A stretch of 64,000 bases of DNA, taken from positions 127,787,989 through 127,851,988 of the forward strand of contig CP136068.1 in assembly GCA_032622095.1 (NCBI GenBank), read 5' to 3'. The DNA is from Siphonodentalium dalli (Eukaryota > Mollusca > Scaphopoda > Gadilida > Siphonodentaliidae). The notes beneath the pieces were generated by a model. The model did not search any database, was not told where the DNA came from, and saw nothing but the letters and a program-made list of their open reading frames with translations. This document shows positions 1-64,000 of this stretch, piece after piece. Made by a program: the position numbers and the translations under genes. Position 1 is the first letter of the stretch. The number at the start of each line of letters is the position of its first letter.

Positions 1-134
1 CGAAAGATAGCACTCGGCGATTCGATGACTAAGTGCATCATCGTGCGTGTGAACGGCAATTATTTTTTCTTTAGTAATCGGATAACAAATCCGTTCTCGA
101 GCGGATTAAAAAACTCAACGTCTCCCTCGACTAG
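1..134 (+). repeat. Dispersed direct repeat, copy 1 (cut by window start)
   Basis: This stretch recurs almost base for base at 10924-11056, with about five substitutions. It starts at the AAAGATAGCACTCGGCGATT motif and ends at TCTCCCTCGA, after which the two copies diverge. The true left end may lie outside the window. Its class is unknown and it has no coding potential. Confidence 0.85.
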
Positions 135-1365
135 TCTTATTGGACTAGTTATACTTTTACCGGTAACTCCACTGTAACAGTGATGTTTAATTATCATGTT
201 TTGATGTGCGAAATTTCGTTGTTAGAGGGTTAATTTTATAATGAAACAAACAAAGCAGTTGATGTACATGTTTGCATGTAGATGTTGATGAAAGTTGTTT
301 ACAAACTTTAAAAATTATTATTTGTTATGTCATATTGTAGTTTTGCCGGTGACCATGCTAGTCCCATTTACAGATGATCACAACGAAGAGCAATGACAAA
401 CTTCCACAACTTAATTAGTTTAAGCTTAGATTATATAACCAAAATCTTATACAATGTTCACGGTATGATGATGAAATGGTTAGATGGTTATAACATGATC
501 TGACAGAAAGCATAGTGCTTAATTTAATCATCTCATACCTAAATAAAATATTGAAAGATAACCATGTCATACAGAAAATACTTGAATGCTAAATTCGAGG
601 TATATAAATATATATAGCTCAATCAAATAACTTGTTATTATTAATGACTAGCAGGGTTACCCGGCGTTGTCCAGGTTAAAGTGATGTGAAACCCTCTGCA
701 TGCTGTAGATATTTGGTGGGAATAGAGGATACTCTTGCTCAAAGTGTTACACGTATTCTCATAAATTGTATATCCAAATAGCATCACAAAACATGATTCT
801 TAAACATGGAATATCAGTAGTGGCTCACCTTGTCGATTGTCATTTTGTTTATCGCGATTAATCCGTTCCACCAATAATGAAGTATTTATTTATTTACAAC
901 TGCGTATACGTCATACTTTATGACATGAAACATGAACATCATAAACATATTAGTTCGCAAAAATAAAAGACGACAATTAGGTTTTACATATATAGGGATG
1001 TATCAATCAATCTAGTGGGTTAGACTAAGATTTTGAGGGCACCTGGCTATCATATCTCCATGAAGATACAGATGTTTTAAAGAAATGTCCAGGTGCTCCT
1101 CTGTTCATGGCGCTATATATTACCGAAATATTCTTAGTTTAAAAGAAATGTTGCTATGCGTTTATATATACCAGCTACATTTGCCCGACACAGGGCGAGA
1201 TTTTGAGTGGTTTGTTGTAAAACAATTTGTGGACACTATATTGAATGGAATAGACTCAATTGTGTTATAATATATACATGATCCATTCTAATATGCAATC
1301 CAGTTTGCAAGAATATGTGTATATCTTAAATAAAATGCTAATCGGCGACTAAACAAATTTGGATC
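135..1365. other. AT-rich spacer, no gene seen
   Basis: No supported coding region. Around 170-270 there is weak similarity to 61300-61385 (CACTGTAACAGT followed by a shared GCGAAATT-CGTT core), so an old dispersed repeat is likely. Around 645-760 a segment beginning CTAGCAGGGTTACCCGG shares AAAGTG-TGTGAAAC and CTTGCTCAAAGT motifs with 12140-12215, again suggesting an old interspersed element. Confidence 0.5.
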
Positions 1366-1369
1366 AAAT

Positions 1370-2640
1370 TTAGTGCCCACCCCACCCCCATCTCTCACCC
1401 AAGCAGCACCAATTTGTCGTCTGTGAATCACACGATTGGACTCCTAGTATCATGGATAAGAATGTGTATCACTTGGTTTGGTGGAAATTGGCGCTAAACA
1501 TATTGCGTAATGATGTTGGTGCCCTCTGCCTTTCAGTGCACCCCTGACTCGAAATGACGCCACTTTTGACATATTTAAACCACACCATTAGACTCCTCAT
1601 ACCTTGGGGATGATATTGTATAAGTGTGGTTGGTGGCAATCGGCGACTGAATCCATTCTTATCAAATTTAGTATGCCCCCCACAATCTTTCATCCAAACG
1701 ACAGCAATTTGGCATCTTTAAATAACATAATCAGATTCCTTGTATCATGGAGAAGAATGTGTATCAATTTGGTGGAAATCGGCGCTAAAATTAGATTTAT
1801 CAATTTTGGTTCCCCTCTCCCTGTCCGTGCATCTCAGACGCGAACGGCGCCACTTTTGACATATATAAATCACACCAGTAGATGCCTCATATCATGGGAA
1901 TGATTATATATCAGTTTCATGGCAATCGGCGACAAAAAATTGTTCTACCCCTCCCCCTGTTCTGCCTCTGACAACAACGGCGTCACTTTAAAACATTATA
2001 ACCCACACCATTATCTTTCTTGTAAAAAGCTACCGCTGGTAGACCCCTTTGGTGCCATCTAGATGGCCCATCGGCGCTAAAATTAGTTTGATCAATTTTG
2101 GTGCTCCTCTCCCCTTCCGTGCATCCCTGAATCGAACGGCGCCACTTTTGACATATTTAAACCACACTATTAGATTCCTTACATCATGGGGATGCTTATA
2201 TATAAGTTTCGTGGCAAAACAAAATTATTTCTGCCCCTCCCCTTTTCTGCCCCTGATAACCACGGCGTCACTTTAGATCATTCTAACCCACACCATTATC
2301 TTTCTTGTAAAAGGTTACCGCTAGTAGACCCCTTTGGTGCCATCTAGATGACCCTCGGTGCTAAACTTACTTTTATAAATTTTTGGTGCCCCTCTCCCCT
2401 TCCGTGCATCCCTGACTCGAACGGCACCACTTGACATATTTAAACCACACTTTAGATTCCTTATATCATCGGGATGATTATATATAAGTTTCGTGGCAAT
2501 CGGTGACAAAACATATTTCTGCCCCTCCCCGTTTTCTGCCCCTGACAACGGCGTCACTTTAGAACATTTTTACTCGCACCATTATCTTTCTCGTAAAAAG
2601 TTACCCCTAGTAGACCTCTTTGGTGCCATCTAGATGGTCC
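1370..2640 (+). repeat. Tandem repeat of ~285-bp units, about 4.5 degenerate copies
   Basis: The landmark CATCGGCGCTAAA-like start recurs near 1490, 1775, 2060 and 2347, and the TCTAGATG landmark at about 2058, 2345 and 2632, giving a unit of about 285-287 bp. Each unit carries a pyrimidine-rich CCCCTCTCCC stretch, an ACGGCGCCACTTTTGACATAT motif and a second CTGCCCCTCCCC block. The array ends in a segment with ACAGACAGACAGGCATAC and an ATAGATATAGATA tail (2650-2700). That tail resembles the 3' tails of RTE-like LINEs or their SINEs, so this may be a retroposon with an internally amplified 3' region. The family call is tentative. Confidence 0.7.
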
Positions 2641-2700
2641 CTGTGAATTTATATAGAACACAGACAGACAGGCATACATTCGCAAATATAGATATAGATA

Positions 2701-3760
2701 GTGTGCCTGATAGTTCGCGAACGAAGTAATTTATCACTGGACAAGTTTACCCGACTATAATTTTTAATCACAAGCTGTCAAACCACAAAGTATTATAAAA
2801 CCATTGGTTGTCAAACATTTTATGACTCCAGTCATAAATTTATTTTCATTATAATTACCATGTTGTTTTCATAGAGCACATAAGTTTATTTTAGGCTGAC
2901 CCATCGCTCAAATTAATTCATGTGTTGCATATATTATGTTGAGTATAACCATTAACGTTATTTATCGATAACCTAAATTACTTCTGATATATATACACGC
3001 AGCACACGTGTCATATGACCACGCCTATACAGCGTGCCTAAAATGTACATGCAAATATCGATAAAAACAGGAAATCCGGTGTTGCATCAGAATTCCTTCA
3101 GGTAGGACTGCCCTGTCATTAACGTTACTGCATATTAACCATCAGTACTTCAGTTTTAGTAACTAGAAAAATCAACAAGACTCCATCGAACTAAATATTT
3201 GCCAAGAACTGAATTTTCAGAAACAAACAACTCGTGTCACAGTCAGGCGAGACATACCGGTAACACCTGCTGTCACAGTGGGGCGACCAGTTGACCACTG
3301 TGTGCCTACTGTTCCCTAGCCAATCAAAAGCGACAAATTAATGACACAGCTTGATCAATCGATAACTGGATGTTTGATTGACAGCATGCCAGCATGTAAA
3401 TTCCAACTTTGGATGCGTCTTTTTCGTCGAAATTAATCTAAAAGATGTATTTTAAGAAATAACACGTGTTTCGATTAAGGTTATGGAGGTATAACCGTAC
3501 AGTTTGAAGATAAATTGACTATAATGCGCTTCCCGCAACTATAAAATTTGTCTTCACACTTTACGGTTTATTTCTGAAGTATTCACATGTGGATAGTTGG
3601 AGGATTTCAAGAAGCGGACAGACACATATTTCTATGCCATGAAGTAACGTTCTGATTCCGATGAACGGTGTCTTTCATTCATGTTGATGAACAGTGCCAT
3701 GTTTGATCCATTACATGTTCAAATTTCTAAGTTTTCTGGAGAATGAACAAGATGCTCGTT
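2701..3760. other. Spacer, no gene seen
   Basis: No supported open frame, RNA gene or clear repeat. The short pair GTCACAGTCAGGCGA / GTCACAGTGGGGCGA near 3235-3285 is the only local duplication noticed. Confidence 0.4.
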
Positions 3761-3928
3761 TTTGATTGATTGATTGATTGTTTATTGCAAAGTCGTCAAT
3801 TAAGGCGAAACATGCTATAACATATATACAATATTTACAATAGGTCACACAAAAAAAACCAAAACAATTGTTACACAATCATACATATATTAATATAGAA
3901 TATGATAAATGTATAGATATATCATAAT

Positions 3929-4115
3929 ATGTATTATAATATCTTATATATATAATTATATTATAATTTAAGTCTTTATAATATCATTATCATCATATTT
4001 TGACTGCAATAATTAAATTTCAATTTATATGTATTATAATATCTTATATATATAATTATATTATAATTTAAGTCTTTATAATATCATTATCATCATATTT
4101 TGACTGCAATAATTA
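3929..4115. repeat. Tandem duplication, period 100 bp, in the LINE 3' UTR
   Basis: An ~87-bp block (3929-4015) recurs at 4029-4115 with no visible difference. The blocks begin ATGTATTATAATATC and end TGACTGCAATAATTA. They are separated by ~13 bp, so the period is 100 bp. The near-identity suggests a recent duplication. Confidence 0.85.
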
Positions 4116-4170
4116 TTCGCTACTATAAATAATGTACCTAATCACAAGTTTTTAAATTTGGAATAATCGT

Positions 4171-4815
4171 TCAGTCATATTTTAATTTTCTTGATGCCAA
4201 TTTGATAAAAATACTAACTTTTTTCAGTAGTAGTTGATTTTCCAAAGATAACAGTCTTTCGAATTTTTCTTTCGTAGGATTCTCCCAGTAATATTTCGGG
4301 ATATAGTCTGATCGAATTGCCTGTAGTTCTTTGCAAATAATAATAAAGTGGTATTCATCACCCGTGCCATCACCGCAAATATCACAGGTTTTGTCACAAT
4401 TATCCACAGATTTAGATTTCCATCTTGTATATTCGACAGGCAGTTTTAGATTTGCGGTTCTAAATTTTAGCAAAATGTTTGCTAAGTGAGCCGGTAAGAA
4501 ATTCAGATAGCGGCCCATGCCCGGTCTCGTTTTAATACTCATATAAAAACGTGCTCTAGATGAGTTTGCATTCTGCATTACAGTAAATTGTTCTGTCTTG
4601 TGTCGCTCAATAAGCTCTGATTTTATAGTTCTAATTTCAGCTTTTGTTAAACCTGACTGATTTGTCCATGCTCTTTCCATGTTAAGTTCTTTCAGGGTGT
4701 TAGAAATAAAAAATAGCCATGGGCTATTAAATGAGCCATCAGAATTGTGTTCCAATTCTTTAACAAGAACATATATATTTTTGGCAAGTTCTGAGCCCTT
4801 TGATATTCTATGCAT
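4171..4815 (-). CDS. C-terminal fragment of a LINE reverse transcriptase polyprotein
   Basis: An uninterrupted 214-residue frame that I recognise as the region after the reverse transcriptase domain in CR1/L2-like LINE ORF2 proteins. Around residues 80-130 there is a basic helical stretch with FLPAHLANILLKFRTANLKL. This is followed by a zinc-binding-like Cys-x2-Cys ... His ... Cys cluster (CDKTCDICGDGTGDEYHFII, then a final Cys), which is the hallmark of this C-terminal segment. The Met at 4815 is simply the first Met after the upstream frame is lost, not a biological start. The catalytic reverse transcriptase (YADD-type box) and the endonuclease are missing, so the fragment cannot retrotranspose. 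It stays open over 645 bp, so the insertion is not very old. Confidence is high for the LINE origin and moderate for the clade. Confidence 0.85.
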   Translation of the reverse strand: MHRISKGSELAKNIYVLVKELEHNSDGSFNSPWLFFISNTLKELNMERAWTNQSGLTKAEIRTIKSELIERHKTEQFTVMQNANSSRARFYMSIKTRPGMGRYLNFLPAHLANILLKFRTANLKLPVEYTRWKSKSVDNCDKTCDICGDGTGDEYHFIIICKELQAIRSDYIPKYYWENPTKEKFERLLSLENQLLLKKVSIFIKLASRKLKYD

Positions 4816-4892
4816 ATATTGAAGGTCTCAGTTATTTCTACGATTTTAGTTTGAAGTGTCACAATGTGTTTCCATTTGGTCTTTGTAATCAC

Positions 4893-5895
4893 ATGTTAAT
4901 CAAACGTTCTTTGTCAGCTACATTGTAGCACGATACATATTGTTCCCATTACTGACGGTTATCGGGGTCAGTATCAAACTATTCCTGCAGTATTGGTAAT
5001 ATATTTTCAAATATGTTTGCCTTCAGTCTTTCCAAACACCTCGAAGATCACATCTCGAGTAAACTAAATTAATGGTAAATTTTCTGAATCATTCGCCACC
5101 ACCATCATGATAGTCACCCTGACCAAGTGGTCCTGCTAATTTACTATGACGCTGGTGTGTCCTGTTGAATTTCTATGATGCCGGTGGAGCAAAAATATTG
5201 ATAAGTAAAATGTCTCATTCGTGTTCTAAATTTTAATTTTCGCGGTCGAATGAAGGAAAATCCATTAAATTTACAAACTATCCAATGACATATATTGCAA
5301 ACTAGTGTAATAATGACACATTGGTTGTTGCAAATCGACAATACTCAATATGGCTATTCCACTATCGTTTTGTCAACACCAGAGAAGTCATGGTCAAATA
5401 GCTTCGGGGTAAAAATATATATATGTTCATGTATTACCCCTGGAACCCTGAAGCTAGCATCAGCTGAATTGTCACTAATACATTGATGAAAAGTTTCACG
5501 AAAAAATACACAAACGCGTTTGCCGACGAAAAATGTCAAATAGCCACATGATCAAAGGTTAGGGTCGTCAAATGGGAGATATTTTTAAGGTAGGGTTTGG
5601 CGTTTTTTTCGATGTCATTGTTTTCTTCTTTAAGGGTAGTGTGACTCTGTAAAAACTTTAGTATGACGCAATACACCAACAATAACTTTTGGGCACATTA
5701 TCGTGTGTCTAAAAGGACGTCCTCTAAGTATTGGCACATGTACATGTGCATGGTCAACGCGTTCCTGCGAATACAGGCCCGCGCGACGTGTTAACAGTGA
5801 TGGACTCATGTTAATTGTTTGGTTATTGTAACCTGCAAGCGGAAAGTGTGTTTGTTATCAACATGAATCTCTTCGGCGTTATACGATTACACCGC
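4893..5895. other. Spacer, no gene seen
   Basis: Only short opposing open frames at 5144-5540. They have no recognisable motif and overlap on both strands, so I treat them as chance. Confidence 0.4.
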
Positions 5896-6140
5896 CCGTC
5901 GGCACCAGGTCACCATAATACGAGTACACTTAGGTCCCCCGCAAGTGGATGAGTGGAAGGTGGATGAGTCCCCAGGTCACCGGCGTGTAAGTACTCTTAT
6001 GACATTCGTAAGAATATGGGTTGGCTGTATGATCGATGAGTCATCGGGTCAGAGGAATACAAGTGCGTACACTTAGTAGGTCATCCTAATCGAAGTACAC
6101 TTATGCTGATCTTGTGAAGCATCTGAGTTAGTTACACGCG
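5896..6140. repeat. Degenerate short tandem repeat (~80-90 bp)
   Basis: Motifs of the type GAGTACACTTA, GTGGATGAGT and AGGTCACC recur three or four times with heavy divergence (for example near 5910, 5970, 6050 and 6095). The period is approximate. Confidence 0.4.
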
Positions 6141-6229
6141 TGGACGAGTTCGCAGAGCCGACGCGGTGTGCGTCTTTGTCAGGACAAATTCGATTGCCGG
6201 TTCTCATACACGTCCGTACAATTACCATA

Positions 6230-6352
6230 ACCGAGATACGAAGAAATCACGCTGGGATAATTACCCATGTATGGGGTCTGTCGTCTGGCACTGAGTGATG
6301 TACTGAGCATGCCGCCCGGTGTCATCGCTGTTAACCTGGCAACATGCACTAT
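6230..6352 (+). repeat. Direct repeat, copy 1
   Basis: The segment from GAGATACGAAGAAATCACGC to CATGCACTATACAAG matches 7252-7380 with scattered substitutions. Shared landmarks are GGATAATTA, GGCACTGAGTG and TGTTAACCT. Separation is about 1.02 kb. The reverse strand at 6352-6410 (CCATTTCTGACTATGGTTTT) also matches 12115-12136, so this belongs to a dispersed family. Confidence 0.65.
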
Positions 6353-7251
6353 ACAAGAAAACCATAGTCAGAAATGGTATCGCCCTCAAGATCATATTAT
6401 TATGCATATATAAAATATGAAACATACTGGTTTCATAAATGCACCACATCAGAATATCCTTAAAACAACTCAACCTTCAAATTAAATACGGCTTATCACT
6501 GGACGTTTCTCATTCACCACAACATAAAGCCTCTAAATGCGGACAAAACATATACTAATCGGATAAAATGCACCCCGGTAGATCGCAATACCACCTTTAG
6601 TCTACAGCCCACCTGAGACATACTTCGTCAGAAATGTTAGCGGTTATATTATGCATTGTGTTCCCGCAATATAATCTTCATGAGTGGCCCAGCCATTGTT
6701 CACACCTAAATATCGAAAGCAATTAACGCGGTCATAAAAGTTACATACTGCAACAATGAGACAATCCGCGAATGTACATCCTGCAAAAAGTCTAACCGGT
6801 ACGAAATACTGCGAGTGCATCAACATTCAAAGATACCCCATAGCTCATATGGCATCACCAGATCAGCCTTGAAGTATACACACCAGAGGGCCTAATACTG
6901 GCGGAACTACATGTGGAAGGTCTGCGTATTGAGGTGTCCAGCTGCACCCATGCACTGACTAGTTTCTGTACATGTTTATAGACTCTGCCAGTGGCTCGCG
7001 TTAAAGAGAAACGCGAAGCTTGTAAATTCAGTGAGATTTGATCATAGATGTAGGCTACCCGCGATCACGCGTGCCTTATTGCGACCGTGGGGGACCACAT
7101 ATACCATGGCCGCTATATCTCTATGACATAGATCCGCAGGTTTGTAAAATTCTACCATCCGGGGAACATGACATATATAATTTCCATTTTCGCCCGCTGG
7201 TTCCCAACTTTTCGACTGGTAACAGTTACTGACTTTCTACATGTATAGGTA

Positions 7252-7380
7252 CCTATACGGAGAAATCGCGCTGGATAATTATTTATATGTTTGTGGTCTT
7301 TGGTATGGCACTGAGTGTAGTGCCCAGCATTTGACCTCTCATTGTCGTCAATGTTAACCTAAACATGCATTACACAAGGG
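7252..7380 (+). repeat. Direct repeat, copy 2
   Basis: Partner of 6230-6352, sharing GGAGAAATCGCGCTGGATAA and CATGCATTACACAAG-type landmarks. Flanking sequence does not match, so this is a dispersed repeat rather than a larger segmental duplication. Confidence 0.6.
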
Positions 7381-9429
7381 TGGTGCTCTAAGCTCATCGT
7401 ATGGGCGTGTCCAACTTTGAATTACCAACAGCACCCCTTGACTAGACTGGTAAAAATGCTGTGTAAACTATTGTCATCCCCGCTTGTTCAGAACTTTGAA
7501 CTATAGTTCAGGGGCTGGCGTATGCAGTTCGCAATTTGACTTAACCATTGATCATTATCCTCGTGCTTGTTGTATGCGGTGTCCTTAACCTATATTGTTA
7601 CAGACACGAATTCTGGGTTGCGTCTACGGTTTTTGAAAGTTGACCCATCCTCGTTTGTCTCCTCCGGTCTACCATTGGTTTCCCTTTATCAATAGTTGGG
7701 ATAGTCTATAATTATTGTCCAGTGGCTGGTGACATTTGAAATTCGCTGTTGGACATTCTCGCCCAAATATAATTTTCCTGGTTCGTGTTTCAAATGGTTC
7801 CTGTATTGAACTCTTGGTACCTGGTCTGGTACATCCCGAATTCAACTATTATTGCCAAAATTAACTATTGTAGTTGAGTATGCCTATTGCTATTCCACGA
7901 GTGTTATATAAGAGGCATAACCGATCATCAGAAAATACGAATTTAGTTGAAAATTAGTGGCATACACATGTAGAGTATTTCTGTACTACCTTTGTTTCTG
8001 TAATGGAACGACAGTTCAAAAGCATAATTTCTGGAACATAAGCATCGAGCTTATCGAATATAGATCCTATGAAGTCAGCTGCATATACATGTATAATGAT
8101 AGATACATCCGGTTCTCGGCTGTAGCTGCATAATGTACTAAACTGATACTGATACTGAAACATAATATTCTCTGTGGTCGAAACTTATAAATAGCCAAAA
8201 GCATTGTCTTATCTGATTTACCAAATTGCAAATTTAAGCGATGATTTAGTGGCGTGTTATAACTTATACAATATGCAGACTATATAATGTGAATTAAAAC
8301 ATGTACATACATATTCTTGATTGAATAGACATAGATAGATTTGTTGACAATAATTCTTATATAAATCTTATTGAATAACACCGAACTAACTTGAGGCAAA
8401 ACTAAAAACTGATGTATAACAATTAATGTTAAACCTACATTACAATAATGTAACTTAATGGGATCTACATGTACGATCAATAATGGTCGTAATATTGCCC
8501 TGAACCGACGACCATCGTAGCGATTTTGTTTTAAAATAATCGCGAGAAACATGTTCCACACCACAACTCATCAGGAACTTGTCCATTTTTGTTATTACTT
8601 TGAAAAATGTATTGTAAATAATGTGCATATTGTAAATTATTTTCTCCATACCTGTATTTATAAGGTGATGAGGATAAAGAATATGGCAATGCGGCTACGC
8701 ATCCGGTTGCTTCATACAATAGTTATTGCAATATTAATGGCAATTTGAGTTTTGTATAGCCATATTCAACTATACTAGTTAAATGCAGGATGTGCCAGAC
8801 CTGGTCGCTTTATAATCGGCTACTGTATTTCTTCTGAGGATTTAGAGTATTTAACAACTGAGAAGGTCAAAAATCGCGTGAGAAATAGAAATATTAATGT
8901 TGATGTTATTAGATATTCATACAAATCCAAATGATAGTGATGTCGGCTCGGATGCAAAAATGCTAGGCCAGAACATAAAATTAGTGTATAAATTAAAAGC
9001 AATAGCTTATCATTTACACTCCCAATATCCCCTCCATATACTGCATATCAGACTCACACAAACGTTTGATATGTCACCCACACTCTTGTCTATACCGATC
9101 TATACTTTGTTCCGCCATACTAAATCTATTTTCAATCAATTTCTTTCTATTATTCCATAAGAAAAAAAATCTCATTTTGATATATCTATCGATCCAGCCC
9201 ACACTGTGAGTAGCTGAGTAACATATATACTAACCACGATCTTCTAAAATTATTATGAACACCATTACGTAATATTATGTCATCATTCTCACAGCGTGGA
9301 CGTAATCACACGTAATCGGAAACGACCCCCATAAGCTTTATGCTTGATGTCGGATCCCCTCCATAAACCAATATTCATGATTCATATTGTGTAACATACA
9401 CTGTATTTGAATTATATGGAATACATACT
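7381..9429. other. AT-rich spacer, no gene seen
   Basis: Several short frames occur on both strands (7954-8163, 8280-8750, 8820-9160). None shows a domain, a signal peptide with a convincing context, or a codon pattern. I see no clear repeat structure. Confidence 0.4.
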
Positions 9430-10050
9430 GTTTACATCAACTGAGAAGGTCGTGTAGAATTTCCAAAGCATTCCAAGGCTGAACTCACATGTATCCACAT
9501 GGTACCTCCATGTTTCCGCTAATTGACTAAGTGGATATTGAGTAACTGGTTCTATAAAGCTTCGGAATGTTTGGCCAGACGACAAGATCGTGTAGAATTG
9601 TTATACCCCAATGCTTTGTGTATCAGTTAGATACACGTTTCCCCTAATTGACTGAACGTATACGGCGTTAAGACGTTCAGAATGTTTGACCAGACGACAC
9701 AATCGTGTAGAAATCCAATAAGCCAAGGTTCGTTATAACAACACCGTACCTGTTTCCCTAATTGACTAACCGGATACGGCCTTCCTTCTAATGCTTTGGA
9801 ATGTTTGGCCAGGCGAAACGATCGTGCATAAGTCAAACTATTCAAGATTGGCAGGATAGGTACCTACAATGTAGCATTAACTAGCTGTTTCCCCTAATTC
9901 ACCAAACGGATAGGGCGTTACTTCTAATGTTTTGGACGCTTGACCACACGCGAAGTTCGTGCGAATTCCCACAATCCCACAAGGTCGGCCGTATCAGTAC
10001 GACACAAGCTTCCCCTAAATTAGTGATAATATCGTGTGTCCATATTAATT
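9430..10050 (+). repeat. Degenerate tandem repeat of ~120-130-bp units
   Basis: The motifs AATGTTTGGCCAGACGAC, ATCGTGTAGAA and TTTCCCCTAATTGACT recur in order about every 120-130 bp, near 9565, 9685, 9800 and 9930. A further decayed unit lies at 11150-11330. Related wording (GATCGTG, TTCCCACAATCC, AATTGA) opens the compound repeat family at 16220-16350 and 19750-19990, so this is probably an old relative of it. Confidence 0.6.
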
Positions 10051-10106
10051 GTTACCCTCCTTACCACTTTATCCGCTTCCGATTGGTCCTAGACCTATCA
10101 CGTGCC

Positions 10107-10160
10107 GGGCGGTATAGAAAGAACGCAAATTCTAGTGACGAAGAACCTTGTCACACTGTC
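10107..10160 (+). repeat. Short dispersed repeat (TAGAAAGAACACAAATTCTA type)
   Basis: A core of the form GGTATAGAAAGAACGCAAAT followed by TCTAGTGACGAAGAA recurs at 12632-12672 and 35186-35222. The latter two continue into a shared AGTTCATTG segment. Class unknown. Confidence 0.6.
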
Positions 10161-10877
10161 GCCCGCTTACCAGAGAGACATTGTTTTGTCGCCCGCCTGA
10201 TGTTATATTGCAAGAATATAAGTCATACGTAAACACAGTGCAGTAACTCACAAAAACACCAGTTGTGGTGTTTGCTAATTTGCATATATTTAGCGAACAC
10301 TGATATTCGAACTTTTAAGTTGATACTTTTATCGGAAAAGTGTTATTATGTACATGTACGTATTACATCGAAACATCTGGGTGCATGATCCAATATATTC
10401 GTGTCGACATTATGGTGCGATATTGAACCAGTCGATCCCTTGAGGTCGGCTGGTTATAAATTATTGCTGGTGTACATACAACGTAATGCATACGATTGTC
10501 GTGAATACATTATAAGGTACGCTTATCCTTCACACCAGACATCTCCGCGGTGTCTGAATTGTTATTATTATTCCATCATAAAAGTATGTTGTTTTGGGGA
10601 TGTACTTGGGAGCATTAACATAAATGAATGTACAATTATGAAATCGACAACTTCTCAATAGTTTTCAATAGATCGTAAAGAAATAAACTTCGCGTGTAAA
10701 TTCCGCGCACAAGACGACATTGAATATACCAAATAGCAGAAGGGGACGCCATTGATTTACATTGCATGGACCGATATTGACGATTTAACCACCTAAATGA
10801 TGGTAAATAAACGGAGAGTATCAAATGCGTAACGGCTTGACTATCTTTTATGGGACAGGAATCCTAGGGTGCTACGA

Positions 10878-10921
10878 AGTTACTGAACAATATACATAAT
10901 GTTACTGAAAAATATACATAA
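10878..10921 (+). repeat. 22-bp tandem duplication
   Basis: GTTACTGAACAATATACATA is immediately repeated with one substitution (GTTACTGAAAAATATACATA). It directly abuts copy 2 of the dispersed repeat at 10924. Confidence 0.8.
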
Positions 10922-10923
10922 TC

Positions 10924-11056
10924 GCGAAAGATAGCACTCGGCGATTCGATGACTAAGTGCAAAATCGTGCGTGTGAATGGCAATTATTTTTTCTTTAGTA
11001 ATCGAATAACAAATCCGTTCTCGAGCGGATTAAAAAACTCAATGTCTCCCTCGACA
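10924..11056 (+). repeat. Dispersed direct repeat, copy 2
   Basis: Full match to 1-134. Downstream of TCTCCCTCGA the two loci differ completely, so that point is a real element boundary or a recombination breakpoint. Confidence 0.85.
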
Positions 11057-11596
11057 GCGGGCGCCAGCGATATAATGACAGCAAGAACAGGAAAAAACAT
11101 CAGAATCTCTAACCGAGAAAATTTCACATGATTTCTACACTGGACAAACCGGTACCGGTGTCCACTAATGCTTTTGAATGTTTGTCTAGACGAAACAGTC
11201 GTGCAGAATACCAACAATACAAGGCGTATCAAAAAGGTTCATGTTTACCCCATTGACAAAACGAATACGGCATTATTTCTAATGCTTTGAAATGATTAAC
11301 CAGATCTTGTGCGACCCGCAACAATTGACACATTTTCGCGTAATGAACTACGACAGATAATACGAATACGTAATAGTATAATCGTAAATTGTGCAATAAC
11401 CTTTTAGCAGAATTGACGACTATACTGTATATGAATTCGTGTGTGAGAAAATAGTGCCTTTCAAACTTCTTGTCAATCGCAGAAAGGTGAATTGATTATG
11501 TTTGGTGTGCTTAGTTGTTACGCCCCTCGGGTGTATACTAATGTAGAAATTCTTGATACTTATGGTCGCTGGGCGTTTTATTTATAGATATGTTTT

Positions 11597-11687
11597 TTTT
11601 TTGGGACGAATTAAAAGTTGTAGTGCGACCCCGAGTCCGGTTGTTTTGGGACGCATTACAAGTTGTAGTGCAACCCCGAGTCCGGTA
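11597..11687 (+). repeat. 45-bp tandem duplication
   Basis: Two adjacent copies of TTTTGGGACG(A/C)ATTA(A/C)AAG followed by TTGTAGTGC(G/A)ACCCCGAG and TCCGGT. The only differences are a few substitutions. Confidence 0.8.
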
Positions 11688-12878
11688 AAAGGTGTAATTG
11701 TTATGTCAATATTGTTGATTTTTGGTTTGTGATAAGATATGCCAAAAAATAATCTGTAAGTCTTATATGACTCTTTATTATTCCGATCATAATAATTTAC
11801 TATCGCCAAGAGATTAGTTAAACATTTGCCGATCGTTATAGCCCTCTCGTTCTGGCATCGATGTGTGCTTGTCGCTGTATCAATGCAACAGGTATTATAC
11901 GCGACGTATCGTGTGTCAGTATTTCGGATTTCTCATTTTTAAACTTTTTCACAAACCCGTACTTTTTTCAGCAAGCACACTGCATACACACATACATAAA
12001 TTTAGATATTATGAAGTACATAGTTGTTATCTATGTCTAGATATTTTACAATGAGTCCATTTTAGTTGGAATATATTTGATTTATGCTTAATAATACGAC
12101 CTTGAGGGCGTTACCATTTCTGACTATGGTTTTCTTGTACTTAAAGTGGTGTGAAACACTCCGGTTGGGTGATCAAATAGAAATGTTAAATAATCTTGCT
12201 CAAAGTAGTTATTTTGACGAATATAAATCCAAATTTACAACACACGCCGTCATTGTTATATATCAATTACATTCAATGACTATCGATGGCGAAATTATTT
12301 GCGTTGGTTTATCGCCGTTTGTTGCGTCCCGAATCGAGATGTAAATATTTACAATTGCGCGTTGTTCAGGGCGATGTTTTCTATATAGTGGAATGGTCGA
12401 TTTCATTGAGATTTTCTGCGATGTTAGTAGAATTATACATTTCTCTAGTTGACACAGCGCCTGAGTACTACCTTATCGATTTCATGCACCCGAACAAGTC
12501 CATAATATGTCTTTAATTGTGTTGTTATCTGATCATAGTAAGTGATGGGCTCGATGGTTGCAATCAAATCTCGAGTGTCCATGATTGGCTGCTTGAAAAC
12601 GTAATCGTCACTACGAAAATGGCAAAACGAGAGCTGGTATAGAAGGAACACAAATTATAGTGGCGAAGAAGCTTATTCGTATTTGTTATCTTTCGTAGTT
12701 CATTGCTTGAAAGGTATCCAATGTCAAACCTATCAAATCACAAACATTATTTAACACTTGATAGACATAAATCAGTCGATTTTCCTTCGCTTCGTAGACA
12801 CCCGACATCTTGTACCGATTGGGCAAGAAACGACATGACGCATGCGCTTAAATACAATACTATGTATGCGTTATGCCT
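11688..12878. other. Spacer with old dispersed repeats, no gene seen
   Basis: 12084-12215 resembles both the reverse strand at 6352-6410 and the segment at 660-760, so it is an old interspersed repeat. 12632-12720 is a copy of the short dispersed repeat also seen at 10107. Short open frames at 12286-12516 and 12703-12957 have no recognisable features. Confidence 0.45.
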
Positions 12879-13407
12879 TAAATATACGGGCGGCGTTGGC
12901 GGTGGGTATGCTGTTAAAATATTCACCTCCGTCAAAAACCGCCATAAACAGAAATAATAGTAAAATATAGACATACTTTGCTCTTATAGAATAAGAAATA
13001 TGGCATAAACAATATGTTATTGTCAAATGTTTTTGCTTTGTTATGTAAACAAAAGCAAAAAACGTTACAGAACCTGGCTTTTGTTTAGATCCGGATATGG
13101 TAAACATAAAGAGCGTTATTTGTTATTGTTTTCCTGATATGGAAATAATAAAGAGCGTTTATATCATTTGTGTGTGATTAACCAATAGAATTGCGTTGTG
13201 TTATGTACACAGAAACAAAAGTTCTGTAACACGAGCAGGCTCTTGTTTACGTACACCATCGTACGTCTTTACGACAATATATTATTTACGCGCTGATTAT
13301 GTTTGGCATATGAACAAAACTATATATATTTTAATATTCCTTCTGTTGATGGTGATTTGAACAAATATGGATATTTCTGCAACGAACGCCACCCGTGCCT
13401 TTAAGTT
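12879..13407 (+). mobile_element. MITE-like element with ~21-bp terminal inverted repeats, copy 1
   Basis: The left end reads CTTAAATATACGGGCGGCGT. The right end, reverse-complemented, reads CTTAAAGGCACGGGTGGCGT, so the ends pair with about four mismatches over 21 bp. The interior matches 17252-17743 nearly throughout, including GGCGGTGG, TTGTCAAATGTTTTTGCTT-like and GATCCGGATATGGTAAACAT. It has no coding capacity, so I infer a non-autonomous DNA transposon. The target duplication could not be fixed by eye. Confidence 0.7.
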
Positions 13408-13510
13408 TCGTTGATAATAGAACTCCCAGGTGTGTGGGTTAACTAATACAGCGTGGAGGACGCATTGCATTCGTCTGAATGCTTGGTGTTATTGTCTGTA
13501 ATCAAATTTC

Positions 13511-14668
13511 AACGCAACGCGATCACTGACTCGGTTGAACACTACTTTATTCAATGCGACTCTATCTACAGTTGATTTATAGAATCAGTCTGCTCTAAGA
13601 TTCACGCGATCACTGACTCGGCTCAACACTACTTTATTCAATGCGACTCTATCTACAGTTGATTTATAGAATCAGTCTGCTCTAAGATTCACGCGATCAC
13701 TGACTCGGCTCAACACTACTTTATTCAATGCGACTCTATCTACAGTTGAGTTATAGAATCAGTCTGCTCTAAGATTCACGCGATCACTGACTCGGCTCAA
13801 CACTACTTTATTCAATGCGACTCTATCTACAGTTGAGTTATAGAATCAGTCTGCTCTAAGATTCACGCGATCACTGACTCGGCTCAACACTACTTTATTC
13901 AATGCGACTCTATCTACAGTTGAGTTATAGAATCAGTCTGCTCTAAGATTCACGCGATCACTGACTCGGCTGAACACTACTTTATTCAATGCGACTCTAT
14001 TTACAGTTGATTTATAGTAACAGTCTGCTCTGAGATTCACGCGATCACTGACTCGACTGAAGACTACTGTATTCAACGCGACTCTAGATCTATTTACAGT
14101 TGATTTATAGTAACAGTCTGCTATAAGATTCACGCGATCACTGACTCGGCTGAACACTACTTTATTCAATGCGACTCTATCTACAGTTGAGTTATAGAAT
14201 CAGTCTGCTCTAAGATTCACGCGATCACTGACTCGGCTCAACACTACTTTATTCAATGCGACTCTATCTACAGTTGAGTTATAGAATCAGTCTGCTCTAA
14301 GATTCACGCGATCACTGACTCGGCTGAACACTACTTTATTCAATGCGACTCTATTTACAGTTGATTTATAGTAACAGTCTGCTCTGAGATTCACGCGATC
14401 ACTGACTCGACTGAAGACTACTGTATTCAACGCGACTCTAGATCTATTTACAGTTGATTTATAGTAACAGTCTGCTATAAGATTCACGCGATCACTGACT
14501 CGGCTGAACACTACTTTATTCAATGCGACTCTATTTATAGTTGATTTATAGAATCAGTCTGCTCTAAGATTCACGCGATCACTGACTCGGCTGAACACTA
14601 CTTTATTCAATGCGACTCTATTTACAGTTGATTTATAGAATCAGTCTGCTCTAAGTTTCACCCGACCG
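13511..14668 (+). repeat. 87-bp minisatellite, about 13 units, with a 354-bp higher-order repeat
   Basis: The landmark TTCACGCGATCACTGACTCG recurs at 13601, 13688, 13775, 13862, 13949, 14036, 14129, 14216, 14303, 14390, 14483 and 14570, giving an 87-bp period with two 93-bp units that carry an extra CTAGAT. Units contain TTTATTCAATGCGACTCTAT and TACAGTTGATTTATAGAATC. The blocks 13933-14286 and 14287-14640 are near-identical 354-bp higher-order units (three 87-bp units plus one 93-bp unit). Since 87 and 93 are multiples of three, stop-free frames arise on the minus strand; these are not genes. Confidence 0.95.
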
Positions 14669-15060
14669 TCGTTATTTTATCCACTACAGCTCCCGAAATC
14701 GTTTTCACTTCGATCTCTGCATGAAACAGACACTGAGATGTGTCGGTTATTGCCCAATGTGTTCGTGTTGTATAATCTCCTTTTATTTCTGTGCAATTAT
14801 TGCACAGGGGTCAACGACTATACATACAAAGGCACAAAACTGCAAAACCGACGATGATGACAAGGACAACAACAATAGCAACAACAACAATAGCAACAAC
14901 AGTAACAACAAAAACAACAACAGCAACAACAAAAAAACAACAACAACAACAAACAACAACAACAGCATCAGGATTAACTGCACACTATTCCCAAATGAAT
15001 TGAATATTTTTAATGTGTTTAATTTGAATAAAATCGTACATATCCAGTATTTGAGATGAA
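14669..15060 (+). repeat. 3' module of the compound repeat family with an (AAC)n tract
   Basis: It follows the 87-bp array directly. It contains GTTATTTTATCCACTACAG, CGTTTTCACTTCGATC, a TTTTATTTCTGTGCAATTA block, a long imperfect (AAC)n tract at about 14868-14968, then CACACTATTC-C-AATGAATTGA. The same order of modules is seen at 18770-19100, 19430-19720 and 20620-20800, so this is a defined interspersed repeat, not an isolated microsatellite. Confidence 0.75.
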
Positions 15061-15450
15061 TATGAAATATAAATGTATGTGAAAAGAATATTCATAAGCA
15101 ATCAAGAAAATTACATACAAGAAACACAAACCAATTATCGCCATAACATCTGCATTTATTGTCATGTATTCGCCATATACATGTATGATGCGATGGAGTC
15201 GGCTTAATATGCCCTGCTTAAAAATTGCTAAAACAGATAATCCCTAAAATAGACATGTGAAACATCTGGTTTTATGCACATTTATATAGTTTACTTGTTT
15301 TATCAGACCTGTCTTCAATCAGTATTTGTAATGTTCTAAACTAGTAGAATTTCTGTCCCAGTTCGTGGAGGTGAGAACAATATATATTTCTTATAATGAT
15401 ATGTCACTACATTTCTCAGGATAAAAAACATGTTATAAATATACTTCCGA

Positions 15451-15860
15451 CGACTTAAAGGGGCAAATATGAGCAACAAAGAGTGTTTCTTATGCAGGAA
15501 TTGGTACAGATGGGTCACCTGACCAGGGGTAGCATGGAACCACCAATTCCCCACATATCGTCTAGACTGATAGTAAATGCTCTTTATTCGTCATATAATT
15601 TATTATTATCCTTTTAAGTTATCTGAGGTCAAATGTAAGTAAGCAGTGCTTTATTCTCAGCCAGTATTAATGAGACATGAGAAGATGCGCCAATCCCATG
15701 ACAATTCCCTGGTCAGGTGACCCATCTGTACCAATATATGTACATAATGAACGATCTTTATTGCTCGCATTTGAATTACCGACAAGAGTGCAACCATTTT
15801 GGTCATACGTGCATACTTAGTTATTCAATTGAGTTAATTATTAATGCCCCTTTAAGACAT
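15451..15860. mobile_element. Inverted-repeat element with a perfect 27-bp stem
   Basis: The 27-bp arm at 15502-15528, starting TGGTACAGATGGGTCACCTG, is exactly inverted at 15707-15733. Farther out, CTTAAAGGGGCA (15454-) pairs with TGCCCCTTTAAG (15844-). The arms are interrupted by unpaired sequence. It is probably a decayed MITE or an insertion within one, with no coding capacity. Confidence 0.6.
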
Positions 15861-16219
15861 CTGATGTCAGCAGGACATATATAATAAGATCCCCCGGTTC
15901 AAATTACCCATATGTACGAATTTTCAGCTCCGAGGGTTCAGTCGTTCCTGTATAAATACTAAGTATATAAAGCCAATTGAGAAAGCCTTTTAAGTTTGAC
16001 ACTGCGTGTCGCTAATAGTCCCTCAAATAACGTCACATGAAGGAAGATTAACGATTCAGACTGCACAATCCATAATGGAATATTCAGTCGCATAACTTCA
16101 GTTACGGACAGGCTATCACACATTTTTTTTTCGGCAACGTGCTCAGTGGATTAGCGGGCATCGTTTCTGACTGAAAAAAAGCTGAACCGGTGTAATCCTT
16201 TAATAGAGAGTCGTTTTGA

Positions 16220-16470
16220 ATTGACTTGCTCTTCTTTGCATTTCTTTTGACGATTTTGAGCGACCGAGAAAATCTTATATGATTCCCACAATCCAACCCG
16301 GGTCGTATCCACGCGATATCTGTTTCCAATAATTGACGATACGATCTCGTGTCTGGATGTCAAAAGTCATTCTAAATCGGATGTCAATGGATGGCAAATT
16401 GAATTTCTGACAGTATTACTGAACTTGAGTTGTTTAAACGTTTTGCTACTGCGCACTGTGAATCGATCAA
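16220..16470 (+). repeat. 5' module of the compound repeat family
   Basis: It shares GATTCCCACAATCC, AATTGACGATACGATCTCGT and AAATCGGATG with 19770-20060, plus TGACATTATTGCTGAACTTG-like and GAATCGATC-ACA motifs. At each locus it is followed by a minisatellite-type module, here the degenerate array at 16490. Confidence 0.65.
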
Positions 16471-16489
16471 CAGTTATAATGTAACGTAA

Positions 16490-17251
16490 CTATATTTACA
16501 GCTGATGTCGTATCAATCCGCTCCCAGAATGTATAGCTATTTACAGTTTATATAGTACGAGTCTGTTCACACAATGTAAATTTATTTACAGTTTATGTAC
16601 TATTAGTCTCTTCAACACTATAACGTTATTTAATTAATGTAGTATCAGTCTGCCCCGACAATTCCATTATATTTACAGTTAATGTAGTGTTAGTCTACTT
16701 CAACAATGCATGTTGATGTAGTACGAGTCTGTGCCCACAATGCAACGCTATTACAGTTAATGTAGTATCAATCTGCTTCAACAATGCAGCTCTATTTAAA
16801 GTTAATGTAATATTAGTCTACACACACAATCCAACGCTATTTACGGTTTATGTAGTATCAATCTGCTCCCACAGTGGAACACTATTTTACAGTTTATGTA
16901 GCATTAGTCTACTCCCACAATCCAACGCTATTTACATTTGATGTAGTATTATAGTCTGCTTCAACAATGCAATGCTGTTGTACAGTTTATGTAGTGTCAG
17001 TCTGTTTAAACAATTCAACGCTAACTACAGTTATGTGGTATTAGTCTACTTCAAAAATACAGTGCTATTTAAAGTTGAGGTAGTATTAGCCTGCTTCAAC
17101 AATGCAACGCTATTGACAATTGATATTGTACGAGTCTGATCCCACAATGTAACTTCATTTATATTTTATGTAGTATCAGTCTGCTCCCACATTGCAACGC
17201 TATTTACTGCAGTTGATGTATTATTAGTCTACTTCAATACAATGCTATTTA
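16490..17251 (+). repeat. Degenerate minisatellite, ~60-bp units, about 12-13 copies
   Basis: The consensus is close to ATTTACAGTTGATGTAGTAT followed by CAGTCTGCTCCCACAATGCA and ACGCT. It recurs from the AGCTGATGTCGTATCAAT unit through 17245. The wording overlaps the second half of the 87-bp unit (CTATTTACAGTTGATTTATA, CAGTCTGCTC), so the two arrays share ancestry. It is interrupted at its right side by copy 2 of the MITE-like element. Confidence 0.8.
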
Positions 17252-17743
17252 AAGATATGGGCGGGGTTGGCGGTGGTATGCTGTTAAAATATATATCTCC
17301 GTCAAAAATCGCCACAAACAGAAAGAATAGTAAAATATAGACAGACTTTGTTCTTATACCAATAAGAAATATGGCATAAACAGTATGTTATTGTCAAATG
17401 TTTTTCCTTTGTTATGTAAACAAAAGCAAAAAACCTTACATAACCTGGCTTTTGTTTAGATCCGGATATGGTAAACATAAAGAACGTTATTTGTTACTGT
17501 TTTCCTGATTTGGAAATAATAAAGAGCGGTTATATCATTTGTGTGTGATTAACCAATATAATTGCGCTGTGTTATGTAAACCGAAGCAAAACTTCTGTAA
17601 CACGAGCAGGTTCTTGTTTACGTACACCATCGTACGTCTTGACGACAATATACTGTATATATTTTAATATTCCTTCTGTTGATGGTGATTTGAACAAATA
17701 TAAATATTTCTACAACGAACGCCGGCCGTGCCTTTAAGTTGGG
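17252..17743 (+). mobile_element. MITE-like element, copy 2
   Basis: This is a second copy of the 12879-13407 element. Its ends read TTTAAAGATATGGGCGGGGT and, reverse-complemented, CTTAAAGGCACGGCCGGCGT. It lacks a ~30-bp stretch present in copy 1. Array-like wording resumes after it (GGGGTAGTATCAATCTGCTC at 17740), so it appears to have inserted into the ~60-bp array. Confidence 0.75.
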
Positions 17744-18098
17744 GTAGTATCAATCTGCTCCCATATCGCAACACTATTTATCAATTTCATCTCCCGAAAA
17801 GGTTTTCACTTTGATCGCTGAGGAAACAAACTCGGTGGTCTAAACATATTTATTCACCGAAACAAAATATGGTGACGGGATTGGAGGACAAGTGCTAGCC
17901 ACTTAGATGGACAATCTCTCCCGAAGACAACAACACTAAATACAACGTTATAATTGTGTTCTCTATTGTACTCTGTCACATAACTTCTTTTAATTTCTTT
18001 GCAATTACCACACACGAGCAGAAACAATACCAAAGGCAACACAAGAGAAAACGTGACGACAAGGAAGAAGATAGCATCACCAAGAGCAACAACAACGT
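17744..18098 (+). repeat. Compound repeat family, 3' module (partial)
   Basis: It continues from the interrupted array with TATTTATCAATTTCATCTCC and a GGTTTTCACTTTGATCGCTG block, then a short AAC-rich segment near 18070-18097. The order matches the 14669 module. A piggyBac-like element is inserted at its right end (18099). Confidence 0.6.
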
Positions 18099-18498
18099 TT
18101 AACCCTTTACCCAACAGAAGGGTCCTGTGCCAATGCATTCTCTTATATATGCGAGTCGACCATAGGTCGCTTCGCATATATAAGAGAATACATTGGCTTA
18201 ACACATTAAAAATTATAAAATTGTTAAAGAATGTAAGAAAAAAATGGAAAAAGTGTTAAAAACAGATTTTTTTTAGGCCAATGCATTCTCTTATATATGC
18301 GAGGCGACCTATGGTCGACTCGCATATATAAGAGAATGCATTGGCACAGGGCATAACTGTAACTATCACAATGTGGTCAAGGAGCCGGTTCCAATGATAT
18401 CCATATTTGTATGGTTCTATTGAGACAGACCGAAGATATTTTAGGCTGTTGAAGCTTTATTTGGCCGGTTTTGGCCGTTTTGTTGGGTAAAGGGTTAA
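18099..18498 (+). mobile_element. piggyBac-like MITE with two 69-bp palindromes, copy A
   Basis: The element is flanked by TTAA on both sides (18099-18102 and 18495-18498). Its terminal inverted repeats read CCCTTTACCCAACA at the left and the exact complement, TGTTGGGTAAAGGG, at the right. TTAA target duplication plus CCC-starting ends are the signature of piggyBac-type elements. The interior has two 69-bp palindromes (18129-18197 and 18277-18345), each with 33-bp arms around a 3-nt centre, and an AT-rich stretch between them. There is no transposase, so it is non-autonomous. Confidence 0.88.
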
Positions 18499-18589
18499 AA
18501 CAAATTCCAAAATCAAATCAAGAACATCGATAATTACAAAAAATCCACACACTATTCGGAATTAATTAACAGTGTTTCCCTTATTTATA

Positions 18590-19100
18590 TTCTCTCCAAG
18601 GCTATTTACTGACCGAGAAGATCATGTACGATTACACACTCCGTCGCTGGTCGTAAACATTCGTTACTGCGCATGCGAATCGATCCGCAATTGTTTAATA
18701 TTCAATGCAACTCAATTTACAGTTGATTTATTGTATCAGTCTTCTCCCACATTCAGGCGATCGCCGTTTTTTATCCACCACAGCCCCGATTTCGTTTTCA
18801 CCCGACCACTGCATGCAACAGGTACAAGCTGCGTCCACTGGGTATTGCGTTATGTACTATGATTTCCATTTTATTTCTATGCAATTACTACACAAGGGCA
18901 ACAGCAACAACGAAAGAACAATTACAACGAAGCAGTAACGACAGCATGCAACATCATCATCATCAACAACAACAACAACAACAACAACAACATCGGAAAG
19001 AAAACATCATAACGAACAGCAAATTAAAGAATAATGACGAAGATGACAACGGTAACACCGATCGACACACACTTCGCAATGAAATTTGTTAAAGATGCAT
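18590..19100 (+). repeat. Compound repeat family, copy with (CAA)n tract
   Basis: It begins with GGCTATTTACTGACCGAGAA, then CTGCGCATGCGAATCGATCC, CAACTCAATTTACAGTTGAT, TTTTTTATCCACCACAGCCC and TTTTATTTCTATGCAATTAC, and ends in CAACA-rich DNA (18895-18995). This is the same order of modules as at 13500-15060, but with only one minisatellite unit. Confidence 0.7.
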
Positions 19101-19369
19101 AATCCGAATTAACGCACCAAAATTACCATTTCTTCGGCTTCGGGGGTACAAATATTTATTTGGAGTCGAGGAACCCACTCATCAAAGCTCAGAGTGATCA
19201 GATATCGATTTTTTTAATTTGTAATTTCCCAAGATATGTAATTTTTGGCGGCCTGGTAAATATTTAATTGTCAATATTTGGACCAATATCAGTCTTTTGA
19301 CCAAACTGCAATACCATTTAGGGTTGCGTTATACTCCGCGGCGCATGTGATTTGATCGATTATGTTCGG

Positions 19370-19720
19370 CTAATCCAATGCATCTGTATTTGCGGTTGAT
19401 GTGGTATCAGTCTGTTCAACATTCATAGCAGTTATTTTATCCACTACAGGTCACGAAACCGTTTTCACTTCAATCGCTGCGTGTAAAGGATACTGAGATG
19501 AGTCGAATGTTTGTGTGTCGTAGAATTGCTTTTTATTTGTGTGAAATTACTGATCAAGAAAAACATCAATATCAACACCGGCAACAAATAAAGTAACACG
19601 AAGATATGGAAGAGGACAACAACAACAACAACAACAGCAGCAGCAACAACAACAACAACGAAAACAACAACAGCAGCAACAACAACGGCACACTATTCGG
19701 AATGAATGGATTGAGTTGCC
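19370..19720 (+). repeat. Compound repeat family, partial copy with (CAA)n/(CAG)n tract
   Basis: It contains GTGGTATCAGTCTGTTCAAC, GTTATTTTATCCACTACAGG, CCGTTTTCACTTCAATCGCT, a TTTTTATTTGTGTGAAATTA block and CAACAACAACAACAGCAGCA (19617 on), then CACACTATTCGGAATGAATG. Only one degenerate minisatellite unit is present. Confidence 0.7.
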
Positions 19721-19744
19721 CTTCATTCATTTAATTCATTCTCA

Positions 19745-20205
19745 GATATTTGATCAACCGATTAGATCGTGAATGATTCCCACAACCCACAACAATAAAT
19801 TATTAAAATTGTAAAAAATTTATATAAAAAATTAAATAAAAAAATTGTTAGGCCAATGCATTCTCTTATATATGCGAGGCGACCTATGGTCGACTCGCAT
19901 ATATAAGAGAATGCATTGGCACAGGGTATATGGGTTGATACAAAATCGACCTGGTTTCATCATCACACCATGCCTGTTTCATCTTATTGATGATACAATC
20001 TCGTGTCCAGATCAAAATTCGTTCCAAATCGGATGCGAGTTGGCGGTAATTGATTTTCTGACATTATTGCTGAACTTGAGGTGTTTTATAACCGTTTTGT
20101 TACTGGGCACGTGAATCGATCGACAATGGTAGTTCAATGCGACTCTATTTACTGTTGATTTAGTATCAAGTCCGCTCAGACCTGAGAATAGTGTGCATGT
20201 GATGC
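19745..20205 (+). repeat. Compound repeat family, 5' module (interrupted)
   Basis: It carries the GATCAACCGATTAGATCGTG start, ATGATACAATCTCGTGTCCA, AAATCGGATGCGAGTTGGCG, CTGAACTTGAGGTGTTTTAT, GTGAATCGATCGACAAT, and one TTCAATGCGACTCTATTTAC unit. It is interrupted at 19790-19935 by a solo copy of the piggyBac-type hairpin and at 20212-20517 by an inverted-repeat element. The 3' module resumes at 20590-20810. Confidence 0.65.
19852..19920. repeat. Solo 69-bp palindrome from the piggyBac-like MITE
   Basis: This is the second-palindrome form, with GCGAGGCGACC on the left arm and a 3-nt TAT centre. It is preceded by an AT-rich stretch and followed by ACAGGGTATATGGG, so the right-hand part of the element is missing, including the TGTTGGGTAAAGGG end. 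Confidence 0.85.
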
Positions 20206-20211
20206 GCATAG

Positions 20212-20517
20212 CGGGCTAGCATCACTAAATTCACCCTCTGGGGACCTCATTCTGCTTAGGCCTCATCTTCTCTGGAATGTTTCTTTATTATCAGATTTCT
20301 ATAGAAACTTCTTCACGTAGATTCTATTTCTTTTTTAGTTTAGTTTCTCTATATCCCCAAATTGGCAGACGACATATTGCATAATCGAGGTTCCCAAATG
20401 GGTGTACGTTGTGTATTCACAATGTTTGGGAACTGCAATCTGAGTCTATGTCTCCCATAGCAGATGAGGCCATGAAGAATGAGGTCCACAAAGAGTGAAT
20501 TTGGTGATGCTAGCCCG
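20212..20517. mobile_element. MITE-like inverted repeat (~60-bp arms)
   Basis: The left arm starts CGGGCTAGCATCACTAAATT. The right arm, reverse-complemented, starts CGGGCTAGCATCACCAAATT. Pairing continues through GGACCTCATTCT and GGCCTCATCT. A further partial direct copy lies just outside at 20524-20565 (GATAGCGTCACTAAATTCAC). No coding capacity. Confidence 0.7.
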
Positions 20518-20589
20518 ATATGCGGGATAGCGTCACTAAATTCACCCTCTGAGGACTCATTCTGCAAATAACAGGCACACTAAACTCAG

Positions 20590-20810
20590 ACTTGAGTCTG
20601 CTCCCTCATGCACTCGCGATAGCTGTTATTTCCGCTGTTTAATTCCGCTCCAGAAATCGCTTTTATTTCGGCCGTTACATTATGCAGTATCATTGCGCAG
20701 AGCAACATCAACACCAATACGTACAGACAACATTCAGCAATAAGACAACACCGACAATAACATCAACAACGGCAACGACGACAACAACAACAACAAGTAT
20801 CTGGTCCCCT
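20590..20810 (+). repeat. Compound repeat family, 3' module with short (ACA)n
   Basis: It carries GCTGTTATTTCCGCTG, CGCTTTTATTTCGGCCGTTA and an ACAACAACAACAACAAG tract ending near 20797. It is the right-hand continuation of the copy that starts at 19745. Confidence 0.55.
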
Positions 20811-21076
20811 TTGGGCTTTTTATTGAAAAAGTTGTTTATAAATGATAGTGCATTTTTTTTTATTCAACTATATGTGTTTGCAAATTAACTTATGTCGAAT
20901 TGGTCCCACCGGCACTTAACCAAACGGCAGCATACATGTATATTTCTTATTTCCTTAGCGTCCACGAATTAATCCGTAAATATTGACTTGAAACGTGAAC
21001 TGTTGCTTTTGGTCGCCTTTATTTTAGTTTACACAAGACACGCCGATGTCGCGATAAATATATATAGTTCCCGTTC

Positions 21077-21536
21077 TTAATTAAACGGACATGGCTCATT
21101 CGAGCTTCAAAATGTTGTCTACGTAATTTGGAAGTAAGTATACGATAGTTTGACAAATACACGAAATATTTATATACCGGCTTCATATGCTCTGAAAAAA
21201 TACGTTCCATGGTCACAGCCATTTTCCAGCTGCTTTAAATTGTTCGCACATATGTTAAAAAACGATCTTTATTTCTACCATACCAGGTGTAGACTAACAC
21301 GGAAGCTCTTTTCTGGTCCATGCCATGTACATTGTTGTTGTTTGTTTGTGGCCCAAACACCGTATTCACATTTGTATTTGTTATGACTTCAATGCGTGTG
21401 TCTGGGACATAAAATGCCCGCCGAAAGGTTGTTCAAGTATTTATCGACATATTTCGATACCGGGAAACATTCAATAGCGAATATTATTAGGTGTGTTCTG
21501 GAGCGCAAACCGCCATGTGGCTTTAAGTGTACAAAT
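21077..21536 (+). repeat. Interspersed repeat, copy 1 (partner at 60636)
   Basis: It matches 60636-61078 along its length: AAACGGACATGGCTCATTCG, ATACCGGCTTCATATGC, AGCCATTTTCCAGC, TAGACTAACACGGAA, TATTTCGATACCGGGAAA and GAGCGCAAACCGCCAT then GGCTTTAA. The right end (CCGCCATGTGGCTTTAA) resembles the CTTAAA-GGCGG ends of the MITE at 12879, so it may be a related transposon family. Confidence 0.75.
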
Positions 21537-21774
21537 CAATAAAGTGGGTCATGTGACATAGTGTCAAGTGAGGTGTAAGATGGGAGACTCTTTCACAACT
21601 ATTTCATGGGTTGCCTGTGTTAAACTGCGCATGGTGTCGGAGAAAAGACAAAAACGAGAAAAAATCAACATGCATTTCGTGTACATGCAATCATCGACCA
21701 ATCTGCATCACCATACTATGACATTACTATGTTTAATTTGAATAGGAACGTAGCTATGGAGTATCTCCTTTGAT

Positions 21775-22060
21775 TCCAGGGTGTCCAGCTTGGAAGTTCC
21801 AAGTAGACCCCCTTTGAACCAGACCGAAATTTGCAAGAACTAAATACTGGTTGGAAAATTTAACAATCAACTTTTTCCAACAATTTTGGCCAAAGTTCCA
21901 AAGTTAGGGGATTAGACACACAAACACCCCTTTCGCCACTTCCCGGGCAAGCACGTTCAGTTCGCACGAGGACGTTTTGGTTCGATTGAATCGCGGTCTT
22001 AGTTAATTATTATAATCACGTCACGTCAGGCAGTGGCAGATATGAGGTAATAATACGATG
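21775..22060 (+). repeat. Direct repeat flanking a hairpin element, copy 1
   Basis: It shares GTGTC-A-CTTG-AA-TTCCAA, TCGCCA-TTCCC-GGCAAG-ACGT, CAGTTCGCACGAGGACGTTT and ATAATCAC-TCACGTCAGGC with 22680-23130. The 3' 110 bp are best conserved. The second copy is longer internally. Confidence 0.65.
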
Positions 22061-22271
22061 CCAGTACACAAATCATCAGCTCTGATTGTACGTTGTGCAT
22101 TAACACAGCTTACTGACGATGTTACATAACTATTGATCGTCCCTTACATCAGACCGGAACATGTACAACCAGATTTGATAACTGGCTATAAGACGACCAT
22201 TTAGTTTAAATGTTGTCACGCGTGCTTGTCGGGACGTGGCTGCTTGATCAACATAACCTCATGCAAATAGA

Positions 22272-22665
22272 TTCATATTGAACGTATTTCAAAACACAAA
22301 TACGTCCATATTGGCGTTATTTGAATCTGAATTACGCTCTATATGAACGTAAATATGGCACGAAAAGAGTCGATTCTGACATAAGTCCATAATGAGCGTA
22401 TACCCGTTATTCCGTTGAATGGCGCAGGGCCGCAGTGAAACTACATTATAGAGAGCGTATATATGTTAGGTCGTGTAAATGAAAAAAAAATAGATTAAAT
22501 AATGTCAATATGGGCGTGTTTTCGTATGTGGTGCATCAAATACGCCGCACGATACGGACCGTGCCCAATTTACGTTCATATAGAGCCTAATTCAGATTCA
22601 AATAACGCCGATATTGGCGTATTTGGTTTTTTGAAATACGTTCAATATGAACATATTTTCAGGAG
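22272..22665. mobile_element. Long-armed hairpin element (~90-100-bp arms)
   Basis: The left arm (22272-22360) begins TCATATTGAACGTATTTCAA. The right arm (22557-22665) is its inverted counterpart, ending TTGAAATACGTTCAATATGA. Both arms contain ATATTGGCGT and CAGATTCAAATAACG-type landmarks. The ~200-bp loop also holds a GAGCGTATA-type word. It lies between the two direct repeats. Likely a foldback-style MITE. Confidence 0.75.
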
Positions 22666-22679
22666 AACAGACTGCTTGG

Positions 22680-23130
22680 TCTCCGTTGAGGGGTGTCTAT
22701 CTTGAAATTTCCAATAACAACCAAAACTGAAATTTCCAATCGCGGAAAATAATATTTCCATTCACTTTAGGTTGGAAGTTTCCAACTGGTTCTCAAGCTT
22801 TCCAACGGATGGAAAGTCCTAACATAACACCACATTCTGGTTGAACAGTTTATAAAGAAATTGACAACACCTAGGAAAATAGTCGACATTTGGTTTAAAA
22901 ATATGTCTGAAATTTCCAAATAATTATGTGTTAGGCATGAATTCGCGCAACTGTTTCGAACAATATTGACAACAGTCGGGAAATGAGACTCACAAGTACC
23001 CATGTCGCCATTTCCCTGGCAAGGACGTACAGTTCGCACGAGGACGTTTTAGTTCCATTGAATCGCGGGTGTAGTTATTTTTTTTATAATCACATCACGT
23101 CACGTCAGGCCGTGGCAAGTGTGAGGTACA
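22680..23130 (+). repeat. Direct repeat flanking a hairpin element, copy 2
   Basis: Partner of 21775-22060. It contains extra repeats of a GAAATTTCCAA-type word (22700-22920). Its right end carries GCACGAGGACGTTTTAGTTC and CACGTCACGTCAGGCCGTGG. Confidence 0.65.
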
Positions 23131-23147
23131 AAAGACAACCATATACC

Positions 23148-23704
23148 TTAACCCTTTCTATACTAAATACTCATTGATGAGTAGTTATCCTTCTGATATG
23201 TTCAGATAATAAGTTCAACAAACGAACATTTCCCTCCAATAAATATTTATAGTTGACAGCGGTTAGCATTATTTTTTGTTATTAATCGATTCTGAATAGC
23301 GCATTTTGAAGAAAAGTTGTTGTTGTAACTTGATATATGGAGACCGTCTGTTCGGATTGAGTACCTTTCAGTAGACATCTTTGCTTGAACAATCGGTAGT
23401 ATTGAAATTAAAAGGAAGATAATTAATGAGACAAAGATAGGTGAACTGTTATTAACCCTTTGTATACTAAATGGATTATCCCGGTTAGTTAACTATTGTA
23501 CACTGGAATGGTCTATTATTGATTTGTAGGGATTCTAAGGTGATAAACGACAGATAAATGGAAGTGCACAAGGAGCCATATTTAGTGAGGGAAACGTTTA
23601 GATAATAAGTTCAACAAACATGGTCGTTTGTTGAAATTATTATCTGAACATTTCCTATGAGATAACTACTCATCGACATTGATTTATAGTACAGAAAGGG
23701 TTCG
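23148..23704 (+). mobile_element. piggyBac-like MITE, second family
   Basis: The left end is TTAA followed by CCCTTTCTATACTAAATACT. The right end, reverse-complemented, reads CCCTTTCTGTACTATAAATC. Both ends continue inward with GATGAGTAGTTATC and TGTTCAGATAATA, giving ~80-bp inverted ends. The right TTAA has decayed to TTCG. A second TTAACCCTTTGTATACTAAA start lies inside at 23452, and a local hairpin (AGATAATAAGTTCAACAAAC with its complement) sits at 23598-23645. A nested or composite insertion is possible. Confidence 0.75.
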
Positions 23705-23840
23705 GAAGACCAATATTCTTCAAATGAATTAAATTGAGCTTGAGTTAGATCTTACGAAAATAACACGAACTGAAAACTCAGCCTGTTCTCCCGAAAAAAA
23801 AACGCACAGTAACTGCTCATAATATAACTTAATTTAGGTA

Positions 23841-23941
23841 GATAATCTGCTTAGAAACACCTTGAGTCGATAATGTGTTGAAAATGAGAGCGTTTTAGTC
23901 GCATTACCGACTCACATGAGTCGATTCTAAGCAGATTATGT
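23841..23941. repeat. Inverted repeat (ATAATCTGCTTAGAA arms)
   Basis: GATAATCTGCTTAGAA at 23841 and TTCTAAGCAGATTATG near 23926 are inverted, with TGAGTCG / CGACTCA words between them. Similar words (TTATCTGCTTATT, GATTATGTGCG) continue to 24130. Probably a decayed MITE. Confidence 0.5.
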
Positions 23942-24427
23942 GCGGACAATGACACAAATAAGCCAACTCATGACTTCTCGGGTGTACGCTTTTTAAAATG
24001 TGTTTTCACTGTGGCCCGCGCCATAAAACGAAATAACGGATATTATCCATTATCTGCTTATTCACAATCAAATAACCCCATTATGCACCTATTTCACATT
24101 ATAGGTCGATTATGTGCGTATTTGTGCGAGGATATGTTGGAAAGCTGATATTAGGTAGGTTGCGAAATAAAAGTTTCTCGCAAATTTGGCATAAACATCA
24201 CTGATTTCTTGGTCTGATTTTACAGTCAGTGACTCCCAGTTCACGTTCGATAACTAGATGTATTTGAAGTGCGGATACGGGTAGCAACGTTACGTGAAAC
24301 AGACATATGCGACATCATTCATCAATAAGAGTCACCTTTAAAGATTAAAAACAGCGCTGAATGTATCAAATGGAAACGTATGTCAAAATGGGATCACTGT
24401 GCAATATTGATGTATCCAAATCGATTG

Positions 24428-27400
24428 TCTGATTTGTTATATATGTATGGGAGCTCTGTGTCTGATTTGTTATATATGTATGGGAGCTCTGTGTCTGGTT
24501 TGTTACATATGTATGGGAGCTCTGTGTCTGATTTGTTATATATGTATGGGAGCTCTGTGTCTGATTTGTTATATATGTATGGGAGCTCTGTGTCTGATTT
24601 GTTATATATGTATGGGAGCTCTGTGTCTGATTTGTTATATATGTATGGGAGCTCTGTGTCTGATTTGTTATATATGTATGGGAGCTCTGTGTCTGATTTG
24701 TTATATATGTATGGGAGCTCTGTGTCTGATTTGTTATATATGTATGGGAGCTCTGTGTCTTATTTGTTATATATGTATGGGAGCTCTGTGTCTGCTTTGT
24801 TATATATATATGGGAGCTCTGTGTCTGATTTGTTATATATGTATGGGAGCTCTGTGTCTGATTTGTTATATATGTATGGGAGCTCTGTGTCTGATTTGTT
24901 ATATATGTATGGGAGCTCTGTGTCTGATTTGTTATATATGTATGGGAGCTCTGTGTCTGACTTGTTATATATGTATGGGAGCTCTGCCAGATTTGTTATA
25001 TATGTATGGGAGCTCTGTGTCTGATTTGTTATATATGTATGGGAGCTCTGTCTGATTTGTTATATATGTATGGGAGCTCTGTGGCAGATTTGTTATATAT
25101 GTATGTGAGCTCTGTGTCTGATTTGTTATATATATATGGGAGCTCTGTGTCTGATTTGTTATATATGTATGGGAGCTCTGTGTCTGGTTTGTTATATATG
25201 TATTGGAGCTCTGTGTCTGATTTGCTATATATGTATGGGAGCTCTGTGCCAGATTTGTTATATATGTATGGGAGCTCTGTGTCTTATTTGTTATATATGT
25301 ATGGGAGCTCTGTGTCTGATTTGTTATATATGTATGGGAGCTCTGTGTCTGATTTGTTATATATGTATGGGAGCTCTGTGTCTGATTTGTTATATATGTG
25401 TGGGAGCTCTGTGTCTGATTTGTTATATATGTGTGGGGGCTCTGTGTCCGATTTGTTATATATGTATGGGAGCTCTGTGTCTGATGTGTTATATATGTGT
25501 GGGAGCTCTGTGTCTGATTTGTTATATATGTATGGGAGCTCTGTGTCTGATTTGCTATATATGTATGGGAGCTCTGTGTCTGATTTGTTATATATGTATG
25601 GGAGCTCTGTGTCTGATTTGTTATATATGTATGGGAGCTCTGTGTCTGATTTGTTATATATGTATGGGAGCTCTGTGTCTGATTTGTTATATATGAATGG
25701 GAGCTCTGTGTCTGATTTGTTATATATGTATGGGAGCTCTGTGTCTGCTTTGTTATATATGTATGGGAGCTCTGTGTCTGATTTGTTATATATGTATGGG
25801 AGCTCTGTGTCTGATTTGTTATATATGTATGGGAGCTCTGTGTCTTATTTGATATATATGTATGGGAGCTCTGTGTCGGATTTGTTATATATGTATGGGA
25901 GCTCTGTATCTGATTTTTTATATATGTATGGGAGCTCTGTGTCTGATTTGTTATATATGTATGGGAGCTCTGTGTCTGATTTGTTATATGTGTATGGGAG
26001 CTCTGTTTCTGATTTGTTATATATGTATGGGAGCTCTGTGTCTGATTTGTTATATATGTATGGGAGCTCTGTGTCTGATTTGTTATATATGTATGGGAGC
26101 TCTGTGCCAGATTTGTTATATTTGTATGGGAGCTCTGTGTCTGATTTGTTATATATGTATGGGAGCTCTGTGTCTGATTTGTCAGATTTGTTATATATGT
26201 ATGGGAGCTCTGTGCCAGATTTGTTATATATGTATGGGAGGTCTGTGTCTGATTTGTTATATATGTATGTGAGCTCTGTGTCTGATTTGTTATATATGTA
26301 TGGGAGCTCTGTGTCTGATTTGTTATATATGTATGGGAGCTCTGTGCCAGATTTGTTATATATGTATGGGAGCTCTGTTTGTCTGATTTGTTATATATGT
26401 ATGGGAGCTCTGTGTCTGATTTGTTATATATGTATGGGAGCTCTGTGTCTGATTTGTTATATATGTATGGGAGCTCTGTGCCAGATTTGTTATATATCTA
26501 TGGGAGCTCTGTTTGTCTGATTTTTTATATATGTATGGGAGCTCTGTGTCTGATTTGTTATATATGTATGGGAGCTCTGTGTCTGATTTGTTATATATGT
26601 ATGGGAGCTCTGTGCCAGATTTGTTATATATGTATGGGAGCTCTGTTTGTCTGATTTGTTATATATGTATGGGAGCTCTGTGTCTGATTTGTTATATATG
26701 ACTGGGAGCTCTGTGTCTGATTTGTTATATATGTATGGGAGTTCTGTGTCCGATTTGTTATATATGTATGGGAGCTCTGTGCCAGATTTGTTATATATGT
26801 ATGGGAGCTCTGTGTCTGATTTGTTATATATGTATGGGAGTTCTGTGTCTGATTTGTTATATATGTATGGGAGCTCTGTGCCAGATTTGTTATATATGTA
26901 TGGGAGCTCTGTGTCTGATTTGTTATATATGTATGGGAGCTCTGTGTCTGATTTGTTATATGTGTATGGGAGCTCTGTGTCTGATTTGTTATATATGTAT
27001 GGGAGCTCTGTGTCTGATTTGTTATATATGTATGGGAGCTCTGTGTCTGATTTGTTATATGTGTATGGGAGCTCTGTGTCTGATTTGTTATATATGTTTG
27101 GGAGCTCTGTGTCTGATTTATTATATATGTATGGGAGCTCTGTGTCTGATTTGTTATATATGTATGGGAGCTATGTGTCTGATTTGTTATATATGTATGG
27201 GAGCTCTGTGTCTGATTTGTTATATATGCATGGGAGCTCTGTGTCTGATTTGTTATATATGTATGGGAGCTCTGTGTCTGATTTGTTATATATGTATGGG
27301 AGCTCTGTGTCTGATTTGTTATATATGTATAGGTGCTCTGTGTCTGATTTGTTATATATGTATGGGAGCTCTGTGTCTGAGTTGTTATATATGTATGGGA

Positions 27401-27548
27401 GCTCTGTCTGATTTGTTATATATGTATGGGAGCTCTGTGTCTGATTTGTTATATATGTATGGGAGCTCTGTGTCTGATTTGTTATATATGTATGGGAGCT
27501 CTGTGCCAGATTTGTTATATATGTATGGGAGCTCTGTGCCAGATTTGT
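24428..27548 (+). repeat. 33-bp minisatellite, about 94 units
   Basis: The unit is TCTGATTTGTTATATATGTA followed by TGGGAGCTCTGTG and repeats for ~3.1 kb with few substitutions. A CCAGATTTG variant of TCTGATTTG is scattered through it. Because 33 is a multiple of three and the unit lacks stops in two plus frames, long frames run through it, reading SDLLYMYGSSV or CLICYICMGAL per unit. Indels that change frame occur near 24989, 25050 and 26382, and variation is not biased toward third positions. I treat it as non-coding satellite DNA. Three 134-bp higher-order units (four 33-bp units plus 2 bp) occur at 26341-26740. Confidence 0.97.
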
Positions 27549-27958
27549 CGTACATTGTTATCGACACGTGCGGTACCGCACACACCTCCTCGGACCAAAC
27601 TCACAAGTTTGCATTATTCCTTTTGCATGGGATTTGAGTTTTGCCAACTGTTTCCCCCACAAGCCTCGATGGTAGCCTATTTTGAATGGATCAGTGGTCT
27701 TGTGGCCACTAGCCAAAGAGAAGAACATAGTCCGCTGGACCATTGTGCTGTCCTGTGTGAGAAAATGTTTAATCTGAACACACACAATGGTTTAAACAGT
27801 TGTCACTAATACAGCCGCGGGGATAATAAAACGAGAGCAATTAATTTTCATGAAAAATTCATGACATGTCAGCTGGTGGTGTTAATACTTGTTGTGATTT
27901 TACGACCCCATGGGAATCGAAGGAACGGGATGCTGCGCATTCGTCCTGTATTTTAAGT
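27549..27958. other. Spacer after the minisatellite, no gene seen
   Basis: It contains a perfect 14-bp palindrome GTGCGGTACCGCAC near 27566. Open frames here are run-ons from the minisatellite or short. No repeat partner was noticed. Confidence 0.4.
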
Positions 27959-27968
27959 GCCACCGCAG

Positions 27969-28793
27969 CAGTGTTCACGCTGTCGGTAGCCAAATTAGCC
28001 AATGGCTAATCTTTTTCGAATTTGGCTAATAAAAATTTCATTTGGCTAAACTTTTGGCTAAACTTTTTTTGCCCCAAAATGGAGTCAGAAAGCTAATTAA
28101 TAAAAGCGCTCAATAGATCGACATTCAAGACGAAGTTAGGTGACGAAAGTACCGGTATTTCGTTATTTTCGTACTTATGAAATGTCATGAAGCAAATACA
28201 AAGAGCATCTATAGTCAAAGCAGAAGAGTCCATCGTCTCCGCTATGAAAAATGCGTACTTCTTAGCAAAGCACCATCTTCCGAACAGCCTCCTCCCAGAC
28301 CTCAACGAATTATGCATCGACCAGGGAAACAACGTTCTTGCTGCGCTAAAATTCGACAAACACACGACCTACACCCACAACCAGACAGTATCAGAATTTC
28401 ACCAAGCCATGGTTTCCGTAATAGACGACGACTGCTTAAAAGAACTCAAAAAGTCTTCCGTGTACAACATCATGTTGGATGAATCGACAGACATTGCTAC
28501 ATCACAAAATGTTGTTATATTCGGTAGATATCTAGTTCGCGCGGAAGGACGCTTTGTACCAAAAAGTGTGTTGTTAGGTATCACGGAGCTAAAAGACAGT
28601 GCAAATGCCACGACTATTGTTGGGGCTGTTATGGCCTCGAATGCAATAATTTGTGTGGTGTTGCAACAGATGGAGCTAGTGTGATGACTGGCCGTCAGCA
28701 GATCGCCTAATTGTTTTTAATTTGGCCAAAAAACATTTGGCTAAAGTTTTTTTCATTTGGCTAAAGTTTTTTTTCGGTCCAGCGTAAACACTG
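27969..28793 (+). mobile_element. hAT-type transposon, internally deleted, with 8-bp target duplication
   Basis: The ends are CAGTGTTCACGCTG (left) and, reverse-complemented, CAGTGTTTACGCTG (right), 13 of 14 matching and of the usual hAT CAGTG type. A perfect 8-bp duplication, CACCGCAG, flanks it at 27961-27968 and 28794-28801; 8 bp is the hAT hallmark. TTTGGCTAA words cluster just inside both ends (28020-28065 and 28740-28765), which is typical of subterminal transposase-binding repeats. At 825 bp it is far shorter than an autonomous hAT and holds only a transposase fragment. Confidence 0.93.
28187..28710 (+). pseudogene. Partial, frameshifted hAT-like transposase (DUF4371 / ZNF862-like)
   Basis: A 165-residue frame runs from 28187 to 28684. 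Residues ~10-30 hold AEESIVSAMKNAYFLAKHHL and residues ~93-112 hold YNIMLDESTDIATSQNVVIF, the conserved LDESTD block of the hAT-like DUF4371 proteins (relatives of ZNF862 and C17orf113). Just before the stop, the next expected motif (CGVATDGASVMTGR) continues in another frame from about 28651 to a stop at 28710, so a small indel has broken the gene. The N-terminal zinc finger and the C-terminal dimerisation region are missing. The first Met is only the first in frame. It lies inside the hAT element and is not a host gene. It is probably not functional. Confidence 0.85.
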
Positions 28794-29376
28794 CACCGCA
28801 GACGCTGCGATTAAAATCGTAAGTTAAAGTGGGGGGGGGGGGGGAATCACAGGCGGAGAAAAATGACTTGCCCGCAGACGCTACGGTGCTGCGATGTCTG
28901 CAGCGACGATGTTATCCACGTGATCGATCACATGATAGTAAAATGTTATATAACATTCTCCGCATTATGCAATTATATACATGGCATGTATCTCAATTTT
29001 CTAAACTAACATGTTGAACTTGAAAGTTCAAGTGAAATGGAATAATGTTTTATTTTTACATTTTTGTACCTTTTGTATGTTTTATTTTCGTGGTATTTAC
29101 CACATGACCAGCGCGACCATGGTCACGTGACAACTACGATCGCGCGCGTTGCCAAGAATTTTTTCTGGTAAAAATCAGATATTGCTTGATCGCTACGATT
29201 TGGCTGCGACATTGTCGTGAGCATGCGCAATGGATGCTCCACCTGCGATTGCCCCCACTTACGATTTTAATCGCAGCGTCTGTGGTGGCTCTAACGGCAC
29301 TCAAGGCCTTAAGTTGGGTCCATGAGGATAACATAAATGCATATTTTTTCTGGGGCTGAATGTACTCTGTGATGTA

Positions 29377-29529
29377 CAGTAATGCCCTAAATAATCGACT
29401 CCACAGCAGAATTATGGGTAATATGAGAGCTTTCCTATGAATGGTAGCAAGCCATATTTCCGATTAAATCCTGAAAAATTACCCGTAATTCTGCTGTGGT
29501 TAAGGAGTCGATTATTTAGGGCATTACTG
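29377..29529. mobile_element. 153-bp mariner-type MITE with TA target duplication
   Basis: The ends are CAGTAATGCCCTAAATAATC and its inverted copy GATTATTTAGGGCATTACTG, flanked by TA on both sides (29375-29376 and 29530-29531). The arms continue with GACTCC and, after a small gap, with ACAGCAGAATTA-GGGTAAT, so nearly the whole element folds into one hairpin. CAGT-starting ends plus TA duplication fit Tc1/mariner-derived miniature elements. Confidence 0.88.
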
Positions 29530-29825
29530 TACTTATTAACATAAACGTCAATAAATGTTCTTAGTTTAGGTTATGCATAGGGTTTCTGGTGTCAAATGTA
29601 CTCTGTGATAAACTCATTAACAAGATTTCTCCAATAATTATCGCGATTTCGCATGTCAAAACTATTGATATATAAACTGGAATTAGCGATGCAGTGTAGT
29701 AAAAAAAAAGATACCAAAGTTTTACAAAAACTTGACGGCAAACATTAGAAAATGTCAAAGTATTGTAAAAAGCTACATTGTATATACGCGTGTCTACGTC
29801 GTCTACGTGTTGAGATTGTGGGGCA

Positions 29826-29903
29826 GTGGTCGTTGGGGCACATTTAGTGCATGAGAACAGCTTTGCAGTTCACATAATGTACCCCAACGATCACAGCGCC
29901 GTA
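29826..29903. repeat. Short imperfect inverted repeat
   Basis: GTGGTCGTTGGGGCACATTT pairs with the inverted AATGTACCCCAACGATCAC across a ~25-bp loop. It may be the end pair of a very small element or a local hairpin. No other feature lies between 29532 and 30500. Confidence 0.5.
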
Positions 29904-30512
29904 TCACCGAATAGCACACACCCACTATATTCATTTCTTAAATAACTGTCAGAACGATGCTTCGTAGGGCAGTTATGCCGGATATCAAAGCATGTTTATT
30001 AATGCAAAGCTTCAACAATGTTGCAACCGGGCAACCTTATGTGGGGAGTTTGACCCCTTAAGACGATAGCGCCGCCGCCTAGCAGTGAGCAGCATCACAC
30101 ATACATGTACACCCTCCCATTGCAGTCATTTCCGTACAGACTGAATATTGCCGCGGGTACTAACATTCTATCGCTGTAAATCCGTTGTATATTGGTGAAT
30201 GCACCCTAACTGGTTGTTATTTTGCAGCGACTATTGACAACACTCGTTTAATCCGTCCACTACCCGCGTGCCACTTTCAATACACTCTAGAGAATAAGCA
30301 CACACAATGTCATATATACTGTTCTATACCTCTGATCGGTCATATACACCGGTCAGCGACTGTTCAACACAACATCAATCTGAAGACGCTCAGACTAGTG
30401 CAGTGGCAAACCAGCAGGCAATAATTCTGTGTCCTACTAAAGGAATACGGTCGTATAGCCTGGAGCTCCCACAACAACCACCGCAGATAAACAATCGAAG
30501 CCAGGCAGAATA

Positions 30513-32177
30513 ATGGCATCAGCAATGTCAACAGGAATTAGCTTTTTTGAACAACCAAAGATGTCGCAAGACGCGAATAGCACGAATCTATCAAATTGGC
30601 GGAACGGCGACGTTGGAGGGATGTGGCGTATTCTACCACCAATTTTGCTTCTGATGACACTCTTCAGTAGCATATTAACCATTCTAGTGCTGAGGCGAAT
30701 GAAAGCCATCGACGTCAGCATTTCAAACATGCTGCTAATTCTCGCCGTGGTCGACGTAGCTTCTGTATTCACGAACCTGATCAGGGGGTGGATTTGTTCT
30801 GTATTCGGAAGTGACGTCCAAGATGCATCCACCATTACATGCGCATTTGCTCCATTTGTTCGCAGCTTTACGTCACAACTGTCGTCATGGATACTCGTCC
30901 ATTCGATATTGAGATACATGCTCGCTGCGAACGCCAGAAAAGGAGGATGTAAAGTTTATGTTCGGTCGTTCTTCATGATATCTATATTCGCGCTCATCCT
31001 TCTGAACGTACACTTTTTCCACGGATTCGAAATTACCAGAGGAATCTGTGCACACGTTGATGACGACTACCAACAATTTGTCACCAACTCTTGGCCGTTA
31101 CTTGGTGTCGCGATTGAAGTAGTCATTCCCGTTATGTTGATCACGATGTTGAGCATGCCATTCTTGAAATGTGGCTTTCAAGACGAAGTTGATATCCCTG
31201 CCAATCGAGGTCGCGAGACAGAGCACAAAATATATATAATCCCAAAAATAGACCACATTGCCAGAACCATTCTTCTTATGGCAGTGCTATTATTCGCAAG
31301 TAAAATGCCAGAGTTGGCTAGCAAGGAACACTCCGCCAATGGAGAATCAGGGAAGCAAGTCGCGTCAAACTTCATTGAGATATTCGCCAACTTCGAGAAA
31401 TGTATCCGCGTCTTTGTCTACCTTTTAGCGTGGGGAGATTTCCGCCAACAATGTCAAAAGTTATTCACACACAAAGACAAAGTTAGCGTCATACATATTA
31501 CAAACGTGAACGTCTTAGCTGTCACTCAAGTCGACGAAGACAATATCACTCGCATGAACAAGTCAGGTAGCAAGGAGACTCAACTGCCACCAACGACGAC
31601 ATTAACTGTGAGTAGCGATGAACTCGAGTCTGATAACAGGGCTCCTTTTGGTACAGGTTGGACTCAGTTGCGTCGAGCTTGGGCTCAGTTGCTCCGCCAG
31701 TCGCACGGCAAATTTACCAGAAAAGCAAACATTCGAAGGTTCAATGACCAAGACGGAACACTTAGCGATGGGAACGAACTTGCACTTTGGGCAGGCCCTC
31801 GATCTGTATTCCCCATAACACCAAGTGAAACAGCATCAGTAATTGCACTTAATACAGCAACTAGGGAGTCATCGCCTACAGAAGCTTCAAGTGAAGCAGA
31901 ATCAATCCATGGGCTTAAGACAGAACATGTTCCTTCTCCACAAGTAGAATGTTTGGACAAAACCGACTCAGTCAATGGCCATGCATGTGGAATCGTAGTT
32001 GCATCGCCTCTGACTGAAACAGGGTCAGTGTGTGTGATTGAGATTGAAAATATACCGGCACCACCATCCGAGACTTCGACTAAAACTGAAACAGCGACCG
32101 GGCTCGTGACAGCGACGAAGCTATCAGCGGATGGGTCTGATACAGAACATACATCTGCCACACCAGCAGAAACTTGA
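30513..32177 (+). CDS. Divergent class A (rhodopsin-like) G-protein-coupled receptor, intronless
   Basis: A 554-codon single frame. The N-terminus (1-36) has two N-glycosylation sequons (N22, N25). Hydrophobic segments fit seven helices: about 39-60, 70-92, 112-135, 148-169, 193-217, 247-265 and 286-306. Helix 2 ends in LAVVD, with D81 at the usual conserved Asp position. Cys110 before helix 3 and Cys179 in the second outer loop can form the standard disulfide. Helix 3 ends LRY (133-135) in place of DRY. Helix 7 ends RVFVYLLAWGDFR, where NPxxY is reduced to a retained Tyr and helix 8 is FR-type. The GN of helix 1 and the CWxP of helix 6 are not recognisable, so the receptor is divergent; peptide/FMRFamide-type receptors are a plausible comparison only. 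The start has A at -3 and G at +4. Residues ~345-554 form a Ser/Thr/Glu-rich tail with loose ~30-residue repeats. The ligand is unknown. The stop is probably due to a frameshift (see next entry). Confidence 0.8.
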   Translation: MASAMSTGISFFEQPKMSQDANSTNLSNWRNGDVGGMWRILPPILLLMTLFSSILTILVLRRMKAIDVSISNMLLILAVVDVASVFTNLIRGWICSVFGSDVQDASTITCAFAPFVRSFTSQLSSWILVHSILRYMLAANARKGGCKVYVRSFFMISIFALILLNVHFFHGFEITRGICAHVDDDYQQFVTNSWPLLGVAIEVVIPVMLITMLSMPFLKCGFQDEVDIPANRGRETEHKIYIIPKIDHIARTILLMAVLLFASKMPELASKEHSANGESGKQVASNFIEIFANFEKCIRVFVYLLAWGDFRQQCQKLFTHKDKVSVIHITNVNVLAVTQVDEDNITRMNKSGSKETQLPPTTTLTVSSDELESDNRAPFGTGWTQLRRAWAQLLRQSHGKFTRKANIRRFNDQDGTLSDGNELALWAGPRSVFPITPSETASVIALNTATRESSPTEASSEAESIHGLKTEHVPSPQVECLDKTDSVNGHACGIVVASPLTETGSVCVIEIENIPAPPSETSTKTETATGLVTATKLSADGSDTEHTSATPAET

Positions 32178-32752
32178 GTGAAACTGGATCCGCCAATGGA
32201 CACCAGATAGAAATTGAAGCTCCCGAACCAAGAGTGGAGTCAGAAGCAATTGAATCAGCAAATCGGCTCGGTGTAGAAAATGAAGCAGCTCCATCGCAAA
32301 ACGAGACATTGGTCGAAACTGGACCACATGAGCTTGATATGGAATATATAGATCCCTCGTCAACAGCAACTTTGGTCGCAGCTGGATCAGTCAATAAGCC
32401 CGCGTCCGAAAGTTATCTACATGATACTTCTCGTATCATTAAAGTTGATCACGCGGTCAGCCCACGTGATCATCCATTGAGCACGAAGGACAGCACCGGA
32501 TGTACCATTATCAATAACGTCGGTAAAGTGAGCCCTGCATGTAGTCTACACAAGGGGACTAAGATGGAGCATGGTAACGGGTATGAACCTGTTTTGACCA
32601 TGGAACAGAATGCTGCGGGTGACATCGGATCAACAGAATACGCTTGTATTGCAACGAGTGAGTATGTAGGCCATTGTGAATCTGCCTCTGAAACAGAATC
32701 TCTCAGCGAAATCGAGACGAACTTTGATATGGACAACGCTCAGTTTTTGTGA
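32168..32752 (+). CDS. Continuation of the receptor's acidic tail in a shifted frame
   Basis: Immediately past the receptor stop, the frame one base back stays open to 32752, about 190 codons. It opens with LSETGSANGHQIEIE and continues with ESANRLGVENEAAPS and NETLVETGP. These repeat the pattern of the upstream tail (LTETGSVCVIEIENI, TKTETATGLV), so both stretches belong to one coding sequence interrupted by a one-base indel near GAAACTTGAG at 32170. It has no membrane segment or catalytic domain. It is rich in Glu, Ser and Thr, ends NAQFL, and carries Cys residues late (SPACS, EYACI). Its first internal Met lies at 32174, but independent initiation is unlikely. A real pseudogene, an allelic indel or a consensus error are all possible. 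Confidence 0.7.
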   Translation, partial: RNLSETGSANGHQIEIEAPEPRVESEAIESANRLGVENEAAPSQNETLVETGPHELDMEYIDPSSTATLVAAGSVNKPASESYLHDTSRIIKVDHAVSPRDHPLSTKDSTGCTIINNVGKVSPACSLHKGTKMEHGNGYEPVLTMEQNAAGDIGSTEYACIATSEYVGHCESASETESLSEIETNFDMDNAQFL

Positions 32753-32921
32753 TTACCAAACGATATTCAAGATTGGACGACACAGCACATATATATGTAC
32801 ATAGAACATACAGGCCGGATTCGTCATCTCAGGTTTAAACCTGGTCTACGTAAACCTCTAGGTTTAAACCGCCGTGAGTCAGCAAAATCCGAGGTTTAAA
32901 CACGAGACCGCAGGTCTAAGT

Positions 32922-33258
32922 GACGCATTCGTCATCTCTGGTTTAAACCTGGTCCAGCCAGACCAGTGGTTTAGCAGTAGTGTCTCTGTATCGTCGCGAT
33001 AAATAATCCCACGTTCCCAATGCGAACCGCCTCGTTTTATTGATTGCGAAAATCAATAATTACGTCAGCGAGCATATTTTGATTGGAAATGTATAAGCGA
33101 GAAGCATTCACACATATACAGCGTGTGTGGATAAGTTTTTGTCAATTTCGTTAATTGTTTTTGCGTTTTATAAGCTTAAACCGGCAACTAAACCATCTAA
33201 TTCGATGGTCCAGCTAAACCAGCTTTACCGAGGCTAAACTTGAGATGACGAATCCGTC
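32922..33258. mobile_element. Shorter related inverted-repeat element inside the larger one
   Basis: The ends are GACGCATTCGTCATCTC and, reverse-complemented, GACGGATTCGTCATCTC. Inside each end lie GTTTAAACCTGGTCCAGCC and its counterpart GGTTTAGCTGGACC. It is either a nested MITE of the same family or an internally deleted end of the outer copy. Confidence 0.65.
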
Positions 33259-34149
33259 TTTTCTTCGTCGCGGTTTAGAATTGTCAAACAATCAGTCAAA
33301 GGGTGGAGCTGTAAATAATCTCGAGTGAGGGCGTGTCTAAGTGACGACTGCTGACTGGACCAGGTATTATCATGTCACAGTTGATTCATTCGCACGCGAG
33401 CTTTGATCAGATATGGACATCTTCCTTCAATATGATTTTTCCAACTATCTTTTGTTTTTATTGGCTTGTGGCAATCACAATCTACGAATTCATTTGAAGG
33501 GTTCAACGTTTTAATTTTGACACCGAGACGATGATACTGCATGACCAGATATGCTATACACATAGTTTGCAATCATAAATTTATATTGCTATATGTGTCA
33601 AATTTGATAACTTATTTTGATGTAGATCATGCCACAAAGCTCTACTCTGGCTACGCCCATAACTGTCCATAATATTCCACAGTTCAAAATCTGGGAACTT
33701 TTTGATTTTCTGCATGACGGGAAATTTATGACATTGAAAAAAAGCAACGCATGTAATATATATCTTTATTAATAGCTGTCCTTCTTCGTGCTTGCCCACT
33801 TCCAACAGTTCAGATGCCGCTTCTGGTGTGCAATCTTAAGCAAATTGCCTTTATTTGACTGACTTTTGGTCCAGGGTTGATTCGATGTTGGAGCCTTTAT
33901 TCTGCGTCAGAGGGCAGGCCCATTGTGCGACAGGGGCCTGCGACACCTTTGCGCACATTATGATCATTTGAACATTTTAATTTAAAACAAAAATTTATTT
34001 ATATTTAAAACAAACAAATATTAATTTAAATTCAAAATTTTATTTCTTGTTAGATTCAACTCCTTACTCAATTTAACAAAACAATTTGTTCATTTTTTTA
34101 AAATAAATGTTTTCTTATTTTTAAATCAATTTTTTTTAAACCTAACGCC
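33259..34149. other. Interior of the ~1.9-kb element, no coding sequence supported
   Basis: Short minus-strand frames (33375-33572, 33581-33805) show no recognisable domain. 33960-34140 is an AAT-rich stretch with recurring TTTAAA-A-AAATTTATT words. Confidence 0.4.
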
Positions 34150-34285
34150 GTTATACCATCCGAGTCACCACACCTAATTTGGTTTAAATCGGTCCAGGGG
34201 TATGGGAGAACAGTTGCGAACAGACAAACGGACATAGAGATAGACAGGTGCTATACCCTTTAATATATACATATATACATGTAAA
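34150..34285 (+). repeat. Possible non-LTR retrotransposon/SINE 3' tail
   Basis: The wording CCTAATTTGGTTTAAATCGG, TCCAGGGGTATGGGAGAACA, then ACAGACAAACGGACATAGAG and a TATACCCTTTAATATATA tail resembles RTE-like LINE or SINE 3' ends that carry GACAGAC-type runs. No reverse transcriptase lies upstream. The class is tentative. Confidence 0.45.
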
Positions 34286-34700
34286 TAGACCAAATTTTTT
34301 TTTTGCGGGTAAAGCATCTTGCAAAAAAATCAATCACAAACAAAGTGATGAACAGCGCATGAAACTCGTGTTGAGAGATATGGCCTTTGTCAGATTGATT
34401 TAAACCCAGAATATGATCAGATCAATGGCCCATGAGCGATACTTGGATGAATAAATCCATTGAGCGTGCACGCGTTCGCGATAATTTATGACGTGTCAAT
34501 ACCCGTTATATCGGCCTGTCTTTTGGTCCGATTGGTAAGAGGGTAGTTTGACTGCATGCTCATATCACCGAATCGGGTTGTCAGTTACTGGCAACTGAAC
34601 GTCAAAAACGCCTACTTAGACCAGGTTTGGCTGGACCGCCAATGTAGGTTTAAACCAGGTTTAAACTCGGAGGTTTAAACCGGAGATGACGAATCCGGCC

Positions 34701-37543
34701 ACAGTGTTTGGACTATATTATTCTACAACATCGCAAGAACAGTGGATGCGCGTGCAGTCTATAGGCACCTTTCATATAATGAAATACATGTACTACTGAT
34801 AAGAATTACGAATATATAATAATAGTGGTAACTGTTCGGACGCTACAATAATATTTTCGCGTACACATGTGAGAAATTATTGCTGTCCAATCGTCTTGTC
34901 ATTCGCAAGTGAAATGGTTTTGTCCATGATTACTTTGTGTTTAATTATGTTGTTATCAGGCATAGCTTACCACTTTGTGTTTATCAAAATTATCGGCGAC
35001 GAATGATTTTATTGTAATAAAATATATATAAATTAAAGCCACAAGGCGATTACACTTTAAGCACACAATCTCCGACATTGAGGAGCAGAGAAGCGATCTC
35101 GAAGTTATTTCTATATGATGCATTAATGAGTTTTGCTTAAAATCCGAAACCGTAAATGTAAATACAGATATGGCAACACGATAACCGATAGAAAGAACAC
35201 AAATTCTAGTGACGTAGTACCCTATTAGTAATTAATATCAGTAGCAGTTCATTGTGCGAATGGTGACTATGATCTAATATTCATGTACACATGTGTGTGG
35301 TGGATAACTTTCGGTTTGTAAGGAGTATGTATGGGACTGAAATGGATGAGTCTTGTTTTGTCAATCTCTGGAACAAAACGTTTGAATGAAACAATCCGGT
35401 ATGTGAACTGACATCACAATAATATATCGGGCGAATTGATTGATTCGTAGCATGTTTCTTATTATAACCGTGTGATTACTTCAAACATGTGAATCGTTAA
35501 ACAAAACCAACAACAGCTATATTTATTACCCCAATATATTTAAAACAATTTTAAAACGAGAATGGAAAAATACCTCACACATCCGCCGGATAAGAGTAAT
35601 CATTATTTATTGATGTAATGTGCTTGTATTCCTGGTAATTGGCCTGATCCTAATTATTCACCTGGAGGGAATTGCCTGCATTATTATACTCAGGATATTA
35701 AAATGAAGTTTTAATGCGCGCAATAGCAAGGAACAATGTTTAACCACTATCATGCGAATTGTTTAAGTGTCAGACCCGCTTTTTGCATAAATGCTGGCAA
35801 AGAGTTTCTTTGGATTAAATTTATCATATTCTCAACTTCATTATATTCATATATATAATCTCGACAGTTATTAAGAAAGACTATTACAATGGCTCTTAAT
35901 ACATTTGGGCGGTTGAAAATATTAATGTTTTGTCTCAATAATTGCTTGAGCTAAAGTAAAAAAAAATAATACAGATATTGGTTTTTGTGAAAATCCATTT
36001 TGGCAAAACGTTCTGCTGACACTCAATGAGAGCTCCATCTTTTGTACAGAGAGCAACCCAAAATAGCAACATCATCCACAGCTCACAGAGGCGGTAAAAT
36101 CTCACAACATCCCATATACCCCCATAGTAAAGGTTGTGGGAACAAGGCCGTAGTGACAGGTGGGGGCAATGGGGAGGTTGGCCATAATGTTCAGCAGTTG
36201 GAAATTTCATACCGGCCACAGCATTAGTTAAACATTGCAGACCGTAACAATTTGTTTTGATAGTTATATATTCCAAATAGTATTTAGTGTAGCATGTGAT
36301 CTATTTAGACAACAAACTAAATAGTGTCATGTTCAGTCAAATGTGTGTACTGCTATGACAATCCTAACAATTGGAGTGTTAAGTTGGACATTTCTATCAG
36401 TTGGAGTACCAGGGGGTGCAATTTGAAGCTTCCCGGACATTTAAATTGGGACTCAGTTGGAAATGATAAGATGAAAACACCAAACGAAGGTCTATTATCC
36501 ACGCCCCTGTGTGGGAGCTTCACATGGATAGGCCCACATCAAACATACATTAGAAACACATACACAGACACACCTAAGTCATCTCTATTCACACCAAGCG
36601 ACACATCGTATAACCCCAACATGAACACCTCTAAAATAGAATCAACTGTCATAATAGTATGGCATGGTCATATTAAATTTGCAGACATTGTTGTTAATGG
36701 CTTAGATTTTGAATCAATCGTTTTCTGTGAGTTTTAATCCCTGTTTTATCACAGTCATTTTCGTGTTATGTATTGTGCGACCCTATTAGTTTTATCTGAC
36801 CGAGAGCATATGGTTGTAGTGATAATCAAGTACTCAATATGAATGTCATCATTTTCAAGAATGGCATTTTGGACCGCATATGTCTACATACATCCATGAT
36901 AACCTCAGACTACACATCATGCACACATTAGGGGACATATCAGACACAGCTTATGATCGGTACCTCAACCGTACCACGTGTTTCATTTAAATATTTGGCC
37001 GCCAGAACCTAGACACACATCAAGCACACTTCAGATGCAACCCAGCCACTTGTTTCTGTGCATATAAATTCACACACCAAAGAGGTGTCACACCTCATGT
37101 CACTTACATGTCTTCACCTCACGCAACCCATGCACATCTAAACCACTCAAAATTATAAGGTTATAACTTGCCAATTTCCACACCAATTCAGCAGTACCCA
37201 GCCACATTATATTAAATTAGCTGGACCACTTAACCAGGGGTGGTCTCTAACGCAAAATACTTGTTAAAACATTAATTGTTGACAGATATATACCTGCAGG
37301 ATGAGCTCTGAGAAGTACACACTTTGTTTTATGTTTTTATGTAACAAATAAAGGAAAATCTCTTCTATATATTTTGAGAACACCGTGTATTCGAGAGATA
37401 GCTCACACCCTCCGGACCTCAATGATATGATCGTGAATGAGTATTGATATACCCCACTAAACTTTGACAAACACCAGTAATGGTGTGTAGATCATTTACA
37501 TATATCTCCTATATATTTTGATACAATCTATCTAATTTACATA
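34701..37543. other. Spacer, no gene supported
   Basis: 35186-35265 is a third copy of the short dispersed repeat seen at 10107 and 12632. Two longer frames, 35935-36276 minus (113 aa) and 36324-36737 plus (137 aa), lack domains, predicted signals or repeat partners in the window. They may be remnants of an unrecognised element. Confidence 0.4.
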
Positions 37544-38204
37544 TCTCTCTTATATATTTATGTTTGTGTGTGTGTTGTACTTCATACAAATCTACGATTC
37601 TCGACCGATCGGGACGAAACTTGGTACGTGTGTGTAGTTTGACCAGGCGGTGGTCGTTGTCGTATTGGCGATCCCGTGCGACGCCCGTGCAGCGCATGCG
37701 CAGACGAAATCTCGGAAACGGGTGGAGCTATCGACTTGAAATTTGCTATGTGAATGTATCTTGCGCCGGGTACAAATTTTATCGGGTCGCCGAGCCCGTG
37801 CGACGCCCGTGCAGCGCATGCGCAGACGAGATCTCGGAAACGGGCGGAGCTATCGACTTGAAATTTGCTGTGTGAATGTATCTTGCGCCGGGTACAAATT
37901 TTATCGGGTCGCCGAGCCCGTGCGACGCCCGTGCAGCGCATGCGCAGACGAGATCTCGGAAACGGGTGGAGCTATCGACTTGAAATTTGCTATGTGAATG
38001 TATCTTGCGCCGGTTACAAATTTTATCGGGTCGCCGAGCCCGTGCGACGCCAGCTTCGCGCATGCGCAGACCAGATCTCTGAAACGGGTGGAGCTACCGG
38101 GTACAAATTTTTCTTATTGAAACGCGTGGAGCTAAAAATTAAAAAAAAATATAAAAAAAATGTCATGTTTCGGACAAGCCGCCGGTGGCGGGCTAACCTG
38201 CTAG
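37544..38204 (+). mobile_element. Helitron-like non-autonomous element
   Basis: The left end begins A|TCTCTCTTATATATTTA. The right end has a CCGCC-GGT-GGCGG hairpin (38179-38191), a 9-nt spacer, then CTAG followed by T (38201-38205). This is the Helitron arrangement: 5' TC, 3' hairpin plus CTRR, insertion between A and T, no target duplication. The interior is a 122-bp tandem repeat with no open frame of note. Proof would need a second copy or an empty site. Confidence 0.6.
37675..38160 (+). repeat. 122-bp tandem repeat, four copies
   Basis: CGTGCGACGCCCGTGCAGCG recurs at 37675, 37797, 37919 and, in changed form, 38041. Each unit carries ATGCGCAGACGA, TCTCGGAAACGGG-GGAGCTA, TCGACTTGAAATTTGCTATG and CGCCGGGTACAAATTTTATC. 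The fourth unit is truncated and diverged. Overlapping open frames on both strands are a by-product of its GC content. Confidence 0.92.
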
Positions 38205-38335
38205 TTATATTATATAGTATACCTCACGTGTGTTTCTTGTGGATTACCATAATCGAAATGTTGGCCCGATAATACATCTCGATGCCTTGAATCTCATGCG
38301 AAAATCGCTAAACCGGACGAACGAGAGTGCAACTC

Positions 38336-38337
<2 letters not shown>

Positions 38338-38408
<71 letters not shown>
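38338..38408. repeat. (TA)n microsatellite at the left edge of the giant inverted structure
   Basis: About 35 TA units run directly into GAGATAGAGTATTTCG. The mirror position at the right edge (59611-59633) has a shorter (TA)n tract. The two tracts therefore form part of, or the target of, the inverted structure. Confidence 0.9.
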
Positions 38409-38412
<4 letters not shown>

Positions 38413-39475
38413 TAGAGTATTTCGTTAGTCAAACGCGCCCCGCGCCCAGCCGCGATCGGCGCGATCTGGTAACGTACATATATACGCGCGTTCACATACG
38501 TTACTCTATCGAACTATTGAGTATGTGTCCGCGACTATTTAGTACGGGGACGTATCACCTCATATGGGGTATGTTTTTTGGGGGGGGGGTCCTTATGTTT
38601 TAAACAGGGATGTGTCAAATGAAATGTGGGCTCTATGTTGGGGGTGGGGGCATTGTCTTATATTACATTGATAAATACTCGGAAATGAAGACTTTATTGG
38701 GAAGGAACTCTTCTATGTATCACATATGTGTGTGTGTGGGGGGGGGGGGCGCTCTAAAAATAGTGTTTAATTCAGGGACGTAAATTGGTACACTGTGCGC
38801 CGGGGTACTGTTGTCTATACGTGTTTAACCACCGCAAATGGCCATTTTGTGTTGGGTCATACTCATGTTTGATACAAGGACACATTAGCGGTAATGGTTT
38901 ATCTGGGGCTATATATATTTAATGCAGTGTTGTATTACTGGAAATGGGGGCACTATTTTTTTTTGTGGGGGAGGGTAGCAATTCCGTTCGACAAGAGAGT
39001 GAATACTTGAAATGAAGCCTGTGTTTTGAATGGGAGCGCTTCTATTTTATGCAGGGATGTATAATTGGGTTTAGGACCGCGGCTTTTTAATACAGGGACG
39101 GTAGTACCATAATTATGGTTCGGTTGGAGGGGGGCATACATATGTTTAATGAAGGGATGTGTGTCCGGAAATGGGGGTCTATGTGGGGGATACTTTCTGT
39201 TACATTGATAAATAATTAGAAATAAGTGTTTTGGGCAGGAACGTTTCTATTTAATACAGGGCTATGTGTTTGTAGGGGCGAACAACTATTTAATGCAGGG
39301 GTGTATTTGACAGAAATGGCTACTTTGCATAGGGGCATACTTATGTTGGACACAAGGACCGGGAATGGAGTCTGTTGGGGCTTACTTATAATTAAGGCAG
39401 CGGTGTGATAACGGAAATACGGGCTCAATGTTGGGGATGGTAATGCATTTTACTGCATGGATGAATACCTGGAAA
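38409..39475 (+). repeat. Left outer domain of the giant structure, G-rich degenerate repeats
   Basis: After GAGATAGAGTATTTCGTTAG and a GC-rich CGCGCCCAGCCGCGATCGGC segment, the domain consists of degenerate units of roughly 70-100 bp. Their wording is TTTAATGCAGGGATGTGTA, then GGAAATGGGGGC, then a run of G (for example 38580-38588 and 38740-38749). It is mirrored at 58551-59620. It has no coding frame. Confidence 0.85.
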
Positions 39476-42400
39476 TGTATTTCACCACCTACGCATGCAC
39501 AACTATGGGTCGTAAAGTTAAGTTATTTGAGTAGGTCTATCATCCACGCACCTAGAATTGATGGACGCAACTGTCATTTTCAAGAGATAACCACGGGCCC
39601 AGATACTATAATTTAATCACGTGATTTCATGGTACTGGAGCATATGGAGCTACATTGCACCACCCACCCACATCTAAGAGTCATAAAGTGCAGTTATTTG
39701 GGCTGTACTCAACCCAAGCATCTAAAGATGATGGGACGCAGCTGGGATTTCCAGAAAGATGTGATCACAGGATCAAATACTATGCGTGATCACGAGAGTT
39801 GATGGTTCTGACGTATTTGATGCTATATTGCACAACCTACGCACAATAGTGCGTCATTATGCGGGTTATTTGGGCAGGTACACCAGCCAAGCCTATACAA
39901 TGACGGGACGTAGCTGGGATTTTCAGAAATAGGTCACCACGAGAGAAGATACTATGATTGATGAACGATAATTGATGGTTCTGATGTGTTGATCTTATAT
40001 TGCACCACAAACACACAAGTGTGCGTCATAGAGTGCAGTTATTTGGGCAGGTGCACCACACTAGCATCTATAAATGATGGGACGCAGCTGGAATTTTGAG
40101 AAATAGGTCACCACGGGAGCAGATACTAAGCGCGATCACTATATTTGATGGCTCTGACATATTTGACCTTATATTGCACAAGATCCGCACAACTGTGCGT
40201 CATGTAGTGGAGATATTTGGACAGGTACATCACCCTATAGCATCTAAAAATGATGGGACGCAGCTGGGATTTTGAGAATTAGGTCACCACGGGAGCAGAT
40301 ACTATGCTTTATCACGATATTTGATGGTTCTGATGTGTTTGACCTTAATTTGCACCACACACACACACACAACTTTGCGTCATAGAGTGGAGTTACTTCG
40401 GCAGGTGCACCACCCTAGCATCTAAAAATGATGGGACGCAGCTGGGATTTTCAGAAATAGGTCATCACGGGAGCAGATACTAAGCGCGATCACTATATTT
40501 GATGGCTCTGACATGTTTGACCTTATATTGCACCACATACGCACAAGTGTGCGTCATACAGTGCAGTTATTTGGGCAGGTGCACCACCCTAGCATATAAA
40601 AATGATGGGACGCAGCTGGGATTTTCAGAAATAGGTCACCACGGGAGAAGATACTATGAATGATGAACGATATTTGATGGTTCTGATGTGTTTGATCTTA
40701 TATTGCACCACATACGCACAAGTGTGCGTCATAGACTGGATTTATTTGGGCAGGTGCGCCACCATAGCATCTAAAAATGTTGGGACGCAGCTGGGATTTT
40801 GAGAAATAGGTCATCACGGGAGCAGATACTAAGCGCGAAAACAATATTTGATGGCTCTGACGTGTTTGACCTTATATTGCACCAGATCCGCACAACTGTG
40901 CGTCATGTAGTGGAGCTATTTGGACAGGTATATCACCCTAGCATCTAAAAATGATGGGACGCAGCTGGGATTTTCAGAAATAGTTCATCACGGGAGCAGA
41001 TACTAAGCGCGATCACTATATTTGATGGCTCTGACGTGTTTGACCTTATATTGCACCACATACGCACAAGTGTGCGTCATAGAGTGGATTTATTTCGGCA
41101 GGTGCGCCATCCTAGCATCTAGAAATGATGGGACGCAGCTGGGATTTTGAGAAATAGGTCACCACGGGAGAAGATACTGTGCTTTATCACGATATTTGAT
41201 GGTTCTGATGTGTTTGACCTTATATTGCATCAGATCCGCACAACTGTGCGTCATGTAGTGGAGTTATTTGGACAGGTGCACCACCCTAGCATCTAAAAAT
41301 GATGGGACGCAGCTGGGATTTTCAGAAATAGGTCATCACGGGAGCAAATACTAAGCGCGATAACTATATTTGATGGCTCTGACGTCTTTGACCTTATATT
41401 GCACCACATACGCACAAGTGTGCGTCATAGAGTGCAGTTATTTGGGCAGGTGAACCACACTAGCATCTAGAAATGATGGGACGCAGCTGGGATTTTGAGA
41501 AATAGGTCACCACGGGAGCAGATACTATGCGTTATCACGATAGTTGATGGCTCTGACGTGTTTGACCTTATATTGCACCAGATCCGCACAACTGTGCGTC
41601 ATGTAGTGGAGATATTTGGACAGGTACATCACCCTAGCATCTAAAAATGATGGGACGCAGCTGGGATTTTCAGAAATAGGTCATCACGGGAGCAGATACT
41701 AAGCGCGATCACTATATTTGATGGCTCTGACGTGTTTGGCCTTATATTGCACCACATACGCACAAGTGTGCGTCATAGAGTGCAGTTATTTGGGCAGGTG
41801 CACCACCCTAGCATCTAGAAATGATGGGACGCAGCTGGGATTTTGAGAAATAGGTCACCACGGGAGCAGATACTGTGCTTTATCACGATATTTGATGGTT
41901 CTGAAGTGTTTGACCTTATATTGCACCAGATCCGCACAACTGTGCGTCATGTAGTGGAGTTATTTGGACAGGTGCACCACCCTAGTATCTAAAAATGATG
42001 GAACGCAGCTGGGATTTTCAGAAATAGGTCATCACGGGAGCAGATACTAAGCGCGATCACTATATTTGATGGCTCTGACGTTTTTGACCTTATATTGCAC
42101 CAGATCCGCACAACTGTGCGTCATGTAGTGGAGCTATTTGGACAGGTATATCACTCTAGCATCTAAAAATGATGGGACGCAGCTGGGATTTTCAGAAATA
42201 GTTCATCACGGGAGCAGATACTAAGCGCGATAACTATATTTGATGGCTCTGACGTGTTTGGCCTTATATTGCACCACATACGCACAAGTGTGCGTCATAG
42301 AGTGCAGTTATTTGGGCAGGTGCACCACCCTAGCATCTAGAAATGATGGGACGCAGCTGGGATTTTGAGAAATAGGTCACCACGGGAGCAGATACTGTGC

Positions 42401-45400
42401 GTTATCACGATATTTGATGGCTCTGACGTGTTTGACCTTATATTGCACCAGATCCGCACAACTGTGCGTCATGTAGTGGAGATATTTGGACAGGTACATC
42501 ACTCTAGCATCTAAACATGATGGGACGCAGCTGGGATTTTCAGAAATAGGTCATCACGGAAGCAGATACTAAGCGCGATCACTATATTTGATGGCTCTGA
42601 CGTGTTTGACCTTATATTGCACCACATACGCACAAGTGTGCGTCATAGAGTGCAGTTATTTGGGCAGGTGAACCACACTAGCATCTAGAAATGATGGGAC
42701 GCAGCTGGGATTTTGAGAAATAGGTCACCACGGGAGCAGATACTATGCGTTATCACGATAGTTGATGGCTCTGACGTGTTTGACCTTATATTGCACCAGA
42801 TCCGCACAACTGTACGTCATGTAGTGGAGATATTTGGACAGGTACATCACCCTAGCATCTAAAAATGATGGGACGCAGCTGGGATATTCAGAAATAGGTC
42901 ATCACGGGAGCAGATACATTGCGCGATCACTATATTTGATGGCTCTGACGTGTTTGACCTTATATTGCACCACATACGCACAAGTGTGCGTCATAGAGTG
43001 GATTTATTTCGGCAGATGCGCCATCCTAGCATCTAGAAATGATGGGACGCAGCTGGGATTTTGAGAAATAGGTCACCACGGGAGCAGATACTGTGCTTTA
43101 TCACGATATTTGATGGTTCTGATGTGTTTGACCTTATATTGCACCAGATCCGCACAACTGTGCGTCATGTAGTGGAGTTATTAGGACAGGTGCACCACCC
43201 TAGCATCTAAAAATGATGGGACGCAGCTGGGATTTTCAGAAATAGGTCATCACGGGAGCAGATACTAAGCGCGATCACTATATTTGATGGCTCTGACGTG
43301 TTTGACCTTATATTGCACCAGATCCGCACAACTGTGCGTCATGCAGTGGAGATATTTGGACAGGTACATCATCCTAGCATCTAAAAATGATGGGACGCAG
43401 CTGGGATTTTCAGAAATAGGTCATCACGGAAGCAGATACTAAGCGCGATCACTATATTTGATGGCTCTGACGTGTTTGACCTTATATTGCACCACATACG
43501 CACAAGTGTGCGTCATAGAGTGCAGTTATTTGGGCAGGTGAACCAAACTAGCATCTAGAAATGATGGGACGCAGCTGGGATTTTGAGAAATAGGTCACCA
43601 CGGGAGCATATACTATGCGTTATCACGATAGTTGATGGCTCTGACGTGTTTGACCTTATATTGCACCAGATCCGCACAACTGTGCGTCATGTAGTGGAGA
43701 TATTTGGACAGGTACATCACCCTAGCATCTAAAAATGATGGGACGCAGCTGGGATTTTCAGAAATAGGTAATCACGGGAGCAGATACTAAGCGCGATCAC
43801 TATATTTGATGGCTCTGACGTGTTTGACCTTATATTGCACCACATACGCACAAGTGTGCGTCATAGTGTGGATTTATTTCGGCAGGTGCGCCATCCTAGC
43901 ATCTAGAAATGATGGGACGCAGCTGGGATTTTGAGAAATAGGTCACCACGGGAGCAGATACTGTGCTTTATCACGATATTTGATGGTTCTGATGTGTTTG
44001 ACCTTAATTTGCACCACACACACACACACACAACTTTGCGTCATAGAGTGGAGTTACTTCGGCAGGTGCACCACCCTAGCATCTAAAAATGATGGGACGC
44101 AGCTGGGATTTTCAGAAATAGGTCATCACGGGAGCAGATACTAAGCGCGATCACTATATTTGATGGCTCTGACATGTTTGACCTTATATTGCACCACATA
44201 CGCACAAGTGTGCGTCATACAGTGCAGTTATTTGGGCAGGTGCACCACCCTAGCATATAAAAATGATGGGACGCAGCTGGGATTTTCAGAAATAGGTCAC
44301 CACGGGAGAAGATACTATGAATGATGAACGATATTTGATGGTTCTGATGTGTTTGATCTTATATTGCACCACATACGCACAAGTGTGCGTCATAGACTGG
44401 ATTTATTTGGGCAGGTGCGCCACCATAGCATCTAAAAATGTTGGGACGCAGCTGGGATTTTGAGAAATAGGTCATCACGGGAGCAGATACTAAGCGCGAA
44501 AACAATATTTGATGGCTCTGACGTGTTTGACCTTATATTGCACCAGATCCGCACAACTGTGCGTCATGTAGTGGAGCTATTTGGACAGGTATATCACCCT
44601 AGCATCTAAAAATGATGGGACGCAGCTGGGATTTTCAGAAATAGTTCATCACGGGAGCAGATACTAAGCGCGATCACTATATTTGATGGCTCTGACGTGT
44701 TTGACCTTATATTGCACCACATACGCACAAGTGTGCGTCATAGAGTGGATTTATTTCGGCAGGTGCGCCATCCTAGCATCTAGAAATGATGGGACGCAGC
44801 TGGGATTTTGAGAAATAGGTCACCACGGGAGAAGATACTGTGCTTTATCACGATATTTGATGGTTCTGATGTGTTTGACCTTATATTGCATCAGATCCGC
44901 ACAACTGTGCGTCATGTAGTGGAGTTATTTGGACAGGTGCACCACCCTAGCATCTAACAATGATTGGACGCAGCTGGGATTTTCAGAAATAGGTCATCAC
45001 GGGAGCAAATACTAAGCGCGATAACTATATTTGATGGCTCTGACGTCTTTGACCTTATATTGCACCACATACGCACAAGTGTGCGTCATAGAGTGCAGTT
45101 ATTTGGGCAGGTGAACCACACTAGCATCTAGAAATGATGGGACGCAGCTGGGATTTTGAGAAATAGGTCACCACGGGAGCAGATACTATGCGTTATCACG
45201 ATAGTTGATGGCTCTGACGTGTTTGACCTTATATTGCACCAGATCCGCACAACTGTGCGTCATGTAGTGGAGATATTTGGACAGGTACATCACCCTAGCA
45301 TCTAAAAATGATGGGACGCAGCTGGGATTTTCAGAAATAGGTCATCACGGGAGCAGATACTAAGCGCGATCACTATATTTGATGGCTCTGACGTGTTTGG

Positions 45401-47936
45401 CCTTATATTGCACCACATACGCACAAGTGTGCGTCATAGAGTGCAGTTATTTGGGCAGGTGCACCACCCTAGCATCTAGAAATGATGGGACGCAGCTGGG
45501 ATTTTGAGAAATAGGTCACCACGGGAGCAGATACTGTGCTTTATCACGATATTTGATGGTTCTGATGTGTTTGACCTTATATTGCACCAGATCCGCACAA
45601 CTGTGCGTCATGTAGTGGAGTTATTTGGACAGGTGCACCATCCTAATATCTAAAAATGATGGAACGCAGCTGGGATTTTCAGAAATAGGTCATCACGGGA
45701 GCAGATACTAAGCGCGATCACTATATTTGATGGCTCTGACGTGTTTGACCTTATATTGCACCAGATCCGCACAACTGTGCGTCATGTAGTGGAGCTATTT
45801 GGACAGGTATATCACTCTAGCATCTAAAAATGATGGGACGCAGCTGGGATTTTCAGAAATAGTTCATCACGGGAGCAGATACTAAGCGCGATAACTATAT
45901 TTGATGGCTCTGACGTGTTTGGCCTTATATTGCACCACATACGCACAAGTGTGCGTCATAGAGTGCAGTTATTTGGGCAGGTGCACCACCCTAGCATCTA
46001 GAAATGATGGGACGCAGCTGGGATTTTGAGAAATAGGTCACCACGGGAGCAGATACTGTGCGTTATCACGATATTTGATGGCTCTGACGTGTTTGACCTT
46101 ATATTGCACCAGATCCGCACAACTGTGCGTCATGTAGTGGAGATATTTGGACAGGTACATCACTCTAGCATCTAAACATGATGGGACGCAGCTGGGATTT
46201 TCAGAAATAGGTCATCACGGAAGCAGATACTAAGCGCGATCACTATATTTGATGGCTCTGACGTGTTTGACCTTATATTGCACCACATACGCACAAGTGT
46301 GCGTCATAGAGTGCAGTTATTTGGGCAGGTGAACCACACTAGCATCTAGAAATGATGGGACGCAGCTGGGATTTTGAGAAATAGGTCACCACGGGAGCAG
46401 ATACTATGCGTTATCACGATAGTTGATGGCTCTGACGTGTTTGACCTTATATTGCACCAGATCCGCACAACTGTACGTCATGTAGTGGAGATATTTGGAC
46501 AGGTACATCACCCTAGCATCTAAAAATGATGGGACGCAGCTGGGATATTCAGAAATAGGTCATCACGGGAGCAGATACATTGCGCGATCACTATATTTGA
46601 TGGCTCTGACGTGTTTGACCTTATATTGCACCACATACGCACAAGTGTGCGTCATAGAGTGGATTTATTTCGGCAGATGCGCCATCCTAGCATCTAGAAA
46701 TGATGGGACGCAGCTGGGATTTTGAGAAATAGGTCACCACAGGAGCAGATACTGTGCTTTATCACGATATTTGATGGTTCTGATGTGTTTGACCTTATAT
46801 TGCACCAGATCCGCACAACTGTGCGTCATGTAGTGGAGTTATTAGGACAGGTGCACCACCCTAGCATCTAAAAATGATGGGACGCAGCTGGGATTTTCAG
46901 AAATAGGTCATCACGGGAGCAGATACTAAGCGCGATCACTATATTTGATGGCTCTGACGTGTTTGACCTTATATTGCACCAGATCCGCACAACTGTGCGT
47001 CATGCAGTGGAGATATTTGGACAGGTACATCATCCTAGCATCTAAAAATGATGGGACGCAGCTGGGATTTTCAGAAATAGGTCATCACGGAAGCAGATAC
47101 TAAGCGCGATCACTATATTTGATGGCTCTGACGTGTTTGACCTTATATTGCACCACATACGCACAAGTGTGCGTCATAGAGTGCAGTTATTTGGGCAGGT
47201 GAACCACACTAGCATCTAGAAATGATGGGACGCAGCTGGGATTTTGAGAAATAGGTCACCACGGGAGCATATACTATGCGTTATCACGATAGTTGATGGC
47301 TCTGACGTGTTTGACCTTATATTGCACCAGATCCGCACAACTGTGCGTCATGTAGTGGAGATATTTGGACAGGTACATCACCCTAGCATCTAAAAATGAT
47401 GGGACGCAGCTGGGATTTTCAGAAATAGGTCATCACGGGAGCAGATACTAAGCGCGATCACTATATTTGATGGCTCTGACGTGTTTGACCTTATATTGCA
47501 CCACATACGCACAAGTGTGCGTCATAGTGTGGATTTATTTCGGCAGGTGCGCCATCCTAGCATCTAGAAATGATGGGACGCAGCTGGGATTTTGAGAAAT
47601 AGGTCACCACGGGAGCAGATACTGTGCTTTATCACGATATTTGATGGTTCTGATGTGTTTGACCTTAATTTGCACCACACTCGCACAACTATGCGTCATA
47701 TAGTGGATTTATTTCGGCAGGTGCGCCGTCCTAGCATCTAGAAATTATGGGACGCAGCTGGGATTTTGAGAAATAGGTCACCACGGGAGCAGATACTGTG
47801 CTTTATCACGATATTTGATGGTTCTGATGTGTTTGACCTTATATTGCACCAGATCCGCACAACTGTGCGTCATGTTGTGGAGATATTTGGACAGGTACAT
47901 CACCCTAGCATCTAAAAATGATGGGACGCAGCTGGT
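39476..47936 (+). repeat. Left array of ~175-bp monomers (~350-bp dimers)
   Basis: The landmark GATGGGACGCAGCTGGGATT recurs every ~174-178 bp (for example 40257, 40435, 40609 and 40784), giving nearly 50 monomers. Two monomer types mostly alternate: TTTTCAGAAATAGGTCATCA with ACTAAGCGCGATCACTATAT, and TTTTGAGAAATAGGTCACCA with CTTTATCACGATATTTGATG. Each monomer has a palindromic GCACAA(G/C)TGTGC-type core. The three outermost monomers (39480-39990) are the most diverged, as expected at array edges. Confidence 0.95.
40341..47660 (+). repeat. Two tandem copies of a 3.66-kb higher-order block
   Basis: The rare variant GACCTTAATTTGCACCACAC marks 40341, 44000 and 47661. A sequence such as the 231-bp stretch at 42834-43064 recurs at 46495-46725 with the same translation (offset 3661). 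The blocks 40341-43999 and 44000-47660, about 21 monomers each, differ by only a few bases and a CA-dinucleotide length change, so the duplication is recent. Confidence 0.92.
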
Positions 47937-50900
47937 GAAACACGTCAGAGCCATCAAATATCGTGATAACGCATAGTATCTGCTCCCGTGGTGACCTATT
48001 TCTGAAAATCCCAGCTGCGTCCCATCATTTTTAGATGCTAGGGTGATGTACCTGTCCAAATATCTCCACTACATGACGCACAGTTGTGCGGATCTGGTGC
48101 AATATAAGGTCAAACACGTCAGAGCCATCAACTATCGTGATAACGCATAGTATATGCTCCCGTGGTGACCTATTTCTCAAAATCCCAGCTGCGTCCCATC
48201 ATTTCTAGATGCTAGTGTGGTTCACCTGCCCAAATAACTGCACTCTATGACGCACACTTGTGCGTATGTGGTGCAATATAAGGTCAAACACGTCAGACCC
48301 ATCAAATATAGTGATCGCGCTTAGTATCTGCTCCCGTGATGACCTATTTCTGAAAATCCCAGCTGCGTCCCATCATTTTTAGATGCTAGGGTGATGTACC
48401 TGTCCAAATATCTCCACTACATGACGCACAGTTGTGCGGATCTGGTGCAATATAAGGCCAAACACGTCAGAGCCATCAACTATCGTGATAACGCATAGTA
48501 TATGCTCCCGTGGTGACCTATTTCTCAAAATCCCAGCTGCGTCCCATCATTTCTAGATGCTAGTGTGGTTCACCTGCCCAAATAACTGCACTCTATGGCG
48601 CACACTTGTGCGTATGTGGTGCAATATAAGGTCAAACACGTCAGACCCATCAAATATAGTGATCGCGCTTAGTATCTGCTTCCGTGATGACCTATTTCTG
48701 AAAATCCCAGCTGCGTCCCATCATTTTTAGATGCTAGGGTGATGTATCTGTCCATATATCTCCAATACATGACGCACAGTTGTGCGGACCTGGTGCAATA
48801 TAAGGTCAAACACGTCAGAGCCATCAAATATCGTGATAACGCATAGTATCTGCTCCCGTGGTGACCTATTTCTCAAAATCCCAGCTGCATCCCATCATTT
48901 CTAGATGCTAGTGTGGTTCACCTGCCCAAATAACTGCACTCTATGACTCACACTTGTGCGTATGTGGTGCAATATAAGGTCAAACACGTCAGAGCCATCA
49001 AATATAGTGATCGCGCTTAGTATCTGCTTCCGTGATGACCTATTTCTGAAAATCCCAGCTGCGTCCAATCATTTTTAGATGCTAGGGTGATGTACCTCTC
49101 CAAATATCTCCACTACATGACGCACAGTTGTGCGGATCTGGTGCAATAAAAGGTCAAACACGTCAGAGCCATCAAATATCGTGATAAAGCACAGTATCTG
49201 CTCCCGTGGTGACCTATTTCTCAAAATCCCAGCTGCATCCCATCATTTCTAGATGCTAGGACGGCGCACCTGCCGAAATAAATCCACTATATGACGCATA
49301 GTTGTGCGTGTGTGGTGCAATTTAAGGTCAAACACATCAGAACCATCAAATATCGTGATAAAGCACAGTATCTGCTCCCGTGGTGACCTATTTCTCAAAA
49401 TCCCAGCTGCGTCCCATCATTTCTAGATGCTAGGATGGCGCTCCTGCCGAATTAAATCCACTCTATGACGCACACTTGTGCGTATGTGGTGCAATATAAG
49501 GTCAAACACGTCAGACCCATCAAATATAGTGATCGCGCTTAGTATCTGCTTCCGTGATGACCTATTTCTGAAAATCCCAGCTGCGTCCCATCATTTTTAG
49601 ATGCTAGGGTGATGTATCTGTCCATATATATCCACTACATGACGCACAGTTGTGCGGATCTGGTGCAATATAAGGTCAAACACGTCAGAGCCATCAAATA
49701 TCGTGATAACGCATAGTATCTGCTCCCGTGGTGACCTATTTCTCAAAATGCCAGCTGCGTCCCATCATTTCTAGATGCTAGTGTGGTTCACCTGCCCAAA
49801 TAACTGCACTCTATGACTCACACTTGTGCGTATGTGGTGCAATATAAGGTCAAACACGTCCGAGCCATCAAATATAGTGATCGCGCTTAGTATCTGCTTC
49901 CGTGATGACCTATTTCTGAAAATCCCAGCTGCGTCCCATCATTTTTAGATGCTAGGGTGATGTACCTGTCCAAATATCTCCACTACATGACGCACAGTTG
50001 TGCGGATCTGGTGCAATATAAGGTCAAACACGTCAGAGCCATCAAATATCGTGATAACGCACAGTATCTGCTCCCGTGGTAACCTATTTCTCAAAATCCC
50101 AGCTGCGTCCCATCATTATTAGATGCTAGGGTGGTGCACCTGTCCAAATAGCTACACTACATGACGCACAGTTGTGCGGATCTGGTGCAATATAAGGTCA
50201 AACACATCAGAACCATCAAATATCGTGATAAAGCACAGTATCTGCTCCCGTGGTGACCTATTTCTCAAAATCCCACCTGCGTCCCATCATTTCTAGATGC
50301 TAGGACGGCGCACCTGCCGAAATAAATCCACTATATGAAGCATAGTTGTGCGTGTGTGGTGCAATTTAAGGTCAAACACATCAGAACCATCAAATATCGT
50401 GATAAAGCACAGTATCTGCTCCCGTGGTGACCTATTTCTCAAAATCCCAGCTGCGTCCCATCATTTCTAGATGCTAGGATGGCGCACCTGCCGAAATAAA
50501 TCCACTCTATGACGCACACTTGTGCGTATGTGGTGCAATATAAGGTCAAACACGTCAGAGCCATCAAATATAGTGATCGCGCTTAGTATCTGCTCCCGTG
50601 ATGACCTATTTCTGAAAATCCCAGCTGCGTCCCATCATTTTTAGATGCTAGGGTGATGTACCTGTCCAAATATCTCCATTACATGACGCACAGTTGTGCG
50701 GATCTGGTGCAATATAAGGTCAAACACGTCAGAGCCATCAACTATTGTGATAACGCATAGTATATGCTCCCGTGGTGACCTATTTCTCAAAATCCCAGCT
50801 GCGTCCCATCATTGCTAGATGCTAGTGTGGTTCACCTGCCCAAATAACTGCACTCTATGGCGCACACTTGTGCGTATGTGGTGCAATATAAGGTCAAACT

Positions 50901-53900
50901 CGTCAGACAAATCAAATATAGTGATCGCGCTTAGTATCTGCTCCCGTGATGACCTATTTCTGAAAATCCCAGCTGCGTCCCATCATTTTTAGATGCTAGG
51001 GTGATGTACCTGTCCATATATCTCCACTACATGACGCACAGTTGTGCGGATCTGGTGCAATATAAGGTCAAACACGTCAGAACCATCAACTATTGCGATA
51101 ACGCATAGTATATGCTCACGTGGTGACCTATTTCTCAAAATCCCAGCTGCGTCCCATCATTTCTAGATGCTAGTGTGGTTCACCTGCCCAAATAACTGCA
51201 CTCTATGACTCACACTTGTGCCTATGTGGTGCAATATAAGGTCAAACACGTCAGAGCCATCAAATATAGTGATCGCGCTTAGTATCTGCTTCCGTGATGA
51301 CCTATTTCTGAAAATCCCAGCTGCGTCCCATCATTTTTAGATGCTACGGTGATGTATCTGTCCATATATCTCCACTACATGACGCACAGTTGTGCGGATC
51401 TGGTGCAATATAAGGTCAAACACGTCAGAGCCATCAAATATCGTGATAACGCATAGTATCTGCTCCCGTGGTGACCTATTTCTCAAAATCCCAGCTGCGT
51501 CCCATCATTTCTATATGCTAGTGTGGTTCACCTGCCCAAATAACTGCACTCTATGACTCACACTTGTGCCTATGTGGTGCAATATAAGGTCAAACACGTC
51601 AGAGCCATCAAATATAGTGATCGCGCTTAGTATCTGCTTCCGTGATGACCTATTTCTGAAAATCCCAGCTGCGTCCCATCATTTTTAGATGCTAGGGTGA
51701 TATACCTGTCCAACTAGCTCCACTACATGACGCACAGTTGTGCGGATCTGGTGCAATATAAGGTCAAACACGTCAGAGCCATCAAATATCGTGATAACGC
51801 ACAGTATCTGCTCCCGTGGTGACCTATTTCTCAAAATCCCAGCTGCGTCCCATCATTTTTAGATGCTAGGGTGGTGCACCTGTCCAAATAGCTCCACTAC
51901 ATGACGCACAGTTGTGCGGATCTGGTGCAATATAAGGTCAAACACATCAGAACCATCAAATATCGTGATAAAGCACAGTATCTGCTCCCGTGGTGACCTA
52001 TTTCTCAAAATCCCAGCTGCGTCCCATCATTTCTAGATGCTAGGATGGCGCACCTGCCGAAATAAATCCACTCTATGACGCACACTTGTGCGTATGTGGT
52101 GCAATATAAGGTCAAACACGTCAGAGCCATCAAATATAGTGATCGCGCTTAGTATCTGCTCCCGTGATGACCTATTTCTGAAAATCCCAGCTCCGTCCCA
52201 TCATTTTTAGATGCTAGGGTGATGTACCTGTCCAAATATCTCCACTACATGACGCACAGTTGTGAGGATCTGGTGCAATATAAGGTCAAACACGTCAGAG
52301 CCATCAACTATCGTGATAACGCATAGTATCTGCTCCCGTGGTGACCTATTTCTCAAAATCCCAGCTGCGTCCCATCATTTCAAGATGCTAATGTGGTTTA
52401 GCTGCCCAAATAACTGCACTCTATGACGCACAGTTGTGCGGATCTGGTGCAATATAAGGTCAAACACATCAGAACCATCAAATATCGTGATAAAGCACAG
52501 TATCTGCTCCCGTGGTGACCTATTTCTCAAAATCCCAGCTGCGTCCCATCATTTCTAGATGCTAGGACGGCGCACCTGCCGAAATAAATCCACTATATGT
52601 CGCATAGTTGTGCGTGTGTGGTGCAATTTAAGGTCAAACACATCAGAACCATCAAATATCGTGATAAAGCACAGTATCTGCTCCCGTGGTGACCTATTTC
52701 TCAAAATCCCAGCTGCGACCCATCATTTCTAGTTGCTAGGATGGCGCACCTGCCGAAATAAATCCACTCTATGACGCACACTTGTGTGTATGTGGTGCAA
52801 TATAAGGTCAAACACGTCAGAGCCATCAAATATAGTGATCGCGCTTAGTATCTGCTCCCGTGATGACCTATTTCTGAAAATCCCAGCTGCGTCCCATCAT
52901 TTTTAGATGCTAGGGTGATATACCTGTCCAAATATCTCCACTACATGACGCACAGTTGTGCGGATCTGGTGCAATATCAGGTCAAAACACGTCAGAGCCA
53001 TCAACTATTGCGATAAACGCATAGTATATGCTCCCGTGGTGACATATTTCTCAAAATCTTAGCTGCGTCCCATCATTTATAGATGCTAGTGTGGTTCACC
53101 TGCCCAAATAACTGCACTCTATGGCGCACACTTGTGCGTATGTGGTGCAATATAAGGTCAAACACGTCAGACCCATCAAATATAGTGATCGCGCTTAGTA
53201 TCTGCTTCCGTGATGACCTATTTCTGAAAATCCCAGCTGCGTCCCATCATTTCTAGATGCTAGAGTGGTTCACCTGCCCATTAAATGCACTCTATGACTC
53301 ACACTTGTGCGTATGTGGTGCAATATAAGGTCAAACACGTCAGAGCCATCAAATATAGTGATCGCGCTTAGTATCTGCTTCCGTGATGACCTATTTCTGA
53401 AAATCCCAGCTGCGTCCCATCATTTTTAGATGCTAGGGTGATATACCTGTCCAAATAGCTCCACTACATGACGCACAGTTGTGAGGATCTGGTGCAATAT
53501 AAGGTCAAACACGTCAGAGCCATCAAATATCGTGATAACGCACAGTATCTGCTCCCGTGGTGACCTATTTCTCAAAATTCCAGCTGCGTCCCATCATTTT
53601 TAGATGCTAGGGTGGTGCACCTGTCCAAATAGCTCCACTACATGACGCACAGTTGTGCGGATCTGGTGCAATATAAGGTCAAAACACATCAGAACCATCA
53701 AATATCGTGATAAAACACAGTATCTGCTCCCGTGGTGACCTATTTCTCAAATCCCAGCTGCGTCCCATCATTTCTAGATGCTAGGACGGCGCACCTGCCG
53801 AAATAAATCCACTATATGAAGCATAGTTGTGCGTGTGTGGTGCAATTTAAGGTCAAACACATCAGAACCATCAAATATCGTGATAAAGCACAGTATCTGC

Positions 53901-56900
53901 TCCCGTGGTGACCTATTTCTCAAAATCCCAGCTGCGTCCCATCATTTCTAGATGCTAGGATGGCGCACCTGCCGAAATAAATCCACTATATGACGCACAC
54001 TTGTGCGTATGTGGTGCAATATAAGGTCAAACACGTCAGAGCCATCAAATATAGTGATCGCGCTTAGTATCTGCTCCCGTGATGACCTATTTCTGAAAAT
54101 CCCGGCTGCGTCCCATCATTTTTAGATGCTAGGGTGATGTACCTGTCCAAATATCTCCACTACATGACGCACAGTTGTGAGGATCTGGTGCAATATGAGG
54201 TCAAACACGTCAGAGCCATCAACTATCGTGATAACGCATAGTATCTGCTCCCGTGGTGACCTATTTCTCAAAAATCCCAGCTGCGTCCCATCATTTCTAG
54301 ATGCTAATGTGGTTTACCTGCCCAAAATAACTGCACTCTATGACACATACTTGTGCGTATGTGGTGCAATATAAGGTCAAACACGTCAGAGCCATCAAAT
54401 ATAGTGATCGCGCTTAGTATCTGCTTCCGTGATGACCTATTTCTGAAAATCCCAGCTGCGTCCCATCATTTTTAGATGCTAGGGTGATGTACCTGTCCAA
54501 ATATCTCCACTGCATGACGCACAGTTGTGCGGATCTGGTGCAATATAAGGTCAAACACGTCAGAGCCATCAAATATCGTGATAACGCACAGTATCTGCTC
54601 CCGTGGTGACCTATTTCTCAAAATCCCAGCTGCGTCCCATCATTTCTAGATGCTAGGGTGGTGCACCTGCCCAAATAACTGCACTCTAGGACGCACACTT
54701 GTGCGTATGTGGTGCAATATAAGGTCAAACACGTCAGAGCCTTCAAATATAGTTATCGCGCTTAGTATCTGCTCCCGTGATGAACTATTTCTGAAAATCC
54801 CAGCTGCGTCCCATCATTTTTAGATGCTAGGGTGATATACCTGTCCAAATAGCTCCACTACATGACGCACAGTTGTGCGGATCTGGTGCAATATAAGGTC
54901 AAACACGTCAGAGCCATCAAATATAGTGATCGCGCTTAGTATCTGCTCCCGTGATGACCTATTTCATGAAATCCCAGCTGCGTCCCATCATTTTTAGATG
55001 CTAGGGTGGTGCACCTGTCCAAATGACTCCACTACATGACGCACAGTTGTGCGGATCTGGTGCAATATAAGGTCAAACACATCAGAACCATCAAATATCG
55101 TGATAAAGCACAGTATCTGCTCCCGTGGTGACCTATTTCTCAAAATCCCAGCTGCGTCCCATCATTTCTAGATGCTAGGATGGCGCACCTGCCGAAATAA
55201 ATCCACTCTATGACGCACACTTGTGCGTATGTGGTGCAATATAAGGTCAAACACGTCAGAGCCATCAAATATAGTGATCGCGCTTATTATCTGCTCCCGT
55301 GATGACCTATTTCTGAAAATCCCAGCTGCGTCCCATCATTTTTAGATGCTAGGGTGATGTACCTGTCCAAATATATCCACTACATGACGCACAGTTGTGC
55401 GGATCTGGTGCAATATAAGGTCAAACACGTCAGAGCCATCAACTATCGTGATTACGCACAGTATCTGCTCCCGTGGTGACCTATTTCTCAAAATCCCAGC
55501 TGCGTCCCATCATTTCTAGATGCTAGTGTGGTTCACCTGCCCAAATAACTGCACTCTATGACGCACACTTGTGCGTACGTGGTGCAATATAAGGTCAAAC
55601 ACGTCAGAGCCATCAAATATAGTGATCGCGCTTAGTATCTGCTTCCGTGATGACCTATTTCTGAAAATCCCAGCTGCGTCCCATCATTTTTAGATGCTAG
55701 GGTGATGTACCTGTTCAAATATCTCCACTACATGACGCACAGTTGTGCGGATCTGGTGCAATATAAGGTCAAACACGTCAGAGCCATCAAATATCGTGAT
55801 AACGCAAAGTATCTGCTCCCGTGGTGACCTATTTCTCAAAATCCCAGCTGCGTCCCATCATTTCTAGATGCTAGGGTGGTGCACCTGCCCAAATAACTGC
55901 ACTATATGACGCACACTTGTGCGTATGTGGTGCAATATAAGGTCAAACACGGCAGAGCCATCAAATATAGTGATCGCGCTTAGTATCTGCTTCCGTGATG
56001 ACCTATTTCTGAAAATCCCAGCTGCGTCCCATCATTTTTAGATGCTAGGGTGATGTACCTGTCCAAATATCTCCACTGCATGACGCACAGTTGTGCGGAT
56101 CTGGTGCAATATAAGGTCAAACACGTCAGAGCCATCAAATATCGTGATAACGCACAGTATCTGCTCCCGTGGTGACCTATTTCTCAAAATCCCAGCTGCG
56201 TCCCATCATTTCTAGATGCTAGGGTGGTGCACCTGCCCAAATAACTGCACTCTAGGACGCACACTTGTGCGTATGTGGTGCAATATAAGGTCAAACACGT
56301 CAGAGCCATCAAATATAGTTATCGCGCTTAGTATCTGCTCCCGTGATGAACTATTTCTGAAAATCCCAGCTGCGTCCCATCATTTTTAGATGCTAGGGTG
56401 ATATACCTGTCCAAATAGCTCCACTACATGACGCACAGTTGTGCGGATCTGGTGCAATATAAGGTCAAACACGTCAGAGCCATCAAATATAGTGATCGCG
56501 CTTAGTATCTGCTCCCGTGATGACCTATTTCATGAAATCCCAGCTGCGTCCCATCATTTTTAGATGCTAGGGTGGTGCACCTGTCCAAATGACTCCACTA
56601 CATGACGCACAGTTGTGCGGATCTGGTGCAATATAAGGTCAAACACATCAGAACCATCAAATATCGTGATAAAGCACAGTATCTGCTCCCGTGGTGACCT
56701 ATTTCTCAAAATCCCAGCTGCGTCCCATCATTTCTAGATTCTAGTGTGGTTCACCTGCCCAAATAACTGCACTCTATGACGCACACTTGTGCGTACGTGG
56801 TGCAATATAAGGTCAAACACGTCAGAGCCATCAAATATAGTGATCGCGCTTAGTATCTGCTTCCGTGATGACCTATTTCTGAAAATCCCAGCTGCGTCCC

Positions 56901-58550
56901 ATCATTTTTAGATGCTAGGGTGATGTACCTGTCCAAATATCTCCACTACATGACGCACAGTTGTGCGGATCTGGTGCAATATAAGGTCAAACACGTCAGA
57001 GCCATCAAATATCGTGATAACGCACAGTATCTGCTCCCGTGGTGACCTATTTCTCAAAATCCCAGCTGCGTCCCACCATTTCTAGATGCTAGGGTGGTGC
57101 ACCTGCCCAAATAACTACACTATATGACGCACACTTGTGCGTATGTGGTGCAATATAAGGTCAAACACGTCAGAGCCATCAAATATAGTTATCGCGCTTA
57201 GTATCTGCTCCCGTGATAAACTATTTCTGAAATTCCCAGCTGCGTCCCATCATTTTTAGATGCTAGGGTGATATACCTGTCCAAATAGCTCCACTACATG
57301 ACGCACAGTTGTGCGGATCTGGTGCAATATAAGGTCAAACACGTCAGAGCCATCAAATATAGTGATCGCGCTTAGTATCTGCTCCCGTGATGACCTATTT
57401 CTGAAAATCCCAGCTGCGTCCCATCATTTTTAGATGCCAGGGTGGTGCACCTGTCCAAATAAATCCACTACATGACGCACAGTTGTGCGGATCTGGTGCA
57501 ATATAAGGTCAAACATGTCGGAGCCATCAAATATAGTGATCGCGCTTAGTATCTGCTCCCGTGATGACCTATTTCTGAAAATCCCAGCTGCGTCCCATCA
57601 TGTTTAGATGCTAGGGTTGTGCACCTGCCCAAATAACTGCACTCTATGACGCACACTTGTGCGTATGTGGTGCAATATAAGGTCAAACACGTCAGAGCCA
57701 TCAAATATAGTTATCGCGCTTAGTATCTGCTCCCGTGATGACCTATTTCTGAAAATCCCAGCTGCGTCCCATCATGTTTAGATGCTTGGGTGATGTACCT
57801 GTCCAAATATCTCCACTACATGACGCACAGTTGTGCGGATCTGGTGCAATATAAGGTCAAACACGTCAGAGCCATCAAATATCGTGATAACGCATAGTAT
57901 CTGCTCCCGTGGTGACCTATTTCTCAAAATCCCAGCTGCGTCCCATCATTTCTAGATGCTAGTGTTGTGCACCTGCCAAAATAACTGCACTCTATGACGC
58001 ACACTTGTGCGTTTGTGGTGCAATATAAGATAAACACATCAGAACCATCAATTATCGTTCATCAATCATAGTATCTTCTCTCGTGGTTACCTATTTCTGA
58101 AAATCCCAGCTGCGTCCCATCATTGTATAGGCTTGGCTGGTGTACCTGCCCAAATAACCCACATAATGACGCACTATTGTGCGTAGGTTGTGCAATATAG
58201 CATCAAATACGTCAGAACCATCAACTCTCGTGATCACGCATAGTATCTGATCCTGTAATCACATCTTTCTGGAAATCCCAGCTGCGTCCCATCAACTTTT
58301 GATGCTTGGGTTGAGTACAGCCCAAATAACTGCACTTTATGACTCTTAGATGTGGGTGGGTGGTGCAATGTAGCTCCATATGCTCCAGTACCATGAAATC
58401 ACGTGATTAAATTATAGTATCTGGGCCCGTGGTTATCTCTTGGAAATGATTGTTGCGTCCATCAATTCTAGGTGCGTGGATGATAGACCTACTCAAATAA
58501 CTTAACTTTACGACCCATAGTTGTGCATGCGTAGGTGTTGAAATACATTT
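47937..58550 (-). repeat. Right array of ~175-bp monomers, opposite orientation
   Basis: From TGAAACACGTCAGAGCCATC onward, the reverse complement of the same monomers is read: AATCCCAGCTGCGTCCCATC every ~175 bp, about 60 units. Both monomer types are present. Several units have unique changes (for example TTTCATGAAATCCC at 54961 and 56527). Segments of ~0.8 kb at about 54360-55168 and 55926-56734 match at an offset of 1566 bp, showing a separate recent amplification. The outermost units (58020-58550) mirror the diverged outermost units of the left arm. Confidence 0.95.
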
Positions 58551-59620
58551 CCAGGTTTTCATCCATGCAGTAAAATGCATTACCATCCCCAACATTGAGC
58601 CCGTATTTCCGTTATCACACCACTGCCTTAATTATAAGTAAGCCCCCACAGACTCCATTCCCGGTCCTTGTGTCCAACATAAGTATGCCCCAATGCAAAG
58701 TAGCCATTTCTGTCAAATACACCCCTGCATTAAATAGTTGTTCGCCCCCTACAAACACATAGCCCTGTATTAAATAGAAACGTTCCTGCCCAAAACACTT
58801 ATTTCTAATTATTTATCAATGTAACAGAAAGTATCCCCCACATAGACCCCCATTTCCGGACACACATCCCTTCATTAAACATATGTATGACCCCCCCCCC
58901 CCGACCGAACCATACTTATGGTACTACCGTCCCTGTATTAAAAAGCCACGGTCATAAACCCAATTATACATCCCTGCATAAAATAGAAGCGCTCCCATTC
59001 AAAACACAGGCTTCATTTCAAGTATTCACTCTCTTTTCGAACGGAATTGCTACCCCCCCCCCCCAAATAGTGCCCCCATTTCCAGTAATACAACACTGCA
59101 TTAAATATATATAGCACCAGATAAACCATTACCGCTAATGTGTCCTTGTATCAAACATGAGTATGACCCAACACAAAATGGCCATTTGCGGTGGTTATAC
59201 ACGTATATACAACAGTACCCCGGCGAACAGTGTACCAATTTTGTTACGTCCCTGAATTAAACACTAGAGCGCCCCCACACACACACATCTGTGATACATA
59301 GAAGAGTTCCTACCCAATAAAGTCTTCATTTCCGAGTATTTATCAATGTAATATAAGACAATGCCCCCCCCCCCCCAACATAGAGCCCACATTTCATTTG
59401 ACACATCCATGTTTAAAACATCCCCCCCCCCCCAAAAAAAAAAAACATACCCCATATGAGGTGATACGTCCCCGTATTAAATAGTCGCGGACACATACTC
59501 AATAGTTCGATAGAGTAACGTATGTGAACGAGCGTATATATGTACGTTACCAGATCGCGCCGATCGCGGCTGGGCGCGGGGCGCGTTTAACTAACGAAAT
59601 ACTCTATCTCTATATATATA
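58551..59620 (-). repeat. Right outer domain of the giant structure
   Basis: This is the inverted copy of 38409-39475. It has C runs where the left has G runs (58891-58902, 59055-59064, 59365-59378 and 59424-59433) and the landmarks CATTACCATCCCCAACATTG and CCATATGAGGTGATACGTCC. It ends CGAAATACTCTATCTC before the (TA)n tract. Homopolymer lengths differ between the arms. Confidence 0.88.
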
Positions 59621-59636
59621 TATATATATATATACT

Positions 59637-60126
59637 AGCTATTTAGGGATTTCATTGTGATTGAGAAAGAAAAAAACTGTTGTTCGATCGGTCCTGAAAC
59701 ATTCCTATATGGGCGTACATGAGCGAGGCCCTGAATGCCTAATTATATATCCATACACAATAATACAGACTAAATGGTCAACATTTCTTTAAATTGAGAT
59801 TTTGGGGAATTTTTTCATTATTTCGACTCTTTTCGGGAGAAATTTCAAATAATAAAGTTCCTTTTTTGTCCCCAAAATAACTATAAGCTATACATAATCA
59901 ATTACAGTCAAATATAGTTGATTGTAATCAATAGTTATTAGTTAACAGTCTCCGACGATTATTCATATTTTTTATTTCACTGAAATATGCACCCTCGGGG
60001 GAAATTGCTATAGCATAAAATACTCACCTTGGATTATGGGGGACTTGTATTATGTTGTTCTAAACATTATTATTCGCCTACACATTCTGAAACAAATTCT
60101 TCAGTGGTGTTTTTTCCTTAGTTTAT
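59637..60126. other. AT-rich spacer right of the giant structure, no gene seen
   Basis: It starts CTAGCTATTTAGGGATTTCA. No open frame above background and no repeat partner noticed in the window. Confidence 0.4.
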
Positions 60127-60513
60127 CCTATACCGGGGGGGGGGGGTCGGAACAAATTTTCAGGCACGTATGCTGATTTTTTCTTTTCTTTTCGACCATT
60201 GGGGGACCCACCCACCCCCGCGTCCAAATTTTTTTCCGTTTTCTGCAGTTTTTTTCCGACCATTTTTGGACACCCACCCTGTGAGTTGCGGAAAAAAAAT
60301 GTGTGTTGGTCCCATCGATCACCCACCAACCCTGGCATACGTGCCCGGATAAAATCCCTGTTATTCTAAGGTGTTTTAAGCCAAACTCATTGCAAAAACA
60401 GTCAAAAACTATTTTTTGTGAGTTGCGGAAAAATTGTTGTTTGTTGGTCCCATCGACCACCAACCCACCCCGGCATACGTGCCCGGAAATCCCCCTGCCT
60501 ATACTGGAATATA
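60127..60513. mobile_element. Inverted-repeat element with an internal duplication
   Basis: The left end reads CTATACCG, an 11-base G run, then TTTTCAGGCACGTATGC. The right end, reverse-complemented, reads CCAGTATAGGCAGGGGGATT then TCCGGGCACGTATGCCGG. Inside, a ~70-bp segment with GTGAGTTGCGGAAAAA and TTGGTCCCATCGA and ending CATACGTGCCCGGA occurs twice (60283-60353 and 60418-60488). The opposing open frames here follow from the duplication and are not supported as genes. Confidence 0.6.
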
Positions 60514-60635
60514 AATGGAAGGGACTGAAGACCATCACAGTGGGTTGATGCGAAATAACATAAACATATGTAAAACAACCATCACCAACTAGTACATGAA
60601 AAAATAGATGGACTTTGTTCTTATTTTAATTATTA

Positions 60636-61078
60636 AACGGACATGGCTCATTCGAACCTTTAAATTTTGTCTACGTGATTTGGAGGGACGGATATGATAT
60701 GTCCATAAATACACGATGCATTGACATACCGGCTTCATATGCATTGAAAAACACTTGCCAAAGTCGCAGCCATTTTCCAGCCGTTTTAAAATTTTCGCTA
60801 GAATTCAGACAAACGCTCTTTGTTCACACCATATCAGGAATAGACTAACACGGAATGATCTTTTCTAATCCATGTCGAGCTAATGGCGTTTTTTTTTATT
60901 TGGAACCCAACACCGTGTTCATAGTTGTATTTTTCATAACTTCGATGCGTCTTTTGTGGTTACAAAATGCTTGTAGAAAGGTAGCTCAGGATAATATCGG
61001 CCTATTTCGATACCGGGAAAAATTCAAAAGCGAATAATATTATGTGTGTTTTGGAGCGCAAACCGCCATACGGCTTTA
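60636..61078 (+). repeat. Interspersed repeat, copy 2 (partner at 21077)
   Basis: Collinear with 21077-21536 (see that entry for landmarks), sharing the right end GCGCAAACCGCCAT-CGGCTTTAA. There is enough divergence to indicate an old insertion. Confidence 0.75.
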
Positions 61079-61469
61079 ATAACTCCCCAATAATGAGATT
61101 TACGTCAAAACCATTGTTATGAAAACATTACGGTTACAGTGGAATTACCAATCAGTCCAATAAGATACTAATTTTTAATAAAAAAAACTTGACGGTAAAC
61201 AATGGATAAGGCCAAGGCAATGTAAAATATTCTGAAAATCATATTCAGACTAAAATATTTCACTTTACCACATGTTTAGCGATGTATGTTGACAAATCAC
61301 TGTAACAGTTTACATAATGATTCCAACATGCGAAATTCCGTTATTGGAGAATTATCAATAATGAATATAAGATCAAAGTTGATCTATATCTCCAAGTTCT
61401 GAGTGGAGGGGTTTTTACAGACTTATATATTGTTTGCACATTTGCCCATATCGAGTGCCTTGGTCCCTT
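61079..61469. other. Spacer, no gene seen
   Basis: AACTTGACGGTAAACAATGG at about 61190 resembles AACTTGACGGCAAACATTAG at 29730, and 61300-61385 resembles 170-270. Both are old dispersed repeats. Confidence 0.4.
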
Positions 61470-61867
61470 TTAACCCTTTACCCAACAGAAGGGCCCTGTG
61501 CCAATGCATTCTCTTATATATGCGAGTCGACCATAGGTCGCCTCGCATATATAAGAGAATGCATTGGCTTAACACATTTAAAATTATAAAAATGTTAAAG
61601 AATGTAAGAAAAAATGGTAAAAAGTGTTAAAAAAAGATTTTTTTTAGGCCAATGCATTCTCTTATATATGCGAGGCGACCTATGGTCGACTCGCATATAT
61701 AAGAGAATGCATTGGCACAGGGCTAACTGTAACTATCACAATGTGGTCAAGGAGCGGTTCCAATGATATCCATATTTGTATGGTTCTATTGAGACAGACC
61801 GAAGATATTTTAGGCTGTTGAAGCTTTATTTGGCCGGTTTTGGCCGGTTTGTTGGGTAAAGGGTTAA
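61470..61867 (+). mobile_element. piggyBac-like MITE with two 69-bp palindromes, copy B
   Basis: TTAA flanks at 61470-61473 and 61864-61867, with CCCTTTACCCAACA ends as in copy A at 18099. The palindromes lie at 61500-61568 and 61648-61716. Each has 33-bp arms with a single mismatch (GCGAGTCGACC against GCGAGGCGACC) around a 3-nt centre. The second palindrome is the exact reverse complement of the first, and GCCCTGT / ACAGGGC lie just outside the pair, so the element can fold either as two hairpins or as one larger one. Confidence 0.9.
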
Positions 61868-61979
61868 TATAAGCGGGAGAGGATCGTAATGTTTGGGCCA
61901 TATCACGCAACAGAACGACGACCGTAATATACAAGGTAACGTTTTGGGACATCAAATACATTTTTGTCAGTTACAAGGT

Positions 61980-62462
61980 ACATATATATCCTAGATCATG
62001 TCATGAATTTTTGACAGGGAACCTTATAAAGTCGATAACATAAGTCTGGGGAATATATATCTTTGTAATTATCTGTTCCTTAATAATGTACTTCACTGTA
62101 GGTGAAGGTCCCAATTCGAAATTGCACGATTTAAGTGACTTTGTGAGCGATTTTGCTTTGCGTCGTCGTGTAAAATTATGGTATTTCTCCTGGGTAATTA
62201 ATTCAATGTTTATTGCGATATCGGCTCACAAAAGTCACAGAAATAATTCAATTTCGAGTTGGGACTTTCACCTACAGTGAAGTATATTATTAATGAACAG
62301 ATAATAACTAACATTTATATTCCCCGAGTTATTGCTTCGACTTTACAATGTTCCCTGTCAAAACTTCAAAACGTTCCCAGGGTTTGTACTGTTGGAATAT
62401 GATCTCTACGTGCGTTATATATAGCAAGAGTAGAGATTCATGACATGATCTAATATATATTC
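61980..62462. mobile_element. Long palindromic element (~480 bp)
   Basis: Inverted landmarks occur in order from both sides: TAGATCATGTCATGAAT (61991) with ATTCATGACATGATCTA (62437); TTTTGACAGGGAAC with GTTCCCTGTCAAAA; GGGGAATATA with TATATTCCCC-like; TTATCTGTTC with GAACAGATAA; ACTTCACTGTAGGTGAA with TTCACCTACAGTGAAGT; and TCGAAATTG with CAATTTCGA. The right arm has a ~50-bp insertion (62380-62435). It is non-coding and probably a large MITE or foldback element. Confidence 0.75.
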
Positions 62463-63020
62463 ATCAAAAATTCATCAAATCTCAGTCCAACATTATGCAT
62501 GTATACCATTACATTTAATTTCATCCTTATAGCTGTATACATTCCCATCTGAACTCGGCGTTTTATGATTGTCGGGATTTCTCGTAAAGTGCGTTTAATT
62601 GCTTGGTAGAAATATGTCTGTGACGTCAGAACACAACGGCTGACGCACAGAAGTGGTTAAATCTGATAATTCAGGCACATAAATTGTTACCGACCATATC
62701 CGGCTTCCGGTGTCCATTTACAATCAGATTCGCCGCGTGAAAGGATTATCCGAACACTCGACTCGCCTATCAAATGGACACTTTATTCGATTTCTCGCTG
62801 AATATTATTCCATTATGGACGCTTGACATTTTGTTCGCACATTTTACCGACGCCAGATTCTCGCATTTCGCACTTTTATCCTCCCCTTATCACAGAGAGG
62901 TGATCATATGACAGCTTTGGTCTCAGATTCCAGAGAGCTATTTATTATGCCCCTGACCTCAGAGGATGTTTCGGAGAATAATTTACCAACCAGTGCATGC
63001 AGCCTGTTCTCGTGAAAATA
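62463..63020. other. Spacer, no gene seen
   Basis: No supported frame, repeat or RNA gene. Confidence 0.4.
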
Positions 63021-63130
63021 AATGCGCTCTATATCAGGGGGGGGGGGTATGCAGAAAAAGTTCAGACACACGGAGGGGTGGGTAGGTGGTTCGAGGTCGG
63101 AAAAAATGTGTGATGCAAATTTTTTCCAGT
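63021..63130 (+). repeat. G-tract fragment resembling the 60127 element
   Basis: An ATATCA-plus-G-run start (63036-63047), then GGAGGGGTGGGTAGGTGGTT and GTCGGAAAAAATGTGTG, recalls the GGGTGGG and TCGGAAAAAA wording (reverse strand) of the element at 60127-60513. Probably a decayed relative or a solo end. Confidence 0.4.
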
Positions 63131-63791
63131 CAACATATTTATCAAAGATTAATTATGAAGCATTATATGCTATTGGAATTATATCACTTACTTGTGCACT
63201 GTGTTTAGCTGTTGCGTCGTTTCTGAGTATGATAAGCTCATATTAGTGACTAGAGAACACTGTATGCATCACCAGGTTGGACACTCGTGATTATATTATA
63301 CCAGTACATGTAACCCGACTGTGTAGCATTTGACTGTTAAGCTTCTTCAATTCAAATGCACATGCAAATACTATTAATCCTATATTCCAGTCTCATTACT
63401 ACTACGTGCACTTCAGGCAGTGATTATGAAGGTCTTATTCTTATTCAGTATTTCTGCTAGTCGATATTCAATTCAATAAGCACTTACCAGCAGTCCTATA
63501 CATGGCTGCATATATGAACATAAACCCATTTTGAATGACAATATGTGGCATCCGCACTGGTCACTGGTTACCAATACCACTATATTGTGTATAGGATGGT
63601 AGACCACGCATAGCCAACCAAACAATGAGTGACATACTGCCCAATCCATTAGGATGCCACGTGGAGCGTATTGGCCAAGAAACATGAACACTATGTGCAC
63701 ATGCACCATTAGCATTGCGATGTGAATATTATAGGCCAAAGATGAAACCCCTATCCATAATTTATATCTTTATACGTTGACTCAGACATAG
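63131..63791. other. Spacer, no gene seen
   Basis: The 88-codon minus frame at 63473-63739 has no recognisable domain. Nothing else noticed. Confidence 0.4.
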
Positions 63792-64000
63792 TTAACCATT
63801 TACCCAACAGAACGGCCCTGTGCCAATGCATTCTCTTATATATGCGAGTCGACCATAGGTCGCCTCGCATATATAAGAGAATGCATTGGCTTAACATATA
63901 TTAAAAATGATAAAATTGTCAAAGAATGTAGAAAAATATTATAAAAATTGTAAAAAAAATGTAAGAAAAATGGTAAAAAGATTGATTTAGGCCAATGCAT
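63792..64000 (+). mobile_element. piggyBac-like MITE, copy C (cut by window end)
   Basis: TTAA at 63792, then CCATTTACCCAACAGAACGG and the first palindrome at 63822-63890. An AT-rich spacer somewhat longer than in copies A and B follows, then the first 10 bp of the second palindrome. One base of the end differs from the other copies (CCA for CCC). Confidence 0.88.

What the first reader, a model, noticed from the sequence alone, without database searches (positions are those of the whole stretch)
38338..59636. Giant ~21-kb foldback-like structure with satellite arms
Both ends carry the same ~1.1-kb G-rich outer domain in inverted orientation, and the interior is two long opposing arrays of one ~175-bp monomer. 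The layout of outer domain plus inner tandem repeats within long inverted arms is that of foldback transposons, but at a scale that would make it an unusual or undescribed element. It could alternatively be a palindromic satellite or an inverted segmental duplication. The arms differ by scattered substitutions, indels and array content, which argues against a simple hairpin assembly artefact.
Basis: partly seen in the sequence, partly recalled or inferred. Interest (0 to 1): 0.88.

Follow-up and report, generated by a model that had tools for sequence, protein, structure and literature searches.

The report
Giant foldback transposon carrying satellite arrays
A stretch of about 21,000 bases that looked like one odd palindrome belongs to a family of mobile DNA elements, present at about a dozen places in this genome, whose cargo is two opposing satellite-DNA arrays, which suggests that long satellite arrays can spread by transposition.

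Summary
Window 38409-59610 is a 21,202-bp inverted structure: two ~1.07-kb outer domains in inverted orientation, and between them a (+) array (48 anchors) and a (-) array (60) of a 174-bp monomer, joined without a spacer. It is neither a one-off nor an assembly hairpin: in the same 2.23-Gb genome the outer domain forms 12 inverted pairs spanning 12.5-44.8 kb, on 7 of 9 contigs. Eight elements read through are array between the outer domains, 23-129 monomers per arm. Twenty-three of 24 ends abut TA repeats. Two copies on different chromosomes share both arms at ~99.5% per monomer and the same central junction, in opposite orientation. In 9 of 11 typical elements one arm is of lineage A and the other of lineage B; the other two are AA and BB, read as gene conversion. 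Best reading: a non-autonomous, TA-microsatellite-targeting foldback transposon with satellite cargo. No transposase is known (the search for one did not complete); a target duplication (8 bp) is readable at one locus only. New variant of a known kind.

The parts
38339..38408 (.). (TA)35 tract at the left edge; probably target-site microsatellite
   Evidence: TA repeats abut 23 of 24 ends of the 12 paired elements
38409..39475 (+). left outer domain (terminal inverted repeat, A-lineage arm); begins GAGATAGAGTATTTCGTTAGTC; built of degenerate internal repeats
39476..39653 (+). degenerate first monomer between outer domain and array
   Evidence: by eye
39654..47935 (+). left satellite array, 48 anchors, 174-bp monomers, with a 21-monomer block present twice
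47934..47936 (.). central junction, no spacer, ~2 bp microhomology, arms out of phase by 77 of 174 bp
47936..58343 (-). right satellite array, 60 anchors, same monomer family inverted
58344..58547 (-). degenerate outer monomer of the right arm
   Evidence: by eye
58548..59610 (-). right outer domain (terminal inverted repeat, B-lineage arm); terminus GAGATAGAGTATTTCGTTAGTT
59611..59634 (.). (TA)12 tract at the right edge

Best explanation
A non-autonomous foldback-type DNA transposon family. Shown: a ~1.07-kb terminal inverted repeat starting GAGATAGAGTATTTCGTTAGT; two inward-facing arrays of a 174-bp monomer filling the interior of the eight elements read through; ends in TA repeats; one ~20-kb element present as two near-identical copies at unrelated loci. 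Inferred: a transposase supplied in trans binds the terminal repeats, moves the whole unit and inserts it in a TA microsatellite, probably with a target duplication of about 8 bp. After insertion the arrays change by unequal exchange or slipped gap repair (21-monomer repeat block here; a 26-monomer difference between the C5 and C8a copies), one arm can overwrite the outer few kb of the other by gene conversion (AA and BB elements), and the palindrome centre is cut and rejoined at short homologies, leaving an asymmetric junction.
For: 12 inverted pairs at separate loci. Eight of eight elements read through have outer domain, (+) array, (-) array, outer domain, 23-129 monomers per arm (anchors at most 420 bp apart within an array). 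Eight anchors within 1.5 kb in 22 of 24 arms of the 12 pairs, 7 in C4 left (L026), 0 in C4 right (L016). TA: 18 of 24 ends have at least 8 bp of uninterrupted TA, 5 have TA interrupted within 8 bp, 1 has none; background is 4 of 42,698 window positions following (TA)5, and 28 of 14,000 in ten element flanks. Whole-unit copies: C5 and C8a share 54 monomers (mean 99.5%, 31 identical) in one arm; in the other, 36 outer and at least 12 inner monomers in register at 98.9-100%, differing by 26 monomers; same centre junction in opposite orientation; no similarity between their 1.5-kb flanks at E 1e-10 with dust filtering. Two arm clades, supports 100/99 and 99/98; 13 columns (11 sites, one 3-bp indel counted once) fixed between A and B in 9 of 9 A/B elements; C6a has the A state and C6c the B state on both arms at all 13. 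C6a arms match in register for 16 monomers (99.2%), C6c arms to ~2.03 kb, then diverge. Interrupted target at C6b: TAGCTATA on both sides. Small derivatives keep one terminus: 45-48 bp (L054; L055/L056, one duplicated locus), ~220 bp (L052), a ~176-bp foldback (L053).
Against: No transposase or autonomous partner is known. Of 39 sites with the 21-bp terminus (reversed control 1), 24 are ends of the 12 pairs; of the other 15, 11 were read for 1.0-4.1 kb and 4 not at all, and none was put to a protein search; the PF10551 search did not complete. The target duplication rests on one locus. Three B ends (C8a, C7b, C9) and L024 share TCTATATA before the terminus, which an 8-bp duplication of a pure TA target does not predict; C5, sister of C8a, lacks it. 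The left end of C6a is not in TA. C4 departs from the pattern: its left terminal repeat is interrupted after 25 bp by ~390 bp and its right array breaks after ~1.5 monomers. The A and B distance matrices do not correlate (Mantel r=0.011, p=0.47); four clades are shared between the arm trees (label permutation 7.7e-5, clades picked after seeing the trees; two of their eight supports are below the 95/80 mark). The A arms of own and C7a (34 monomers, 97.2%) match no better than opposite arms of one element (own 97.3%, C7a 97.5%). Ectopic conversion between elements already in place could mimic part of the unit-copy evidence.
Confidence: 0.85

Rival explanations
1. Short foldback elements inserted first; the satellite arrays then grew or were overwritten in place, by unequal exchange, gap repair or ectopic conversion between elements, so giant units never moved as such.
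For: Array lengths differ in all eight elements read; seven distinct central junctions among eight; short derivatives exist; A and B arm distances do not correlate (Mantel); A arms of own and C7a match no better than the within-element controls.
Against: C5 and C8a share nearly every monomer of both arms plus the junction, on different chromosomes with unrelated flanks; own and C7a share 54 monomers of the B arm in order, with gaps, at 98.2%.
Confidence: 0.2
2. Assembly artefact: hairpin read or collapsed satellite.
For: Inverted satellites are a known source of assembly errors (general knowledge); the centre has no spacer.
Against: 12 pairs at separate loci, fixed arm-specific differences, unrelated flanks, no N inside the eight arrays read; the only N run (100 N, C3a) lies in the flank.
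Confidence: 0.03
3. Inverted segmental duplication or palindromic satellite that merely resembles a transposon.
For: Duplications do occur near relatives: an inverted flank duplication at C4 (L026/L057) and a duplicated locus on C5 (L055/L056).
Against: 23 of 23 intact outer domains of the pairs start at GAGATAG, with different flanks.
Confidence: 0.03
4. Mobile, but by another route, such as rolling-circle or extrachromosomal-circle integration at TA tracts instead of a cut-and-paste transposase.
For: Satellite arrays can move as circles (general knowledge); no transposase identified.
Against: Two precise inverted termini at 11 of 12 loci and terminus-retaining short derivatives like those left by interrupted gap repair (the parallel is general knowledge).
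Confidence: 0.1

Closest known systems
Tetris foldback transposon of Drosophila virilis (PMC4079207; abstract, first of two parts of Results, first of two parts of Discussion read)
   Same: Long TIRs with an outer flanking domain followed by tandem repeats (~220 bp); no coding capacity; repeats expand into satellite arrays; no autonomous copy found
   Different: Tetris TIRs reach 1,735 bp; its long arrays (up to 66 copies) are read by the authors as expansion that may have disrupted transposition. Here arms carry 23-129 monomers while both termini are kept (eight elements), and one ~20-kb unit has a sister copy elsewhere. Tetris has a middle domain; here the arrays meet directly.
MuTAnT, Medicago Mutator-like elements targeting TA microsatellites (PMC4486113; abstract, Results, Discussion read)
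   Same: Foldback structure, insertion mostly in (TA)n, duplications hidden by the microsatellite
   Different: Non-autonomous copies of ca. 200 bp to over 1.6 kb; no satellite arms described; putative autonomous element known; 9-bp duplications
Tm1, Mutator/foldback family of root-knot nematodes (PMC3169594; abstract and passages seen)
   Same: Composite TIRs with variable numbers of tandem repeats; the two TIRs of one element differ in size and average 93% identity
   Different: 13-15-bp repeats; the one size seen is 1,080 bp; mostly 9-bp duplications, no clear target consensus; some copies encode a putative transposase
Galileo and FB of Drosophila (passages in PMC4079207; otherwise recalled)
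   Same: Foldback layout with internal tandem repeats
   Different: Galileo belongs to the P superfamily; arms much smaller (recalled)
Helitron/Helentron carriers of satellite-like repeats (PMC12628747, passages seen)
   Same: Mobile elements that hold and disperse satellite-like repeats
   Different: No inverted arms; different termini (recalled)

Membership tests
Foldback-type elements (structural class) | Long terminal inverted repeats with outer domain and inner tandem repeats | tested here: met
   Eight of eight elements read through
Foldback-type elements (structural class) | Copies at unrelated loci | tested here: met
   12 pairs; no C5-C8a flank similarity at E 1e-10
Foldback-type elements (structural class) | Target-site duplication | tested here: inconclusive
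   8 bp at C6b only; TA repeats mask the rest
Foldback-type elements (structural class) | Insertion polymorphism or empty site | not testable with these tools
   No second individual was available
Mutator superfamily | Transposase of the family with matching termini | not tested
   PF10551 query unanswered; terminus sites were not put to a protein search
Mutator superfamily | 8-11 bp target duplication | tested here: inconclusive
   One 8-bp case
Tetris family | Sequence relation to Tetris | not tested
   No Tetris sequence was fetched
P superfamily (Galileo-like) | P-type THAP transposase | not tested
   No search made

The most novel reading that the evidence does not exclude
A transposon whose cargo is the satellite itself: complete, higher-order-structured satellite arrays of 12-45 kb in inverted pairs are dispersed as single transposition units into TA microsatellites, so a satellite spreads genome-wide by transposition, while its palindromic form is kept by end-in gene conversion and repeated re-joining of the centre.
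Probability: 0.55. Interest if true: 0.8.

Novelty: new variant of a known kind. Interest (0 to 1): 0.7.

Why it matters
How satellite arrays reach new chromosomal places is a long-standing question. In Tetris, larger arrays were suggested to have disrupted transposition. Here eight elements with 23-129 monomers per arm keep both termini, and one giant unit has a sister copy, so array dispersal by transposition becomes testable. Palindromes of this length are also expected to be unstable (general knowledge); seven different asymmetric centres and two arm-converted elements are a natural record of how a genome processes them.

Tried and rejected
Rejected: single-locus palindrome or inverted segmental duplication (12 loci); hairpin artefact (fixed A/B differences); satellite monomers derived from the outer domain (best local score 20, inside the 17-23 of 20 shuffles); a coding interior of the window element (no closed stop-to-stop frame of 100 aa or more lies in 39476-58547; no Rfam match in the window). 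Tried without the hoped-for result: Mantel test of arm co-divergence (r=0.011, p=0.47); Pfam on three window frames, 0 of 3 matched. Literature: six searches answered (listings seen) and four failed. In those listings and the papers opened (PMC4486113, PMC4079207, PMC3169594, PMC6431247, PMC12628747, PMC12910113; the last four as passages only) I saw no foldback element with arms of this size; most subscription journals are not held. Not done because the genome search did not complete: monomer census outside the elements, Mutator-domain search, spread of the ~390-bp shared flank, genome-wide search for the centre junction. C7b, C3b, C6c and C4 were not read through. An earlier count gave 57, 231 and 190 bp for derivatives and 28 and 387 bp for the C4 end; recounting gives 45-48, ~220, ~176, 25 and ~390 bp.

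Full report
Anatomy. The window lies in a genome of 2.227 Gb in 9 contigs; the species was not identified. The self-comparison gives one inverted structure, 38385-59634 including TA. Its body is 38409-59610: outer domain, degenerate monomer, (+) array, junction at 47934-47936, (-) array, degenerate monomer, outer domain. Monomers average 89.4% identity whether taken within the left arm, within the right arm or between arms. The outermost two monomers correspond between arms (98.3% and 95.4%), which suggests one inverted pair with later inner turnover; the left arm carries a 21-monomer block twice.

Family. The outer domain gave 41 matches in the genome (66 candidates, 40 scored, so a lower bound). 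Twenty-four form 12 inverted pairs with the same, inward orientation. Spans: own 21.2 kb, C7a 44.8, C6a 24.7, C6b 15.7, C3a 19.3, C5 19.5, C8a 24.2, C7b 43.0, C9 14.5, C3b 19.8, C6c 12.5, and C4 34.6 kb if the terminus found is its left end. The other 17 rows, 85-94% identical and many truncated, have no partner in the scored list. Seven elements were fetched whole (C5 lacks its last ~450 bp there, covered by L007). These seven and the window copy are array between the outer domains: 114/129, 45/82, 53/23, 42/55, 57/41, 67/58, 38/29 and 47/60 monomers (C7a, C6a, C6b, C3a, C5, C8a, C9, own, anchors with up to 4 substitutions and at most 420 bp apart, so small interruptions would not show). For C7b, C3b and C6c only the ends were read; each end has 8 anchors inside 1.5 kb. 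C4 is atypical: 25 bp of terminus, ~390 bp of other sequence and the outer domain from position 181 on the left; on the right the array breaks after ~1.5 monomers.

Target. Of 24 ends, 18 abut at least 8 bp of pure TA, five abut TA interrupted within 8 bp, and one (C6a left) has none. At C6b the tract is interrupted and the same 8 letters, TAGCTATA, flank both sides, the only readable duplication. At C4 the TA runs are 8 and 12 bp, compatible with an 8-bp duplication. Against this, C8a, C7b and C9 share TCTATATA before the terminus of their B arm, as does L024, so some TA sequence may belong to the mobile unit; C5, the sister of C8a, lacks it.

Evidence for movement as a unit. An ML tree of 30 outer domains puts nine elements with one arm in clade A and the other in clade B, with A on the left in six and on the right in three; C6a has both arms in A and C6c both in B. 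Thirteen columns (11 sites) are fixed between A and B. Mean substitution distance is 1.05% within A, 1.08% within B and 2.4% between. Four clades recur in both arm trees; random labels give this 77 times in a million (chosen post hoc; two of the eight supports fall below 95/80), while the distance matrices as a whole are uncorrelated. The strongest case is C5 and C8a: 54 monomers of one arm at 99.5%; in the other arm 36 outer and at least 12 inner monomers in register, with a 26-monomer difference in number; the same junction, read on opposite strands; different chromosomes; no flank similarity at the threshold used. Own and C7a share 54 B-arm monomers in order, with gaps, at 98.2%, but their A arms match no better than opposite arms within one element.

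Palindrome dynamics. Eight centres show seven distinct junctions, each with 1-5 bp of apparent microhomology and the two arms 7-77 bp out of phase (the extension method favours microhomology). None of the eight is a symmetric palindrome. This looks like the centre revision known for long palindromes in yeast and mouse (recalled, not from a call). C6a arms agree in register for 16 monomers and C6c arms to ~2.03 kb, then diverge, as expected for arm-to-arm conversion from the ends.

Derivatives. L052 keeps ~220 bp of one end; L053 is a ~176-bp foldback lacking its last ~8 bp on the right; L054 and the duplicated locus L055/L056 keep 45-48 bp followed directly by TA repeats. I read them as interrupted gap repair after excision; this is inference.

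Placement. It works like a foldback element, and the structural criteria are met. Superfamily is open: the GAGATA start recalls maize Mu ends (recalled), and TA targeting with foldback arms matches MuTAnT (PMC4486113), but no transposase was tested. The nearest described case that I saw is Tetris (PMC4079207), whose authors suggest that larger arrays may have disrupted transposition; the present family suggests that they need not.

Noticed in passing
window 37559-38209: Element with a 122-bp tandem repeat and, by eye, a Helitron-like 3' end (hairpin then CTAG) just left of the foldback; similar sequence in the right flank of C6a and, by eye, beside L024 and L054
   Followed up: partly
L028, L029, L030 (L051 by eye): About 390 bp, nearly identical among loci and LTR-like by eye, sits directly outside TA repeats plus the outer domain; the old copies may have been carried by another element. 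Genome search for it did not complete
   Followed up: partly
L026 and L057 (C4:143.384-143.395 Mb): Flank, TA and 25 bp of terminus inverted-duplicated (96% over 523 bp); the duplication ends where the C4 outer domain resumes at position 181
   Followed up: partly
L027 (C2:219.008-219.010 Mb): A terminus in (+) orientation (56 bp matching) lies ~1.8 kb from a (-) outer domain's outer edge, with 4 monomer anchors between: apparently a small, truncated member
   Followed up: no
L054, L055, L056: Relics at two independent loci end at nearly the same outer-domain position (45-48 bp), followed directly by TA repeats
   Followed up: no
L021, L017, L020, L024: B-arm ends of C8a, C7b and C9 (3 of 11 B ends) share TCTATATA before the terminus, as does L024
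   Followed up: partly
window 24426-27548: 33-bp minisatellite, 94 copies, open in several frames on both strands
   Followed up: no
window 30459-32177: 572-aa open frame, membrane-protein-like by eye, no Pfam match at 0.001
   Followed up: partly
window 13517-14665: 87-bp tandem repeat with a 354-bp higher-order period
   Followed up: no
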